Of a DNA stretch of 64,000 nt, positions 1 to 64,000 are shown piece after piece. Made by a program: the position numbers and the translations under genes. Under the pieces are notes generated by a model. The model had not been told where the DNA came from. It searched no databases and was given only the letters and a program-made list of their open reading frames with translations. Every line of letters begins with the position of its first letter. Position 1 is the stretch's first letter. The stretch is from Haloactinopolyspora alba (lineage in GTDB: Bacteria; Actinomycetota; Actinomycetes; Jiangellales; Jiangellaceae): assembly GCF_003014555.1 (NCBI RefSeq), contig NZ_PYGE01000001.1, forward strand, positions 434,001-498,000, read 5' to 3'.

Positions 1-1408
1 GGCGGTCGCTCACCGTCGCGTCCGGAGTGGCGGCGCCCTTGCCCTGCCCGTCGGTGGTGGTCAGCGAGTAGATGTGGCCGGGCTCGAGCTGCAGCGTGAT
101 CTCGCCACCGTCCGGCTGCACGGTTCCCACCTCGCGGAAGCGGTCGGCGGGATCGTCGGAGTCGAGGTCGCTCGCCCACAGCCGCATCCCGCTCTCGGGC
201 AGGTTGGCGACGTCGAGGGTGAGGGTGCTCGGCTGGTCGGCGTCGAACGTCTCGATCACCGTGCTCCAGTCGCCGCCGTCGGGCGAGGCCAGCGAGACGA
301 CGCTCGCTCCGGACTCCAGCCGGGTGCTGCCGCTGTTCAGGTACCGCCAGCCGGGATCGGCGAACTGGTTCGTGTGCGCGTACGCCCAGATGCTGTCGCC
401 GACGTCGTAGTAACCCGACCACGGCCACTCGGCGACCATCAGTCCGGTGTCGGCGAGCGTGATGTTCGAGTACCAGGCGGAGATCGGCGACCACGCGATC
501 ATTCCGGTGATCCGGGCGTCGATGTACATTCGGTTGGCCGCGCGGGCCAGCGGCGCGGCGCCCGCGTCGTGGGCCATCGAGCTCAGTTCGCCGATCCACA
601 ACGGCTTACCGAGGTCACGCGCGGTCTCGGTGCTCGAACACCGCAGGTACCTGGTGCGGTGACCACACGGCGAGTGCTGGTTCGCGATGTCGACGGCCGC
701 TCCGAACTCGGGGTTCGCGGCCATCGCGTCGGCGACCCGCCAGTTCCAGTTCGGCGTGTCGTCGGCGGCCGTCAGCTCGATGTCCGGGTGCTCCGCGCGC
801 AGCGCGCGTTTCCACTTGACGTACCACTCGGTGTCGTAGCCGGCCTCGTTCCAGCCGCCCATGAAGTCGATGTCCAGTCCGTGCTGCTCGGCGCAGTCGA
901 GCCAGGACAGCAGGTAGTCGATGTTGTCCTGGCTCCAGAACCCGCCTTCGAACCAGCCCGGCGCTCCCCATTGCAGGCCGCCGAGCTGGATGTCCGGGTT
1001 GCGCTCGACCGCCTCACGCATCAACCACCACTCGTAGCCGCGGTTGCAGTTCACCTTGCCGCGCTCGCGCATGTGGCTGGGCTCGGCGCCCGAGGTGGAG
1101 TTGGTGTCGGCGCCGATCTCCACCTTCAGGATCTCGAGGTTCGCGCCGTAACCGGGCTTGAACAGATAGTCGAGGATCTGGCTGCGCTCGGGCTCCGGAT
1201 AGTCGTACAGCAGCCGGCTGGACGCTCCGGCGCTGACCGCACCGAGGCCGTCGAACTCCCGGCCGGCGCTGTCGCCGTCCACGACGACGGTCTCGGCGCT
1301 GCGCTGCTCCTCCTCCGCCGCCTGACTGCCCGGCACCGCGGCGACCAGCGCCGCGATCACCGCCGTACCAGTGCCCAGTGCTGTTGCGATCCGCCGTCGG
1401 TGACGCAT
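1..1408 (-). CDS. GH59 galactocerebrosidase-like glycosidase, secreted (3' end outside window)
   Basis: The first 469 residues are present; the gene runs off the left edge. After a basic, hydrophobic signal peptide (about residues 1-30) the protein follows the layout of glycoside hydrolase family 59 (galactosylceramidase): FDGLGAVSAGASSRLL, then YPEPERSQILDYLFKP, KVEIGADTNSTSGAEPSHM and GYEWWLM, all close to blocks of animal GALC. The likely acid/base is Glu188 in GGWNEAG and the nucleophile Glu274 in WIGELSS. A beta-sandwich region follows. The expected reaction is hydrolysis of beta-galactosides, perhaps glycolipids, outside the cell; the true substrate is inferred only. It is read alone from its own promoter (1466-1494), with a weak ribosome site before ATG 1408. 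Confidence 0.88.
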   Translation of the reverse strand, partial: MRHRRRIATALGTGTAVIAALVAAVPGSQAAEEEQRSAETVVVDGDSAGREFDGLGAVSAGASSRLLYDYPEPERSQILDYLFKPGYGANLEILKVEIGADTNSTSGAEPSHMRERGKVNCNRGYEWWLMREAVERNPDIQLGGLQWGAPGWFEGGFWSQDNIDYLLSWLDCAEQHGLDIDFMGGWNEAGYDTEWYVKWKRALRAEHPDIELTAADDTPNWNWRVADAMAANPEFGAAVDIANQHSPCGHRTRYLRCSSTETARDLGKPLWIGELSSMAHDAGAAPLARAANRMYIDARITGMIAWSPISAWYSNITLADTGLMVAEWPWSGYYDVGDSIWAYAHTNQFADPGWRYLNSGSTRLESGASVVSLASPDGGDWSTVIETFDADQPSTLTLDVANLPESGMRLWASDLDSDDPADRFREVGTVQPDGGEITLQLEPGHIYSLTTTDGQGKGAATPDATVSDR

Positions 1409-1451
1409 GGATACACCCGCCCTGACTCGAGGCCGTTGGGTTCGACATCAA

Positions 1452-1494
1452 AGGTCTGACCTCTGAACATAAAGTGCGGATACATCACTGTCAA
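1452..1494 (-). promoter_or_regulatory. Promoter and GntR/FadR-like operator for the GH59 gene
   Basis: Reading on the minus strand, TTGACA (1494-1489) and TATGTT (1471-1466) are separated by exactly 17 bases, a strong sigma70-type promoter. Just downstream of the -10 box lies the perfect 11-base dyad AGGTCTGACCT (1452-1462), where a repressor would block initiation. The GTC/GAC spacing recalls FadR-subfamily GntR operators; the cognate regulator is not in this window, so that assignment is inference. Confidence 0.6.
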
Positions 1495-1552
1495 TGCCGC
1501 ACCGCAGCAGGGGGTCCCGTCGGGGCGCGGGGCTCACGCAGACTCATCCGCT

Positions 1553-4500
1553 TCAACGAACTGTCGCTGCTCCGTTGTCGTCCGCGTATTCGACGAGACG
1601 GCAGAGCGTGTTGATGCCCTGCACCTGCTCGACACTGCGGACCGGGGCGGTCAGCAGCGCCGGGCTGCCGACCAGCACCGCCAGCGACCGCGCGCGGGAC
1701 ACGGCGACGTTGAGCCGGTTCCGGTTCGCGACGAAGTCGACCCCGCGTGGGGCGTCGGCCGCCGACGACGTCGTCAGCGACACGATGACGACAGCCGCCT
1801 GCTGGCCCTGGAACTTGTCGACGGTGCCGACACGGGCACGCCCGTCCAGAGCGGCCGACAACAGCCCGACCTGCGCGTTGTACGGCGCCACCACCAGGAC
1901 GTCGTCGGCCCCGAGGACACGCTCGTGCCCTTGTGCGTCGGTCCACGCCCGGCCGGTGAGCCGCTCGACGACGGCACGGACCGCGTCCACCTCGGCGTCG
2001 CTGCGTACCGAGCACCCCGAGTGCTCGACCGGATACCAGCGCACTCCCGCTCCCGCGAGATCGTCCGCACCGCCGAGCCGCTGGCGCTCGAGCCCGTCGC
2101 GCGGGTGCAGCAGCGCGTCGTAGGACAGCTCCGACACCGGAGCGCACACGTCGGGATGCATGCGCCATGTGGTGTCGAGGAACAACCCTCGCTCGGGCGG
2201 CACGGTGTCGTGGTCGCCGAGGACGTGCTCGAGCGCGGAGGCGCCCGCGCCGTCCGGGTGCTCGCCCTTCGCCGGCTGCGGCAGCTGGCGCGGGTCGCCC
2301 AGAAGGATCAACGCGTCGGCCGACGCCCCGGCAGCCACCGTGTTGGCCAGGGAGAACTGGCCCGCCTCGTCCACGACCAGCACGTCGACGTGCACGTCCG
2401 GGCGGGCGAACAGCCAGCCGGTTCCGGCGACCAGGTTGGCCGTCCCGGCCGCGACGGCCGACTCCACGTCCGCGTTGGAGGTGACGACGGTGACGCCGTC
2501 GCGGCGGGTGGCGTTGCCGTCGTCGGCCTTCTGCATCGCCCGCACCACCGGCGCCACCTCGTCGTCGGCGTCCAGGATCGCGTCGAGCAGGTTCGTGATG
2601 ACGCGGTGACTCAGCGCGGTGATGCCGACGGTGCGCCCCGCCCGCAGCATCGCGATGATCGAGCGTGAGCCGGCGTACGTCTTGCCGGCGCCGGGCGGGC
2701 CCTGCACCGGCAACGCGCCGGTCAGCTCCGGCGCGACCCGGCACAGCGACTCGGCGCCGGCCTCGCCGTCGCGCCGGAGCGTGACGCCGTCGGGCAGCCG
2801 CGGGCCGCATCCGAGCAGCAGGTCGCGTACGCCCTGGTACGGGCCGAGGGCGTCGACGTCGTGCTCGGCGACCCACGCACCGACCCGGCACAGCGCGGCC
2901 TCGAGCGTGTTGGCGGGGATCGGGCTGGGCGGCAGCAGGCCCACCGGATGCGGCTGTTCGTTGGCCAGGGCGCGCTTGAGCTCGACCGTGCCGCTCTCGA
3001 GGTCGAGGCCCACGATGGTGCTGGTGCCGCCGTCCGGGCCCGCGTGCCCGACGGAGTCGCCCACCCGCAGGCGGCACTCCTGCGCCGGGACCTGGTACCG
3101 CCACACGCCGGAGCGTTTCTCGGTGCGCAGGAACGTCGCCGCGCCGAGACCGCCGAGCGTGGCGGGGTCGTCGGTGAGCTCGTCGACGGCGAGCGTGCGC
3201 ACCCGGAAGTACTCCCACCACTCCGCCCGGTTCTCGCGGCGGTGCCACTCGAGCAGCCCCGCCAGCAGCAGCCGCGCGTTCTGCTCCGGGGTACGCCCGT
3301 CCGGCTCGGACGGCACCGCGTCGAGCAGCTGCTGCTCGACGGCGACCAGCTCCGGATCGCGTTCTCGGAGGTGTTCGGCCGGATCGTCGACGTCGGCAGG
3401 GCGCGGCACCTCGTGCCCGGCCTGCAGCGCCTCGCGCCGGCGCTGCTCGAGCCAGTCGCGCAGCCGGCGAGTGCTGACGCAGTCGTCACGGTTGTACGAC
3501 TCGATGGCGTCCAGGATCGAGTAGTCCCGCTCGGCCAGCCAGCGCTCGTACTCGACGATGCTCGACCCGGCGTCCTTGACCTCGGCGTCGGCACGGGCGC
3601 CGGGGTCGTAGAACACCTCGAGCGCCTTGATGGAGTACGACTCGGCTCCGACCCGCAGCCCCTGCCGGACCACCGCGTACAGGTCGACCAGCCGTTCGCC
3701 CCGCAACAGCGCGTCGACCTCGTCCACCCGGCTGCCGTAGCGCTGCGACAGCCGCTTCAGCCGGTCCGGCTCGTACGGCGCGTAGTGGTAGACGTGCATG
3801 CCCGGGTGCTGTTCCCACGTCCGCATCGCGTGGTCGACGACCTGCTCGAACGCGTGCTGTTCGGCCGCCGCGTCGTGCGCCCACCAGGCGGTGAACGCGT
3901 CGTCGGCGTCACTGACACCCCACAGGTACTCGAGGCCGTGGTCACCGAAGAACGGGTCGCCCTCGAGGTCGAGGAACAGGTCGCCGGGGTCGGGTTCGGG
4001 CAGCAGCGCCAGCCCGCGCCGCGGTTCGACCGGCGTGACGAACGTGTACGGCGGCACCTCCCGGCGCCGGCCCGCCGTCTGCAACCGCGCCTGCTCGGCC
4101 AGCCGGCGCCTGGTGGACGCGCCGACGGACGTGACGGCGCCGAGCGCGTCGTCGGTGGCGGCGGCCAGCGCCTCGACGGTGGTGATGCCGGCGGCGCCGA
4201 ACGCCTCGCGCTGGTCACGCCGGAGGAACGGGACGAGCACGAGGTCGTCGTCGTCACGCCACTGCTGCGAGCACGCCGTCGCCCACGGGCACACCGCGCA
4301 GTGCGGCACCCGGACCGGGTAGGTCTCCGGCGCGGCGGCCAGCCAGCTCTCGTACTCGCGCATCGCCCGGCGGGTGTACGCGGCGACGTCGACCGACGCG
4401 ACGGTGACCGTCCGGCGGTCCCCGAGAATCACGGTGAGGCTCTCGGGCGGCGTGCCCTGCAACTGCTCCAGCCGCTGCGCGTAGACGGACATCTGCAGCA

Positions 4501-4945
4501 GCGCCGACGCCTTGACGTGCCGGGCGAGCTTGGTGTCGGCGATGTCGTAGGACCAGTCGCCGAGCGCGCTGGAACGGATGTCGTTGCGGATCAGGAAGTC
4601 GGCGTGCCCGCGCCACCGCCCGTCGTAGAAGGTGGCCTGGAAGATGCGGTCGGCGCCGTCCTTCATGGCCGCGACCGTCGCGTCCTCGGCCTCGGCCGGG
4701 CTGCCGGCCCGCGGAATCTCGACGACCCGGTAAGCGGAGGGCGCCGCGGTCATGCCGGCCAGCACCGCCGCCTCGTGCTCGTCACCACGCCGGCGGACCA
4801 CGTCGGCGCCGGGGTCGTCCTGCGGCGGACGCGGGCGCCGCCCGTGGGCCACCTCGAGGTTCAGCGTCGTCAGATGCGGGCACTCGAGATGACCGACCAG
4901 ATCGGTCGGGCTGAGCACCACCTGCCCGGTGTCGTCCAGGTACAC
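1553..4945 (-). CDS. TM0106-family RecB-like nuclease fused to a DNA2/UPF1-type SF1 helicase
   Basis: A protein of about 1130 residues. The N-terminal third is a PD-(D/E)XK nuclease (HADFL near residue 118, DTK near 140) with cysteines at about 24, 218, 221 and 227, arranged as in RecB/Cas4-type nucleases that hold an Fe-S cluster. A middle segment resembles the RNase-H-like part of this family. The C-terminal half is a superfamily 1 helicase with Walker A GPPGAGKT near 750 and DEAG near 857. GTG at 4945 is preferred over the in-frame GTG at 4951, because GGAGG abuts the latter but lies five bases before the former. The likely role is DNA end processing or repair; no operon partner is visible. 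Confidence 0.85.
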   Translation of the reverse strand: MYLDDTGQVVLSPTDLVGHLECPHLTTLNLEVAHGRRPRPPQDDPGADVVRRRGDEHEAAVLAGMTAAPSAYRVVEIPRAGSPAEAEDATVAAMKDGADRIFQATFYDGRWRGHADFLIRNDIRSSALGDWSYDIADTKLARHVKASALLQMSVYAQRLEQLQGTPPESLTVILGDRRTVTVASVDVAAYTRRAMREYESWLAAAPETYPVRVPHCAVCPWATACSQQWRDDDDLVLVPFLRRDQREAFGAAGITTVEALAAATDDALGAVTSVGASTRRRLAEQARLQTAGRRREVPPYTFVTPVEPRRGLALLPEPDPGDLFLDLEGDPFFGDHGLEYLWGVSDADDAFTAWWAHDAAAEQHAFEQVVDHAMRTWEQHPGMHVYHYAPYEPDRLKRLSQRYGSRVDEVDALLRGERLVDLYAVVRQGLRVGAESYSIKALEVFYDPGARADAEVKDAGSSIVEYERWLAERDYSILDAIESYNRDDCVSTRRLRDWLEQRRREALQAGHEVPRPADVDDPAEHLRERDPELVAVEQQLLDAVPSEPDGRTPEQNARLLLAGLLEWHRRENRAEWWEYFRVRTLAVDELTDDPATLGGLGAATFLRTEKRSGVWRYQVPAQECRLRVGDSVGHAGPDGGTSTIVGLDLESGTVELKRALANEQPHPVGLLPPSPIPANTLEAALCRVGAWVAEHDVDALGPYQGVRDLLLGCGPRLPDGVTLRRDGEAGAESLCRVAPELTGALPVQGPPGAGKTYAGSRSIIAMLRAGRTVGITALSHRVITNLLDAILDADDEVAPVVRAMQKADDGNATRRDGVTVVTSNADVESAVAAGTANLVAGTGWLFARPDVHVDVLVVDEAGQFSLANTVAAGASADALILLGDPRQLPQPAKGEHPDGAGASALEHVLGDHDTVPPERGLFLDTTWRMHPDVCAPVSELSYDALLHPRDGLERQRLGGADDLAGAGVRWYPVEHSGCSVRSDAEVDAVRAVVERLTGRAWTDAQGHERVLGADDVLVVAPYNAQVGLLSAALDGRARVGTVDKFQGQQAAVVIVSLTTSSAADAPRGVDFVANRNRLNVAVSRARSLAVLVGSPALLTAPVRSVEQVQGINTLCRLVEYADDNGAATVR

Positions 4946-5210
4946 GCCCACCTCCTTCCTGAAGGCACCCAGCCTGCCCGATGCCTCCGACAGAAACCGC
5001 GCGCGGTGCGGTACGGCCGAGTACCACGACGGCGGGGATCCGTCAGTGACCGTCGACTCACCGGACCAATACCTGCCGTCGGGGTGCGCGCATCACTCTC
5101 TGGGGCATGACCGGCACGACTCGCGTGGCCGGCGACGGCACCCTCTGTCGGAGGGCGACACCGTCGTCCGCTGAGCGCGGAAATGCCGATGGTGGTGCGG
5201 ACCGGCCGAG
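4946..5210. other. Intergenic region between nuclease-helicase and sulfatase genes
   Basis: No gene is convincing here. It should hold the promoter of the nuclease-helicase gene and the end of the sulfatase transcript. A short hairpin CCCTC-TGTCG-GAGGG (5141-5155) without a T tract is the only terminator candidate seen. Confidence 0.4.
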
Positions 5211-7574
5211 TCAGTCGTGCGCCGCCCGGAAGGCGTCGCGCTGCTGCTCGCTCGCCGCGTCGCTGACCAGGTCGTCGGCGAGGTCGAACCGGACCGAGAC
5301 CAGCTCGCCGGTGAAGGCGTTGTCCGCCGTCGGGTAGTCGTCGACGACCGGTGACGCACGATCGACACCGACGTCGAACGTCTCGTCGAAGGCGAAGTAG
5401 TACGGGATTGTCCCCTCGACCCGTCCATTCGCGGCCTTCTCGCCGTCGACCAGCAACACCACGTCGCCGCCGCGGCCGACCCCGCCCCCGTCGTAGCCGA
5501 ACTCCACCCGGACCTCGTGCCGTCCCGGTGTCAGCGGCTGCGCCGCAGCGACCTTGTACACGTCGAGACCGAAGTAGTTATACGCATAGTGCGCTCGGCC
5601 GTCGTGGCAGTACAACGACCAGCCGCCGAACCGGCCGCCCTGGGCGACCAGAACACCGTCGGCGCCGCCGGCCGGGACATCGATCTCGGCGGTGATCGTG
5701 TGCGAGCGGTTCTTGACGTACGGCGCGGTCTCCTCGGTCAGCCGCAGCCCGGCCTTGCGGAACGTGATCGAGTCGCGGTCGCCGTGCAGGTCGAGCCGGC
5801 CGGCCTCGCGCGGGTTCTCCCGCTCGGTCATCCGGTCGTCCAGCGGGAACACGTTGTACTTCGCCGCCTCGATCAGGAACAGCTGCTGCAGTTCGCGCAG
5901 CTTGCCCGGATGCTCGGCGGCGACGTCGTGCGCCTGCGTCCAGTCGACGTTCGTGTCGTACAGCTCCCAGACGTCGTCGTCGAAATACTGCCGGTCGCCG
6001 CTTTGCACCATCTCCCACGGGGTGCCGTGCCGGGTCACCGCCATCCAGCCGTCGTGGTAGATGCCGCGGTGGCCAACCATCTCGAAGTACTGCAGCCGCC
6101 GACGGTCCGGCGCGTCGGCGTCGTTGAAGCTGTAGAGCATGCTGGTGCCCTCGATCGGCTGCTGCGGCACCCCGTCGACCGTGCTGGGCTCCGGCAGCCC
6201 CGCGGCCTCGAGCACGGTCGGCAGCACGTCGATGACGTGGTGGAACTGGTGCCGGACGCCGCCACGCTCGGTGATGCCGTCCGGCCAGTGCACGACCATG
6301 CCGTCCCGGGTGCCGCCGAAATGAGACGCCACCTGCTTCGTCCACTGGTACGGCGTGTTCATCGCCAGCGCCCAGCCCACCGGGTAGTGCGCGTGCGTGC
6401 TCGGGTCGCCGAGCGCGGCGTCGTGGGCGTTGATGTGCTCCGCGGAGTCAGTGATGCCGCTGGCGATGCGGTGCTCGTTGAGCGTGCCGCCAAGCCCGCC
6501 CTCGGCGGACGCGCCGTTGTCACCCAGGATGTAGATGATCAGGGTGTTGTCCAGCTCACCCATCTCGTCGAGCGCCTCGACGAGCCGTCCCACCTGATCA
6601 TCGGTGTGTTCGGCGAAGCCAGCGTACAGCTCCATCAACGACGCCGCCGCTCGGCGTTCCTGCTCGGACAGCTCGTCCCAGTGCGGCACGCCTTCCGCCC
6701 ACGGCGCCAGCTCGGCGTCCTGCGGGACGACACCGAGCTCCTTCTGCCGCTCCAGCGTGATCTCCCGCTGGCGGTCCCAGCCGTGGTCGAACCTCCCGCG
6801 GTACTTCTCCCGGTACTCCCGCGGCACGTGGTACGGCGCGTGCGTCGCGCCGAACGGCACGTAGGCGAAGAACGGCACGTCCGGTTTCAGCGTCTGCTGC
6901 GTGCTGATCCAGTCGATGGCCTGATCGACCACGTCCTCGGACAGGTGGTAGCCGTCCTCCGGCGTCCGGTCCGGCTCGATCGGGTTGGTGCCGTCGAACA
7001 GCACCGGGTACCAGTGGTTCATCTCCGCGCAGATGAACCCGTAGAACTTCTCGAAACCCTCGCCCGTCGGCCACCGGTCGAACGGGCCCGCCGGGCTGAC
7101 GTCGCGCGCCGGGGTCTGGTGCCACTTGCCGAACGCCCCGGTGTTGTACCCGTTGCCGCTGAGCACCTGCCCGATGGTCGCCGCGGTGCGCGGGCGGATA
7201 CCGGTGTAGCCGGGCGCCGCGCTGGCCATCTCGGTCGTCACACCCATGCCGACCGAATGGTGGTTGCGGCCGGTGAGCAGCGACTGCCTGGTCGGTGAAC
7301 AGACCGCCGTGACATGGAAGCGTGAGTACCGCAGGCCACCGTCGGCGAGCCGGTCGGCGGTGGGCATCTCGCACGGGCCGCCGAAGGCCGACGGCGCACC
7401 GAAGCCCATGTCGTCGACCAGCACCACCACCACGTTGGGCGCGCCCGCCGGTGGGCGGACCGGGTTCGGCGGCCGGTACGGCGGTGACTGGTCCCGCGCA
7501 TCGATCGCGGTCGCCGGTGCGGGTGGTGAATCGTGGATCGGCAGGTGGTCGCGGGCGATGCGCGGGTCGGTCAA
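5211..7574 (-). CDS. Arylsulfatase (type I, formylglycine-dependent)
   Basis: 787 residues, the size of the long mycobacterial and actinobacterial arylsulfatases. After a proline-rich leader, the sulfatase fold starts at VVVVLVDDMGFG (metal-binding Asp pair near 54-55) and carries the CSPTR maturation motif at 92-96, whose Cys would become formylglycine. Metal and substrate motifs follow, and the last 200 residues form a beta-rich C-terminal domain. TTG 7574 is chosen as start: it follows the upstream gene's stop after 20 bases and has GGAGAG about eight bases ahead. No signal peptide is evident, so it may be cytoplasmic. It is downstream of a betaine-type binding protein and a LysR gene, suggesting a sulfate ester of choline or a similar compound as substrate; this is inference, since classical BetC is shorter. 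Confidence 0.88.
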   Translation of the reverse strand: MTDPRIARDHLPIHDSPPAPATAIDARDQSPPYRPPNPVRPPAGAPNVVVVLVDDMGFGAPSAFGGPCEMPTADRLADGGLRYSRFHVTAVCSPTRQSLLTGRNHHSVGMGVTTEMASAAPGYTGIRPRTAATIGQVLSGNGYNTGAFGKWHQTPARDVSPAGPFDRWPTGEGFEKFYGFICAEMNHWYPVLFDGTNPIEPDRTPEDGYHLSEDVVDQAIDWISTQQTLKPDVPFFAYVPFGATHAPYHVPREYREKYRGRFDHGWDRQREITLERQKELGVVPQDAELAPWAEGVPHWDELSEQERRAAASLMELYAGFAEHTDDQVGRLVEALDEMGELDNTLIIYILGDNGASAEGGLGGTLNEHRIASGITDSAEHINAHDAALGDPSTHAHYPVGWALAMNTPYQWTKQVASHFGGTRDGMVVHWPDGITERGGVRHQFHHVIDVLPTVLEAAGLPEPSTVDGVPQQPIEGTSMLYSFNDADAPDRRRLQYFEMVGHRGIYHDGWMAVTRHGTPWEMVQSGDRQYFDDDVWELYDTNVDWTQAHDVAAEHPGKLRELQQLFLIEAAKYNVFPLDDRMTERENPREAGRLDLHGDRDSITFRKAGLRLTEETAPYVKNRSHTITAEIDVPAGGADGVLVAQGGRFGGWSLYCHDGRAHYAYNYFGLDVYKVAAAQPLTPGRHEVRVEFGYDGGGVGRGGDVVLLVDGEKAANGRVEGTIPYYFAFDETFDVGVDRASPVVDDYPTADNAFTGELVSVRFDLADDLVSDAASEQQRDAFRAAHD

Positions 7575-7594
7575 CTGGTCTCGCTCTCCTTCGC

Positions 7595-8545
7595 TCAGGC
7601 CGCTTCGGCGGGTTCGCCGTCCGCGGTCTCGACGCCTTCCAGCCACGTGCTGACGACGTCCGGGTTCTCTTCGATCCAGGTCGAGGCGATCTCCTCGGCC
7701 GGCACGTCCTCCTGGCTGAACTGGTGGATCCAGTCCGACGCGGTGGAACGCTCCACGGACATCTGCTGCAGGAAGCGCATCACGTTCGGGTTCTCGGACT
7801 GGTACTCCTCGTTGGCGACGACGCGGATCTCGCCCGCTCCGGGCCACACGTCCTCGGGGTCCTCCAGGTAGACGAGGTCCCACGTGACGTTCATCCAGTG
7901 CGGCTCCCAGCCGAGGAAGACGATCGGCTGCTGCTCCGCGGCTGCGTTCTTGACCTCGGCGAGCATCGCGGACGTGCTCGACTCGGCCAGCGTCCAGTCG
8001 CCGAGGCCGTAGGCGTCCGCGGCGATCGCGTCGGAGATGTACTTGTTGCCGGGCGTTCCCGCCTCGATGCCGACGAACCGGTGCTCGAACAGTTCCGCTT
8101 TCTCGTCGAGGTCGGCGAGCGAGGTGATGCCGTGCTGCTCGGCGACGTACTTCGGGACCGCGGGCGCATACGTCGTCCCGGTCACCAGAGTGTCGACGAC
8201 CTGGACGCTGCCTTCGTCCAGATACTTCTGAAAGGCGGATTCCTGACTCGGCCACCAATTGCCCAGATATGCGTCGGCTTCGCCGTTGGCGAGGGCCTGT
8301 GCGCCGATCGGCACCGCGACCTCGTTGATCTCGACCTCGTATCCGAGGTCGCCGAGAATCTGGCTGACGATCTGGTTCTCGACGATGAGGTCCTCCCACG
8401 GCTGTTGGATCAGCCGCAGCTCGGAGCTTGCGTCTCCGCCGCCACCGGAATCGCCGCCGCCGTCGTCACCCCCACAGGCGACGAGGATGAGGGCCGCCGA
8501 AGCGGCGGCAGCGACTGGTCCGGCACGACGTAGTCGGGACGGCAT
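7595..8545 (-). CDS. Glycine betaine/choline-type ABC transporter substrate-binding lipoprotein (OpuAC/ProX family)
   Basis: 316 residues. The N-terminus is a lipoprotein signal with lipobox LVAC followed by a Gly/Asp-rich linker. The rest fits the OpuAC fold: QPWEDL near the start, GNWWPSQ, GIEAGTPG and FLGWEPHWMN, with aromatic residues that typically cage a quaternary ammonium group. No permease or ATPase gene is adjacent, so it would have to dock to a transporter encoded elsewhere. AAGGA precedes ATG 8545. The sulfatase gene begins 20 bases downstream, so the two are probably co-transcribed. Confidence 0.85.
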   Translation of the reverse strand: MPSRLRRAGPVAAAASAALILVACGGDDGGGDSGGGGDASSELRLIQQPWEDLIVENQIVSQILGDLGYEVEINEVAVPIGAQALANGEADAYLGNWWPSQESAFQKYLDEGSVQVVDTLVTGTTYAPAVPKYVAEQHGITSLADLDEKAELFEHRFVGIEAGTPGNKYISDAIAADAYGLGDWTLAESSTSAMLAEVKNAAAEQQPIVFLGWEPHWMNVTWDLVYLEDPEDVWPGAGEIRVVANEEYQSENPNVMRFLQQMSVERSTASDWIHQFSQEDVPAEEIASTWIEENPDVVSTWLEGVETADGEPAEAA

Positions 8546-8669
8546 GACGATTCCTTTCCTGGCACTGACGGGTCAGCGGTCCCTTTCACGCTTACACAGG
8601 CCAGGACAGGCAACAACGACAATCGTGTTTCGAGCTATACCGAATCCCAGTAGTTCTGATAGATCAGGT

Positions 8670-9572
8670 CTATCTCTCGTCGGTGGATGGTGCCGAAGCC
8701 GGCCAGGTGGTGACCAGGTCGACGAACGCCCTCGCGGCGGGCGACAGCTCGCCCGGCGGATACACGAGCACGCCGTGTCGCGCCAGCCGCGGGCTGAGCG
8801 ACACGACGACAGCACCGAGAGTCGCGGCGTCCTCGGCCAGGCTCCGCGGGAGCAACGCCGCTCCGGCGCCGGCCAGCACGAGCGGGACAATGGCGGCGCG
8901 ATGCGCGATCTCCACCGCGACCCGCGGCGCGGCGGCGGCATCGGCGAGGACGTCGTCCAGCACCGCCCGGGTCGTGGTGCCGCGCGACGTCGTGACGAAG
9001 TCCAGCTCCGCCAGCTCGCCGATCTGGAGCACACCGGCGGACGGCGTGCTCGCGCTGGGCGGGAGCACCGCCAGGACCTCCTGCTCCGGCAGTTCGAACG
9101 CGCGCAGCCCGGTGGTGGACACCGTCTGCTCGGTCAGCCCCAGCTCGCACTGCCCGCGACGGACGAAGTCCACAACCGCTGCCGCGTTCTCCGGGTCGAC
9201 CACGTTGAACTCGACGCCCGGGTACTGACGGCGGAACGCACCGACGAACTCGGCGAGCGGATCGACCGCGAGCGTCGTCACCGCGACGATGTCGAGCCGG
9301 CCCGTCACCAGCCCTGTCACCTGCTGTGCCGCCAGCGTCACCTGGGAGAAGTCGTGCAGCACCTTGCGCGCCGGGTCCAGCAACGCCTCCCCCAGGTCGG
9401 TGAGCACCACCCCGCGGCCGAGCCGTCGGAACAGCTCGGCGCCGACCTCGCGCTCGAGAACCTGGATGGCGTAGGACAGCGAGGGCTGCGCGATCCGCAG
9501 CGCGTGCGCGGCGCTGGTGAAGCTGCCATGACTGGCGACCGTGAGGAAGTACTCGAGCTGTTTGCGCTCCAC
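8670..9572 (-). CDS. LysR-family transcriptional regulator
   Basis: About 300 residues: an N-terminal winged helix-turn-helix beginning RKQLEYFLTVASHGSFTSAA, then the two-lobed LysR effector domain. A longer in-frame ATG exists at 9623, but its 17 extra residues (Arg/Thr-rich) do not fit the family. GTG 9572 lies eight bases after AGGG and gives the usual LysR start. The gene precedes the binding protein and sulfatase on the same strand, after a gap of about 124 bases. It probably controls them, and the repeat-rich region upstream is where it could bind. Confidence 0.85.
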   Translation of the reverse strand: MERKQLEYFLTVASHGSFTSAAHALRIAQPSLSYAIQVLEREVGAELFRRLGRGVVLTDLGEALLDPARKVLHDFSQVTLAAQQVTGLVTGRLDIVAVTTLAVDPLAEFVGAFRRQYPGVEFNVVDPENAAAVVDFVRRGQCELGLTEQTVSTTGLRAFELPEQEVLAVLPPSASTPSAGVLQIGELAELDFVTTSRGTTTRAVLDDVLADAAAAPRVAVEIAHRAAIVPLVLAGAGAALLPRSLAEDAATLGAVVVSLSPRLARHGVLVYPPGELSPAARAFVDLVTTWPASAPSTDER

Positions 9573-9619
9573 CAGCACGACCCTACGGCGAACCCGGCGC
9601 GGTGTTCCGCAGGTCGTTG

Positions 9620-9784
9620 TCACCTGATCGCCGATTTCTCACCTGATCGTCCGCGCGGCAGCGATCAGGTGACCGCGACGTCAGGTGTTCCGGGGACAGT
9701 GTCACCTGATCACGTCTCACACAGCGGACGTAAAACGATCAGGTGACACACGCGGGCGCTCAAGGGGTGATCGGTCACCTGATC
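9620..9784. repeat. Cluster of 10-bp TCACCTGATC motifs in both orientations
   Basis: Full copies of TCACCTGATC occur at 9620-9629, 9639-9648, 9702-9711 and 9775-9784. Its reverse complement GATCAGGTGA is at 9663-9672 and 9737-9746, with a shortened copy at 9681-9687. Neighbouring inverted copies can pair into hairpins. A multi-site operator for the adjacent LysR regulator or a REP-like element are both possible. Confidence 0.85.
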
Positions 9785-9798
9785 ATCTCGACGCAGCC

Positions 9799-9885
9799 CA
9801 CGGACGACGCAGCGGCACGGTCGAGGCAGCGCACGGTCCACGCAGCGCACGCTCGACACAGCGCACGGACGACGCAGCGGCACGG
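9799..9885. repeat. 22-bp direct repeat
   Basis: Two identical 22-base copies starting CACGGACGACGCAG lie at 9799-9820 and 9864-9885. The bases between them also consist of degenerate GCAGCGCACGG units. Confidence 0.8.
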
Positions 9886-9918
9886 ACAGCGGAACGGCAG
9901 CGGCGGTGCCGCCGTCGG

Positions 9919-9957
9919 CACGAGGTGGAACGGCAAGATCACGAGGTGGAACGGCAA
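9919..9957. repeat. 18-bp tandem repeat
   Basis: CACGAGGTGGAACGGCAA occurs at 9919-9936 and again at 9940-9957, separated by GAT, just beyond the 3' end of sbcC. Confidence 0.85.
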
Positions 9958-9982
9958 AGGTGCGGCGGACGGACGCTCGGGT

Positions 9983-12900
9983 CTAGGCGACGACGTCGAG
10001 GGTGCTGGGCCCGCCGCGCGTGGGACGCCGGACCTCGATGCGTTCCGGGATGCGCGTCTTGAGCTCCTCGACGTGGCTGACCACTCCGACGACCCGGCCG
10101 CCGGAGCGCAGCCGCGCGAGCACCCCCATGACGCTGTCCAGCGTGTCCGGGTCGAGGCTGCCGAAGCCCTCGTCCACGAACAGGGTGCCCATGCGCAGGC
10201 CGCCCGCCTCGGCCGTGACGACGTCGGCGAGGCCCAGCGCCAGGGCGAGCGACACGTAGAAGGTCTCGCCGCCGGACAGTGTGCCGGTGTCGCGCGCGTG
10301 CCCGGTGTGCGAGTCGACGACCCGCAACCCCAGACCGGTGCGGCGCGAGCCGCCTTCGCGGCCGTCGTGCGACTCGAGGACGTAACGCCCGGAGGACATG
10401 TCGGCCAGGCGCTCGTTGGCCGCGTCGACGACGGCCTCGAACCGGCGTTGCAGTACGTACGTCGCCAGCGCGATGCGCGGCACGTTGTCGGTGGTGTCGG
10501 CGTTGGCCAGGCCGGCCATCCGGACGACGGCGGCGGCCTCGTCGTGCACCCGCCGACGTTCGGCCAGCGCGTCGTCGACCTCGGCCACAGCCTCGCGGCA
10601 CTGCTGCAACCGCGTGTCGCCGGAGGCCACCGCCCGCTGCAGCTCCAGCAGTTCGGCCGCCGTCGCCTCGGCACGCGCGCCGGCACCGTCGACGTCGATC
10701 TCCTCGTCCGCGTCGACACCGACGAGGTCGGGGTCGGCCAGGCGGCCGTCGACCGCATCGGACCGGCGCCGCCACGCGTCGATCTCGGCCTGCAGCGCGT
10801 CGACGTCGGCCGCCGGCAGCAGTGCCGCCCGGACCTGCTCCGGCGTGTCGAAACCGGCATCGCCGACCGCCCGGGCGAGTTGGTCGGACCGGGCGGTGTG
10901 CTCGGCGCTCTGGTGCTCGACGTCGCCGAGCGCCACCGCCAGCCGCTCCGCTCCGGAAGCCCGTCGCCGCAAGTCAGCGACCCGGACACCGACCGACGTA
11001 TAGCCACCCTGCTCGTCGGCGACACGCTGCTCGTCACGTTCGAGCCGCTGCGCCAGGGTGCCGACCCGCTCGTCCAGGCGGGCGATGTCGGCCTCGGCCT
11101 GGCGATGCTGCTCGCGGCTGGTGTGCAGCTCCTGCTCGCGGCGGGTGATCTCGCCGGTGAGCTCGCCGACGCGGTGCTCGGCGGTCTCGGCGTCGCCGAT
11201 GGCTCCGTCGACCCGGCTCAGCTGTTCGCCGAGCTGTTCGGCGGTGGAGCCGTCGAGCCGCCCCTCCAACTCGGCGACCTTGGCCGCCGCCGTGCCGCGG
11301 GCGTCCCGGTGCTCGTCCAGCCGCCGGCGGCACTGCGACAGCTGCTGCTCGGCCTGCTCGACCCGGTCACGTTCGACGAAATCGTCGGACCGGGTGGCCG
11401 GTGCGGGGTGGGTGGTGGACCCGCAGACCTGGCACGGCTCACCTTCGGTCAGCGCTACCGCCAGGTCGGCGGCGACGCCCTCGCGGTAGCGCCGGCGCAG
11501 CTCGGCGACGTGATCGTCGGCCGCGACCATCCGGTCGTGGGACTCCTGGCAGCGCGCCTCGGCGGCGGCCTGCTCGGCGCGCGCGGCATCGAGGCGTTCG
11601 TGCACGGCCAGCAGCTCGTGCACGGCGGTGCGATCGCGCCGCAGGCCGGCCAGCGTCCCGGCCAGCTCACGCGCCTGCACCGCCTCGGCCTGCAGGGCCT
11701 CGATCTCGGTGGGCAACGCGGTGCACCGGGCCTGGATCTCGGCGTGCGTCTCGGCGAGTTTCTCGCGGTCACGGCGCAGCCTGTGCAGTTCGTCCCGGCG
11801 GTCGGCGAGCCCGGCCTCGAGCTGGTGCGGCTCGGACAGCGCGACGACCGTGTCGAGCAACTCCCGGTGCGCCCGGGTGACCTCGTCGCGGCCGGCGGCG
11901 GTGACGTCGAGGCCGTCCAGCTCGACCGTCGCCCGCAGGTCCGCCACCTGCCGGCTGGCGGTGTCGAGCCGGCCACGCGTGTCGTCGAGCGCGTCGAGCG
12001 GAGCCCGGCACGTCGCGGCCCGGCGCGCGGCGTCGGCCCGGCGCTCGCGCGCGGACTGTTCGGCACGCTCGGCGTCGAGCGTCTCGCGCTCCGCGCGTGC
12101 GGCCCGGAGCCGGTCGCGCAGCTCGCGCCGGCGCTGTCGCTCGCGCAGGTGGGCCGCGGCGTCGTCGCGGGCACGCTCGGCCTCGGCGCTACGCGTGTGC
12201 CGGTCGCGCTGTTCGGCATCGAGAGCGTCGACGAGCTCGGCGGTCCATGCCCGTACCGCGGACTCGGCTTCGTCCACGGTGTCGGCCACCGCCGAGAGGA
12301 CGGCGTCGGTCACGGCAGTGGCGCGACCGTCGGTGCCGTCGTCGCCGGGCGCGGCGGTGCGCGCGAACGCCGCGACGGCATAGCGCAGCCGCTGGTCGGA
12401 GTCGTCGCAGCGCTGGCGCGCACCGGAGCGCCGACGCTTGAGCTCGTCCTGAATGCGGTCGTAGTGCTCGGTGCCGAAGATGCTCTGCAGGATGGCCCGC
12501 CGCTCGTCGCTGCGGGACTGCAGGAACCTCGCGAACTCGCCCTGCGGGAGCACGACGGTCTTGACGAACTGCTCGCGGCTCAGCCCGACGGCGTCGCGCA
12601 GCTCGGCGTCGGCCTCACCGACCCGGGTGGAGACCGGGTCGCCGTCGAGGCCGGCCGGGCTGGTGGCCTTCCACAGCTTGACGCTCGCCTGCTGGGTGAC
12701 GGTGCCGTCGCCGCGCTTCTTCGGCCGCTCGTGCTCCGGGGTGCGCCGCACCCGGTACACGCCGGCGCTGGTCTCGAACACCAGCTCGACGAACGGCTCC
12801 ACGGCCGGGTCGCGGTGGTCCGACACCAGCCTGGCCTTGCTGGACCCGCGGCCGGCGACGTCGCCGTACAGCGCGAAGACGAGCGCGTCGATGACGGTGG

Positions 12901-13024
12901 ACTTGCCGGCGCCGGTGGGTCCCTCGAGCAGGAACAGCCCGCCCGCCGCCAGCTCGCCGAAGTCGACGCGCTGCTGGTCGCGGAACGGCCCGATCGCGGC
13001 GAACGTGAGCGTGTGCAGCTGCAT
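9983..13024 (-). CDS. sbcC: Exonuclease subunit SbcC (Rad50-like SMC ATPase)
   Basis: 1013 residues. Walker A GPTGAGKS at 35-42, the PQGEFARFL block typical of SbcC, two long coiled-coil arms rich in Glu/Arg/Ala, and a zinc hook CQVCG near 530 between them. The ABC signature LSGGETFYVSLALALGLADV lies near 913 and the D-loop DEGFGSLD near 945. With SbcD it forms the Mre11-Rad50-like complex that opens hairpins and DNA ends. sbcD ends directly before the sbcC start codon with no gap, so the two are a translationally linked operon. Confidence 0.95.
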   Translation of the reverse strand: MQLHTLTFAAIGPFRDQQRVDFGELAAGGLFLLEGPTGAGKSTVIDALVFALYGDVAGRGSSKARLVSDHRDPAVEPFVELVFETSAGVYRVRRTPEHERPKKRGDGTVTQQASVKLWKATSPAGLDGDPVSTRVGEADAELRDAVGLSREQFVKTVVLPQGEFARFLQSRSDERRAILQSIFGTEHYDRIQDELKRRRSGARQRCDDSDQRLRYAVAAFARTAAPGDDGTDGRATAVTDAVLSAVADTVDEAESAVRAWTAELVDALDAEQRDRHTRSAEAERARDDAAAHLRERQRRRELRDRLRAARAERETLDAERAEQSARERRADAARRAATCRAPLDALDDTRGRLDTASRQVADLRATVELDGLDVTAAGRDEVTRAHRELLDTVVALSEPHQLEAGLADRRDELHRLRRDREKLAETHAEIQARCTALPTEIEALQAEAVQARELAGTLAGLRRDRTAVHELLAVHERLDAARAEQAAAEARCQESHDRMVAADDHVAELRRRYREGVAADLAVALTEGEPCQVCGSTTHPAPATRSDDFVERDRVEQAEQQLSQCRRRLDEHRDARGTAAAKVAELEGRLDGSTAEQLGEQLSRVDGAIGDAETAEHRVGELTGEITRREQELHTSREQHRQAEADIARLDERVGTLAQRLERDEQRVADEQGGYTSVGVRVADLRRRASGAERLAVALGDVEHQSAEHTARSDQLARAVGDAGFDTPEQVRAALLPAADVDALQAEIDAWRRRSDAVDGRLADPDLVGVDADEEIDVDGAGARAEATAAELLELQRAVASGDTRLQQCREAVAEVDDALAERRRVHDEAAAVVRMAGLANADTTDNVPRIALATYVLQRRFEAVVDAANERLADMSSGRYVLESHDGREGGSRRTGLGLRVVDSHTGHARDTGTLSGGETFYVSLALALGLADVVTAEAGGLRMGTLFVDEGFGSLDPDTLDSVMGVLARLRSGGRVVGVVSHVEELKTRIPERIEVRRPTRGGPSTLDVVA

Positions 13025-14212
13025 CTACGGCTCCCGTTCGCCGGCGAGAACGGCTTCGTGCGCAGCCCGGAAGCTCGCCAGCTCGGCTTCGGTGACCGGA
13101 TCACCCGTCACGTGCCGCACGAAGTCGTCCACCACCTCGACGGGATCGGTGCTGGCCGGGTTCGCCACCCCGGCACCGCCGCCGATGTCGGTCTCCGGCG
13201 GCGCGTGCCGCAGTTCGAGCAGGTTCGGGAACCGCTGCACCAGCCGCTCGCGCAGCTGTTGCGGCCGGCCCGAGTCGGTGACGGTGACCTGCACCCACGA
13301 GTCCCGGTGCCGATCGAGGGAACGGTCGGTGAGTAGTTCGTCCAGCGTGCCGGACAGCCGGGCCATGGCACGCGGCTGTTCCAGCGGGACCGCCCGGACC
13401 GACGCGACCCCGCCTGCGTCGAGATCGACGACGGTCACCGACTTCTCGTGCGCGGCCTCGGAGAACGAGTAGCGCAGCGGCGACCCGCAGTAGCGCAGCA
13501 CCGTGCCGTCGGCGCCGGCCCGTGGCTCCTGAGGTCCGTGCACGTGCCCCAGGGCGACGTAGTCGACGCCGTCGAACACGCCGCTGGGTACCGAGTCGAC
13601 ACCGCCGACGCGGATGTCGCGCTCACTCTCCGACGTCTCGACCGGGATGCCGCCGACGACGAACGCGTGCGCCATGACCACGGTGCGAGCACCGGCCGCG
13701 AACAGCCCACGCTGGTCGAGGTCGGCATGCACCCGGCCCATGGCGGCCGTGCAGGCGGCCTGGTGCGACCGGTCGAGCGGCTGGTCGCCGTCGGCCAGCG
13801 AGACTCGGCAACCGTCCGGGTCGAGATACGGGAACGGGTAGACCAGCACCGGGCCGTGCTCGTCGGCCAACTCGACCGGCTCACCGACCCGCTGGACGTC
13901 GGTGACGACGTGCATGCCCGCCGGGAACAGCCGCGAGCCGTACCCGAGCCGGACGGCGGAGTCGTGGTTGCCGGACGTGACGACGACGGTCGCGGTGCGC
14001 GCCAGCCGGCACATGACGTCCTCGAGCAGCCGCACCGCCTCGACGGGCGGGATGGCGCGGTCGAACACGTCGCCCGCGACGAGCACCGCGTCGACCTCGT
14101 ACTCCTCGGCGACGCGGACGATCCGGTCGAGGACGGCGGCCTGCGACTCCAGGAGATCGAGCCCGTGCAGCGTCCGCCCGAGATGCCAGTCGGAGGTGTG
14201 CAGCAGCCGCAT
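13025..14212 (-). CDS. sbcD: Exonuclease subunit SbcD (Mre11-like nuclease)
   Basis: 395 residues, a calcineurin-like phosphoesterase with all the expected metal motifs: SDWHLGRTLHG at the start, GDVFDR, SGNHDS, MAHAF and ALGHVHGPQ. The C-terminal capping domain ends at the sbcC start. It is the nuclease partner of SbcC, giving a 3'-5' exonuclease and structure-specific endonuclease on DNA ends. Start ATG 14212. Confidence 0.95.
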   Translation of the reverse strand: MRLLHTSDWHLGRTLHGLDLLESQAAVLDRIVRVAEEYEVDAVLVAGDVFDRAIPPVEAVRLLEDVMCRLARTATVVVTSGNHDSAVRLGYGSRLFPAGMHVVTDVQRVGEPVELADEHGPVLVYPFPYLDPDGCRVSLADGDQPLDRSHQAACTAAMGRVHADLDQRGLFAAGARTVVMAHAFVVGGIPVETSESERDIRVGGVDSVPSGVFDGVDYVALGHVHGPQEPRAGADGTVLRYCGSPLRYSFSEAAHEKSVTVVDLDAGGVASVRAVPLEQPRAMARLSGTLDELLTDRSLDRHRDSWVQVTVTDSGRPQQLRERLVQRFPNLLELRHAPPETDIGGGAGVANPASTDPVEVVDDFVRHVTGDPVTEAELASFRAAHEAVLAGEREP

Positions 14213-14313
14213 ACCCGTCCCGTCGCCGATGATCGTTCACCGTCTCCATCAGGATGCCGCACGGGTCCGACAGAACGGCTCAGGCCGCGCCGTGCGATCG
14301 ACTGACAACGGGC

Positions 14314-15099
14314 TCAGCTGCTGGATCCGAAGGATCTCGGGTCGATCTCGCGGACCTGGTCGGGACTCGGCGGTGTGATCGTGACGGCGACGCCGAAGTC
14401 CCACAACTCGGTGACGTTCCAGATCCAGGAGTCAGGGGCGCTCGTGGCGTTCGACGGGTGAGCGGCCACGGCGATCCGGCGGGCGCGTCCGGAGCTGTCC
14501 AGCCAGACCTCGGCGGGAATCTCCCGCAGCCGGCGAAGCGGTCCCTCGGGAGCAGTCACGCCGGCAGGCAGCCGTTCATCGGCTCGCCACAGATCCAGGG
14601 TGAGGCGACAGCGCACCGTGTCGGTCTCCCGCACCGGTTCGTGGGCGACCTCGACGGCGTCGTCGTTGGCGCCGAACAGCGCGTCCAGCGGCCACTGGGG
14701 ATCGATGTGGCGACGAGCACCGTCGCCGGTTTCGCCCAGCCACTCGATCCACTGATCGTCGACGCACGAGAATTCACGCGCGCCGTCGTGAATGGTCCGG
14801 TGCCGTTCGGTGGCCAACCGCACAGATATGTACATGTCCGGGTTCATGTCGGGAAGGCCGGCGATCTTGTCGGCCATCCCCTCAGTGATCATCCCTTCGG
14901 CTACCGGGCTGCCGAACAGATCAGCGCGGTTCTGCGCGAAGTCCACGACACCTTCGAAGCGCATACCCCCCGGCTGCGGTATCGGCGAACCCTCACTCGA
15001 AGCGGAGAACAGTCGGGCGGTTCCCGCCTCGACCGTGCGGTCCGCGGCCTCCTGGGCGGCGAGAGTCACCGCGGCATCGCCCGTCATGAGCCTCATCAT
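14314..15099 (-). CDS. Hypothetical protein, LppX/LprG-like fold possible
   Basis: 261 residues, no confident family. It opens with a helix (AAQEAADRTVEAGTARLF) followed by alternating strands, the pattern of actinobacterial LppX/LprG-type proteins that measure or carry lipids, but it has no signal peptide or lipobox, so it would be cytosolic. Acidic and Trp-containing throughout. It lies 101 bases upstream of sbcD on the same strand; a link to DNA repair is not shown. Two adjacent ATGs (15099, 15096) follow GGGAG; the second has better spacing. Confidence 0.55.
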   Translation of the reverse strand: MMRLMTGDAAVTLAAQEAADRTVEAGTARLFSASSEGSPIPQPGGMRFEGVVDFAQNRADLFGSPVAEGMITEGMADKIAGLPDMNPDMYISVRLATERHRTIHDGAREFSCVDDQWIEWLGETGDGARRHIDPQWPLDALFGANDDAVEVAHEPVRETDTVRCRLTLDLWRADERLPAGVTAPEGPLRRLREIPAEVWLDSSGRARRIAVAAHPSNATSAPDSWIWNVTELWDFGVAVTITPPSPDQVREIDPRSFGSSS

Positions 15100-15111
15100 G
15101 CTCCCGCCGTC

Positions 15112-15167
15112 CCGTGATCATCAACGTTGTGCCACGTCATGGTGTGGCAGACGGTTGATGATCACGG
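15112..15167. repeat. Long intergenic inverted repeat between divergent genes
   Basis: CCGTGATCATCAAC (15112-15125) pairs with GTTGATGATCACGG (15154-15167). Inside, TGCCAC (15130-15135) pairs with GTGGCA (15144-15149) around an eight-base loop. The result is a 56-base imperfect hairpin in the divergent intergenic region. Because both flanking genes start here, it is not a simple terminator. Confidence 0.8.
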
Positions 15168-15186
15168 AAGTCGGGTGAAGCCGGGG

Positions 15187-15217
15187 TTGACCCTGACACG
15201 ATGTCAGTGCGTAGACC
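15187..15217 (+). promoter_or_regulatory. MerR-type promoter and operator
   Basis: TTGACC (15187-15192) and TAGACC (15212-15217) are separated by 19 bases, the overlong spacer typical of MerR-activated promoters. The perfect dyad CTGACA-CGA-TGTCAG (15193-15207) fills that spacer, as expected for DNA-twist activation. The gene just downstream encodes a MerR protein, so this is most likely its autoregulatory site. Confidence 0.75.
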
Positions 15218-15227
15218 GGAGGGCATC

Positions 15228-16049
15228 ATGTTCACCATCGGAGACTTCGCCAGGCACGGCCGCGTGTCCGTGCGCATGCTGCGGCACTACGACGCCATCG
15301 GGCTGCTGCGTCCGGCCAAGGTCGACGACGCCACCGGCTACCGCTACTACGACACCGCACAGCTCGGCCGGCTGAACCGCATCGTCGCGCTCAAGGATCT
15401 CGGCTTCACGCTGGACCAGGTGCACGAGATCGTCGACGCCGCCGTCGACGCCGCGGAACTGCGCGGCATGCTCCGTCTGCGCCGCGCCGAGCTGCACGAC
15501 CGGATCGCCGCGGACACGGCACGACTGCGCCAGGTCGAGGCGAGGCTCCACGTCATCGAAAGCGAGGGTCACATGCCCACCGACGACGTCAGCGTCACGT
15601 CCGCGCCCGCCGTGCGTGTCGCAGAGTTGTCCGCGACCGCGGCCGACTACGAGCCGTCCTCCATCTCACCGGTCATCACTCCCCTGTACGACGACCTGGT
15701 CGGGCGTCTGCAGCGGGCCGGCGTCGACGTCATCGGCCCGGCTGTTGCCTATTACGAACCCGGCGACGACGGCGCCGTCGTCGTCCACGCCGGTCTGCCG
15801 GTCGATGTCGAGCCGTCCGACGCCCACGACTTCGCCGTGGTCGACGTGCCGGAACTTCCCAGCGCGGCTCGCGCCGTGCACCACGGATCGATGGACGACG
15901 TCCTGACCACCGCCAACGCCGTCGCCCGCTGGATCGAGGCGAACGGCTACCGCTCCACTGGCTATGCCCGCGAGGTCTACGTCCAGACCGCCCCCGACTG
16001 CGGCCCTCTGGTCACCGAGCTGTACGAACCGGTCGAGCGGGTTCCGTGA
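15228..16049 (+). CDS. MerR-family regulator with GyrI-like effector domain
   Basis: 273 residues from ATG 15228, which has GGAGG six bases ahead; an upstream in-frame ATG at 15201 lies within the operator and is rejected. The N-terminus TIGDFARHGRVSVRMLRHYD is the MerR winged helix, followed by YRYYD and the dimer coiled coil (about 75-115). Residues from about 130 resemble the GyrI/BmrR-type ligand-binding fold, including YEPG and EVY motifs. It probably senses a small hydrophobic compound. No drug-export gene is directly adjacent; the next genes are WYL regulators. Confidence 0.88.
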   Translation: MFTIGDFARHGRVSVRMLRHYDAIGLLRPAKVDDATGYRYYDTAQLGRLNRIVALKDLGFTLDQVHEIVDAAVDAAELRGMLRLRRAELHDRIAADTARLRQVEARLHVIESEGHMPTDDVSVTSAPAVRVAELSATAADYEPSSISPVITPLYDDLVGRLQRAGVDVIGPAVAYYEPGDDGAVVVHAGLPVDVEPSDAHDFAVVDVPELPSAARAVHHGSMDDVLTTANAVARWIEANGYRSTGYAREVYVQTAPDCGPLVTELYEPVERVP

Positions 16050-16143
16050 ACGCGCCGTCAGCTGTGTGACCGGTGTCCACGTCCCGCGTGATGCCTTAGG
16101 GTCGATCACTCGGGACGTGGCGCTGGGGGGTGCTGGAGGGCGT

Positions 16144-17079
16144 ATGCCGGGTGGACGCGACCAACTCGGACCGCTGGAGCGGCTGACGCGGCTGCTGCTG
16201 GCGCTGGAGGCCGGCCAGCCGGGCGGACGTGGCGCCGACCAGCTCGTCGCCATCGGCGACTACGGCGCGGCCAGCGACGCCGACGCCGCCCGGCAGCTGC
16301 ACCGCGACGTCGGCGCGCTGCAGAAGATCGGCTGGGACATCCGTAACGTCGCGGGCGCCGGCGAGGAGGCCGTCTACCGGTTGTACGCGCGCGACACCCG
16401 GCTGCGGGTGTCGCTGACCGCGGAGCACCAGGTCCAGCTGGTCCGCGCGGCGCTGGTGGCCGGCGACACCGCGTTCGGCGACCACCTGGGCGATCCGGCC
16501 GACGTGCCGGCCGATCCCGGTCCGGTGCGCTCACGCGACCCGCACCGCCCGGGCCACGACGCTCTGGACAAGGCGGCCTACGCCGTGGAGAACCGCTGCC
16601 TGTTGCGGTTCACGTACAAGCAGAAACCGCGGGTCGTCCACCCTCATCTGGTGCATCCGGGCGCATCCGGGTGGTACGTCGTCGGACACGAGGACGCCAC
16701 TGACGACGTCGACGTCACCAAGCGGTTCGTCACCGACCGGATGTCCGACGTCTCCGTCGACCCGCCCGGCACCGCGACCATCCCCGCCGACGAGCCGTAC
16801 GACGAGCTCAACCCGATCACCTGGCACCCCGACCCTGCCGTCGACGTCGTCGTCGAGACCGAGCCCGACCACGAACCGCAGGTCACCGCGATGCTGGGTG
16901 AACCGGTGGAGCGCACGGCGCAGGACGGGGCGGTGCGGCTGACGGTGCCGGTCACGCACCGTGCGGCGTTCCGCGCCCGGGTGTACGAGCTGGGCCGCAG
17001 GGTGCGGGTGATCGCTCCGGACGAGATGCGTGACGAGATCGTCGCCGAGCTGCGGCGGATCGTGAGGCCGGCAGGATGA
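16144..17079 (+). CDS. WYL-domain transcriptional regulator (PafB/PafC-like), first of a pair
   Basis: 311 residues from ATG 16144 with GGAGG ahead. An N-terminal helix-turn-helix (PLERLTRLLLALEAGQPGG) is followed by a WYL domain near residues 135-210 (NRCLLRFTYKQ, GWYVVGHE) and a C-terminal WCX-like extension ending EIVAELRRIV. It overlaps the next WYL gene by four bases. In actinobacteria, paired WYL proteins of this kind (PafBC) activate the RecA-independent DNA-damage response; here they are not beside the proteasome genes, so orthology is uncertain. Confidence 0.82.
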   Translation: MPGGRDQLGPLERLTRLLLALEAGQPGGRGADQLVAIGDYGAASDADAARQLHRDVGALQKIGWDIRNVAGAGEEAVYRLYARDTRLRVSLTAEHQVQLVRAALVAGDTAFGDHLGDPADVPADPGPVRSRDPHRPGHDALDKAAYAVENRCLLRFTYKQKPRVVHPHLVHPGASGWYVVGHEDATDDVDVTKRFVTDRMSDVSVDPPGTATIPADEPYDELNPITWHPDPAVDVVVETEPDHEPQVTAMLGEPVERTAQDGAVRLTVPVTHRAAFRARVYELGRRVRVIAPDEMRDEIVAELRRIVRPAG

Positions 17080-18089
17080 CCGGCACTCCGCGATACGTCC
17101 AGCGCTTCGACCGCGTCACCCGGGCGCTGAACCAGCTGGCGCTGCACGCCGGCGGACTGCCGGTCGCCCAGCTGGCCGAGCAGGTCGACGTCGACGCCGA
17201 GACGTTGCGCAACGAGCTGCGCGCGTACTACCGGGCCGACGTCGACCCGGCTTTCGCCCCGAGCGTGCTGGGCCAGACCAGCAAGCTGCGCTTCCACGAC
17301 GCCGACGGCGAGGACGTCGAGCCCGCCCTGGCCGAGTTCGTCTCCGCCCAGCCGCGCCCCACCGAGGACGTCGGCGCCGACTACGTCACCGTCGGCGAGC
17401 TCGCGAACATCTACCGCGCCGGGCAGAGCCTGCTGGCCGTCGAACCGGACAACGACGCGCTCGACGGTGCGCTGAAGGCGCTGACGGCGACGGTGCTGTC
17501 CGGCATCGGCGGCGGTCGCAGCGTCTGGCTGGCCGAGCTGGCACAGACGGTCGGCGACGCGCTGCGGCGCGGGCGACGGATCCGGGTCACCTACGCGCGC
17601 ACCTGGCGTCCCGGCCTGCGTGAGCACGTCCTCGAGCCGTACCGGCTGATCAAGACCCGGCGCGGCTGGGAGCTCGACGCGGGGATCGCCGACACCGATC
17701 ACGTCGGGACGTTCCTGCTGTCCGGCGTGCGCGACGCCGAGGTGCTGGACGAGACGTTCGAGCGGCCCGACGACTACGAGGCCCGGATCGCCGCCAACCG
17801 GCACGAGCGTGTCGTCGACCTCGTCGTCCCGCAGGACGTCCGCTGGGCCGTCGAGCGGTTCGCGGAGTCGGTGGAGGTCGTGCACGAGGACACCGAGTCG
17901 ATCCGGATGCGGGCCTATCTGCTCGAACCCGTGGAACAACGGCTGGGGCTGCTACTGGTGGTCGCCGGTCCCGAAGCGTTCGTGTACGACCCGCCGGGAC
18001 TGCGCGACGCCGGCATCGATCTCGCACGCGACCTGCTGGCGCACCACCAGGACACACCGGGGACGAACCGGCACCGATCCGTCCGGTGA
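17076..18089 (+). CDS. WYL-domain transcriptional regulator (PafB/PafC-like), second of a pair
   Basis: 337 residues, start ATG 17076 overlapping the upstream stop. An N-terminal DNA-binding region (QRFDRVTRALNQLALHAGG) is followed by a WYL domain around 165-235 (GRRIRVTYARTW, GWELDAGIAD) and a long C-terminal extension. Tight coupling with the preceding WYL gene implies a heterodimer, as in PafBC. No target gene can be named from the sequence. Confidence 0.82.
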   Translation: MTGTPRYVQRFDRVTRALNQLALHAGGLPVAQLAEQVDVDAETLRNELRAYYRADVDPAFAPSVLGQTSKLRFHDADGEDVEPALAEFVSAQPRPTEDVGADYVTVGELANIYRAGQSLLAVEPDNDALDGALKALTATVLSGIGGGRSVWLAELAQTVGDALRRGRRIRVTYARTWRPGLREHVLEPYRLIKTRRGWELDAGIADTDHVGTFLLSGVRDAEVLDETFERPDDYEARIAANRHERVVDLVVPQDVRWAVERFAESVEVVHEDTESIRMRAYLLEPVEQRLGLLLVVAGPEAFVYDPPGLRDAGIDLARDLLAHHQDTPGTNRHRSVR

Positions 18090-18117
18090 CAACAGGATCC
18101 GCGCGGGAGGACACGCT

Positions 18118-19161
18118 GTGATCAACAGCTCGCGACTCCGGGTGCTGCTCGAGATCGCCCGGCTGGGAACCATCGTCGCGGCCGCACGGCAGCTCCAGCT
18201 CAGCCCGTCGGCGGTCTCGCACCAGCTCTCCGCCCTCGAACGCGAGGTCGGCGTGGCGCTGGTGGAACGTGGCCCGCACAGCATCGGCCTGACACCCGCC
18301 GGTGAGCGTCTCGCCGACTACGCCCAGCAGATCACCGACCTGATGTCCGCCGCGCGCGACGAGCTGACCGCGCACGGCCAGGCCACCCGCGGGGTGCTCC
18401 GGGTCGGGTTCTTCGCCACGGCCGGCACCGAGCTGCTGCCCCGGGCGTTGTCGACGTTCAGCCATGCACGCCCGGGCGTCGAGGTGGACCTGATCCTCGG
18501 TCAGCCGCACGAGCTGCTGCCGCAGCTCGCTGGCCGCGAACTGGACCTGGTCGTGGTGTTCGAGCATCCGCTGGAGCCGTGGCGGGACGCGACATCGTGT
18601 GACGTCACCAGCCTTCTGCACGATCCGCAGGTGGTGGTGCTGCCGCCGCGGCATCCGCTGGCCGGCAGGCAGCTGCTGCGGCTCACCGAGCTCGCCCGCG
18701 ACCCGTGGGTGACGACGCGGGGCACCGACTCCAGCGTCTCGGTGCTGGAGCGGGCGGCGATCGGCGCCGGCTTCCGGCCGCGCATCCGGTGCAAGAGCGA
18801 CCACTACGAGGTCACGCTCGCCCTGGTGCGTGCCGGACTGGGGGTGGCGCTGGTCCCGGCGCTCGGGCTGCACAACGACCACGGCGTGGCCACGGTGCCG
18901 CTGGACCATCCGGGTCTGCACCGCGAGGTCGGCGTGGCGACCCGCCGGAACAACCCGAACCCCACCGTCCGGGCGTTCGTCGAGCATCTGCGCACGGCAG
19001 CCGGCGAGGTCGCCCGTGAGCTGGATCGCCGAGCGGGCACCGAAGGTCACGGACCGGACGACGGCTCGGCCGCCAGCCGTGCGACCCGTTCGCCCCACTC
19101 GCGCAGCGACACGACACAGCCCGCTTCCCCTCCCGGAGGCGCGGTCGACACGACCGCGTAA
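18118..19161 (+). CDS. LysR-family transcriptional regulator
   Basis: 347 residues from GTG 18118 with GGGAGG seven bases before. LysR helix-turn-helix at the start (LEIARLGTIVAAARQLQLSP), followed by the effector domain with GFFATAGTELLPRALS and LVRAGLGVALVPALGL. The last 50 residues are a Ser/Thr/Pro-rich tail that overlaps the 3' end of the convergent serine hydrolase gene by 115 bases, which suggests the tail is not conserved. The neighbouring D-amino-acid operon is a possible target. Confidence 0.85.
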   Translation: MINSSRLRVLLEIARLGTIVAAARQLQLSPSAVSHQLSALEREVGVALVERGPHSIGLTPAGERLADYAQQITDLMSAARDELTAHGQATRGVLRVGFFATAGTELLPRALSTFSHARPGVEVDLILGQPHELLPQLAGRELDLVVVFEHPLEPWRDATSCDVTSLLHDPQVVVLPPRHPLAGRQLLRLTELARDPWVTTRGTDSSVSVLERAAIGAGFRPRIRCKSDHYEVTLALVRAGLGVALVPALGLHNDHGVATVPLDHPGLHREVGVATRRNNPNPTVRAFVEHLRTAAGEVARELDRRAGTEGHGPDDGSAASRATRSPHSRSDTTQPASPPGGAVDTTA

Positions 19162-19817
19162 GCGACGGTGCTCGCCCCGGTCACGATGCCGACGTCCGCT
19201 CGCACGCCGGTGTCCGTCCCGGTCTTGTTCGCGACCCCGAACGCGCCGGGCGGCTCGCGGCTGATCGGGTCGGCGACCAGCGACCGGTCGACGTTGCCGG
19301 TCATCCAGCTCTTCACCCGGCGGGCCACGTCCGCCGAGACCAACCGTCCGGACTCGACGTCGCTCATGAACGCCGCCAGCTCGGCCACGGTGCCGCTGGC
19401 GAACGTCTCGGGCTCGCCCGGTCCGCGCTGGTCGCGGATCCGGTCGTGCACGCTCGTGCGCATCAACCCCTGCTGCCGGGCGAGTCGCCGCACCGGTTCG
19501 AGCCCGATCCGGCGCAGCAGCGCGTTCGTGGCCGCGTTGTCGCTCACCGTGGCCACGGCAACCGCGAGATCGGCGACCGTCCATGTGCGAGGAGACAGCG
19601 CCCGGAGCATGCCCGTCCCACCGACCGCGCGGTCCTCGTCGGTGAGCGGCACCGGTTCGGCCTCGTCCAGATCACCCTGGACCAGGCCCCGCGCCACCTC
19701 CGCCAACAGCAGCACCTTGCCGACGCTGGCCAGGGCGACGACGGCGCCGGCGTCGTGTTCTCGCCGCGTGCCGTCGTCGAGACGGTGCACACTCGCGTGC
19801 GTGCGGACCTCGCTCAT
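19047..19817 (-). CDS. Class A beta-lactamase-like serine hydrolase, no signal peptide
   Basis: 256 residues. The three active-site boxes are present with class A spacing: SVGK at 31-34, SDN at 92-94 and KTGT at 198-201. There is no signal peptide, unusual for a beta-lactamase or penicillin-binding enzyme, so it should act in the cytoplasm. It is the last gene of a five-gene operon and overlaps the deacylase gene by four bases. A cytosolic peptidase, amidase or esterase acting on D-amino-acid-containing compounds is more likely than drug resistance; the exact reaction is not known. Confidence 0.8.
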   Translation of the reverse strand: MSEVRTHASVHRLDDGTRREHDAGAVVALASVGKVLLLAEVARGLVQGDLDEAEPVPLTDEDRAVGGTGMLRALSPRTWTVADLAVAVATVSDNAATNALLRRIGLEPVRRLARQQGLMRTSVHDRIRDQRGPGEPETFASGTVAELAAFMSDVESGRLVSADVARRVKSWMTGNVDRSLVADPISREPPGAFGVANKTGTDTGVRADVGIVTGASTVAYAVVSTAPPGGEAGCVVSLREWGERVARLAAEPSSGP

Positions 19818-21412
19818 CGGATCCGCAGGGCCCGGCCGGGCCGCTCGTCGCGCACGTCGCCGTCGTCGACGACGACCTGGCCGTCGACGACGACGGCACG
19901 GATGCCCTTCGGCCGGGCCAGCGGGTCGTCGTACGTCGCGGTGTCGCGCACCCGGCCCGGATCCAGGACGACGAGGTCCGCCGTCGCGCCGTCGCGGATC
20001 ACACCGCGACCGCGCAGCCCGAACCGGCCGGCCGGCATGCCGGTCATCTTGTGGACCGCATCCTCGAGGGTCAGCACCTCCTCGTGCCGGACGTAGCGGC
20101 CGAGGGTCCGGGCGAACGTGCCGGCCCAGCGCGGATGCGGACGGCCGAGTTTGGGCACGCCGTCGGAGGCGATCATGGACAGCGGGCTGGCCACCACGCG
20201 ACGCACGTCGTCCTCGTGCATCGACCGGCTGATGATCGTCACCTCGCCGTCGTTGGCCAGCAGCAGGTCGCAGGCCAGGTCGACGGGGTCGGTCCCCGCC
20301 GACGCCGCCGCCTCGGCCACCGACACCCCCTCCAGCTGTGGAGTCCGTGCCGCCGACGCGACGACGATCAGGTCCCAGCCGCCGTTCCCGACGGTGTTCT
20401 CCCATCCCGGCAGCCCGGAGGCGATGTCGGCACGGATCCGCCCGCGCACGCCGTCCTCGCCGAGCGTGGCCAGCATCGCGCCGACACCACCGGACGTGAT
20501 CCAGGGCGGCAGCATCGCGTGCAGCACGGTGCTGCCCGCGGTGTACGGATAGACGTCGCACAGCACGTCCAGGCCGCGGGCGCGTTCGGCCGTCAACCGC
20601 TTCAATGTGCGGGTGGTGGTTCCCCACGCGGCGCGTCCCGCGGTCTTGTGATGCGACACCTGCAACGACGCGCCGGAGGCGTGGGCGATGGACAGCGCCT
20701 CCTCCAGAGCGTCCTCGACCCGGGACATCTCGTCCCGCAGGTGCGTGACGTACGGCTTGCCGTGCGCAGCGACGACCCGCGCCAGCGCGACGATCTCCGA
20801 CGTGTCGGCGTGTATGCCCGGCGGGTAGATCAGCCCGCTGGACAGGCCGGCGGCGCCGTCGCGCAGCGCCTGGTCCAGCAGGGACGACATGGTGGCCACC
20901 TCAGCCCGGCTGGCCGGCCGGTCCGCGAAGCCCAGGACGCCGGCCCGCAACGTCCCGTGCCCGACGAGGGTGACCAGATGGTTGGCGCGCGCGTGACCCT
21001 CCTGCGCGGCGAGGTACCCGGGCAGGTCGGGATATGCCGCCGCGGGCGAGCCGAACGTCGCCGACACGAGCTCGGCCACGTCGCCCGCCCGCTCCGGCAG
21101 TGCGGGGAATGCGCTGGTCCCGCAGTTCCCGCAGATCTCCGTCGTGACGCCCTGCAGCAGGGCGGCCCGCCGCAGCTCCTCACGCTCGGGGTCGGCACCA
21201 CCGAGCAGGTCGGAATGCGTGTGCACGTCGATGATCCCGGGCATGACGATGCGCCCGTGCGCGGTCAGCACCTCGGTGGCGACCGCCCCGCTGTCGGGCG
21301 GCAGCACCACGATCCGCCCCGCGCGCACGCCCACGTCCGCCCGGGCGGACGGTGCGCCCGAACCGTCGACGACATCCGCGCCGGTGATCAACAGGTCCAG
21401 CTCCGGGGACAC
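19814..21412 (-). CDS. N-acyl-D-amino-acid deacylase (D-aminoacylase family)
   Basis: 532 residues of the amidohydrolase superfamily. The metal motif DVHTHSD lies near 63-69, the Cys ligand region CGNCG near 94, and the carboxylate/His ligands follow in VTHLRDE and LQVSHHK. The late catalytic Asp is in MIASDGVP. It would free D-amino acids from N-acyl or formyl forms. It lies two bases after the ABC ATPase gene and overlaps the serine hydrolase gene, so uptake and hydrolysis are encoded together. Confidence 0.9.
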   Translation of the reverse strand: MSPELDLLITGADVVDGSGAPSARADVGVRAGRIVVLPPDSGAVATEVLTAHGRIVMPGIIDVHTHSDLLGGADPEREELRRAALLQGVTTEICGNCGTSAFPALPERAGDVAELVSATFGSPAAAYPDLPGYLAAQEGHARANHLVTLVGHGTLRAGVLGFADRPASRAEVATMSSLLDQALRDGAAGLSSGLIYPPGIHADTSEIVALARVVAAHGKPYVTHLRDEMSRVEDALEEALSIAHASGASLQVSHHKTAGRAAWGTTTRTLKRLTAERARGLDVLCDVYPYTAGSTVLHAMLPPWITSGGVGAMLATLGEDGVRGRIRADIASGLPGWENTVGNGGWDLIVVASAARTPQLEGVSVAEAAASAGTDPVDLACDLLLANDGEVTIISRSMHEDDVRRVVASPLSMIASDGVPKLGRPHPRWAGTFARTLGRYVRHEEVLTLEDAVHKMTGMPAGRFGLRGRGVIRDGATADLVVLDPGRVRDTATYDDPLARPKGIRAVVVDGQVVVDDGDVRDERPGRALRIR

Positions 21413-21414
21413 TC

Positions 21415-22179
21415 CTAGAGCACCTTGGACAGGAACGCCGCGGTACGTTCGTGCTGGGGCGCGCCGAGGACGTCGGCCGGCGTCCCTCGCTCCACGACGA
21501 CCCCGTCGTCCATGAACACGAAATCGTGCCCGACCTCGCGGGCGAAACCCATCTCGTGCGTGACGACGACCATGGTCATGCCGTCGGCGGCCAGATCCTT
21601 CATGACGCCGAGCACCTCACCGACGAGCTCGGGATCCAGCGCCGACGTCGGCTCGTCGAACAGCATCACCTTGGGCGACATGGCCAGTGCCCGCGCGATC
21701 GCGACGCGCTGCTGCTGCCCGCCCGACAGCTGCGCGGGATAGTGGTGGCTGCGGTCGGACATGCCGACCCGGTCCAGCAGGTCACCCGCCAGCTCGCGCG
21801 CATCGGCACCCGACATCCCGCGCACCGCGCTCGGGCCCTCCATGACGTTGTCCAGCGCGGTCTTGTGCGGGAACAGGTGGAACCGCTGGAACACCATGCC
21901 GATCTTCGCCCGCTGCGCACGCAGCCGCTTCTCCGGCAGGACGTGCAGCTGACCGTTTCGCTCCTCGTACCCGACCAGGTCGCCGTCGACCCAGATCCGG
22001 CCCGCCTGCAGCGTCTCGAGATGATTCAAGCAGCGCAGGAACGTCGACTTGCCCGACCCGGACGGCCCGACGACGCAGACGACCTGACCGGGCGCGACGT
22101 CGAGGTCGATGCCGCGCAACACCTCGAGGTCGCCGAAGCTCTTGCGCACGCCCAGGGCACGCACCATCGACGACGTCAT
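21415..22179 (-). CDS. Polar amino-acid ABC transporter ATP-binding protein (GlnQ type)
   Basis: 254 residues with Walker [10 protein letters not shown] at 38-46, a Q-loop in [11 protein letters not shown], the signature [15 protein letters not shown] and Walker [13 protein letters not shown]. Size and motifs match the amino-acid (PAAT) importer family. It overlaps the permease gene by four bases and is followed after two bases by the deacylase, so it is the energy subunit of a dedicated importer. Confidence 0.93.
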
Positions 22180-23114
22180 GACTTCCTCCGGTCGATCGTG
22201 AGATTGCGCGTGATCCGCGATCGCAGCGGGACCGACGTTCCGTACCCGCGTCCGTAGTGTTTCTCGACGAAGTGCTGGCCGATGCTCGCGAGCGTCGTCA
22301 TCACCAGGTACCAGATCGACGCGACGATCAGCAGGGCGATCACCTCGAAGTTCTCCAGATACAGCCGCTGGGTGACGGTGAGCAGATCCGCGCCCGCGAT
22401 GACCGACACCAGCGACGTCGTCTTGAGCATCGAAATGAACTGGTTGCCCGTCGGCGGGATGATCACCCGCATCGCCTGCGGGAGCACGACGCGGCGCATC
22501 ACCTGCACGCGGGACATCCCCAACGACTGGGCTGCCTCACGCTGGCCGGGATCGACGGACTGCAGACCGGCGCGCACGATCTCGCTCATGTACGCGCCCT
22601 CGTTGATGCTCAGGCCGAGCAACGCGGCGACGAAGCCGGTGACGATCGCGTTCGTCTCCCACGTCGCGAGCTTCGGGCCGCCGAACGGAACACCGATGGA
22701 CAACTCGGTGAAGATGAGCGCGATGTTGAACCAGAAGATCAACTGGACCAACAGCGGCGTCCCGCGGAAGAACCACAGGTAGGCGGCGGCCGCGAACCGC
22801 ATGACGCGGCTCTCGGACAACTGCATCAGGGCGGCTGTGATCCCCAGGGCGACACCCACGACCATCGAGATGACGGTGAGCTGGATCGTCACCCACAGGC
22901 CTTCGAGGATCACCGGGTAGAACTGGTAGTCGACGACGACGTCCCAGTGCAGGTTCGGGTTGACGGCGATGGTCCAACCGAGCCAGAAGAGCGCGAAAGC
23001 CGTGAGGCCGGCCCCGATCCACCGCCCTGGCCGCGGTGGATGCGTCGCGTCGATCGTCAGGTCCGGCCGGTCCTCGACAGTGGAGGCGATGTCGGGCTGC
23101 GCCACGTCGGTCAC
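22176..23114 (-). CDS. Polar amino-acid ABC transporter permease
   Basis: 312 residues from GTG 23114, which overlaps the upstream binding-protein stop (GTGA). After a soluble N-terminal segment of about 45 residues there are several membrane helices and the EAA loop ([20 protein letters not shown]) that docks to the ATPase. A single permease gene suggests a homodimer. Longer upstream reading of the same frame is a shadow of the binding-protein gene. Confidence 0.92.
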
Positions 23115-23995
23115 TCCCCGCCGTTGATGGTGACCTCGTCGACGGCGCTCTGCGCGACATCCCACTTCTCGAGGATCCGCAGGTACTCGCCGTTGTCGAG
23201 GAGCTCCTCCAGTGCGGCCTGCACCGCGTCGCGCAGCTGCGTGTCGGACTTGGCGACGGCGATTCCCCACGGACCGGCGTCGTACTGCTCCTCGAGCACC
23301 TCGTACGCGCCGTCCTTGCCGGCGAGGTTCTTGGCGACCGGGTAGTCGACGATGGTCGCCACCGACCGGCCGCTGTCGATCTCCAGCAGACCGGTGGGCG
23401 CGTCCTCGCTCTCACTGATGGTCATCTTGTCGTCGCACTTCTTGTTCTGCTCCTCGCCGATCGCCAGGTTCGAGCTGCCCTTGGCGAGCACCACGTTCCG
23501 CCCGCAGAGGCTCTCGAGATCGGTGATGCCCTCCGGGTTGCCCTTGGCCACCATGATCGATCCGCCGGCGTGGAAGTAGTCGACGAAGTCGACCGCCTGA
23601 CGGCGCTCCTCGGTGTCGCTCATCGACGACATCGCGAGGTCCCAGCGGTCGGCGCGCAGGCCGGGGATCAGACCGGGAAAGCTCGCGTTGGTCATCTTCA
23701 GCTCCAGGCCCATCCGCTCCGCGATGGCCGCCGCGAGATCCGGGTCCACGCCGATGAGCTCCTGCGTACCCTCCTTGTACATCTCCATCGGCGGGTAGCC
23801 CTCGGCGGTCGCGACCCGGAGCACCCCGTCGGCGCGCATGTCGTCAGGGACCAGTTCCTCGGCACTCGCACCGTCGCGGTTGGTCTGCGTGTCCGATCCG
23901 GACGTCGCCGCACTGTCCGATCGCCCACAGCCACTGACCGTGAGTGCCAGAACGGCGAGACCGGCCACCGCGCCTGCCATCTGTCGCTTGCGCAT
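23111..23995 (-). CDS. Amino-acid ABC transporter substrate-binding lipoprotein
   Basis: 294 residues. A signal peptide ends in lipobox VSGC, followed by a Ser/Asp/Thr linker. The body matches family 3 solute-binding proteins: GVLRVATAEGYPPMEM, GVDPDLAAAIAERMG, SSMSDTEERRQAVDFVDYF. It is the first gene of the uptake-deacylase operon and defines its specificity; the operon context favours an N-acyl-D-amino acid or D-amino-acid peptide, which is inference. Confidence 0.9.
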   Translation of the reverse strand: MRKRQMAGAVAGLAVLALTVSGCGRSDSAATSGSDTQTNRDGASAEELVPDDMRADGVLRVATAEGYPPMEMYKEGTQELIGVDPDLAAAIAERMGLELKMTNASFPGLIPGLRADRWDLAMSSMSDTEERRQAVDFVDYFHAGGSIMVAKGNPEGITDLESLCGRNVVLAKGSSNLAIGEEQNKKCDDKMTISESEDAPTGLLEIDSGRSVATIVDYPVAKNLAGKDGAYEVLEEQYDAGPWGIAVAKSDTQLRDAVQAALEELLDNGEYLRILEKWDVAQSAVDEVTINGGE

Positions 23996-24406
23996 GGGAC
24001 CTCCAGCTGTCGATGGGCCGAGATCCTGGCAGTGGACCGGCGGCAGCGTGAAGTCCCTGAACGCATTCCTGGCTGAGACTCGAAACTATCGATGCTTGAT
24101 GTCGCGACGGGGGCGGCCGGACGTACACGCTCGTTCGACCGGTCGCGCTGACCAGCCTCGTTCGGCGTAGCGCGACGGCATCGGATCCCGCCTTCCCACC
24201 CGACGGCGACGCCCCCCGGGTCGCCGTCGAGAGCTTTCTACCGCAAAGACCCTGCCCACGTCACTAGCTCGCCCAACGTGCAGACCGCCTCGCCGCCCGG
24301 ACGCGGAAGCGGATCCGTTCCGTCGACGCGACGCCGCTCTCGGCAGGCCGACGTCGTCACGTACCGGGTCCCGGGTGAATCTTGCGCTCGAACGTCCGCC
24401 GTAGTC
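23996..24406. other. Intergenic leader region upstream of the amino-acid uptake operon
   Basis: About 410 bases without a convincing gene. It holds the (unmapped) promoter of the uptake operon and a 10-bp hairpin, CGACGGCGAC (24201-24210) with GTCGCCGTCG (24220-24229), that could end transcripts arriving from the MFS gene side. Confidence 0.45.
24201..24229. terminator. Candidate hairpin terminator
   Basis: Perfect 10-bp stem CGACGGCGAC / GTCGCCGTCG around a nine-base GC loop. The plus side is followed by a short T-containing stretch; actinobacterial terminators often lack a long T run. Direction uncertain. Confidence 0.4.
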
Positions 24407-24550
24407 CTACGGCCAGGTGGCGCTCACCTCGTCCGCGACAGTGTCACGTGCCGCCGCGACATCCGAGGCGAAGTCGTCGTTCACCGGATGGTTCCGCAGA
24501 AACTCCCGCACCACTCGCCCGTTTCCAGCGGTCGCTGTCATCGTCGTCAT
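24407..24550 (-). CDS. Possible small protein of 47 residues
   Basis: A short frame from ATG 24550, or more likely ATG 24541, which sits about ten bases after AAGG. The product reads plausibly as a small acidic helical protein (VREFLRNHPVNDDFASDV, ending SATWP), somewhat like a small antitoxin or regulator. It lies 46 bases downstream of the MFS gene on the same strand, and its stop falls in the short palindrome 24399-24412. No family is recognised; it may be spurious. Confidence 0.35.
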   Translation of the reverse strand: MTTMTATAGNGRVVREFLRNHPVNDDFASDVAAARDTVADEVSATWP

Positions 24551-24596
24551 ACCTTCGGATCATCTGATTCTTTCCGTTCGAGCGAGGCCCGAACCA

Positions 24597-25787
24597 CTAT
24601 TGCCCGTTCGGGCGCGGGATCCAGCGTGCCATCAATGCGGCCCCGACGTAGGCGATCGCGCCGGCCGCGGCGACGGCCACGGCCAGCGTCGCGAGCGCCG
24701 TCACCGCGCTGACCGCCAGCGGACCCAACCCGTTGCCGACGTCGGAGAACAGCCGCCACGCGCCCAGGAACGCCGCCCTGCCGCCGTCGGGTGAGACGTC
24801 CGCGCCGATGGTCATGATGATGCCGCTGCCCAGACCGTTGCCGAAGCCCATCAGCACCGCAACCGCCGCGTACGTCCCGATGCCTCCGGTCAGCGGCAGC
24901 AGACCCAGCGACGTCCCGAGGATCAGCATCGCCGGCACCACCACCCAGCGCCGGCCGAACCGGTCCATGATCATGCCGGCCGGGTAGAACATCAGCATCT
25001 CGACGCCGCCGGAGATGCCGAACACCAGGCTCGTCGTCGCCGGGCTCAGGCCGATGTGGTCGCCCCAGAGCGGGATCGCGACCTCGCGCGACGCCCGCGC
25101 GGCACCCACCAACATGGCGGCGACCCCCAGCGTGCGCAGCACCGGAGCCTGCTGTCGGATGACCTGGCGCATGCCGATCCTGGACGCGCGGTCCTGCGGC
25201 CGCGGCGCGGTCGACCGGGCCGACGGCGGATCCGCCACGACCATCAGCACGACCGCCGCGGCAACCGCCATCACCACGTGCAGCCAGTAGCCGCCGTCGG
25301 TGCCCAGGCCCTTCATCATCGCCGCGCCCAGGAACGGGCCGAGGAACATGCCGACGCGGTTCGTTCCGCCGAGCGTCGACAGCGCGCGCCCGCGTTGTTC
25401 GTACGGCATCACCTCGGCCAGGTAGGCGTGCCGCGCCAGCCCGAACACCGCCGCGGAGAACCCGAGGAACACGACGGCTCCGACGAGCACGACCACGCTG
25501 GTCGCCGCGATGCACACACTGAGCGCCGCGACGGTGACGCCGAGCGCGACCAGCATCGCCCGCCGTTCGCCCATCCGGATCGCCAGCATCCCCGCCGGCA
25601 GGTCACCGATGATCCGTCCGACGCCCAGGAACGCGACCACCAGCCCAGCCGTCGCGACGGACGCGCCGAGATCGCGGGCGCTCAACGGGATGACCGGGAC
25701 GATGCCGCCGTAGCCGACACCGAACAACAGGGACGGCAGGTAGACCGACGGTCCGATCGACCACAGGTCGAACTTCGGTGGTGACAT
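24597..25787 (-). CDS. MFS transporter (DHA1-type efflux-like)
   Basis: 396 residues with about 12 predicted membrane helices in two halves. The loop between helices 2 and 3 has the MFS motif GRIIGDLPAGMLAIRMGERR, and the second half has the matching PAGMIMDRFGRRW. Length and motifs fit proton-driven drug or metabolite exporters; the substrate is unknown. Start ATG 25787 is preceded by an AGCAGG site; longer in-frame starts add a non-membrane Arg/Ser-rich stretch and are rejected. Confidence 0.88.
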   Translation of the reverse strand: MSPPKFDLWSIGPSVYLPSLLFGVGYGGIVPVIPLSARDLGASVATAGLVVAFLGVGRIIGDLPAGMLAIRMGERRAMLVALGVTVAALSVCIAATSVVVLVGAVVFLGFSAAVFGLARHAYLAEVMPYEQRGRALSTLGGTNRVGMFLGPFLGAAMMKGLGTDGGYWLHVVMAVAAAVVLMVVADPPSARSTAPRPQDRASRIGMRQVIRQQAPVLRTLGVAAMLVGAARASREVAIPLWGDHIGLSPATTSLVFGISGGVEMLMFYPAGMIMDRFGRRWVVVPAMLILGTSLGLLPLTGGIGTYAAVAVLMGFGNGLGSGIIMTIGADVSPDGGRAAFLGAWRLFSDVGNGLGPLAVSAVTALATLAVAVAAAGAIAYVGAALMARWIPRPNGQ

Positions 25788-26127
25788 CAACGCCTGCTCA
25801 ACGCGGGCGGAGTGAACAGTCGAGTCACCGCCGCATCCTCTCGAAGTTCCACGATCCGACATCGTCGCACAGCACCGGACCGAGCCATTCGGACGACAGC
25901 CCCGCCGGACAACAGCCTCGCCGGACGACAACCCCGCCGGACGGACCCTCGCCCGGATCGGCGGCCCTCCAGGCGCGTTCCGACTGGATTCTCACTTTGG
26001 GGTAGTCATGTCTGTCTTAAACCGTTATCGTCACGTTTGATCAGCCCCGACCCTCAACAGATGACCGCCGTCGGCACCGGCAGTTGGTGCCCGGACGCAC
26101 TAGTCACATGTGTCAGGAGGCTTCGCT
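25788..26127. other. Divergent intergenic region with short tandem repeats
   Basis: 340 bases between the divergent MFS and LVIVD genes. No gene is supported. It contains three tandem 16-bp units at 25892-25939 and must hold both promoters. Confidence 0.5.
25892..25939. repeat. Three tandem 16-bp repeats
   Basis: GACGACAGCCCCGCCG, GACAACAGCCTCGCCG and GACGACAACCCCGCCG follow one another without a gap, differing at two or three positions, in the divergent promoter region. Confidence 0.8.
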
Positions 26128-27519
26128 ATGCACATCTCCACCGTCATGCGCAGATCGCGCATCGGCATGAAGACGGTCACGCTCACCGGCGTGCTTGCCG
26201 TCGCGACGCTCGGCCTCGCGGGCCCATCGGCCGCACAGAGCGACGAGCTGGAACCGGACGAGATCTCGCACAGCGCAAACGTGTCGCACGTGGCGAACAT
26301 CCCGAGACAAGGCGTGAATGAGGACTTCACGCACAGCGACCTCGCGTTCTGGGAGGATTACGCCATCCAGGGCACGTACGGCGGAATCAACATCTACGAC
26401 ATCAAGAACCCGCGGAAGACCGAGCTCGTCAGCCAGTTCTCCTGTCCCGGCGGGCAGGGCGACCCCACCGTCACACCCGACGGATCACTGGTGTTCATGT
26501 CGGTCGATTACGCGCGCAGCGACGACTCCTGCAACAGCTCGGACTCCTCGCCGGCCGACCCGAACGCCTGGGAAGGCATGCGCATCATCGACACCAGCGA
26601 CATGAACAACCCGGAGTACGTCGGGTCCGTGCAGACCGACTGCGGCTCGCACACGCACACGCTCGTCCCGGGCGACAACGACGACGTCGTCTATCTCTAC
26701 GTGTCGTCGTACGGCCCGGCGCCGGTCTTCCCGAACTGCCAGCCCCCGCACGACTCGATCTCGATCATCGAAGTCCCGCTGGACAACCCGGCCGAGGCGT
26801 CCGTGATCGCCAAGCCGAACCTCTTCCCCGACGGCGGAGCGCCCGGCACCGCCGGCTGCCACGACATCACCGTCTTCCCGGAGGAGGACCTCGCCGCTGG
26901 CGCCTGCATGGGTGAGGGCGTCCTGATGGACATCTCCGATCCCGCGGATCCGTACGTCATCACGAGCGTCCGGGATTCCAACTTCGCCTTCTGGCACTCG
27001 GCGACGTTCACCAACGACGCCGACCGGGTGATCTTCACCGACGAGCTCGGCGGCGGAGGCGCGGCCACGTGCAACGAGGAAATCGGGCCGCAGCGGGGAG
27101 CCAACGCCATCTTCGACATCACCGGCGAGGGCGACAACCGCGAATTCGAGTTCCGAAGCTACTTCAAGATTCCGCGCCACCAGCAGGAAACCGAGAACTG
27201 CGTCGCGCACAACGGTTCGCTGATCCCGGTCAAGGACGGCGACATCATGGTGCAGTCCTGGTATCAGGGCGGCGTCTCGGTGTTCGACTTCACCGATCCG
27301 GACAACCCGGAAGAGATCGGCTACTTCGAGCGCGGCCCACTGCCGGACGGTGCAGGCGGCGGCACCTGGTCGGCATACTGGTACAACGGCTACATCTACT
27401 CCAGCGACATGGCCAAGGGCCTGGATATCCTCAAGGTCCGAGGCCCGGAATTCGCCGGCGCACAACGCATCAAGATGGACCACTTCAACGCACAGACCCA
27501 GCCTCGCTACCGAGACTGA
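26128..27519 (+). CDS. Secreted LVIVD-repeat beta-propeller protein
   Basis: 463 residues from ATG 26128, with AGGAGG seven bases ahead. A signal peptide (about 1-36) ends GPSAAQS. The mature part has repeated blades such as GGINIYDIKNPRKTELVS, MRIIDTSDMNNPEYVGS and GVSVFDFTDPDNPEEIGYF, the LVIVD pattern of a beta-propeller, with conserved His residues and several cysteines suited to the cell exterior. Function unknown; such proteins may bind ligands or metals. It precedes a DUF305 gene on the same strand, with a strong hairpin between. Confidence 0.85.
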   Translation: MHISTVMRRSRIGMKTVTLTGVLAVATLGLAGPSAAQSDELEPDEISHSANVSHVANIPRQGVNEDFTHSDLAFWEDYAIQGTYGGINIYDIKNPRKTELVSQFSCPGGQGDPTVTPDGSLVFMSVDYARSDDSCNSSDSSPADPNAWEGMRIIDTSDMNNPEYVGSVQTDCGSHTHTLVPGDNDDVVYLYVSSYGPAPVFPNCQPPHDSISIIEVPLDNPAEASVIAKPNLFPDGGAPGTAGCHDITVFPEEDLAAGACMGEGVLMDISDPADPYVITSVRDSNFAFWHSATFTNDADRVIFTDELGGGGAATCNEEIGPQRGANAIFDITGEGDNREFEFRSYFKIPRHQQETENCVAHNGSLIPVKDGDIMVQSWYQGGVSVFDFTDPDNPEEIGYFERGPLPDGAGGGTWSAYWYNGYIYSSDMAKGLDILKVRGPEFAGAQRIKMDHFNAQTQPRYRD

Positions 27520-27528
27520 TCCTTGTGG

Positions 27529-27564
27529 GCGGGCCCCGGACGACAGCCGTCTACCGGGGCCCGC
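27529..27564 (+). terminator. GC-rich hairpin after the LVIVD gene
   Basis: GCGGGCCCCGG (27529-27539) pairs with CCGGGGCCCGC (27554-27564), a perfect 11-bp stem with a 14-base loop, ten bases after the stop codon. It may terminate or attenuate transcription into the DUF305 gene. Confidence 0.65.
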
Positions 27565-27637
27565 GCATCATTCACCCACAGCCCGTCGCGTCGTCCGGGG
27601 TCACGACGCCGTCAGGGCAGAAAGGAACGGGTGCACC

Positions 27638-28273
27638 ATGAAGTTTCGGAGAGTTGCCGGTGCACTGTTGGCGACCGCCGGCCTGATCGGTACGGCCGGC
27701 GTATCGGCGGTGACCGCCACGGCGGAGCAGCCGAAACCCCAGGCCTCCCCCTCGGGAGCCAGGTCCGAGGCCGCCGCGCAGGCCACGGCGAACGACGCCG
27801 ACGCGCAGTTCGTCCGCATGATGATCCCGCACCACTTCCAGGCGCTGGTCATGAGCCGGATGGCCCCCTCGCGCGGTGAGGACCCGGAACTGCTCGCGCT
27901 CGCCGACCGGATCGACGTCGAGCAGGACCTCGAGATCTCGATGATGCAGAACTGGCAAGGCTGGCACGACCTCGAGGTCACCGACGCCGAAGCCGCCTAC
28001 CAGCAGGTGCTGCAGGATCCGGACCTGCTCGAACAGATGGGCATGGCAACGCCCGCCGAGCTGGACCAGCTGAGCGCGTCCACCGGCACGGACTTCGACA
28101 TTCTGTACCTCGAGCTGATGATCGAGCACCACGAAGGCGCCATGGACATGCTCGTCGACGTCATCATCAACGGCAACGACACCACGCTGGAAGGCTGGGC
28201 GACCGACATGCTGACGACGCAGTACACCCAGATCCAGCAGATGGAAGCCATGCTCGACGAGAAGACGTCGTAG
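27638..28273 (+). CDS. Secreted DUF305 protein
   Basis: 211 residues. A signal peptide (about 1-32) is followed by an Ala/Ser/Pro-rich linker and the DUF305 helical domain with its two hallmark blocks, MMIPHHFQALVMS and MIEHHEGAMDM. The paired histidines and methionines suggest metal (often copper) binding in a ferritin-like four-helix fold. It is probably expressed with the upstream LVIVD gene, 118 bases away. ATG 27638 is preceded by AAAGGA at a wide spacing. Confidence 0.88.
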   Translation: MKFRRVAGALLATAGLIGTAGVSAVTATAEQPKPQASPSGARSEAAAQATANDADAQFVRMMIPHHFQALVMSRMAPSRGEDPELLALADRIDVEQDLEISMMQNWQGWHDLEVTDAEAAYQQVLQDPDLLEQMGMATPAELDQLSASTGTDFDILYLELMIEHHEGAMDMLVDVIINGNDTTLEGWATDMLTTQYTQIQQMEAMLDEKTS

Positions 28274-28306
28274 GTCGCTCCTCGAGCCCGGCTCCAGGTC
28301 CGGGTT

Positions 28307-28361
28307 GATCATGGGCCAACTGGGGTTCAGAGTGCACACGAACCCCAGTTGGCCCATGATC
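28307..28361 (+). terminator. Perfect 22-bp hairpin, left edge of the accessory island
   Basis: The arms 28307-28328 and 28340-28361 are perfect reverse complements (start GATCATGGGCCAACTGGG) with an 11-base loop. It lies 33 bases after the DUF305 stop and 21 bases before the end of a convergent gene, so it can serve as a bidirectional terminator. Such a long exact palindrome may also be a dispersed genomic element. Confidence 0.8.
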
Positions 28362-28382
28362 GTTCTCGGTAGCTGTCGCCGG

Positions 28383-28823
28383 TCAGGCAGCGGTCGAACG
28401 TTTCGAGAGGTCCTCGATGCGTTCCATCATCACCGCCGACGGCACCACCTTGCCGGTCGCATAGGTGGACAGTCGAGAAGCCGACGTGCCCAGACGCTCC
28501 GCAAACTCTGCTTGCGTCATGCCGGACCAGTGAATCGCCTCTCGCACCCGACGGGCGACCCGATCCTCGGGTGTCTCGCGCGCCCGATCCAGCACCAGCT
28601 TCAGCACCGCGGCACTCGACGTCGACTCAGCCAGATCGATGGCAACGTCGAGGTCCTGCGCCACGGAGCCGTGCGGATCGGCAACGGCCTCGGCGGCAAC
28701 GCGCCGCCAGTCCCGAATGTCCCCCCGGTCGATCGCCGCGAGGATCCCTTCGACGCCCCACGCGGACACTGGCTCGTGCGGCTCGATCGTCAGGTTGCGA
28801 AACGTCAGCGGCACTCCGGTCAC
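28383..28823 (-). CDS. Helix-turn-helix protein of a toxin-antitoxin-like pair
   Basis: 146 residues. The N-terminal half is helical with no known motif. The C-terminal half is an XRE-type helix-turn-helix (GMTQAEFAERLGTSASRLST). Its start overlaps the stop of the nucleotidyltransferase gene by four bases, which fits a two-gene toxin-antitoxin or phage-abortive module; it would be the DNA-binding, antitoxin-like partner, although antitoxins more often come first. Confidence 0.75.
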   Translation of the reverse strand: MTGVPLTFRNLTIEPHEPVSAWGVEGILAAIDRGDIRDWRRVAAEAVADPHGSVAQDLDVAIDLAESTSSAAVLKLVLDRARETPEDRVARRVREAIHWSGMTQAEFAERLGTSASRLSTYATGKVVPSAVMMERIEDLSKRSTAA

Positions 28824-29563
28824 CCCCAGTCTTCGTCAGCCATCCGCCGTGCGATCTCTCCACATGCTGCGGTGACGTTGTCCCATGACCGCCAGTGCTG
28901 GGTCAGCGCCTTGTACTCGCCGAGCCGGCCCAACGTCGACGTATCGCGTGGAGCAGGATCTGCCAACTGGCGAGCGACCTGGGTCGCGACCGGCTCGCCG
29001 GCGCGGTCGGTGTCCGCGTAGTACTCGTCGATGCCGCTCAGCACCCTGGCACTTGAACCGAAGCCATAACGGGCACCGAGCGCGGCCACGTCGAGGTAAT
29101 CACGAACCTGATTGCGCTTGACGATCAAGAATGCTTTGACGCGCAATGTCTCTTCGGCCGTTGGCACCGTCAACTCCCGGCCCGACGGCAACGTCACCGA
29201 CGTGGTCTCCAACGGCCTCGTACGAATGAGCTGCCGGACGCCACTCTCGATGCCACCGAGGCTGCCCAGCACGAGCTTTCCGGGCGTAGCCCGATTGGTC
29301 ACCCAGTCACCTTCGCGTTCGAGAGCGTCGAGCACCAGCTCGAACCGATCCCTCAGGTCAGCCAAGACATGATCGTGGTCATACGACGCACGATGTCCAT
29401 TGTGGAGCGCGGCGGCCGATCGACCGACCAAGACCGTGTCGGGCACGAGTTCCTGCAGACGCGCCGCCGACTCGAGAACGTCGAGCAGACCGTCGTCGCG
29501 GTCGTCGAGCTCAGTCGTGAGATCCCGTGGCAATGGCCCGTGCTCATGCTCCGGGTGGGACAT
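28820..29563 (-). CDS. AbiEii-like nucleotidyltransferase
   Basis: 247 residues. The nucleotidyltransferase core reads VLVGRSAAALHNGHRASYDHD (G47, S49; likely metal ligands D62 and D64), followed by a C-terminal helical part with VKAFLIVKRNQVRDYLDVAAL, as in AbiEii/DUF1814 toxins, which transfer a nucleotide to tRNA or other targets. The second acidic residue sits in DHDH rather than the usual DxD followed by a hydrophobic residue. No clear ribosome site precedes ATG 29563, so the mRNA may be leaderless. Confidence 0.7.
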   Translation of the reverse strand: MSHPEHEHGPLPRDLTTELDDRDDGLLDVLESAARLQELVPDTVLVGRSAAALHNGHRASYDHDHVLADLRDRFELVLDALEREGDWVTNRATPGKLVLGSLGGIESGVRQLIRTRPLETTSVTLPSGRELTVPTAEETLRVKAFLIVKRNQVRDYLDVAALGARYGFGSSARVLSGIDEYYADTDRAGEPVATQVARQLADPAPRDTSTLGRLGEYKALTQHWRSWDNVTAACGEIARRMADEDWG

Positions 29564-29732
29564 ACAGCCAAAATATCAGATCCGACAATACGCGACCTCG
29601 GCCAGCGGGGCCTGACACCCGTCATGCTGCACGCTCACGACCGATTCGACCATGCCGCCTCCCGCTAACGGCTGGACCGGACCCATCACATGCTCCCGTG
29701 GCGGGATACGAGCGGTGGTTGGATAGACACCG

Positions 29733-31379
29733 ATGACGTGGTCGCAGCGACTCGAGGAACTCACTGACGGGCGCACGATCGAACGAGGGCAGATCTACGC
29801 GGCATCCGGCCGCGTGGAGTCGTTGCGCGAGGCTGATGGCCGCGTCAGCGCCACCGTCCAGGGCACCGAGAAGTACCGAGTCGAACTGACGGCCGACACG
29901 TACTGGTGCGACTGCCCCGTCGGCGTGACCGGCGAATTCTGCAAGCACTGCGTCGCGGTCGCCGTCGAGTACGAATACGGCAGCGAAGCGAGCGCCGTCC
30001 CACTCGCCGAACACGATGTTCCCGCGCCTGACGCGTCCAACGGCGTGGCACTCTGGCTGGACGGACTGTCGGCGGACGAGCTACGGACGCTGCTCGTCGA
30101 GGCAATCGAGCGTGTCGACGGGATGGCGGAGTTCGTCGCCCGCGCGCAGATCGACGCCACCGACGACCTGGCCACACTGGCCGACGAGGTGGCCGATACG
30201 TTCTCGCCGCGTCGGCGTTTCTACGACTACCGCGACGCTAACGACTACGCCACAGGGGTGGAGCCGCTCGTCCAGCTGATCGAGGACCGAGCGGCGCGGG
30301 AAGGAACGGCCGAGTTCCTGCGCATCGTGCAGAAGGCGATCGACCAGGCGGTGCGGACGATCCTGCGCAGCGACGACTCGTCGGGCCTGCAGGGCATGCA
30401 GATCGACCGGCTCCTGGACGCACACCTGCGGGCAGCGACACGGAGCTCGTTGTCGAAGGCCGATGCCAAGAAGCTCGTCACGTGGCTGGCGTCGTTCACG
30501 TTCAGTGGCAAGCAGGACTTCTTCCACATCGACATCGACAAGTACGCTCACGCGATCGGCCCGGCGGGGCTCCAGGAGTACCGGCGCCGGCTCGACGCGG
30601 CAGCAGCGAAGGACTCGGACGATCTCGCCGTCCGGTACGCACACGGCCGGCTGGTGATCCTGGACGGTGACGTCGAGCAGATCGTCGCGCATTTCGGCGG
30701 AGCGCTCGAGGGGGCGTACTCGTTCGTCCACGTGGTGGAGGCTCTCGAGGAGGCAGGACACGCGACGGAAGCCGTCGACTATGCGCGACGTGGCGTCGCT
30801 GCCCACCCGCAGGCACCTCAGCTCGGCCCACTGGTCGAGCGGGTGGTGTCCGACGCGCGTGGACGGGGTGCACTGGACGAGGTGGTAGCTGTACGTCGTT
30901 CGCGCTTCGAGCACCACCCGTCCACGACGACGTTCCTCGCGCTGGAACGCGACGCCGTCGCCGCAGGTCAGTGGACGGATTCGGATCACGCGGCCACCGG
31001 CGCAGCCCTGTCGAAGGTCGATCCCCGCGGCTGGGTGAATCTGCTGCACGAACGGCGCGACGACGCAGCCTGGACCGCCGCACTGGACGCCGCGGATCGC
31101 ATCGACGTGGATCTGTGGACGAAGCTACTGGCACGTCGGGCGAAGACCGATCCAGCGTCGACGTTGCCCCATTACCAGCGGCTCGTCGACGACGTCCTCG
31201 TAAAAGCCGACCGGCAGAACTACCGGACGGCGGCGCGCCTGCTTCGCGACATGCGCGACGCGGCGTCGGCGGCTGGGATCTCGCCCGAGTTCGAGCGCGT
31301 GTTGGCCGACATCAAGGAGCGCAACCGCCGACGGCCAAAGTTCTTCGACGAGCTCCGCCGCGCCGGCCTGACGAGATGA
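29733..31379 (+). CDS. SWIM zinc-finger protein
   Basis: 548 residues. The N-terminus carries a SWIM finger, CDCPVGVTGEFCKHCVAVAVE (near 58-78), with the CxC...CxH metal ligands; a duplicated RGQIYAASGRV segment precedes it, as in many SWIM proteins. The rest is helical and repeat-like, possibly TPR-related, up to a basic C-terminus (KERNRRRPKFFDELRR). SWIM proteins bind DNA or proteins and often sit by helicases; here it opens the plus-strand cluster of the island. Function unproven. Confidence 0.8.
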   Translation: MTWSQRLEELTDGRTIERGQIYAASGRVESLREADGRVSATVQGTEKYRVELTADTYWCDCPVGVTGEFCKHCVAVAVEYEYGSEASAVPLAEHDVPAPDASNGVALWLDGLSADELRTLLVEAIERVDGMAEFVARAQIDATDDLATLADEVADTFSPRRRFYDYRDANDYATGVEPLVQLIEDRAAREGTAEFLRIVQKAIDQAVRTILRSDDSSGLQGMQIDRLLDAHLRAATRSSLSKADAKKLVTWLASFTFSGKQDFFHIDIDKYAHAIGPAGLQEYRRRLDAAAAKDSDDLAVRYAHGRLVILDGDVEQIVAHFGGALEGAYSFVHVVEALEEAGHATEAVDYARRGVAAHPQAPQLGPLVERVVSDARGRGALDEVVAVRRSRFEHHPSTTTFLALERDAVAAGQWTDSDHAATGAALSKVDPRGWVNLLHERRDDAAWTAALDAADRIDVDLWTKLLARRAKTDPASTLPHYQRLVDDVLVKADRQNYRTAARLLRDMRDAASAAGISPEFERVLADIKERNRRRPKFFDELRRAGLTR

Positions 31380-31392
31380 CTGCGTCAACGTC

Positions 31393-32010
31393 ATGTCGGA
31401 GCTTGAAAGACTCGCCGCCGTATTACGTGAGCTCGCGGATCAGATCCAGCGAAGCGCGCCCGGACTCGACGAGCGGCGGCGCCACCTCCGTCATCTCGCC
31501 GATCACGCTGCCCTCTTGGCGCATCAGAGCCACGATCGGCGACTGGCGGACGTTGCGAACCTCAGCCGGCACGCCGCCGAACTCGTGACGCGAGCTATCG
31601 AGCAACTCCTCATCGCCGCCGACGAAGGCCACGAGTATGCCACCGGTCTCGTCGATCGCGCTGTCGGCGGACCTCACCACCACGGCGCAAACTCAGCTGT
31701 GGGCAGCACGGCAGGCGCGCCCGAATCGAGGCCCGCGGATCTGCCCAAGGATGCCGAGGGCGCAGGAACGGCGGTCGCCCCACGCCGTCCGGCCACGCCT
31801 GCCCAACGGCGGGAGGCGATCCGGAGGCAGCTGATGGCATATGGCTCCGACGTCGGCAAGGAAGCCAGCGCCATCGTCGATCCGATCAATGTCGCGCCGG
31901 ACGCCCCAATGGGCGCCGAGGTCAACGACCCCGTCACAGCTGTCACCATGACAGCTACCATCATCTGGGAGTTGTTCGAGCAATGGATCAAGCGATTACG
32001 AGGCGGGTGA
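31393..32010 (+). CDS. Hypothetical protein with helical N-terminal domain, possible effector
   Basis: 205 residues, no known family. Residues 1-90 form a His/Leu-rich helical domain (LRHLADHAALLAHQSHDRRL). A Pro/Ala linker follows, then a C-terminal segment (PATPAQRREAIRRQLMAYG to EQWIKRLRGG) with a hydrophobic stretch near 175-190. The N-terminal layout resembles that of the effector-like gene at 33184-33930. It begins 13 bases after the SWIM gene and is followed at once by a small acidic gene, as in toxin-immunity pairs; this reading is inference. Confidence 0.55.
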   Translation: MSELERLAAVLRELADQIQRSAPGLDERRRHLRHLADHAALLAHQSHDRRLADVANLSRHAAELVTRAIEQLLIAADEGHEYATGLVDRAVGGPHHHGANSAVGSTAGAPESRPADLPKDAEGAGTAVAPRRPATPAQRREAIRRQLMAYGSDVGKEASAIVDPINVAPDAPMGAEVNDPVTAVTMTATIIWELFEQWIKRLRGG

Positions 32011-32013
32011 CCG

Positions 32014-32418
32014 ATGTCCGGTGAAGAGAACTCTGTGATCCTCCGTCGGGCGTTCATTGCCGCCACCGCCGGTGACGCGGATACGTTCAAAGCGCACATT
32101 GATACCCTTCAGCATCGTGGTTGGGACAACTTCGAATACTCGATCACTGAAGCGCTGTTCATCGCCGTTGAAACCATTCCTGCCGCAACCCCGGATTCTG
32201 CCGCCCTGATCTCCCAAAACGTGGCCGATCGGTTCGAGGGGAGCTTGGCCATCGCACGACCGATGATGGAAGCGGTCATTCGAGGCGCTGCCGGCGACGG
32301 GGAGATCGCCCAGGGTGTGCCCCGTAATGTCGCGCTCATCTATTCATTGCTCGTCGTCGGCCAGCTCGCACACGACGGGCACGTGTCGATCGACGACGCA
32401 CTCGGCATCGAGGCCTGA
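32014..32418 (+). CDS. Small helical hypothetical protein, possible immunity partner
   Basis: 134 residues, acidic and mostly helical (NSVILRRAFIAATAGDADTF, ALIYSLLVVGQLAHDGHVS). It begins three bases after the stop of the preceding gene, with an AGGCGGG site inside that gene's end, so both are translated together. No family recognised; the immunity idea rests only on size, charge and position. Confidence 0.5.
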   Translation: MSGEENSVILRRAFIAATAGDADTFKAHIDTLQHRGWDNFEYSITEALFIAVETIPAATPDSAALISQNVADRFEGSLAIARPMMEAVIRGAAGDGEIAQGVPRNVALIYSLLVVGQLAHDGHVSIDDALGIEA

Positions 32419-32420
32419 CC

Positions 32421-32624
32421 GAGGGGTCGTTCGTCGGTTCGATCAAGTGGCGCGACCGGTAACCGTTCGACCGCCACGACCTCGCCGCCGCGCGTGCGCA
32501 GGTGCCCGGAGCGGCTGAAGCCCGGATGGTCGCGGTGTCACGGTCGGGCTTCGGCACGGCGGATCCGGACGTCTGCCTGGAACCCGCCGACCTCGTGTCG
32601 GTGTGGCGGCCGCGTGACCGCTGA
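32421..32624 (+). pseudogene. Relic of an ATPase C-terminal (DUF234-type) domain
   Basis: One frame reads GSIKWRDR, a TAA stop, then PFDRHDLAAARAQVPGAAEA, VAVSRSGFG and CLEPADLVSVW before a final stop. The order of GSIKWR, PFD, VPGA, VSRSGF and a closing DL-W block matches the end of archaeal-type ATPases with a DUF234 domain. Only about 65 codons remain, with an in-frame stop and no start, so this is a gene remnant left between two convergent gene pairs. Confidence 0.5.
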
Positions 32625-32678
32625 CCTTGCGCTCAGCGCAATCGTCACCGGACGATTCCGACGCGACGCCCGTGGCTC

Positions 32679-33191
32679 TTACGGGAGGCGCTCCCGGAGG
32701 GCACGCCAATCGTCCCAATGTGGCATCCGGGTGATCAGCTCGGCATGCGGCGCGAGCTGTTCGAGTGACCTGATGATGATCTTGGCCTCGCGCAGGTTCA
32801 CCATGCCCTGGTGGCTGAGTTCCCTCCAGCGAGGCGCCTCGGACGCGGCCTGGTCGTAGCTGACGGGCAGCGCGGCAATAGTGCGCTCCGCGATCTCGTC
32901 CAGGTCGACGTGCGGCATGATCTTGTCTCTGCCGAACGTCGTCGCCAGCACGGACGCGACGCGGGCCTCACGCTCGATACTGACGATGTCTCGGATGAAG
33001 CCGGCCTCGGCCATCGCCCGGTTCAGTGCTGCGATTCCGCGCCACCACTCCATAGCAGCGTCGATGTCATCAGCTTCCTCGGCCGAGGTGAGCTCCCCTA
33101 GGCCGAAGTCGAGCACGCGGTGCGCTTCCTGTGTAAACGACTCCCGATCGGCGTAATCGAGCACATCCTGAGGAACACGAACCTCAGCCAT
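32679..33191 (-). CDS. Hypothetical protein, candidate immunity protein
   Basis: 170 residues from ATG 33191, acidic, helical and Trp-containing (IDAAMEWWRGIAALNRAMAE, MPHWDDWRALRERLP). It overlaps the 3' end of the upstream effector-like gene by eight bases, so the two are translated together. This order and size fit an immunity protein for a polymorphic-toxin-like effector. No family recognised. Confidence 0.55.
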   Translation of the reverse strand: MAEVRVPQDVLDYADRESFTQEAHRVLDFGLGELTSAEEADDIDAAMEWWRGIAALNRAMAEAGFIRDIVSIEREARVASVLATTFGRDKIMPHVDLDEIAERTIAALPVSYDQAASEAPRWRELSHQGMVNLREAKIIIRSLEQLAPHAELITRMPHWDDWRALRERLP

Positions 33192-33930
33192 ACATCCGCT
33201 CCTGCCCCTCTTCAGCGAAATGAATCCCCGCATCAGCGAACGCCGCGAGACCGATGTCGAGCGTATGCGGGGGCGGCTCGTAATGACCGCTGTGGTTGTC
33301 GATCGCCAATCCAACGTAGCCGCTATCAGCGGACCCCGCCATGTTCGCCTCACCGGCCGCAATCACCGTGCCGCCCCCGGTAAGGACCGTATGGGCCAGG
33401 TCTTTCCTCGCTCCCTCGACGTGCTTGCGCATGACGTAGAGCTCTCCGTCAGACAAGACCGCCCATTTCACGTCGCCAGCATTGATCACCTCGTCGAACT
33501 CAGGATCGCCGACCTTCATTCGGCGCACCCCCAAGTTTTCGGCGCGCGCCAACTCGTCATCAAGGCTATCCGGGTCACGGTTCTCGAACTGCGGGAGCTG
33601 TGTGGCCAGCGACGAGGGCGCCAGACTGCCGTCGACCGGTGAACCAGTGGTACCGGAGCGGAGAAGATGCTGCAGATCGCCGATCTCTTGGTCGATGGCC
33701 TGGCTTACTTCGCCACCGGACTGCCGTACGCAATCGATCATGGCGAGACCAAGATGGCCGATCTCGTCGATCTCGCCGGTGAGGTTCACCGATCGCACCT
33801 CGCGCAGAGCACCGACGACAGCCTCGATCTCACCGGCCACGGACGATGCGACATCCTCGGCCTCACGACCGGAGGCATCGCGCAGCTCTTGCAAAGCGCG
33901 GACGGCCTCAGCCGTGGGTCGATCGGTCAC
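33184..33930 (-). CDS. Effector-like protein with C-terminal SGHYxP domain
   Basis: 248 residues from GTG 33930. The N-terminal 95 residues are helical and may act as a packing or export domain. After a Ser/Pro linker, the C-terminal half contains AVLSDGELYVMRKHVEG, LTGGGTVIAAGE and NHSGHYEPPPHTLD. This series (display of LYV, glycine-rich AAGE turn, SGHYxP) resembles the conserved C-terminal block of plant IQM proteins and some bacterial effectors; its activity is not established. It lacks a signal peptide. The eight-base overlap with a small acidic downstream gene suggests an effector-immunity pair. Confidence 0.55.
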   Translation of the reverse strand: MTDRPTAEAVRALQELRDASGREAEDVASSVAGEIEAVVGALREVRSVNLTGEIDEIGHLGLAMIDCVRQSGGEVSQAIDQEIGDLQHLLRSGTTGSPVDGSLAPSSLATQLPQFENRDPDSLDDELARAENLGVRRMKVGDPEFDEVINAGDVKWAVLSDGELYVMRKHVEGARKDLAHTVLTGGGTVIAAGEANMAGSADSGYVGLAIDNHSGHYEPPPHTLDIGLAAFADAGIHFAEEGQERMYG

Positions 33931-34179
33931 CTGCGACCACCGTCCTCGTCCGCAGAAGCATGACGCCAGCGTAGGTGCCGCAACATGCCGCGTTGTGACA
34001 CAGGTGCCAAGAGCCCGCACTCCGGCCTGTCGTGTGTGGCACCGCTGATCATCGGGACGAGTATCGACGGACTTCCGCACACGTTCGAAATACAGTTGTG
34101 CACAAGGTGGCGGGTACGAGCAACTGCCTGGGACCACGAAGAGACCAGGAGCGAGACACAGAGTGACCGACGGCGACAC

Positions 34180-34812
34180 ATGAGAACCTTCGGCGACTGG
34201 ATGTCGTGGGACGACGCCCGCGACGCGCTGGCAGGAAGACTGTCCGCGGAGGATGTTGAGCGGCTGGACGCCGCCTACGCGTTCGCGACCGATCGGCATG
34301 CTGGCCAGACTCGGCCGGCCGGCGAGCCCTACACCTACCATCTGCTCGAGGTCGTCGAGATCCTCAGCACCGCACTGAACGTCACCGATGCCGACCTGCT
34401 CACGGCGGCTCTCCTCCACGACGTCGTCGAAGACACCCCCACCACGCGCACGGAGATCACGCAGCGCTTCGGCCCACGCGTCGCCGAACTCGTCGACCAC
34501 GTCACCATGCCACCCACGCCACCCGGCGACGACCGCGCCGCGGCCCGGCACCGCTACCTCAGCCGACTACGGGACCTGCCTGCCGACGCGCTACGGTTGA
34601 AACTTGCCGATCGGTACAGCAACGTTCAACGCCTGCACACCCACCCGCGGCCGGCCAAGCAACGCGCGTATTACACCGAGACCTGCCACTACCTCGCGCC
34701 CCTCGCCGTGGTGGATTCACGGCTCGCGGATCTCTTCACCGAATGGCAACACGCTTACCAGCACCTCGCCCAGCCTCCGCCGAGTGCTGGCTCCGGACCC
34801 GCCGACAGATAG
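34180..34812 (+). CDS. Small HD-domain phosphohydrolase (alarmone hydrolase-like)
   Basis: 210 residues, close in layout to the RelA/SpoT HD domain and the stand-alone (p)ppGpp hydrolases. The metal set is complete: H40 in TDRHAGQ, H54 in YTYHLLEV, H80-D81 with E84/D85 in LLHDVVEDT, and D144 in KLADRYSN. No synthetase domain follows. It may clear ppGpp or a related nucleotide. The start region ACACATGAGAACC recurs before a decayed second copy at 37684. No clear ribosome site was found before ATG 34180. Confidence 0.82.
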   Translation: MRTFGDWMSWDDARDALAGRLSAEDVERLDAAYAFATDRHAGQTRPAGEPYTYHLLEVVEILSTALNVTDADLLTAALLHDVVEDTPTTRTEITQRFGPRVAELVDHVTMPPTPPGDDRAAARHRYLSRLRDLPADALRLKLADRYSNVQRLHTHPRPAKQRAYYTETCHYLAPLAVVDSRLADLFTEWQHAYQHLAQPPPSAGSGPADR

Positions 34813-34863
34813 GACCTGACCGAGGCGACGTCCTTGGCATCCGAGCATGCCCACTGTCGAATT

Positions 34864-34881
34864 GATAGCGAATCCGCTATC
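34864..34881. promoter_or_regulatory. Palindromic operator before the HTH-MntA gene
   Basis: GATAGCG-AATC-CGCTATC is a perfect seven-base dyad ending nine bases before ATG 34890. The gene downstream has its own XRE DNA-binding domain, so autorepression at this site is likely. There is no ribosome-binding site, so the transcript may be leaderless. Confidence 0.6.
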
Positions 34882-34889
34882 GTAATCTC

Positions 34890-35420
34890 ATGGTCGACTC
34901 GGCACGTCACGACAGCAGCACCGCAGCTGACCTGGTGCGTTCCGCACGTGCTCGCCGTGGCTTGAGCCAGCGCGAACTCGCTCGGCTGGCCGACGTTCCG
35001 CAGTCGACAGTCGCCAACATCGAGTCGGGTGGCCGGCAGCCGTCCGTCACCATGCTCGAACGCCTCCTCGCTGCTGCAGGTTTCCGCCTCGAGACCACGC
35101 TGACCAACACGATCCGCCCATCGGTTCTGCTCGAGCGGCGCCGCTCCGAAGTCGCTCGCGTCTTGACTCGCTATCCGATCGAAAAGGCGTGGGTGTTCGG
35201 CTCCGTCGCTCGGGGAGACGACAGGCCGGGCTCCGACTTGGACCTCCTGGTGGCCCTCACGGATGAGGCCCAGTTCGACGACTACGTCGACCTCGCCGAC
35301 GAGATCGCCGCAGCTCTGGGGTGTCCTGTCGACGTCGTAACAACCAAGGAACTGGCGTCAAATGAGCTCCTCCAACGACGCGTCAATCGTGATCTGCGTC
35401 CACTGGAAGTAGCCGCCTGA
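34890..35420 (+). CDS. XRE helix-turn-helix fused to MntA-type nucleotidyltransferase antitoxin
   Basis: 176 residues. Residues 14-67 form an XRE helix-turn-helix (GLSQRELARLADVPQSTVAN). The second half is a minimal nucleotidyltransferase with GSVARGDDRPGSDLDLLV (G104, S105; D116 and D118), the signature of MntA antitoxins, which neutralise HEPN toxins by AMP addition. Its TGA overlaps the ATG of a truncated HepT-like gene. The DNA-binding domain would allow direct control of the pair. Confidence 0.82.
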   Translation: MVDSARHDSSTAADLVRSARARRGLSQRELARLADVPQSTVANIESGGRQPSVTMLERLLAAAGFRLETTLTNTIRPSVLLERRRSEVARVLTRYPIEKAWVFGSVARGDDRPGSDLDLLVALTDEAQFDDYVDLADEIAAALGCPVDVVTTKELASNELLQRRVNRDLRPLEVAA

Positions 35421-35575
35421 TGGACGAACACACCGCGGAACTGCTGCTCTACGTGGACGCCACCCTGGCCGAGATGGAGGAGCTCGCTTCCCGTGGACGA
35501 GCCAGCTACGACTCGGACATCGCCGTGGCGAGAGCGTGCCAGCACACCATCCTTGATACATCTGGCCCAGCCTGA
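35420..35575 (+). pseudogene. Truncated HepT-like (HEPN) toxin gene
   Basis: A 51-codon frame overlapping the MntA stop by one base. It starts like the first helices of HepT (HTAELLLYVDATLAEMEELA, then YDSDIAVARACQHTIL) but stops before the region that should carry the catalytic RxxxxH motif. The +1 frame runs on for about 20 codons without restoring that motif. The toxin is therefore probably lost, leaving the antitoxin alone. Confidence 0.6.
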
Positions 35576-35632
35576 GCGGGCAGTGCCACTCGCCAACGAC
35601 ATACCGCAACATCCCCTTCGCCTGCGCGCTCG

Positions 35633-37279
35633 CTACGCACCCGTCACGCGGCGGTGGACGTCGTCGCCGCCGATGGCACGCAACTGTTCCGGATCACCGA
35701 CCACCACCAACGTGTCGCGCGCACGCGACAGACCGACGTAGAGCCGCTCCTTCGACCGCTCCCTCAACTCGGACTCGTTCAGCGCGAGAACGACGGCGCG
35801 GCGCTCCATCCCCTTGAAACCGAGGACGTGGCCGTAGAACACCTGATCGTCGTCCCAGAACGTCGCCCAGTACGCGTTCTGCCCCTCGGCCTGTCGGGCC
35901 ACTTGCTCCGGGTTCCTGCTGCCGGTGGTCAACAGGGCAAGATCCTCGGGGCGCCAGCCAGCGTCGAGTAGGGCGTCCACCTCGTCGTCGGCCCGGTCCA
36001 GCGCCTCGGCCGATGGGCTCGGCACGAACCGCACGTTCGGCCCTTCGCTGCCCATCAACCGCATCGGCATCGGCGTGAGCGGGATGAACGTGTCCGCGAT
36101 CTGCACCGTATTGCGGAGGTTGTGGTCGAGCACCAGCGGCACCAACGGAACCGGCGGACGCCCGTACCGCTGGAAGACGCGCTGGCCGTCGTCGGTGAAC
36201 GCGTGGACGCCGCCGGACTCGTCGTCCCGCAACGCCGCGAGTAGCGCGGGCCACCACGATTCGGCGAAGTCCTGCGCCTCGGCCACGACGACGGCGTCGA
36301 ATCGGTGCCCATCGGACAGTTCGGCCGCCAGGTCGACCATCTGGTTCGGCAGCCGACGCTCCCAGAAATCGGAGTCGTCGTCGGTCCCTGGCGCCGCACC
36401 CCACTGGACGCCGAGCGCGTGGAACTCGCCGACGTAGGCCGGACGGTGTCGCCGCGGCCACGCCGCCACCGTACGGCGGAGGAACTCCGCAAGACCGCGG
36501 CTGTAGCAGGTGAGCGCGACCTTCGCGCCGCCGCGGGCGAGCCTGCGCGTCTGTTCGAGGGCCAGCCACGTCTTGCCGCTGCCGGCGCCGCCACGGACCT
36601 CGACGCGGTGCAGCTTGCTGGTCGCTGCCAGGATGACCGCTTGGTCCTGGGTCAGCTGTTCTGCGACGTGCTCGCGTTCGGCCGCGAGCGCGACGACGTC
36701 ACGCTGCGGCAGGTTGCGGCCCCGCAGGATACCGATGACCGTGTCGGCGTCGTCCGCCGTGAACACCCGGTTCGCGCTCTCTTGCCGCACCGGGACGTCC
36801 CACAGCCGGCCGGCCAGGTCGTGCAGGTCGCGTCGACCAGCGATCGACCAGCGAGGGCAGTCCGGCCGGGCGAAATCGTCGTCGACCTCGGTGTGTGGGA
36901 CGACGAGCACATGCGCCCAGCGGAACCGGCCGCGCGATTGATCACGCCAACGGGGATCGGACTCGAGGTAGCGGCGCAGCGCGTACTTGGCCGAGCGCAC
37001 CTGGTAGATCGGATCGATCCGGCGGCAGTGGCCGTTGGCGCTCGTCTGCCACCACGTCTCTCCGTCGTGCGTCACCGCCCCGCCCTTCACCTCGACCACG
37101 ACGGCGCCGGAGCCAGGCATCAGGACGATCAGGTCGACCTCATGGTCCTTGAAGTCGTCCGTGACGCGAACGTTGGTCAACAGGACGTCTTCCGGGCGCA
37201 ACTGGTCACGCAGGTGCTGCCAGACCGCTCGTTCGCTGGCGGTCGCGAACCGGGGCGCATCGGGAAGGCTCAGCGGCAT
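35633..37279 (-). CDS. NERD-domain protein with UvrD/Rep-like helicase domain
   Basis: 548 residues. The N-terminal NERD nuclease-related domain shows E47-V-D49 and E63-V-K65, the conserved acidic/EVK set. The helicase part has Walker A GGAGSGKT at 230-237, then AEAQD at 333-337 where DEAQD is expected, and C-terminal motifs YGHVLGFKGMERRAVVL and YVGLSRARDTLVVVG. The Asp-to-Ala change hits the magnesium ligand of motif II and could reduce ATP hydrolysis. Such NERD-helicases are common in defence islands. It stands alone between the MntA/HepT remnant and a small hypothetical gene. Confidence 0.82.
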   Translation of the reverse strand: MPLSLPDAPRFATASERAVWQHLRDQLRPEDVLLTNVRVTDDFKDHEVDLIVLMPGSGAVVVEVKGGAVTHDGETWWQTSANGHCRRIDPIYQVRSAKYALRRYLESDPRWRDQSRGRFRWAHVLVVPHTEVDDDFARPDCPRWSIAGRRDLHDLAGRLWDVPVRQESANRVFTADDADTVIGILRGRNLPQRDVVALAAEREHVAEQLTQDQAVILAATSKLHRVEVRGGAGSGKTWLALEQTRRLARGGAKVALTCYSRGLAEFLRRTVAAWPRRHRPAYVGEFHALGVQWGAAPGTDDDSDFWERRLPNQMVDLAAELSDGHRFDAVVVAEAQDFAESWWPALLAALRDDESGGVHAFTDDGQRVFQRYGRPPVPLVPLVLDHNLRNTVQIADTFIPLTPMPMRLMGSEGPNVRFVPSPSAEALDRADDEVDALLDAGWRPEDLALLTTGSRNPEQVARQAEGQNAYWATFWDDDQVFYGHVLGFKGMERRAVVLALNESELRERSKERLYVGLSRARDTLVVVGDPEQLRAIGGDDVHRRVTGA

Positions 37280-37432
37280 CGGCGACCTCCCCTCTCACGC
37301 TGGCACTCGGTGGTTGGTCAGATCCACGTTGTACGCCAAACGCCGGACACAACGCGCCGGCGGCGGGCGCGCCTAGCCTCGCCTGCGTGCCGGTGAATCT
37401 GGATCAAGGATCGAGACCGCGAGGGCGACGCA

Positions 37433-37687
37433 GTGACCGAGACGAACCATGCGTGGATCTGGATCGGCCATGTGACCACTACGGACGGCGGTAGCGTCGC
37501 GGCGTTCGTCATAGATGAGCGAGGCTGCCCCGATGCCGACGCGACCTTCATGGCGGCCGCCGACGAACTGCGCCAGCTGGGCATGGCCCACAAGTTCAAG
37601 CACGTCCGGATCCGGCGCGACGAGCCGACGGAGCCGCTGCCCACCTGGACCGAATACCGCCAGAGCCTGACCGACAGCGACACATGA
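37433..37687 (+). CDS. Small hypothetical protein
   Basis: 84 residues from GTG 37433 with GAGGG seven bases before. It has two short strands (HAWIWIGHVTTTDGG, VAAFVIDERG) and a helix (DELRQLGMAHKFKHVRI). No family recognised. The stop overlaps the ATG of the decayed HD gene, so the pair was once translated together. No intact copy is seen before the first HD gene. Confidence 0.55.
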   Translation: MTETNHAWIWIGHVTTTDGGSVAAFVIDERGCPDADATFMAAADELRQLGMAHKFKHVRIRRDEPTEPLPTWTEYRQSLTDSDT

Positions 37688-38113
37688 GAACCTTCGGCGA
37701 CTGGAGATCGTGGGACGACGCCCCAGGCGTTGCCGAGCTCGTCGACCACGTCACCAAGCCGCCCACCGCACCGGGCGAGAACCGCGCCGCAGCCCGGCAC
37801 CGCTACCTCAGCCGACTCCGCGACCTACCGGCCCGCGCTACAGCTGAAACTCGCCGATCGGTACAGCAACGTCCAACGCCTGCACACCCACCCCCGACCG
37901 GCCAAACAGCGCTCGTACTACACCGAAACCTGCCACTACCTCGTGCCCCTGACCGAGGTGGACACACGACTCGCGGCCCTCTTCACCGACTGGCAACACA
38001 CCTACCAGCACCTCGATCTGCCAAATCCACTGAACACCGACCATTCACCAGTCGTCGGACAGTCCCGACTTCAGTCTGGGGTCCCTGCTAGAACCAGTGT
38101 TCGTGTCGAGTGA
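37684..38113 (+). pseudogene. Decayed second copy of the HD phosphohydrolase gene
   Basis: It starts MRTFGDW-SWDDA exactly like the gene at 34180. The part carrying H40, H54 and the HDVVED motif (about 80 codons) is missing, and the frame resumes at VAELVDHV. After RLRDLP two bases are lost compared with the intact copy, moving the rest (KLADRYSNVQRLHTHPRP, TETCHYL, FTDWQHTYQHL) into another frame. The two copies look roughly 80-85% identical by eye. It cannot make an active enzyme. Confidence 0.8.
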
Positions 38114-38134
38114 CGAGCCACTCGACACGAACAC
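38097..38134. repeat. Perfect 16-bp inverted repeat
   Basis: GTGTTCGTGTCGAGTG (38097-38112) and CACTCGACACGAACAC (38119-38134) are exact reverse complements with a six-base loop. It separates the decayed HD gene from the next gene and may be a terminator or a recombination scar; no T run follows. Confidence 0.8.
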
Positions 38135-38206
38135 GACTCGACGGCTCCCCGGACGATCGTACGAGTATCTCTACCGCAACATCCGCATCGAGTTTGGAGA
38201 AAGACA

Positions 38207-38701
38207 GTGCACTTGCCCGACTCGCTCAGCGCCGGATACGCACGGAACTTGCTCTACGTCGCTCACAAAGTACTACGCGAGACTGGAGCGACGAAAACAG
38301 CAACACTGCAGAGCGAGCTTCGGACTCGCAATTGGAAAAATCATTCGCTTAACGCATTGGAGCAACTCCTCGAGCAAGCAGACAGGTGGTTTTCGACAAC
38401 GTCCGACGGATGGATTGCGCTCGCGTCGGACCTCCCCGTGGCAGTTGAACTCTACGTGGAGACCAAGACTCCCGTGGCCGACTCGGGGAAGCGGATATAC
38501 GAGTCGCGTGGCGGCACGGTCTGCCATCGCGATCTATATTGCACTATGTTGTGGGACGGAAAGAAGAAGGCACTGGACGAAGGGCTGACCATCCAACCAG
38601 TCGATGAAAAACAAACGAGTAATCGTCGGGAATGCCAGGGCTGCGGCCGAAACCACGGAAGACCAACAGCATCGAACTACGGAGATCCATGGCAAAATTA
38701 G
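38207..38701 (+). CDS. Hypothetical protein of lower GC content
   Basis: 164 residues from GTG 38207, with GGAG seven bases ahead. No family recognised. The N-terminal half is helical (NLLYVAHKVLRETGATKT, ALEQLLEQADRWF); the C-terminal part has several Cys and a CxxC knuckle (ECQGCGR). Base composition is clearly lower in GC than its neighbours, suggesting recent transfer. It converges on the cytosine methyltransferase gene, so a partner role in restriction is possible but unsupported by motifs. Confidence 0.5.
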   Translation: MHLPDSLSAGYARNLLYVAHKVLRETGATKTATLQSELRTRNWKNHSLNALEQLLEQADRWFSTTSDGWIALASDLPVAVELYVETKTPVADSGKRIYESRGGTVCHRDLYCTMLWDGKKKALDEGLTIQPVDEKQTSNRRECQGCGRNHGRPTASNYGDPWQN

Positions 38702-38792
38702 GTCTTCGAGTTCGCGAGCCATCGGCGGTTGGCGTTCGAACCTCCCAGGTGAATCTTCCACCGCCCTCCATCGTTGCGACCGCCCGATGGAT

Positions 38793-39911
38793 TTATCTAT
38801 GGAGTTCGACTTCACGTCGGCTTTCGCCAACTTCGCCCCGACACTGTCGAACATGATCGACTATTTGCTCACCCACGGCAGCGGCCAGCTCGGGCGGCAC
38901 AGCGTTGCCGATGAGCCGACCGAGCGGAGCGAACTGCACCGGGGCACCTGGCGCGACGAAGTCGTAGTCCCGTGGAAAGCTCTGCAAAATCGCCGCTTCA
39001 CGCAACGTGATCGCTCGATCTTGCTCCGGATGTCCGAACCTACCCGCACCGAAGTTGTGCGCCAACGTCGTGACAGTTGGTGACGGATCGTCCCAGGTCA
39101 TGCGCGCATAGACGTTACGGTACGTCGAACCTCCCGCCTTGCGATGACACGGGGCGCGAAGCTCTTCAGGCCAGTCTTCCCACGTCCCACCCGGCGTCGA
39201 TTGCCGAATGCGCTCGAGATTGAGTTTGCTGAGTGTCCGACCTTTGTGGAGCCGGTCGTTGGAATCAGCTTCCCCGTGCCGAACCGGAGGCAACTCGTTG
39301 ATGTTCTGACGAACTGTCGGATACTCGTCCGGCCCCAAGGCGCCTTTCGGAACCACCAAGTCGCCGAGCAAAGATGCGACGAGCACCAACCGACGGCGAT
39401 GTTGCGGCACCCCGTAAGCAGGGCAATAGCAAGACTCGAAATCCACGGAGTATCCGAGCTCGCGCAACTGTGCGACAAAATCTCGAAATATGGCCGTGCT
39501 GCCGATACGCGGCACGTTCTCCATCGTGACGACATCGGGCATCGTGCCTTCGACGAGACGTCGCATCTCCCCCACGAGCGACCACTGATCTTCGTGTGAC
39601 GTGTCGGCACCCCGGCGATACGGCGAGAAGGGCTGGCACGGGGCGCATCCCGCGAGCACGCGGACAGCTCCTGCCGGCCACAAGTCGGCGAGCTCGTCGC
39701 TGTTCAGCTGACGCACGTCCCGTGAGTGGTACGGCGCACGAACGTTCGTCTCGAACGGGTACGCGCAGGCTGGATCGATGTCGATGCCGGCGGCGACGTG
39801 GACGCCAGCTTCTTGGAGCCCGTACGAGAGGCCACCTGCACCGCAGAACAGATCCACAGCAGAAACCGTGACAGGTCGAGCGGGCATGCCAAGACCATAG
39901 TCCACGACCAT
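38793..39911 (-). CDS. DNA (cytosine-5) methyltransferase
   Basis: 372 residues with the ordered C5-methylase motifs: I DLFCGAGGLSYG (20-31), IV GCAPCQPFSPY with catalytic Cys92, VI ENVPR (131-135), VIII QHRRRLVLVAS, a target-recognition region near 185-290, and IX/X with GNAVPPELAAA near 338. It is transcribed away from the sigma factor gene. Position at the edge of the DISARM/Druantia-like locus suggests it marks self DNA for that locus (compare DrmMII or DruM), with Vsr as its mutation guard. The recognition sequence cannot be read from the protein. Confidence 0.9.
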   Translation of the reverse strand: MVVDYGLGMPARPVTVSAVDLFCGAGGLSYGLQEAGVHVAAGIDIDPACAYPFETNVRAPYHSRDVRQLNSDELADLWPAGAVRVLAGCAPCQPFSPYRRGADTSHEDQWSLVGEMRRLVEGTMPDVVTMENVPRIGSTAIFRDFVAQLRELGYSVDFESCYCPAYGVPQHRRRLVLVASLLGDLVVPKGALGPDEYPTVRQNINELPPVRHGEADSNDRLHKGRTLSKLNLERIRQSTPGGTWEDWPEELRAPCHRKAGGSTYRNVYARMTWDDPSPTVTTLAHNFGAGRFGHPEQDRAITLREAAILQSFPRDYDFVAPGAPVQFAPLGRLIGNAVPPELAAAVGEQIVDHVRQCRGEVGESRREVELHR

Positions 39912-40090
39912 CGACCACGCGGTGTCGACACCCGCGACGAGCGCCGTCCGTCACAGAAGCGGATATCGCGGTCCGCGGTACGTCGCGGCCACTCGCGCCA
40001 ACACGGTGGGCAAGATCGAGAGTTCGCGGAACGTCCGGTTGTGTCCTGGGTTGTCAGTACGTTGGTCCTCCGCACACACAGGAGGGGACG

Positions 40091-41632
40091 ATGGTTGCGC
40101 GGATCACCCCAGCCGTGGTCGAAGAGCTGCGCACGATCATGGGCGGCCAGGAGGCAGGAAGAGCCCAAGAGCTCGTGTCCGAGTTCGTCGTCCGGCATCA
40201 CCTCACCCACGAGGATGTCGACAAACTGTTGGCGGCACATGGACGCAGCAAGCGGAAAGACCAACGGGCGGTCAGGTCGGAAGCACTGGTGATCCCCGAA
40301 CATCCTTCCGCGACAGACGACGCCGCCGAGTTCGACTCGATACAGCCCGACGATGCTGCAGAGCTGGACGCCGCGGACGATGGTCTGAGCTGGATGTGTG
40401 GCGACGATCCCGAGCCAACCCCCGAGCGTCCGGCCGACGACGTCGTGGGGAGCGCCGCGGACGACCTCCTGGGGGACTTGGCACGGTCAGGCGAGCTGAC
40501 GCTGGCCGACGTGGCGACGCTCACCACCAAGCGGCAGTTCTCGGCCGAGCAACACACCGAGTTGTTGAACCTCTTGCGTGACACAGGCGTGGAGCTGGCT
40601 GAGCCCGCCGACGATCACGACGCCAGGACGCTCCGTCAGACCTCTGGCGCACTCCGCGACTCCACGGGAACGTACCTCCACGCCATCGGCCGATACGCGA
40701 TGATCGACGCGACGCGCGAAGTCGAGCTGTGGTCGTTGATCACACGAGGAACCACCGCACAGAACACGCTGAAGTCCGAGAGCGCACGTGACTTGTCCGA
40801 AGACGAACGACGGCAGCTCGAGGCCGTCACGGAAGCGGGCAAACGGGCACACACCGACCTCGTCTGCGCCAACCTACGGCTCGTCGTGTCCATAGCCAAG
40901 GCCAGTCGCTACGTTTCCAGCGGCCTCGATCTCGCAGATCTCATCCAGTTCGGAAACATCGGCCTGATGCGAGCCGCCTACAAGTTCGACGGATCGAAGG
41001 GCTTCAAGTTCTCCACGTACGCAACGTGGTGGATCAGGCAGGCGATCGAGCGGGGTGTCGCCGACACCAGCAGAACCATCCGCGTGCCGGTCCACGCTCA
41101 TGACCAGATCCGGGTCGTACGGCGAGCCGCTTCACAACTGACACGACGCTTCGACCGTGATCCTACGTCGACGGAGCTGGCCGATTCGACCGGCATGTCG
41201 CCGGAAAAGGTCCAGTGGGCACTCGACGTGATGAGGCCGCCACGGAGTCTGGACGAGCTCCTTGGCGACGAAGGAGACTTGCGCCTGTCGGACGTGTTGG
41301 CTCGAGAGGAGGACCGGGACGGACGCACCGATCCGGCGAGTGTCATGATCAACACCATGTTCGTCAGTGACGTGCGACGCACCCTTCAGGACGTCCTGTC
41401 GGACCGTGAACACCGGATTCTCGATCGTCGCTTCGGTCTCGGCACTGGCAACGAAGAAACCCTGGAACAGATCGCCGAAGACTTTGCCGTGACGCGGGAA
41501 CGGATACGACAGATCCAGAACAAGGCTTTGAAGAAGCTTCAAGAGAACGAGCGGGTGGCAACCCTACGCTCGTATCTCTTCGACGACCCGGAGTCAGTCC
41601 GAGCCGACCACGAGGTTGAGGTACCAGCATGA
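40091..41632 (+). CDS. Sigma70-family RNA polymerase sigma factor encoded in the defence locus
   Basis: 513 residues; GGAGG lies five bases before ATG 40091. Residues 130-172 (LARSGELTLADVATLTTKRQ) look like sigma region 1.1, normally a mark of primary sigma factors. Region 1.2 is near 190-215, region 2 at about 258-325 (NLRLVVSIAKASRYVSSGLD, FSTYATWWIRQAIERGV), region 3 near 330-395, and region 4 at about 434-485 (LSDREHRILDRRFGLG, VTRERIRQIQNKALKKLQ). The first 125 residues are an unusual, acidic extension. The stop overlaps the start of the drmA-like gene by four bases (ATGA), so sigma and helicase are translationally coupled. It may direct transcription of the locus itself or redirect polymerase during infection. 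Confidence 0.88.
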   Translation: MVARITPAVVEELRTIMGGQEAGRAQELVSEFVVRHHLTHEDVDKLLAAHGRSKRKDQRAVRSEALVIPEHPSATDDAAEFDSIQPDDAAELDAADDGLSWMCGDDPEPTPERPADDVVGSAADDLLGDLARSGELTLADVATLTTKRQFSAEQHTELLNLLRDTGVELAEPADDHDARTLRQTSGALRDSTGTYLHAIGRYAMIDATREVELWSLITRGTTAQNTLKSESARDLSEDERRQLEAVTEAGKRAHTDLVCANLRLVVSIAKASRYVSSGLDLADLIQFGNIGLMRAAYKFDGSKGFKFSTYATWWIRQAIERGVADTSRTIRVPVHAHDQIRVVRRAASQLTRRFDRDPTSTELADSTGMSPEKVQWALDVMRPPRSLDELLGDEGDLRLSDVLAREEDRDGRTDPASVMINTMFVSDVRRTLQDVLSDREHRILDRRFGLGTGNEETLEQIAEDFAVTRERIRQIQNKALKKLQENERVATLRSYLFDDPESVRADHEVEVPA

Positions 41633-44600
41633 CGAGCCCTGCCCCGGACCAGTCCGCACGTGAGGCGTGCAACGCTTTCGTCGATTGGCTCGACAGTCGA
41701 GTGATTGCCGCCGGCCGCGGTGACGGCCTCGACCGACTGGAGGTCGCTCCGGCGAGCACGTTCTGGTTGGGTCGCCTCGCTACCGAGGACGAGGTCCGCC
41801 AAGGTGGGGACGACGACAGATCGGAACGACTGGACCCCTGTGCAATTGGCATCCGGCTACGTCCCGCGGACACCGCGCCGTGGTCGATCACGGCGACAGT
41901 GCAGGCGCGAGCCTGGGTCAAGGATTCGAAGAAGGACGGACCGGATCCACAGGGGCCGTGGCGGCGGAGTGACCTCGTCGAAGAGGTCGTCACAGTGCGA
42001 GTGGACACCGGTGGCGGCTCGTTCGGCTCTACGCAGCTCGAGAACGCGTTCGCCGCCGTCGGCGCCCCGGGGCTGTCCGCCGAGGTTCGGGTCGACGTCG
42101 AAGACTGGCACAAGCAGACCGAGATAGTCGTGGAGTTCGTCAACACGAGTCCCCGGAAACTGCCGGCGTTGGGTGACACTCATCTCTTCGAGACACAGCT
42201 CGAAGTGTCCGGGGTCGCGACGGCTTCCTTCCAGCTCGAGGCGTTGCCCGACAGCTTCCGGTACGACCGTGACGTCCACGCCTACGGAATCAACGTCGGC
42301 GTGGACGAGCCGTCGCCGGGTACGTTCCGTACGACCGACACGGTGAGCGTCCAAACCTACCGCCCGACGTACTGGCACGGGACGGAAACACAGCCAGACC
42401 TGTCTTTCGCGACGATGGCCGCCGATCCACTCCCCCAACTTCAGGCCCTCGTGGATGCCCTCGCCTCGTACGACGACGCGCACTGGTCCCCGTCGGTATT
42501 GGATGCGCGAGCTGCGGAGGAAAGCTGGCAGCCATCGATGCGAGCCGAGGCGGACCGGTCTGCCTCGGAAGTGTTCGCCGAACTCGAGCGGCTGCGCTCG
42601 GGGTTGGAACTGTTGCGGACTCGCGATGACGTCTTGCGAGCCTTCCAGCTGATGAACATGGCCATCGAACGCAGCTCCGAAGGACGCGGGTACGACGCGT
42701 GGCGCCCGTTCCAAGTCGGTTTCCTCCTGTCGACCATCGGCTTCCTCGTCGACCCCGAGAGGGAGGCGGACTACGTCGACACCGTCTGGTTCGCGACCGG
42801 CGGCGGAAAGACGGAGACGTACCTCGGGTTGCTGCTGACGGCGGCGTTTTTCGACCGCCTGACCGGCAAGACGATGGGCGTGACGGCCTGGTCCAGATTC
42901 CCGCTACGGCTGCTGAGCCTGCAGCAGACCCAGCGCTTCGCCGACGCTCTCGCGGGTGCCGAACTGGTGCGAAAAGAGGAAGGCGTAGGCGGCACGCAGT
43001 TCAGTCTCGGATTTCTCGTCGGACGCGCCGGCACTCCGAACAAGATCGTTCCGAAAACCGAGAAGGACGACGAGGTCACGCCAGACAGCCCGGGCATGCC
43101 AGACAAGTATCGGGTGCTGCTGCACTGCCCGTTCTGCGGTAGCGACAGCCTGCAGATGAGTTTCCATCGAGAACGGTGGAAACTCGAGCACCGCTGCTCC
43201 AATCAGGACTGCACCACGCATGGACAGGCACTTCCGATGTACGTCGTCGACCAGGAAGTGTTTCGGTTCCTCCCGACCGTGGTCGTGGGCACCCTGGACA
43301 AGGCGGCGTCGATCGGGCTGCAGCAAGCGATGCGCGGACTCGTCGGTCCGCCACAGAAGGTGTGCCCGGTATCGTGGCACGGCTTCACGTACGCCGAACG
43401 CTCTGCCGCGCCAAACGGCTGCTTGGTGCCCGGCTGCCAGGGCGGCAACGTCCTCAAGCCACTTCCCATCGACGCGAAACGGTTCGGCCCATCGTTGCGG
43501 TTGCAGGACGAGCTGCATCTGCTGCGAGACAGCCTCGGGGCGGTGGACTCGCACTACGAAAGCTTGCTCGACCACGTCCAATACGAACTGTGTGGGACCC
43601 GCGCCAAGATCGTGGCGAGCAGCGCCACACTGACCGGCTACGAACGCCAGATCGAGGTCCTGTACCAACGAAAGGGACGAGTCTTTCCACAGCCCGGGCC
43701 GTGGGCAGGTGAGTCGTTCTGGACTGCTCCGATCGAGGAACCCTTGCGCAAGTTCGTCGCCGTCGCGCCACGCGGCGTGACGTTGGAGCACGTGAGTGAC
43801 CGCACCTTGGACACACTGCAACGATGCGTCCGGGAGTTGATGGAGGATCCGGCCAGGGTGTGTTCGGAAGCCGGTGTCGACCCCAGTCATCTCGGCACCC
43901 TGGTCAGCCTCTACGGCACCAACGTCGTCTACGGCACCACGCTCTACGACGTGGAAGCCGCTGGCCGGAGCCTGGGCAACAACAACACCGTGGAGAGCAT
44001 CGAGGTCGAGCAGCTCACTGGCCAGACCGACTTCGACGACGTCCGTGCGGTTCTCGATCGGTTGGACAACCCCGAGGCCGAGTTCCACGAACGGATCCAC
44101 GTGATCGCTGCCAGTTCGATGCTCTCGCACGGCGTCGACGTCGACCGGCTCAATACGATGGTGATGCTCGGGTTGCCACTGACCACGGCCGAGTTCATCC
44201 AGACGACGGCACGAGTCGGACGCAAGTTCCCCGGCCTCGTGTACGTGCTGCACAAGATCGGCCGTGAACGGGACGCGCAGACGTTCCGGCAGTTCGAGCA
44301 GTACGTGCGCCAAGGCGACCGGTTCGTCGACGCGATCCCGATCACACGGCGTAGCCGGCGAGTACTGGACCTCACCGTCGCCGGTGTGGTCAACGCGAGG
44401 ACGCTGATGATTCGCGAGCCAGCCAGCAAACAACGGTTGAGCACGCCCGCGAAGCTGCGCGACTACGCCCGTGATTCCGGTCTGACGGCGACGGACGAGG
44501 CGGAGGCTGTCGGTGACGTCTTGGGCTTCGACGATGCCCAAGACACCGCCCACCGTGAGCAGATCGCGGAGTGGGTACAGGAGTGGTACGCCGAACTCCA

Positions 44601-44700
44601 CGAGCCGACGAGCAAGGCCAAGTTCGTGACCGACGTCGGCCCTCGACCTCCGATGATGAGCCTCAGAGACGTCGAGGCCAGCGCTCCGATTCACGACTGA
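41629..44700 (+). CDS. drmA: DrmA-like DISARM helicase
   Basis: 1023 residues. The first 350 residues are a beta-rich DISARM-type N-terminal region. The helicase has Walker A in ATGGGKTETYLG (near 388-395), a Cys-rich insert (CPFCG, CSNQDC near 500-535), motif II DELH near 627, motif III ASSATLTG near 663, and C-terminal motifs LSHGVDVDRLNTMVMLG and FIQTTARVGR near 830-865. This matches the large SF2 helicase DrmA, which with DrmB forms the DISARM core that binds 5'-ended single-stranded DNA. It is coupled to the sigma gene upstream and lies 12 bases before the drmB-like gene. Confidence 0.78.
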   Translation: MTSPAPDQSAREACNAFVDWLDSRVIAAGRGDGLDRLEVAPASTFWLGRLATEDEVRQGGDDDRSERLDPCAIGIRLRPADTAPWSITATVQARAWVKDSKKDGPDPQGPWRRSDLVEEVVTVRVDTGGGSFGSTQLENAFAAVGAPGLSAEVRVDVEDWHKQTEIVVEFVNTSPRKLPALGDTHLFETQLEVSGVATASFQLEALPDSFRYDRDVHAYGINVGVDEPSPGTFRTTDTVSVQTYRPTYWHGTETQPDLSFATMAADPLPQLQALVDALASYDDAHWSPSVLDARAAEESWQPSMRAEADRSASEVFAELERLRSGLELLRTRDDVLRAFQLMNMAIERSSEGRGYDAWRPFQVGFLLSTIGFLVDPEREADYVDTVWFATGGGKTETYLGLLLTAAFFDRLTGKTMGVTAWSRFPLRLLSLQQTQRFADALAGAELVRKEEGVGGTQFSLGFLVGRAGTPNKIVPKTEKDDEVTPDSPGMPDKYRVLLHCPFCGSDSLQMSFHRERWKLEHRCSNQDCTTHGQALPMYVVDQEVFRFLPTVVVGTLDKAASIGLQQAMRGLVGPPQKVCPVSWHGFTYAERSAAPNGCLVPGCQGGNVLKPLPIDAKRFGPSLRLQDELHLLRDSLGAVDSHYESLLDHVQYELCGTRAKIVASSATLTGYERQIEVLYQRKGRVFPQPGPWAGESFWTAPIEEPLRKFVAVAPRGVTLEHVSDRTLDTLQRCVRELMEDPARVCSEAGVDPSHLGTLVSLYGTNVVYGTTLYDVEAAGRSLGNNNTVESIEVEQLTGQTDFDDVRAVLDRLDNPEAEFHERIHVIAASSMLSHGVDVDRLNTMVMLGLPLTTAEFIQTTARVGRKFPGLVYVLHKIGRERDAQTFRQFEQYVRQGDRFVDAIPITRRSRRVLDLTVAGVVNARTLMIREPASKQRLSTPAKLRDYARDSGLTATDEAEAVGDVLGFDDAQDTAHREQIAEWVQEWYAELHEPTSKAKFVTDVGPRPPMMSLRDVEASAPIHD

Positions 44701-44712
44701 CAGGCAGGAACC

Positions 44713-46341
44713 ATGGCGATCATCGGCAAGCGCAGCGGAAGTCAGATCCTGCGGACCTTCCTCCCGGACCAGACGGTCGATCTGCTGGGTGCCATCTATC
44801 GGGTGACCGAGTGGTCCGGTCCGAGCCCGATCGAAGTCGACGTCGATCTGGTTCGTCGACACCTCCGCCACGAGGTGGTGGCCTGGGCGGCGAACGACAA
44901 CGACAGCGGAATGAGCGACGATCTCTTCCGCGGCGCTCCAGTCGAGGTCGTGGAGCTCGACGACAATCGGGGCGTCCAGGTCGAGCGATATCCGCAGGTG
45001 TGGCGATGCGAAGCGTGCAAACGCATCGGGAAGACCAACGAGCGACCGTGCAAGTGTGGTCAGCGCCGCTGGGGGCAGTTGCATTTCGTCGGTATCCACG
45101 ACTGTGGCGCCGTCACCGAACCGCGGGTCAAACGGTGCCCGGAGCACGACGACGTGCAGGTCGTCATACCCAAGAGCGCCAAGGCGGCGGACATCCGTTT
45201 CGTCTGTCCCGTCTGTGACAAGACGACGATGCAGGGCTTGGGCTTCAACCGCCCGTGCGTGTGTGGCAACGGGCCGGTGCGGTGGAACGTCCACAAGGCA
45301 CGTACCGTCTACGTCCCGCGCGGCATGGTGCTGATCAACCCTCCGCGACCGGAGCACACGGAGGGTCTCCGGCTCGCCGGAGGGCCCCGTAAGGCTCTGC
45401 TCTGGGTAGTCGACGGATTGACCGCTACGAAGCCCGCCGAGTTGGCCGCGCGTCAGAACCGCAGCGAGTTCGTCGAGAAGTTGCTCGCGGACGGCATCGA
45501 CCCGGTGTACGCCGAACGGATGGCCGACATGGCCGAACAAGGCGATCAGCTCGCGAAGCCCGGCGACCATCCGATCGACGCACTACCGACCGAACGTCGA
45601 GACAAGGCAGAGCACGAAGCCGTCGACATCGCCATGGCGCTCGCCGAGAGTCGCACACCCACGACTGCGTTGCACGGCGGCTCGCCGCACGACGCGCTGA
45701 ACCGACGTTATCGAGAGAGTTACCCGGAGGCCCTCGCCCGAGCGGGTATCGACGGGGTGGACCTCGTCGACCGATTTCCCGTGCTGAACGCCATGTACGG
45801 ATACACCCGCGGCGAAGACGACCCGTCGAAGTGCCGGCTGGTGCCGTTTCGACGGAAACGGGGTGGATATCGGCTTTACGGAAACCTGGCCGAGACGGAA
45901 GCCCTTCTCGTGCGCCTGGATCCGGTCCGCGTCGCGACGTGGCTGACCAACCGCGGCCACGACCTGCCCGGGTGGACGCCGGAAGACGCCGATCCGGTCG
46001 CAGCTCGTGTCGCCATCCTCCAGTCGGCGGACGTGCCTTCCAAACGTGACGACTCTTCCACGCACTCGGTCGGTGCGGACCTTCTCAAACTCGTCCACAC
46101 GTATTCACACCGGTTCATTCGGCAGGCCGCCGTGTTCTCGGGTATCGAGCGGGACGCGCTGAGCGAATATCTGCTGACGACATCGTCGACGCGGAACACC
46201 GTTGCCCGCTCGACCCTGGGTGCAGTCGAGGCAGCGGCGCGTGCAGCGCCTGCGTGCACCTCGGTGAACCGTCCTGTCGGTTCTTCAACCGCTTCCTCGA
46301 TCGCGGCGTGCTGTTCGACCAACGTGGCTTCCTACGTCTGA
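44713..46341 (+). CDS. drmB: DrmB-like DUF1998 protein, 3' end frameshifted
   Basis: 542 residues as read. Two zinc-ribbon-like clusters lie near 96-118 (CEACKR, CKCG) and 167-188 (CPVCD, CVCG). The DUF1998 start appears near 458-475 (VHTYSHRFIRQAAVFSGIER, then LSEYLL). After LLTTSS the sequence no longer fits the family. In the other frame, from about 46180 to the stop at 46358, it does: CPLDPGC, CSACVHLGEPSCRFFNRFLD, RGVLFDQRG, the expected DrmB zinc-binding end. About 60-80 residues between these parts are missing. The simplest explanation is an internal deletion with frameshift, leaving a damaged DrmB. Confidence 0.75.
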   Translation: MAIIGKRSGSQILRTFLPDQTVDLLGAIYRVTEWSGPSPIEVDVDLVRRHLRHEVVAWAANDNDSGMSDDLFRGAPVEVVELDDNRGVQVERYPQVWRCEACKRIGKTNERPCKCGQRRWGQLHFVGIHDCGAVTEPRVKRCPEHDDVQVVIPKSAKAADIRFVCPVCDKTTMQGLGFNRPCVCGNGPVRWNVHKARTVYVPRGMVLINPPRPEHTEGLRLAGGPRKALLWVVDGLTATKPAELAARQNRSEFVEKLLADGIDPVYAERMADMAEQGDQLAKPGDHPIDALPTERRDKAEHEAVDIAMALAESRTPTTALHGGSPHDALNRRYRESYPEALARAGIDGVDLVDRFPVLNAMYGYTRGEDDPSKCRLVPFRRKRGGYRLYGNLAETEALLVRLDPVRVATWLTNRGHDLPGWTPEDADPVAARVAILQSADVPSKRDDSSTHSVGADLLKLVHTYSHRFIRQAAVFSGIERDALSEYLLTTSSTRNTVARSTLGAVEAAARAAPACTSVNRPVGSSTASSIAACCSTNVASYV

Positions 46342-46781
46342 CGACGAATGCGCAGTGACGACAGCCGACTCCGCCATTGCGCCTCGATCCGGTCGGCAGC
46401 GTCGATCACCCTCTCGTGCTCCCACACGTGCATCACGTACCAGCCCAGGTCCTCGAGGGCGGCGTCCTTGGCGCGATCACGCGAAACGTTGCGGTCGAGT
46501 TTCGCTTCCCACCAGTCACGGTTGTTGCGCGGCAGAGTGCCGTGCTCCGAGCAGCGATGCCAGAAGCAGCCGTCCACGAAAACGGCGATCTTCGCCTTGG
46601 TGAACGCGATGTCGGGACGGCCGGGCAGACCTCGATGGTGGACGCGGAACCGCAGACCACGACAGTGCAACTCGCTGCGCAGCGCCAGCTCCGGTTTCGT
46701 GTCGGTGCGGCGTTGCCGCTGCAACCGAGCCGACGTCGCTGGGCCGAGCGGAACCGGCGTGGACGTGGACTCTCGGCCCAT
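46332..46781 (-). CDS. vsr: Very short patch repair endonuclease Vsr
   Basis: 149 residues. The Vsr fold is complete: TDTKPELALRSELHCRGLR at the start, catalytic Asp57 in RPDIAF, D70 with CFWHRC (H75) and H80, and WEHE near the end. Vsr nicks beside T:G mismatches arising from deaminated 5-methylcytosine, so it fits the cytosine methyltransferase at 38793-39911. It is encoded opposite to the drm operon, between drmB and drmD; its 3' end overlaps that of the drmB gene. Confidence 0.92.
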   Translation of the reverse strand: MGRESTSTPVPLGPATSARLQRQRRTDTKPELALRSELHCRGLRFRVHHRGLPGRPDIAFTKAKIAVFVDGCFWHRCSEHGTLPRNNRDWWEAKLDRNVSRDRAKDAALEDLGWYVMHVWEHERVIDAADRIEAQWRSRLSSLRIRRQT

Positions 46782-46886
46782 GTGTCCAACCTATCCGAGA
46801 CGATGGGCCCAATCAGGGCCGTGGCACGGCATCGACCGTGCCGGGTGCATTCGACGAACAGCTGATTCGAAACGGAGGATGCGTCC

Positions 46887-49766
46887 GTGACGACGACAAC
46901 GCAAGACACCCGGACCGCCATAGCACCGGGGTCGGTGGTCGTGGTCCGCGACGAGGAGTGGCTGGTACGCGCGACCGAGCACACGACCGATGGCACGCTG
47001 GTGCACGTTCAGGGTCTCGGGGAGTTGGTCCGCGACACGTCAGCGTCCTTCTACGAGAAGCTGGACAACGTGGTGCCGCTCGAGCCGGCACACGCTCGTG
47101 TCGTGGCCGATGCCAGCCCGCAGTACCGCACCGCCCGCCTGTGGCTGGAGTCGACGATTCGCAAGTCGTCGGTTCCTCTGGGCGACGACTCACTGACGGT
47201 CGCGACGCGTGGACTTGCCGACGCGCTGAGTTATCAGCAGTCGGCAGTTCGCAAGGCGTTGGACCCTGAGAACCTTCGACCACGGATCCTGCTCGCCGAC
47301 GCCGTCGGCCTCGGCAAGACGCTCGAGATCGGGATGATCCTGTCCGAACTGGTCCGTCGCGGCCGTGGCGAGCGGATCCTCGTGGTGACGCCACGGCACG
47401 TGCTGGAACAGATGCAGCACGAGTTGTGGACCCGATTCGCGTTGCCGTTCGTGCGACTGGACACACCAGGCATTCAGCGCGTCCGCCAGAAGTTGCCCGC
47501 GACCCGCAATCCGTTCACCTACTACAAGCGAGCGATCGTTTCGATCGACACGCTCAAGTCCGACAAGTACGTCGCGAGCTTGCGTAAGCAGCGCTGGGAC
47601 GCGGTCGTCATCGACGAGTCGCACAACCTCTCCAACGCCGCCACGCTGAACAACCGCCTGGCACGGCTGTTGGCCCGCAACACCGAAGCGCTGATCTTGG
47701 CATCGGCCACCCCGCACAATGGTCGAGCCGAGTCCTTCGCCGAACTGCTCGCGCTCCTCGATCCGTCTGCGGTTCCGGCGGACGGCACGCTCCACCGTGA
47801 CGAAGTGCAGCGCTTGGTAGTGCGCCGCCACCGGCACAGTCCCGAGGTCGCACATGCCGTCGGCGCCGACTGGGCCGAACGCCAGCAACCGAACAACGTC
47901 CTGGTGCCCGCCACGCCGGCCGAGGACGCCGTCGCCCTCGAACTCGAACAGACATGGCTGTGGCCCGACAGCGGCACCAGCCCGTACTCGGGGCAGAACT
48001 CGTCGCTGTTTCCGTGGACGTTGGCCAAGGCGTTCCTGTCGTCGCCGGCGGCGCTGCAGGGCTCCATCGACGGACGCCTCGGTCGCCTCGGACACGACGA
48101 GCAGGCGGAGGCCGAGCGTAGGGCGCTCGAACGGCTTACTGCGCTGAACAGGGAAACGCTCGACGCGCGCTCCGCCAAGTACGACCGGCTCGTGGCGCAC
48201 CTCGAAGAGATCGGCGTCGCCCGAAACTCCGAAACCCGCGCGGTGGTCTTCGCCGAGCGGTTGGAGACACTGCGCTGGTTACACCAAGCGTTGCCCAACG
48301 ACCTCGGACTTCCGACGGAAGCTGTCGAGGTGATGCACGGCGGGCTGGCCGACGACGTCCAGCAGGGCATCGTGGAGTCGTTCAAGCAGGAGCACTCACC
48401 GATTCGTGTGCTCGTCAGTGGCGACGTGGCCTCCGAGGGCGTCAACTTGCACTCGCAGTGTCACGAGCTCGTGCACTACGACATCCCGTGGAGCCTCATC
48501 CGCATCGAGCAGCGCAACGGCCGTATCGACCGGTACGGACAGAAGCACCCTCCGCGGATCACCGCGCTTCTGCTGAATCCGTCGAACGATCGGTTCGCCG
48601 GCGACGTCCGGGTCCTCGCGAAACTGATCGACAAGGAGGACGAGGCACACACAGCGCTGGGCGACGTCGCTTCCCTGATGGGGCGATACGACGTCAAAGG
48701 TGAAGAAGACGAGATCCGTGCCGTCCTCGCAGGTGACAAGCAGCTCGACGATGCTGTCCGCCAAGTCGAGGAGGTAGCCGCCGGAGACGACCTCGCGGCG
48801 CTCTTCACGCAGCTCTTCGACGCGCCCGCACAGTCGGCCGCAGAAGCCGAACCGCCCACTGGTCACACCGAAGACGGCGGAACAGGGCTCTACGAGGACG
48901 ACGTCGAATACCTCGAGGACGCACTACGAGAAGCCTTCATCGACCCGACCGCGCCACCGGAACGTGGCGGAGTCGGGTGGCGCCGTGACGCGGCGTTCGG
49001 GACCGTAGAACTGACGCCTCCGCGCGATCTGGTGCAGCGCCTCGAAGTGTTGCCGCAGAGCTATCTGACCGACCGCAAGGTCACCGAAAAACTCCTGCTG
49101 GCGACGACGACCGCGCGCGGCTCCGACAGGTTGGCGGCTGCCCTGCGCGACGACAGCGACTCGACGTGGCCGGACGCGCACTATCTGAGTCCGCTGCACC
49201 CGGTTCTCGACTGGGCAGCCGATCGGGCATTGGCCACTCTCGGCCGCAACGAGGTCTTCGCGGTACGCGGAACGGTCGACGCCCCCACGATCCTGTTGTC
49301 GGGCACCCTGACCAATCGCCGCGGTCACGTCGTGGCCGCATCGTGGTTGACCGCCCATTTCCCTGCGACGGACGATGCGTCGTTCGCGTTGATCACCCCG
49401 CACGACTCGATGCCAGACGCGCTGCACACGTTTGGCTGGGACGCGGTCAGGTCCAACCCCGGACCGGTGGACGACGTCGCGACGTTGCAGCGGTTCGTGG
49501 CGCCGGCAGTACACGAGGCCGAGAAGCACCTGCGCACCGTGTTCGATGCGGCGGAGCGCGACACCGCGGATCGAGTGGAGCGGTGGTCGCGGCGACTCCA
49601 GCACTGGGATGCGGAGGCGGACGCGTTGATTCAACGTAGCGAGATCAAACGCCGACGAACGAGTGTGGAGCACGAGCGAGAACTGGTGGAGGCGATGGCA
49701 CCCGATCAGCAACTCGTACGGCCGCTGTTGGTCGTCGTGCCGGACACGGAGGGGAGCGCACGGTGA
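46887..49766 (+). CDS. drmD: DrmD-like SNF2 helicase (class 1 DISARM)
   Basis: 959 residues from GTG 46887, with GGAGG eight bases before. SNF2 helicase motifs: ADAVGLGKT near 138, TPRHVLEQM (Ia), DESHNLSN (II) near 240, ASATPHNG (III) near 274, and in the second lobe SGDVASEGVNLHSQCH and RIEQRNGRIDRYGQ near 509-550. A long C-terminal region (600-959) lacks known motifs. This is the layout of DrmD from class 1 DISARM. It overlaps the methylase gene by four bases. Confidence 0.82.
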   Translation: MTTTTQDTRTAIAPGSVVVVRDEEWLVRATEHTTDGTLVHVQGLGELVRDTSASFYEKLDNVVPLEPAHARVVADASPQYRTARLWLESTIRKSSVPLGDDSLTVATRGLADALSYQQSAVRKALDPENLRPRILLADAVGLGKTLEIGMILSELVRRGRGERILVVTPRHVLEQMQHELWTRFALPFVRLDTPGIQRVRQKLPATRNPFTYYKRAIVSIDTLKSDKYVASLRKQRWDAVVIDESHNLSNAATLNNRLARLLARNTEALILASATPHNGRAESFAELLALLDPSAVPADGTLHRDEVQRLVVRRHRHSPEVAHAVGADWAERQQPNNVLVPATPAEDAVALELEQTWLWPDSGTSPYSGQNSSLFPWTLAKAFLSSPAALQGSIDGRLGRLGHDEQAEAERRALERLTALNRETLDARSAKYDRLVAHLEEIGVARNSETRAVVFAERLETLRWLHQALPNDLGLPTEAVEVMHGGLADDVQQGIVESFKQEHSPIRVLVSGDVASEGVNLHSQCHELVHYDIPWSLIRIEQRNGRIDRYGQKHPPRITALLLNPSNDRFAGDVRVLAKLIDKEDEAHTALGDVASLMGRYDVKGEEDEIRAVLAGDKQLDDAVRQVEEVAAGDDLAALFTQLFDAPAQSAAEAEPPTGHTEDGGTGLYEDDVEYLEDALREAFIDPTAPPERGGVGWRRDAAFGTVELTPPRDLVQRLEVLPQSYLTDRKVTEKLLLATTTARGSDRLAAALRDDSDSTWPDAHYLSPLHPVLDWAADRALATLGRNEVFAVRGTVDAPTILLSGTLTNRRGHVVAASWLTAHFPATDDASFALITPHDSMPDALHTFGWDAVRSNPGPVDDVATLQRFVAPAVHEAEKHLRTVFDAAERDTADRVERWSRRLQHWDAEADALIQRSEIKRRRTSVEHERELVEAMAPDQQLVRPLLVVVPDTEGSAR

Positions 49767-52700
49767 CTGGATCGGACGCCATCCTCGTCGGTGAGGGTTG
49801 GATCTCTGAACATTTCTTCACGACCGACGCCAAGGGTGATTCGTTCCGGGCGCGGGTGTCGGAGCGCCGCGCCACGTGGGACGCCGAGGCGAAGGAGGGC
49901 CGGGCGACGCCGCGCTCGCGTTTCACGGAGGTTCGTCAGGAGCTCGAGGCCGATCTGTCGGCGCTGACCGGACTCCTCGATCCGAACGCGGGGGCCAGCG
50001 TGCGCGATGGCAGGAGCGCCGACGACGTCGCCGAGACGGTCCGCACGCGCCTGTTCGACGTCCTGGAGCTGACCGGACACGGCCTCGTGCTCGAACACGA
50101 GAGACCACTGGCACGGGTGTCGGCCCCTGGGGTGACGGGCGCGGCTCCGCTCGTCGTGGTGTCGGCGCGGCCGGTCCAGGCGATCGAGGATCTGCTGCTG
50201 CGTGATGCGGTGACACTTCCTGAGCCCGTCCAACTCGCCGACGACGCCGACGAACTGACGTCCGCGGCTCGGCTCGTGTCCGCGCTCTTCGTCGCCGACG
50301 ACGCACCTGACCTCGTACTCGTGCTCGCCGGCAGGTGGGCCTTGCTCACCGAGCGGGAACGCTGGGCCGAGGGACGCTACCTCGCCGTCGACCTTCAGCT
50401 CGTGTGCGAACGCAACGACACCAAGAAGGGTGGCGAGATCGACCGGGCCCTGACGTGCCTGTCCGCGCAGTCGATCGCGCCCGATGCGGAAGGGAAGCTG
50501 TGGTGGCACGAAGTTCTCGAGGCCTCCGTCAAACACACGGTCGGCGTTTCCCAGGATCTGCGCGACGGTGTCCGCCTGTCGATCGAGATCATCGCCAACG
50601 AGGTCGTCGAACGTCGCCGCGAGAAAGAGCTGGAGCCGCTACGAGCGAGCGAAGCCCAGCCGCTGGCGAAAGAGTCGCTGCGGTACCTGTATCGCATCCT
50701 GTTCCTCCTGTACGCCGAGGCCTCGCCGGAGTTGGGAGTCCTACCGGTCGGTGCTCGCGAGTACGACCAGGGCTACAGCCTCGACCGGCTGCGCGAGCTG
50801 GTGCAAGTGGAGCTGGCGACGCCGCGTGCCCGCAGCGGCACACATCTCTACGACTCCCTCGGTGTGCTGTTCCGCCTGGTCGACTCGGGGCACTCTCCTG
50901 CGCTCGATGGCGAGGACGATGACGACGAAGGGTTGGCGTATACCGAAGGTTTGACGTTCAACGCGCTGAAGGCCGACCTGTTCCGCCCGGAGGCGACCGC
51001 CCACATCGACGAGGTCGGCCTCGGCAACGCTGCCGTGCAGCGGGTACTCACCCACTTGCTGTTGAGCAAGGAGTCGCGGGGCAAGGACAGGGGCTTCATT
51101 TCCTACGCCGAACTGGGCATCAACCAACTCGGCGCCGTGTACGAGGGCCTGATGTCCTACACCGGGTTTTTCGCCGAAACCGACCTGTACGAGGTCGCAA
51201 AGAACGGCGACGGCAGCAAGGGTTCGTGGGTGGTTCCGGTCGACCGGGCCGACACGATCGAACCAGCGGACTTCGTCAAGACCGAAGACCCCGTGACCAG
51301 TGAAGAGCGGCCGGTGCTGCATGAAGCCGGTTCGTTCGTGTTCCGCCTGGCGGGACGCGAGCGGCAGCAGTCCGCGTCGTACTACACACCCGAGGTTCTG
51401 ACCCGCTTCACCGTCGGTCAGGCGTTGGACGAATTGCTCGACCAGGATGGTCGCACGACCCCGGCTACCGAAATTCTCGACATGACCGTCTGTGAGCCGG
51501 CACTGGGCTCGGGCGCGTTCGCGATCGAGGCTGTGCGACAGCTCGCCGAGCAATACCTGAAACGACGCCAGGACGAGCTCGGTGTACGCATCGACCCAGA
51601 CGAATACCCCCGCCGGCTCCAAGAGGTCAAGGCGTATCTCGCGCTGCACAACGTGTACGGCGTGGACCTCAACGCCACGGCCGTCGAGCTCGCCGAGATC
51701 TCACTGTGGCTCGACACCATGGTCGAGGGAATGGCGGCACCGTGGTTCGGGCTGCACCTCCGCCGCGGCAACTCCCTCGTCGGCGCACGTCGCGCCGTGT
51801 ACCAGCGCAGCCAACTCAACGACAAGTCGTGGCTGCGAGCCGTTCCGCGTGACGTACCGCTGACGTCGCTGGCGGACGACATCGACGACGGTCGAGTCGC
51901 GTCCGACGGCATCCACCACTTCTTGCTCCCTGCGGAAGGGTGGGGCGCTGGTGCAGATGCCAAGGACGCCGCCACATTGGTTCCCGATCGAGCCAAGCAG
52001 CTGAAGGCGTGGCGCAAGGCTGTGCGGGCCAAGCCGACCAAGCAGCAGGCCGACGCGCTGGTCGAACTGGCGCACCGGGTAGAGGTGCTGTGGCAGATCG
52101 CGTACCGCCGATTGCGGATTGCCGAGCAGGAAATCCGCCGGTCCATTCCGGTGTGGGAAGCCGGCGACCTCCCTGTCGGCGGCGCCGTGCAGCGCCCGCA
52201 GATCGAAGCCGCGCTCGCCGACGCCGACGGCGCATACCAGCGGCTACGTCGCGTGATGGACGCCTGGACGGCTCTGTGGTTCTGGCCGCTCACGGACCAC
52301 GCAACCACGGTCGGCGACGTGTCCGTGGAGCCGCCGAACCTGTCCCGGTGGATCGAAGGCCTGCAAGCACTCCTCGGTCGCAGCCCCGAGCTACGCAAGG
52401 CGTCCCGTTCGCAGGACACTCTGATCGCCGGAGCGAGCTGGGACGAACTGAATGACACCGAGAAGTTCGAACTTTCCTTCGCCAATGCCCGACCAGTGGC
52501 CGACGTGCTCGAGGATCACCCGTGGCTCGTCGTGTGCGAGCGGGTGGCAAAACAGCAAGGTTTCTTCCATTGGAACCTCGACTTCGCGACCGTCTTCGGC
52601 CGAGGCGGGTTCGACCTACAGGTCGGTAATCCGCCGTGGGTACGCCCACGCTCCGACGTGGACGCGTTGCTGGCCGAGGGTGATCCTTGGTGGCAGCTCG

Positions 52701-54481
52701 CGGTCAAGCCGACTGAGCACCAGAAAGCGACGCGGCGAGAAGTGACGCTCGCGCTGCCCGGCGTCCACGATCTCGTGGTGGACGGAACCGCCGAGGTCAC
52801 GAGCATGGCCGAGTTCGCCGGTTCCGCAGGCCAGTACCCACACCTCCAAGGCCTCCAGCCGGACTTGTATCGCTGCTTCATGGAGCAGACCTGGCGGCAC
52901 ACGTCACAGCGCGGCATGGTCGGCCTCATTCACCTGGAATCACATTTCACTGACGAGAAGGCGAGACGCCTCCGCTCTGCGGCGTACCTCCGACTCAGAC
53001 GTCATTGGGAGTTCATCAACGAACTTCAACTTTTTGAGATTCAGCACCAAAAGCACTACGGCGTAAACATCTACGGAGGCCACCAAGCTTCCCCATACTT
53101 TGCAAATGCCGTATCCATGTACCACCCTGATACCGTTGTCAGATCACTCTCTCATGATGGTTCGGGGGATGAACCAGGTTTCAAAGACGCAGACGCCAGC
53201 TGGGATCTGCGCCCGCACCACAATCGCATCACGACGGTCACCGACGAGACCTTAGCGACGTGGCACGCGATCCTCGAGTCCGAAGACACGCCGATCCGCG
53301 AAACTCGGATGGTCTACGCTGTCAACCGATCCACCGCTACAGCGCTGGAGAAGCTGTCGCATTCCCCACGCATCGGTGAGCTCGACCTTCAGTTCTCACG
53401 CGGCTGGGACGAGAGCATCGATCGAAAGAAGGGGTATTTCGAGTCTGAATGGGGCGCACCCGACTCGTGGCGCGACGTGATCCTCCAAGGGCCGCATCTG
53501 TTCGTGGCCACTCCGATGTACAAGTCGCCGAACAAGACGATGCTGCATAATACAGACTGGTCGGCGACGGACTTCGAGGCGCTGCCGCCCGATGCGGTAC
53601 CCGTCACCGCTTACAAGCCCGCCGGCGACAGATCTGCGTACGATCGCAACTACACCCACTGGGGTGAGGACGATGCGCGCCGCTCCGCCCGCGACTTCTA
53701 CCGCATCGCCTGGCGCAACATGGCAGCAAATACGGGGGAGCGAACGCTGATGCCCGCCCTGGTCCCGCCAGGACCGGCACATATTCATGGCGTCTCAGCG
53801 GTCGGCTCCTTGGATATTCCACTCCAGTCACTTGTATGCGTAGCGGGACACGTCTCGTCGTTGTCGGCCGACTTCTTCGTTCGAACGGCACCCAAGTCGA
53901 CTATCTCAGCCGCTACGGTTGGTCACCTTCCCTACGTTGAGAGCGCGCTAGTGTCAGAACTCGTCCTACGTGTACTCCGGCTGAACTGCGTCACTTCTGC
54001 GTACGCGGACCTGTGGACTGCCTGCTACGCGCCGGAGTTCCAGGATGACACTTGGGCAGGAGGGTTCCAGCACAATCGGCACCGTCCACTGGGCGATGTC
54101 GCGCCCGAGTGGAGCACGGACGCTCCGCTGCGAATCGCTGCCGACCGTCGGCAGGCCTTGGTCGAGATCGACGCGCTCGTCGCACTCACGCTGGGGTTGA
54201 CGGCCGACGAGCTGTGCACGATCTACCGCACACAGTTCGCTGTCCTCTACGGTTACGACCGCAACACGTACTACTACGACACCAACGGGCGGTTGGTACC
54301 CAACACTGTATTGAGTGTGTGGCGGAAGAAGGGTGACAGGATCACCGAGGAGGAACGCACCGCGACGAACCCGGCCGGCATCGCCTACACCTACGAGCTG
54401 CCGTTCCAGACGTTGGATCGGGAGGCGGACATGCGGCAGGCGTACGCCCACTTCGAGCGTCTGGCGGAGGAACGCTCATGA
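49763..54481 (+). CDS. drmMI: Eco57I-type adenine methyltransferase, DrmMI-like
   Basis: 1572 residues from GTG 49763. A 540-residue N-terminal region precedes the methylase core: SASYYTPEVLTRFTVGQAL near 533, SAM motif CEPALGSGAFAIEAV near 574, DLNATAVELAEISLWLDTM (acidic motif) and, after a long insert, catalytic GNPPWVRP near 955. The rest contains target-recognition-like segments. NPPW marks N6-adenine methylation. In class 1 DISARM this protein (DrmMI) marks host DNA. A short lower-GC patch lies around 53.0-53.2 kb. It overlaps both neighbours by four bases. Confidence 0.82.
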   Translation: MTGSDAILVGEGWISEHFFTTDAKGDSFRARVSERRATWDAEAKEGRATPRSRFTEVRQELEADLSALTGLLDPNAGASVRDGRSADDVAETVRTRLFDVLELTGHGLVLEHERPLARVSAPGVTGAAPLVVVSARPVQAIEDLLLRDAVTLPEPVQLADDADELTSAARLVSALFVADDAPDLVLVLAGRWALLTERERWAEGRYLAVDLQLVCERNDTKKGGEIDRALTCLSAQSIAPDAEGKLWWHEVLEASVKHTVGVSQDLRDGVRLSIEIIANEVVERRREKELEPLRASEAQPLAKESLRYLYRILFLLYAEASPELGVLPVGAREYDQGYSLDRLRELVQVELATPRARSGTHLYDSLGVLFRLVDSGHSPALDGEDDDDEGLAYTEGLTFNALKADLFRPEATAHIDEVGLGNAAVQRVLTHLLLSKESRGKDRGFISYAELGINQLGAVYEGLMSYTGFFAETDLYEVAKNGDGSKGSWVVPVDRADTIEPADFVKTEDPVTSEERPVLHEAGSFVFRLAGRERQQSASYYTPEVLTRFTVGQALDELLDQDGRTTPATEILDMTVCEPALGSGAFAIEAVRQLAEQYLKRRQDELGVRIDPDEYPRRLQEVKAYLALHNVYGVDLNATAVELAEISLWLDTMVEGMAAPWFGLHLRRGNSLVGARRAVYQRSQLNDKSWLRAVPRDVPLTSLADDIDDGRVASDGIHHFLLPAEGWGAGADAKDAATLVPDRAKQLKAWRKAVRAKPTKQQADALVELAHRVEVLWQIAYRRLRIAEQEIRRSIPVWEAGDLPVGGAVQRPQIEAALADADGAYQRLRRVMDAWTALWFWPLTDHATTVGDVSVEPPNLSRWIEGLQALLGRSPELRKASRSQDTLIAGASWDELNDTEKFELSFANARPVADVLEDHPWLVVCERVAKQQGFFHWNLDFATVFGRGGFDLQVGNPPWVRPRSDVDALLAEGDPWWQLAVKPTEHQKATRREVTLALPGVHDLVVDGTAEVTSMAEFAGSAGQYPHLQGLQPDLYRCFMEQTWRHTSQRGMVGLIHLESHFTDEKARRLRSAAYLRLRRHWEFINELQLFEIQHQKHYGVNIYGGHQASPYFANAVSMYHPDTVVRSLSHDGSGDEPGFKDADASWDLRPHHNRITTVTDETLATWHAILESEDTPIRETRMVYAVNRSTATALEKLSHSPRIGELDLQFSRGWDESIDRKKGYFESEWGAPDSWRDVILQGPHLFVATPMYKSPNKTMLHNTDWSATDFEALPPDAVPVTAYKPAGDRSAYDRNYTHWGEDDARRSARDFYRIAWRNMAANTGERTLMPALVPPGPAHIHGVSAVGSLDIPLQSLVCVAGHVSSLSADFFVRTAPKSTISAATVGHLPYVESALVSELVLRVLRLNCVTSAYADLWTACYAPEFQDDTWAGGFQHNRHRPLGDVAPEWSTDAPLRIAADRRQALVEIDALVALTLGLTADELCTIYRTQFAVLYGYDRNTYYYDTNGRLVPNTVLSVWRKKGDRITEEERTATNPAGIAYTYELPFQTLDREADMRQAYAHFERLAEERS

Positions 54482-57400
54482 GTGAACTTCTCCCCACTCT
54501 GCAGGCGAGCGGCATCCGGCACAGCCTCGTCGACTACCTGACGACGACGTTCGGCCTCACCGACGGTGACGCTCGCGACGGGCTCGACCGGTTCCTGTCC
54601 GACCCGGAGTCAGGCATGTTCAAGGGGCCCTACGTACGCCTCCGCCTGCCGTTTCGCCCGGCTAACGAAGGCTGGCGCGATGCACTGGAGTGGTACGAGG
54701 GGTTCCCTCCCTACGGCCACCAGGCGACCGCGTTCACCCGACTCGCCTCCGCGGCCGGCGGCAGCTCGCGTCGGCCGTCGCCCACGTTGATCACCACCGG
54801 GACCGGGTCAGGAAAGACCGAAGCTTTCCTGTATCCGATCCTCGACCACGTCCTGCGTGCGCGTCGGAACGGCGAGACGGGCACCAAAGCTCTGATCCTC
54901 TACCCGATGAACGCGCTCGCCAACGACCAGGCTGCGCGGCTCGCGAAACTGATCACGTCGCACACCGAGCTGGCGAACGTCACGGCAGCACTGTTCACCG
55001 GCCAGACCGGGCAGGCGAACAGAACCGTGACGCCAGACGGGTTGATCACCGATCGCGGGATCGTTCGCGACACGGCTCCAGACATCCTGCTCACGAACTA
55101 CAAGATGCTCGACCAGCTGCTGCTTCGCCCCGAAGACCAGGAGCTGTGGCGACAGTCGGCCACGAGCTTGCGCTATCTCGTGCTCGACGAGTTCCACACC
55201 TACGACGGCGCCCAAGGTACGGACGTGGCCATGCTGCTGCGTCGCCTCGGTCTGACCCTGAAGAGTCATTGGCACGACGACGACCCTCATGTCGACGACG
55301 CGGCTCGGGAACGTCCGCTCGGTCTGATGACACCAGTCGCGACGTCGGCGACGCTCGGCGACAAGGGCGACCCGACCGTCATGCTCGATTTCGCGCAGAC
55401 GGTCTTCGGTGAACGCTTCGAGTCCGACGCGGTGGTCACCGAGACTCGCCTCGATCTGGACGAATGGATCGGTGACGCTGACGCTGCGGTCGCCGGCGCC
55501 GAGTTCGAGCCGGTGGACCTCGGCTCTCTCGACTTGGGCGCGGTCGTCGAGGCAGTGGACACGCTCGGCCACGATCCGACCGGAGAGCGCGTCGCCCACG
55601 CCGTCTTGAGTTGGATGTACGGCGTCGACACCTCCCGTTTCGCTGACGCCGAGCCGGAACTGTTGGCGGCCCTGTGTCGCGGACACCCGTTGGTCCGACG
55701 CCTCGCGGAGCACGCACAGAACGCACTCGCCCTCGAAACGCTCGCGGGACGGGTCTTCGACCACGGCAACGGCAACGTAGCGCATGCGGAAACGGCACTG
55801 TCGTACGTGCTCGCGATGCTAGGCCACGTCAGAGCGGTGACCGGACGCGCGGCGTTGTCGGTGGACGTACATCTGTGGGTCCGGGAACCCACCCGTATCG
55901 ATCGAGCCGCGGACGCGACGGCACTCTTCCGATGGAGCGACGACGGCCCACCGATCTCCGGAGACGACGCCGAAGACGTACGCCCGTCGTTTCCCGCAGT
56001 CTTCTGCCGCCACTGCGGACGATCCGGGTGGGGCGTCGGGCTCGCTCCCGTCGGCAACACACTCACGGTGGACGACGAGCGCATTCGGCAGCAGCACGCC
56101 GCCCACGAAGGTCGCTTCCGACCGTTGCTGTACGCACCCGCCGAAGCCGCCGCACATCTCGAAGAAGGCGAGCGTGTCGACGGCCTCGTCTGGTTCTCCG
56201 TCCGCAACCGTGAACTACTCACCGCGGTCGCCGAAGACGACCCGGACCTGCGCGACGGCTGGATCCTCCCAGTGCTCACCAACGCAGGAGCGGAGGCCGA
56301 CGAACGTAGCCGCAAGGACACGTGCCCCTCGTGTCGGCAGGAAGACGGAATCCGTTTCCTCGGCAGCGCGGTCGCCACCCTCCTGTCGGTGTCGCTGTCG
56401 ACGATGTTCGGCTCACCGACACTCGACGCACACGAGAAGAAGGCGCTGGTGTTCACCGACTCGGTGCAGGACGCCGCGCACCGGGCGGGATTCGTCCAGG
56501 CCCGGTCCCACACCCTCACCCTGCGCGCAGCGTTCCGCGAAGCAGTGGCCGACGGCCCGCTGACGCTCGACGCACTCGTCGACGAAGCGATGAGACAGGC
56601 CGGCGACGACCCTTTCGCTCGCTACCGCATTCTCGCGCCGGACTGCGCGGATCGAGAGTCGTTCGTGGACTTCTGGCGATCGACGAGCTTGCGGTCGGTG
56701 CGTGCCTCGGTTCGGTCTCGGGTCCGCAGGAGACTCGCGCTCGACGCAGCGCTGGAGTTCGGCCTCAACTCCCGCGTCGGCCGCACTCTCGAACTCACCG
56801 GCGCGGTGGCGGCCGAAGTCGAAGCCGGCCTGCCCGTGCGCATGGTCGGCGTCGCACGCTCCGCACTGCAGAACACGTCGTGGCAGGACACACTCGGCTC
56901 GGACGGGCCCGACGACACCACGCTGGTGCAATGGGTGCGCGGCGTTCTGGACCGGCTGCGTGCCCAAGGCGCCATCGATCACCCGTGGTTCGAGCGGTAC
57001 CGGTCCGACGACGGCCGCGACTGGTCGATCTGGGGCGGCCGTCCGCGGGGCGCTGGCATGCCCGCATTTCCCAGAGATCGGCCCAGGCCCGGGTACCCGA
57101 AGGTCGGCGGTTCCGCACCGCCAACCACCTACAGAAGCCTCGACTCGGTGACCTCTGCCCAATCGTGGTACGCCCGCTGGACATCACGGGTACTGGACGT
57201 CTCGCCACCCGACGGTGCACGTCTCATACGCCTGCTTCTCGGCCGGCTGGCCCACGACGGCGTCTTGACGACCACCACCAGCCAGTCCGGCGCCACCGTC
57301 TACGCGATCCCCCCGTCGGCGATCGTCGTCGTTCCCACCGAGGAAGCCGACGTCGTAGCAGGCCGCCACCTGCTCACCTGCGACGTGTGTCGGGCCGCCA

Positions 57401-60400
57401 CTCCCGGCACCACGACCACGGTCCAGCAGCTCACCGGAGCACCGTGCCAGCACGTCCGTTGTCGAGGTCGTCTACAGCCCACGGCGCAGACCGACAACTT
57501 CTACCGTCGCCTGTACGCCTCACCGGACATGCGCCGGATCGTCGCGCGCGAACACACCAGTCTTCTCGACGACGAGACGCGCCTGGCACACGAAGACGGG
57601 TTCCGCGAAGCCGCCGACAGCCCGCAAGCCCCGAACGTGCTGGTCGCCACCCCCACGCTCGAGATGGGTATCGACATCGGCGACCTGTCGGCCGTGTTTC
57701 TGGCATCGCTGCCCCGTACGGTCGCGTCGTACGTACAGCGGGTCGGTCGGGCCGGACGTTTGACGGGCAGTGCGCTCAACCTCGCGTTCGTGAGCGGACG
57801 CGGCGACGATTTGCCGAAACTCGGTGATCCGTTGTCGGTCGTCGACGGTGAAGTGCGACCACCGGCCACCTACCTGGCTGCGGAAGAGATACTCCGCCGC
57901 CAGTACACCGCTTCCCTGGTGGACGGGTTCGCGCGTGCCTCTGCCCGCCGCCATCCGAGGACAGCGGCCGGGGCGCTGGGATCCAGCGAACCCGGGACGT
58001 TCCTGGGCGACCTCGTCGTCCACGCCGAACAGAACGCCGACGAGAACCTGGCTCGGTTTCTCGCCACGTTCGACGGTCTCCCCACCGAGATCGTCGACGA
58101 TCTCCACGACTGGCTCCGTCCCGTAACGGGCCCCAGGACCAGTGGATTCGCCCGCCACATCAGCACCGCCAGCCGTCGATGGCGCGAGACCGTCGAGACC
58201 TTGAAACGCCGGCAGGTGGAGATCGACAAGCTACTGCCCGAACTCGAAGCACGAGTCGAGTCTCCCGCCGCGACCGACGACGACAAGCAAGCGTTGCGAT
58301 CGGCGAACGCGACACGCAAGCTCACCAACGCACAACTGGGCCACCTCCGCGGCGAGTACTGGATCAGCGTTCTCGAGGAATACGGGATCCTGCCCAACTA
58401 CACCTTGTTCGACGACTCCGTCACCCTCGACGTCGGGCTGTCCTGGACCGACCCGGACACCGGCGTACACGAGTACGGCAGCGCACGATTCGCCCGCGCC
58501 TCCGCACAAGCGCTGCGCGAGCTCGCACCCGGCGCGACGTTCTACGCACGAGGTTGGGAAATCTCCGTCGACGCGGTCGACCTCGGCATGGACGGAACCT
58601 CGATCCGCACCTGGGCCTTCTGCCCGGCCTGTGGCTACGCCGCCGACGTCGCGGTGTCCGGTCAAGAGGTCCCCGTCACGTCCTGCCCACGCTGCGGGAG
58701 CCGCGGCATCGACGACACCGGACAGCGGCTCGACGTCGTCGAACTGACTCGGGTCTCCGCCGAGGTTCGACGCGACGAGGTCGCGATCTCCGATCGCAAT
58801 GACCAGCGAGGGCACGTTGCTTTTCAGATCGTCACGGCCGCCGACGTCGACCCGGACCACGTCGACCGTCGCTGGTTCGTCGAAGGCACCGGTCTTGGGT
58901 GCACGTACCTGCGCTCCGTCGACATACGCTGGATCAACCTCGGACCCCCTGGACACGGATCCACACGCACGCTTGCCGGCGGCGAACGTCAGGGCATGCT
59001 GTTCCGCGTCTGCAGCGGCTGCGGCAAAAAGGACAGCGACACGGGCCAGAACCGACCGCACGAACACCGGCCTTGGTGTCCGCACCGCACCTCGGCCACC
59101 GAAGTGACGAAGACCGTCGCGCTCTCCAGGACACTGCGCACCCAGGGTCTGCTGATCCGGCTGCCACGGTCCGTCAGCCTCGGCGACGACTTCGCCGTGC
59201 CGAGTCTCTCCGCCGCACTGTTACTCGGGCTGCGCGAACAGATGGGCGGTCACCCGGACCACATTCGCGTCGAACACGTCGTCGACCCGACGTCGTCCGA
59301 CGGCACCGACAACCACGAGGCCATCCTGTTGCACGACACCGTGCCTGGCGGGACCGGCTACCTCACCGAGACCGCAGCTCCCGACCGACTTCGCGACCTA
59401 CTCGTTCTGGCGTGGGAACAGGTTCGCACGTGCCCGTGTCGCCATGAAGAACGTCTCGCCTGCCACCGGTGCCTGTTGCCCTTCACGGCTCCGAGCGCGC
59501 TTCGACGAGTGTCGCGTGCCACCGCCGACCGTCACCTACGCACGCTCTTGGGGGTGTCCGCTGACGCCGAGACTGCAGAAGGGACGGCGTGGACGGTGAC
59601 CGAGGTACCGCCGCACGACGAGCCCGAATCACATCTGGAGCGTGCGTTCTATCGCCAATTCGCTGGACGGTTACGGCGGAACGGCGCTGCGGTGACCGAG
59701 ACACCCGGACCAACAGGCAACGCACTACGCTTCACACTCCCCGGGACACACCGCCAGTGGACGCTCACACCGCAGGCGAACGTGGGTGATTCGCGGCCCG
59801 ACTTCCTGCTCGAGACCAACGACATGAACGTGCCTGACGTGGCGATCTTCACGGACGGTCATGCATACCACGCGACACGATCCGTCAACCGACTCGCTGA
59901 CGACGCCAGCAAACGTGCGAACCTGCGCGACTCCGGTCTCGTCGTCCTGAGCGTCACCCTCGAGGATGTCGTCGCCGACGAGAACGGCGCCGACGGTGCA
60001 CCGCACTGGTACAACGCCAGCGTCGCCGGCAGCCTGATGAACGTGCCGCAATTCCACGCTCCACCCGAGGCGTATCGGAGTCTGGGCCGTGGCCCGATCG
60101 CCTGGCTCGTCGATTGGGTGACCGATCCGCAGCCTGGATCCGTGTGCCACGTGTCTCGCGCCGTGCCGATGTTCTTCTCGAACGGACAACCCGTCCAGGT
60201 CCCCGATGGCACTCCGTTGGCGAACGTGGCCCGCGCCGTCGTGGTCGACGAGCCGATGCCCACCGGAGAGCGCCGCGTTCATGTCGACCGAACCGGGGCG
60301 CTGAGCGTCGCTGTGGAGATGGACGCCAACAACGTCGTCCACGTCGCCGTCGTGCTCGACGATCGCGACGACGCCATCGACGATGTACACGGCGACGCAT

Positions 60401-60816
60401 GGCGCAAGTGGTTGCGGTTGTCGAACGCTCTGTCGCTCCGCGACTGGCCGACCGTCGTCACCACGACGAGCCTCGTGACTCCAGATGTCGCCGAAACTGA
60501 CGCCGCGGATCACGGCAGGCCCGTCGGCGCGTGGGCGGACGCCTACGACGCGGCCGCTCCAGGCATCGAACGAGAGCTCGTGTCCGCGCTCGCCGGTCAC
60601 GGTGGATTTCCGCCACCCGTGATCGGAGCCGAAGGCCCAGACGGGATCCCGCTGGATCTGTCTTGGCCCGATCTTCGGATCGCCGTGGCTTCGACACACT
60701 TGTCGGAGCAAGACCGGACGGATCTCACTGCTGCAGGCTGGCGGGTCGTCGATCCGTCGGCCGACGAGGTCGTGGCTGCCCTCGGTGCCACGAATCCGAC
60801 GGACGGAGGTCGTTGA
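54478..60816 (+). CDS. Giant DruE-like DEAD/DEAH helicase with DUF1998 and C-terminal nuclease-like domain
   Basis: 2112 residues. SF2 helicase: Walker A TTGTGSGKTEAF near 102-113, DEFHTYDGAQGTD near 232, TSATLGD near 290, and second-lobe motifs ATPTLEMGIDIG and YVQRVGRAGR near 1056-1095. Zinc-like pairs (CRHCG, CPSC, CPACG, CPRCG) occur throughout. A DUF1998-like part (PGGTGYLTE, CPCRHEE, CHRCLLPF) lies near 1623-1670. A PD-(D/E)XK-like domain follows at about 1730-1840 (DSRPDFLLETN, VAIFTDGHAYH). The last 270 residues are unassigned. Size and DUF1998 match DruE of Druantia; the nuclease domain could replace the missing DrmC. Confidence 0.78.
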   Translation: MSELLPTLQASGIRHSLVDYLTTTFGLTDGDARDGLDRFLSDPESGMFKGPYVRLRLPFRPANEGWRDALEWYEGFPPYGHQATAFTRLASAAGGSSRRPSPTLITTGTGSGKTEAFLYPILDHVLRARRNGETGTKALILYPMNALANDQAARLAKLITSHTELANVTAALFTGQTGQANRTVTPDGLITDRGIVRDTAPDILLTNYKMLDQLLLRPEDQELWRQSATSLRYLVLDEFHTYDGAQGTDVAMLLRRLGLTLKSHWHDDDPHVDDAARERPLGLMTPVATSATLGDKGDPTVMLDFAQTVFGERFESDAVVTETRLDLDEWIGDADAAVAGAEFEPVDLGSLDLGAVVEAVDTLGHDPTGERVAHAVLSWMYGVDTSRFADAEPELLAALCRGHPLVRRLAEHAQNALALETLAGRVFDHGNGNVAHAETALSYVLAMLGHVRAVTGRAALSVDVHLWVREPTRIDRAADATALFRWSDDGPPISGDDAEDVRPSFPAVFCRHCGRSGWGVGLAPVGNTLTVDDERIRQQHAAHEGRFRPLLYAPAEAAAHLEEGERVDGLVWFSVRNRELLTAVAEDDPDLRDGWILPVLTNAGAEADERSRKDTCPSCRQEDGIRFLGSAVATLLSVSLSTMFGSPTLDAHEKKALVFTDSVQDAAHRAGFVQARSHTLTLRAAFREAVADGPLTLDALVDEAMRQAGDDPFARYRILAPDCADRESFVDFWRSTSLRSVRASVRSRVRRRLALDAALEFGLNSRVGRTLELTGAVAAEVEAGLPVRMVGVARSALQNTSWQDTLGSDGPDDTTLVQWVRGVLDRLRAQGAIDHPWFERYRSDDGRDWSIWGGRPRGAGMPAFPRDRPRPGYPKVGGSAPPTTYRSLDSVTSAQSWYARWTSRVLDVSPPDGARLIRLLLGRLAHDGVLTTTTSQSGATVYAIPPSAIVVVPTEEADVVAGRHLLTCDVCRAATPGTTTTVQQLTGAPCQHVRCRGRLQPTAQTDNFYRRLYASPDMRRIVAREHTSLLDDETRLAHEDGFREAADSPQAPNVLVATPTLEMGIDIGDLSAVFLASLPRTVASYVQRVGRAGRLTGSALNLAFVSGRGDDLPKLGDPLSVVDGEVRPPATYLAAEEILRRQYTASLVDGFARASARRHPRTAAGALGSSEPGTFLGDLVVHAEQNADENLARFLATFDGLPTEIVDDLHDWLRPVTGPRTSGFARHISTASRRWRETVETLKRRQVEIDKLLPELEARVESPAATDDDKQALRSANATRKLTNAQLGHLRGEYWISVLEEYGILPNYTLFDDSVTLDVGLSWTDPDTGVHEYGSARFARASAQALRELAPGATFYARGWEISVDAVDLGMDGTSIRTWAFCPACGYAADVAVSGQEVPVTSCPRCGSRGIDDTGQRLDVVELTRVSAEVRRDEVAISDRNDQRGHVAFQIVTAADVDPDHVDRRWFVEGTGLGCTYLRSVDIRWINLGPPGHGSTRTLAGGERQGMLFRVCSGCGKKDSDTGQNRPHEHRPWCPHRTSATEVTKTVALSRTLRTQGLLIRLPRSVSLGDDFAVPSLSAALLLGLREQMGGHPDHIRVEHVVDPTSSDGTDNHEAILLHDTVPGGTGYLTETAAPDRLRDLLVLAWEQVRTCPCRHEERLACHRCLLPFTAPSALRRVSRATADRHLRTLLGVSADAETAEGTAWTVTEVPPHDEPESHLERAFYRQFAGRLRRNGAAVTETPGPTGNALRFTLPGTHRQWTLTPQANVGDSRPDFLLETNDMNVPDVAIFTDGHAYHATRSVNRLADDASKRANLRDSGLVVLSVTLEDVVADENGADGAPHWYNASVAGSLMNVPQFHAPPEAYRSLGRGPIAWLVDWVTDPQPGSVCHVSRAVPMFFSNGQPVQVPDGTPLANVARAVVVDEPMPTGERRVHVDRTGALSVAVEMDANNVVHVAVVLDDRDDAIDDVHGDAWRKWLRLSNALSLRDWPTVVTTTSLVTPDVAETDAADHGRPVGAWADAYDAAAPGIERELVSALAGHGGFPPPVIGAEGPDGIPLDLSWPDLRIAVASTHLSEQDRTDLTAAGWRVVDPSADEVVAALGATNPTDGGR

Positions 60817-62966
60817 TGCCGACCATCATCATGGGCAAGCTCGCCAATCGCCTGGACGGTTCGGTTCGAGGTAAAGCGATGGCGTTTCTGCAGAAGCTCG
60901 GCGCCGACGACACTGTCCCCGGCCTGCACGTCGAGCCCATCCACAACTCCGCCGACCCACGAGTACGCACCGGTCGCGTCGACGACTCCTGGCGGGCGGT
61001 GATGTTCCGCCTCGACAGCGACGACGAAACCCACTACGTGATCCACGGCATCTGGCCACACGACGAGGCGATCGCCGTCGCTCAGCGGGTCCGTCTCCGA
61101 GTCAATCCCGTCAACGGCCTGCCTCAAATCGACGAGATCGCTGTAGCGCCACCAGAGCCGGCGAGCGAGCAGTCGCGGCAGACGTCACCGACGGTGCCAC
61201 CGCTTCTGGAGCAACTCGGACACGACCGCGCCGGCTTGGTCGACGTCCTCGGTCTCCCCGACGAGGTCACCGATCGAGCCATGTCTGCTGCAGACGAGGA
61301 TGCGGTACTGGAGCTCGCTCAACACCACGAAGGCTGGATCGGAACGATCCTGCTCGACCTTGCGGCGGGCGACCGCGCACACGACATCGCCGAGCGCATG
61401 CAGCTCCAGGAGGCGCCAGAAGTTCTGCACGGCGACAGTCATTCGGATGCCGACGTTCTGGACTCCCTCAAACGTCCCGCCGCGGCCCTGCAGTACGCGT
61501 TCATCGGAGACCAGGACGAATTGCGTCGCGTCATCGAGGCCGGTGACTTCGGAGCATGGCGCGTCTTCCTGCACCCCGAGCAACGTCGATACGTCGAACG
61601 CAGCTATCGAGGGCCGTTCCGACTTTCCGGTGGAGCAGGTACCGGGAAGACCGTGGTGCTCATACATCGGGCTCGTGAACTCGCCCGCCGTGACCCGGCA
61701 GCGAGGATCGTCCTCACCACGTTCACGACGAACCTCGCCGAAGCACTCAGAGACGGTCTCGCGCGACTCGATCCGCAGGCGAACCAGGCCAAGAGCCTCA
61801 CCGACAGCGGGGTGTACGTCTCGGGCATCGATGCACTCGCCGCGGCGATCCTCCGCGGGGCAGGAACAGGGCTCAAGACCGCGACACGTGAAGTGCTCGG
61901 CGAAGAACGGTCGGCTCCCCTCGTCCGCACGCCGGGTTCACGATGGCGCGAAATCGTCGAATCGACGGGCACGACGCTCCCACACACGATCGCGAACGAA
62001 ACTTTCTTGTCGTCGGAGTACGTGCACGTCGTCTTGGCGAACAAGATTCACGACGAGGCCGAGTACTTGCGGGTACGCCGTTCCGGTCGAGGCGTGGCAC
62101 TCGATCGCGGTAAGCGGTCGGCCGTCTGGGCTCTGATCGCTGCATACCGCGCGCAGAGCAGAATCGACGGCAGTCTCGACTTCGCCGAGGCCGCGGCCGT
62201 CGCCGCCGCGTACCTCTCCGGCCAAGACGAGCGCCCAGCCGATCACGTACTCGTCGACGAAGGCCAGGACCTCGCGCCGACGCACTGGCAGCTTCTGCGC
62301 GCTCTGGCGCCGGAGGGCACGGACGACCTGTTCATCGCCGAGGACTCCCACCAGCGCATCTACGGCTCACGCACCGTTCTCGGTCGTCACGGGATCGCCA
62401 TCGTCGGTCGTTCGCAACGCCTCACACTCAACTACCGAACGACTGCGCAGAACCTGCACTACGCAATGACCATTCTCGACGGAGCCGAATACGTGGACTT
62501 GGAGGACGAGCTCGACTCCACGGGGTACCGCTCCGCTCGACTCGGTCCCGCACCCACGATCGACGTCGTCGACTCGCTGGCGAACGAGATCGACGCGGTC
62601 GTCAGACACGTGAGCGAGTGGCTCGACGACGGTGACGACCACGAGACCGTCGCGGTGCTGGCGAGGGACCGATACCACCGCGACCGTCTCGTGACGGCGC
62701 TCACGGAGCACGGCACCGACGCTCGGGCCGTCGACCGTGAACGTTCCCCGAGAGGACGAGTCCCAGTGATGACGATGCATCGCGCCAAAGGCACGGAATT
62801 CTCCAAGGTGGTCCTCGTACCCGGCAGGCCGTCGTCGGGGGAACTGGCCCGGCTCGAATCCTTGGATCCGTCGGAACGAGCGGACGCAGATCTGCGTGCT
62901 CGGTCGTTGCGATACGTCGCAGCCACCCGAGCAAGAGACGAGTTGGTGGTCGTGCACAGGAACTGA
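60816..62966 (+). CDS. UvrD/Rep-like helicase with RelE-like N-terminal domain
   Basis: 716 residues from ATG 60816, overlapping the upstream stop (TGATG) with GGAGG six bases before. Residues 1-100 resemble a RelE/ParE-type fold (DPRVRTGRVDDSWRAVMF, YVIHGIWPHDEAIAVA). The helicase has Walker A GGAGTGKT near 272, motif II VDEGQD near 478, LNYRTTAQN (IV), TMHRAKGTEFSKVVLVPG (V) near 652, and VAATRARDELVVV (VI) at the end. The last gene with clear coupling to the DISARM/Druantia-like operon; it may act as a sensor-helicase. Confidence 0.82.
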   Translation: MPTIIMGKLANRLDGSVRGKAMAFLQKLGADDTVPGLHVEPIHNSADPRVRTGRVDDSWRAVMFRLDSDDETHYVIHGIWPHDEAIAVAQRVRLRVNPVNGLPQIDEIAVAPPEPASEQSRQTSPTVPPLLEQLGHDRAGLVDVLGLPDEVTDRAMSAADEDAVLELAQHHEGWIGTILLDLAAGDRAHDIAERMQLQEAPEVLHGDSHSDADVLDSLKRPAAALQYAFIGDQDELRRVIEAGDFGAWRVFLHPEQRRYVERSYRGPFRLSGGAGTGKTVVLIHRARELARRDPAARIVLTTFTTNLAEALRDGLARLDPQANQAKSLTDSGVYVSGIDALAAAILRGAGTGLKTATREVLGEERSAPLVRTPGSRWREIVESTGTTLPHTIANETFLSSEYVHVVLANKIHDEAEYLRVRRSGRGVALDRGKRSAVWALIAAYRAQSRIDGSLDFAEAAAVAAAYLSGQDERPADHVLVDEGQDLAPTHWQLLRALAPEGTDDLFIAEDSHQRIYGSRTVLGRHGIAIVGRSQRLTLNYRTTAQNLHYAMTILDGAEYVDLEDELDSTGYRSARLGPAPTIDVVDSLANEIDAVVRHVSEWLDDGDDHETVAVLARDRYHRDRLVTALTEHGTDARAVDRERSPRGRVPVMTMHRAKGTEFSKVVLVPGRPSSGELARLESLDPSERADADLRARSLRYVAATRARDELVVVHRN

Positions 62967-63031
62967 CGTGATGTCGCTCCGAGGCCACGACGTCCAGAGC
63001 GTGGCCCCGGAGCGGATGAAGGGCGATGACG

Positions 63032-63310
63032 ATGCCAGACGATTCTCGACTTGCCCCGCGCCGGGCGTTCGCGCGCCCGAACATGGCCGACGTACCCAAC
63101 GAACCGGGCGTCATGGTCGTCTTCGATCCCACGGGGAACCCCCTCTACGTCGGCTTCAGTCGGACGTTGCGCGACCGCCTGTTGGAGCACTTGAGCGGCG
63201 ACCGCAGCACGTCTGCGCTGCGCCGGCGGCTCGGCGACATGCTCGACGCGGAGAACCGCCGCACGGTGACCGGTGGCGAGGTCACCGATTGGCTGTCCAA
63301 GTGCGAGTTC
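63032..63310 (+). pseudogene. GIY-YIG nuclease domain, cut short by a frame change
   Basis: About 93 residues from ATG 63032 (AAGGG nine bases before; another ATG at 63026). The segment PGVMVVFDPTGNPLYVGFSR with TLRDRLLEHL is a GIY-YIG domain start (Val-Met-Val and LYVG for the two motifs). It reaches LSKCEF near 63308, where family members continue to a final Glu/Asn motif. From there the frame reads only Arg-rich shadow sequence, while an McrB-like protein starts in another frame. A deletion joining two genes, or a frameshift in one fusion gene, would explain it. Confidence 0.55.
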
Positions 63311-64000
63311 AGAGCACCTGGAACGCTGGTACAAGCTCGAAATCGCCGCGATGCTCGAGGGGGTCCGATCGGCGATGAACTCGGGCGGAGAGTGGCTGGC
63401 CGGGCTCAAGCAAGCGTTCCAGCCGCCGAACAACCTCACGAGCTTCTACTTCCACGGCAAGTTCCTCGACTGGGCAGCCCGCGACCCGGCCGCGGCACAG
63501 AGCGCACTCGAGGCGTTATGGGATATCGAGTTGGAGCCGGTCGAAGCAGTCCGAACGTTCGCCTCGCACCTGCCGGACGAACTCAGCGGTCCGGGATCGC
63601 GGGCCAATCTCGCGTCGTTCCTGCTGACGGCGATCGACGCCACACAGTTGCCGATCTACAAGTTCACCGTGTTCGAGAACGCCTACCGGAGCGTCGGTCT
63701 CGATCCCGCAGACCGCAAGACCCCGCATGGCGCCTACGCCGCCGCGCTCGATTTTCTCGATACGTACGGCGGCAAGCTCGCCGAGCGTAGCCGTCCGCAA
63801 CGCGACCGCCTCGACCTTCAGGGGCTGCTGTGGACCGTGTTCGCTGGCGAGGCACCGGAAACGTGGAGCGCGGACGAGAAGACGGGTTACGCGAATTTCG
63901 TGAAGGGACAGACCGTGAACGACCTCGGCGCGCTCGTCGCCAGATTCCGCGACGAGATCGGCTACCCGCCCGAAGGGCGCGTACAACGCCACCGTGAACG
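63303..64000 (+). CDS. McrB-like restriction protein, N-terminal part (runs off window)
   Basis: About 230 residues visible in the frame of ATG 63351, with good reading already from EHLERWYKLEIAAMLEGVRS near 63312. Blocks such as NNLTSFYFHGKFLDWAARDP, LASFLLTAIDATQLPIYKF and RDRLDLQGLLWTVFAG resemble the region before the GTPase domain in actinobacterial McrB-like proteins. The AAA/GTPase domain would lie beyond the window. No ribosome site precedes ATG 63351, consistent with a lost 5' end. If correct, it is a type IV enzyme for modified DNA. Confidence 0.5.

Follow-up and report, generated by a model that had tools for sequence, protein, structure and literature searches.

Which defence system does a 2112-residue helicase of Haloactinopolyspora alba belong to, and does its C-terminal region carry the nuclease that executes defence? 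The gene lies in a 64,000-nucleotide stretch of genomic DNA (hereafter the window). A sequence-only reading had proposed that a helicase, a DUF1998 domain and a nuclease-like domain are joined in this one protein, which is borne out by an intact frame, the Pfam domain matches and a Vsr-like domain at residues 1717-1845. We assign the protein, with a probability of about 0.86, to the ArmC helicase-nucleases of ARMADA Type II, encoded within an armA-D operon (46887-62966) and working as proposed below. The helicase-nuclease fusion is real, yet it has already been published for ARMADA ArmC (PMC12458937). As the fusion represents a published class, the interest of the locus lies in a list of candidate catalytic residues and in a recurrent DISARM-ARMADA gene block, which is the less expected feature.

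An ARMADA Type II operon

The armC gene forms a single unbroken frame on the forward strand (Table 1) and is coupled to both neighbouring genes via stop/start overlaps, with its ATG at 54478 overlapping the upstream stop codon (ATGA) and its TGA overlapping the downstream ATG (TGATG, 60814-60818). The window encodes the ARMADA II proteins in the strict order ArmA-ArmB-ArmC-ArmD. ArmA is a BrxHII/RapA-like SNF2 protein (DrmD, 3e-89; BrxHI/HII, 2e-53), ArmB is PglX-like, contains the NPPW motif and is 36% identical to its E. coli counterpart, and ArmC combines a YprA-like helicase with DUF1998. The N-terminal domain of ArmD is conserved and resembles that of E. coli ArmD by eye; this domain is described as RelE-like in the literature, and no Pfam or PDB match to RelE was obtained. 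Among 296 genomes sampled from the phylum, five others have a match, and four of them show the same gene order (the fifth match being a contig-end fragment); this order also recurs in most of 80 named-genome loci where the contig spans it, and on an E. coli conjugative plasmid.

The window ArmC is 30% identical to the ArmC of this plasmid over 1991 aa, and E. coli residues K110 and D234, whose mutation abolished defence (PMC12458937), align with K113 and D237 of the window protein. The ARMADA II assignment therefore goes beyond mere resemblance and is founded on orthology and gene order, and sequence comparison establishes both the identity of the operon and the orthology of its third gene to the ArmC type tested in E. 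coli. In ARMADA II, all four genes and the ArmC motor are required, and defence is direct and non-abortive (PMC12458937). The mutants presented in the text of that study affect motor and methylase motifs; none lies in the ArmC nuclease, and no nuclease assay is described. On the E. coli plasmid (pQnrS1_005237; locus L124, 1-17453), a further DEAD/DEAH helicase gene (~2100 aa) precedes the ARMADA II genes, which fits the published pairing of ARMADA II with Druantia III.

Conservation of the ArmC core was assessed in 82 ArmC proteins, a set that reaches down to about 36% full-length identity. Cys1652, Cys1654 and Cys1662 of the MZB domain are invariant (82/82) and Cys1665 is present in 81/82, and the cysteine pairs 510/513, 616/619, 968/971, 1382/1385, 1403/1406 and 1512/1515 are likewise invariant throughout the set. 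The ARMADA II ArmC helicase has been reported to bear a BrxA-like insertion, a beta-barrel zinc module and a MarR-like insertion (PMC12458937). A search of the window's own genome found no second armC copy. Two PDB entries of similar or somewhat smaller size, 9tu7 (2108 aa) and 9wae (1970 aa), were considered as ArmC structures and not accepted, because they match the helicase region only and profiles of the ArmC tail miss both.

Table 1. Features of the locus, with positions in the window; res, residues of ArmC
Feature	Position	Strand	Details
HTH + nucleotidyltransferase protein	34890-35420	+	block flank
NERD-domain helicase-like protein	35633-37279	-	block flank
C5-cytosine methyltransferase, DrmMII/DruM-like	38793-39911	-	
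sigma70-family protein	40091-41632	+	regions 2-4, divergent N-terminal 230 aa; 4-bp overlap with drmA
drmA, YprA-family helicase, DISARM type	41629-44700	+	
drmB, disrupted	44713-46341	+	Cys-rich end in another frame, ~46185-46358
stand-alone Vsr endonuclease	46335-46781	-	between drmB and armA; PF03852, 1.1e-21
armA, SNF2/RapA-type helicase, DrmD/BrxHII-like	46887-49766	+	conserved position in relatives
armB, PglX/DrmMI/type IIG-like adenine methyltransferase	49763-54481	+	NPPW at 956
armC, YprA/DruE-type SF2 helicase with MZB (DUF1998) and predicted C-terminal Vsr-like nuclease	54478-60816	+	2112 aa
ArmC DEAD/RecA1 domain	54784-55251	+	res 103-258; Walker A K113, DEFH D237; Pfam DEAD
ArmC Helicase_C/RecA2	57544-57762	+	res 1023-1095; QRVGRAGR at 1087; Pfam
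ArmC MZB/DUF1998 zinc-binding domain	59206-59475	+	res 1577-1666; Pfam
ArmC Vsr/EDxHD-type nuclease domain (predicted)	59626-60012	+	res 1717-1845; E1721, D1775, D1793, H1798, D1809
ArmC middle tail	60013-60507	+	res 1846-2010; well-folded alpha/beta model (AF2)
ArmC degenerate Vsr-like module (putative)	60541-60792	+	res 2022-2105; PD and H motifs lost; hhalign
armD, GajB-like UvrD helicase	60816-62966	+	conserved N-terminal domain
possible GIY-YIG protein	63026-63790	+	block flank

The recurrent sigma70 and DISARM genes upstream

Upstream of armA, the window contains part of a DISARM system. The entire block, consisting of a C5-methylase gene (reverse strand), a sigma70-like gene, drmA, drmB, a vsr gene (reverse strand) and armA-D without DrmC, occurs in six actinobacterial genomes, comprising the window, genome G204, Dactylosporangium sp. 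AC04546, Kutzneria buriramensis, Micromonospora lupini and Amycolatopsis iheyensis, the five besides the window belonging to at least two named families. These six genomes form one ArmC clade with a support of 100 (FastTree local support, in a tree of ArmC relatives only). The combination of DrmA, DrmB and DrmC that characterizes DISARM is incomplete: DrmC is absent, none of the six blocks having a PLD (DrmC-like) gene in its vicinity, and the window DrmB is frameshifted. Compared with all five relatives, the window drmB carries a 100-bp deletion at ~46163, after codon ~488, which shifts the frame and may be an assembly error. An open reading frame at 46348-46890 on the forward strand was rejected because it shadows vsr, which is encoded on the opposite strand.

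The methylase and the stand-alone Vsr mostly co-occur; in A. iheyensis, Vsr is missing and the methylase match comprises 58 aa only, and in M. lupini the methylase is located downstream. The two look like a repair-coupled methylation pair and not like a part of ARMADA. The sigma part of the sigma70-family protein matches the PADLOC model MzaA, and the protein is ~50% identical among block members, with a fast-evolving N-terminal region of 230 aa, in an alignment that leaves out the row of locus L102. The genes encoding NERD-domain, HTH-nucleotidyltransferase and GIY-YIG proteins on the flanks give the locus a defence-island setting.

The recurrence of this block raises the question of whether ArmC functions as part of a larger machine, in which DrmA, DrmB and ArmA-D would operate jointly with the sigma70-like protein as their dedicated sigma factor, and DrmC would be replaced by the Vsr domain of ArmC. 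This arrangement is identical in all six genomes of the clade, the flanking genes are absent or weakly matched in the other five, and no PLD gene that could act as DrmC lies nearby. However, most ARMADA II loci are devoid of DrmAB, and co-location together with a single shared ancestry is insufficient to demonstrate joint function, so that we put the composite machine forward only tentatively. As part of the same proposal, DrmA and DrmB would use the DrmD-like ArmA and the DrmMI-like ArmB, which draws on the use of DrmD and DrmMI, homologues of ArmA and ArmB, by class 1 DISARM (PMC12458937); such sharing of partners is also possible but doubtful. Since the window DrmB is frameshifted while ArmA-D are intact, ARMADA appears able to outlive DrmB. 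The recurrent block nevertheless suggests that a single unit can unite DISARM and ARMADA, whose helicases are already linked by descent, and that defence loci may possess a sigma factor of their own. No description of a sigma-DrmA-DrmB-ArmABCD block was found in the article texts searched.

The Vsr-like domain of ArmC and the tail behind it

The C-terminal region had been noted for a charge pattern resembling PD-(D/E)XK/Vsr-type nucleases, formed by ESHLERAFYRQF (residues 1717-1728), RPDFLL (1773-1778) and VAIFTDGHAYH (1788-1798). This likeness is upheld by three lines of evidence, namely residue conservation, profile comparison and the predicted fold. Residues E1721, D1775, D1793, G1794, H1798, D1809 and R1813 are invariant across the 82 ArmC proteins even though the mean column identity of the domain is just 34%, which argues that the motifs are not due to chance. 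E1721/D1775/D1793/H1798/D1809 corresponds to the active site of E. coli Vsr (E25/D51/H64/H69/D97) and is the same in kind as the set predicted for Caulobacter VsrA (E73/D102/D115/H119/D124; PMC12907096). The equivalent positions in E. coli ArmC, according to the alignment, are E1689, D1748, D1768, H1773 and D1780.

A profile of the ArmC domain matches true Vsr with 93% probability (hhalign, E 3.4e-7), the reference comprising eight stand-alone, PF03852-positive Vsr proteins from the window and its relatives. Furthermore, the Pfam family REase MTES_1575 matches 32 of 81 ArmC members (best 5.5e-6), the window protein itself falling short of the cut-off (E 0.003-0.004). PF03852 gave no match to the window ArmC and hit one of 81 members at 0.0068. 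Since PF03852 misses the domain and the DGCFWHxC cysteines are absent, we term it Vsr-like and predict no mismatch specificity. Of the ArmC profiles compared with the PDB, A4 retrieved I-Bth0305I at E 0.076, which is suggestive and not significant; A2 retrieved designed repeat proteins, and a phmmer search of the PDB with the C-terminal 453-613 aa yielded chance matches to nanobodies only. The ArmC tail is not encoded in any of the phage records searched.

AlphaFold2 (AF2) models built from 81 homologues contain an alpha-beta-beta-beta-alpha-beta core of the restriction-endonuclease type, whose absence would have spoken against a nuclease, with a pLDDT of 87 for the domain alone and 93 inside the 423-aa tail. 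D1775 opens one strand and D1793 lies just past the next, followed by H1798 and D1809. As the entire 423-aa tail yielded nothing usable in Foldseek, the domain was folded and searched separately, and none of its matches is significant (E >0.1 in the PDB, >0.004 among viral models). The recognisable top PDB matches are PD-(D/E)XK folds, including TnsA, I-Bth0305I, Hjc, VRR-NUC and BstEII, and those among viral models are DUF559, VRR-NUC and homing endonucleases. Together, conservation, profile comparison and modelling support the assignment of residues 1717-1845 to the PD-(D/E)XK superfamily, as a predicted nuclease of the Vsr/EDxHD type.

In ArmC of ARMADA I/II, a Vsr nuclease predicted to be active has been reported at the C-terminus, and inactivated domains of the EEP and Vsr types often come after it (PMC12458937). 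The ~270 residues behind the nuclease domain of the window ArmC, initially described as unassigned, are modelled by AF2 as a high-confidence fold. That description may need revision for residues 2022-2105, which show a weak match to Vsr (hhalign E 0.001, 21% probability) and are in line with the reported inactivated Vsr domain, and it stands for residues 1846-2010, where the published domain order would place the inactivated EEP and where profile and structure searches returned no significant match to confirm it. The tail seems to evolve more rapidly than the nuclease, given that tblastn matches to several Corynebacterium relatives stop just past the predicted active domain and that the E. coli tail differs from that of the window. 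At its far C-terminal end (L124, 9001-15339, residues 2021-2096), E. coli ArmC matches the PADLOC model ZorE2, an HNH endonuclease, at 5.9e-9, unlike the window tail.

A putative second, degenerate module also bears on whether the first one cuts. The Vsr-like domain could mainly bind DNA or sense its structure, with cutting performed by another partner, such as the nuclease part of ArmB or a host nuclease. Helicases of this family commonly bear degenerate Vsr domains, as in Druantia I/II and the second module of ArmC (PMC12458937), the Vsr-like protein FASTKD4 retains its cavity without cutting (PMC11879112), and Foldseek support for the nuclease domain is weak. However, none of the five active-site positions varies in the 82 proteins or in E. 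coli ArmC, whereas they are gone from the second module; this difference within one protein indicates selection for catalysis, and we consider a mainly DNA-binding or sensing role unlikely.

A proposed mechanism and comparison with known systems

We hypothesize that ArmC, an SF2 motor with a DUF1998 canopy, would load on DNA having a single-stranded 3' part and then translocate. The polarity would follow that of DruE of Druantia III, a sister helicase shown to load at single-stranded 3' tails and to cleave long DNA (PMC13192584). ArmC would either feed DNA to its Vsr/EDxHD-type domain or release this domain upon activation, the domain being potentially held by the degenerate second Vsr-like module and the intervening domain. 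It would then nick or cut DNA at a metal-dependent site in which E1721, D1775 and D1793 coordinate the ions, and which H1798 and D1809 complete. Methylation by ArmB probably marks self versus non-self, and ArmA (SNF2) and ArmD (UvrD) would act together with ArmC. We infer the catalytic step, the role of ArmB in discrimination and the order of events, and likewise that DNA cutting would make ArmC the executor of defence. The five residues that all 82 proteins and E. coli ArmC share make the executing role of the C-terminal domain, as considered in the ARMADA literature, directly testable by mutation.

The protein matches best the PADLOC models DruE3 and DruE1, which would make it a type III-like DruE and the locus a Druantia variant, but this is highly improbable, since PADLOC 2.0.0 (2023) predates the 2025 description of ARMADA and returned no ARMADA-named model among its matches, the gene is flanked by ArmA, ArmB and ArmD, the C-terminus of Druantia III DruE consists of two PLD domains in place of Vsr (PMC13192584), and the E. 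coli plasmid has a separate DEAD/DEAH helicase beside ArmA-D. Among the flanking proteins scanned, neither DruH nor DruA-D/DruM-F-G was found, except for a generic C5-methylase with a DruM match. DruE and the window ArmC share the YprA-family helicase core, the MZB module, a C-terminal nuclease and the helicase-nuclease logic, and they differ in the type of that nuclease and in the partner DruH.

The closest known system is ARMADA Type II (Bell et al. 2025, PMC12458937), with which the window shares the armA-B-C-D order, the protein families, the NPPW and Walker motifs, the size of ArmC, and its predicted C-terminal Vsr-like nuclease with putative inactive tail modules. The window differs in having the sigma70-like gene, drmA and a broken drmB in front and the C5-methylase/Vsr pair alongside, whereas in E. 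coli, ARMADA II is accompanied by Druantia III and Zorya II. With the Vsr endonuclease and the EDxHD homing endonuclease I-Bth0305I, the ArmC domain has in common the active-site set E, D, D/H, H, D and the fold class; unlike stand-alone Vsr, it is part of a giant helicase, and specificity for T:G mismatches is not expected. DISARM (DrmA, DrmB and DrmC with DrmD/DrmMI or DrmE/DrmMII) resembles the six blocks in its DrmA, DrmB and an adjacent DrmMII-like methylase and in the homology of DrmD/DrmMI to ArmA/ArmB; in contrast to DISARM, the blocks lack the PLD protein DrmC and contain an extra sigma factor and the helicase-nuclease ArmC.
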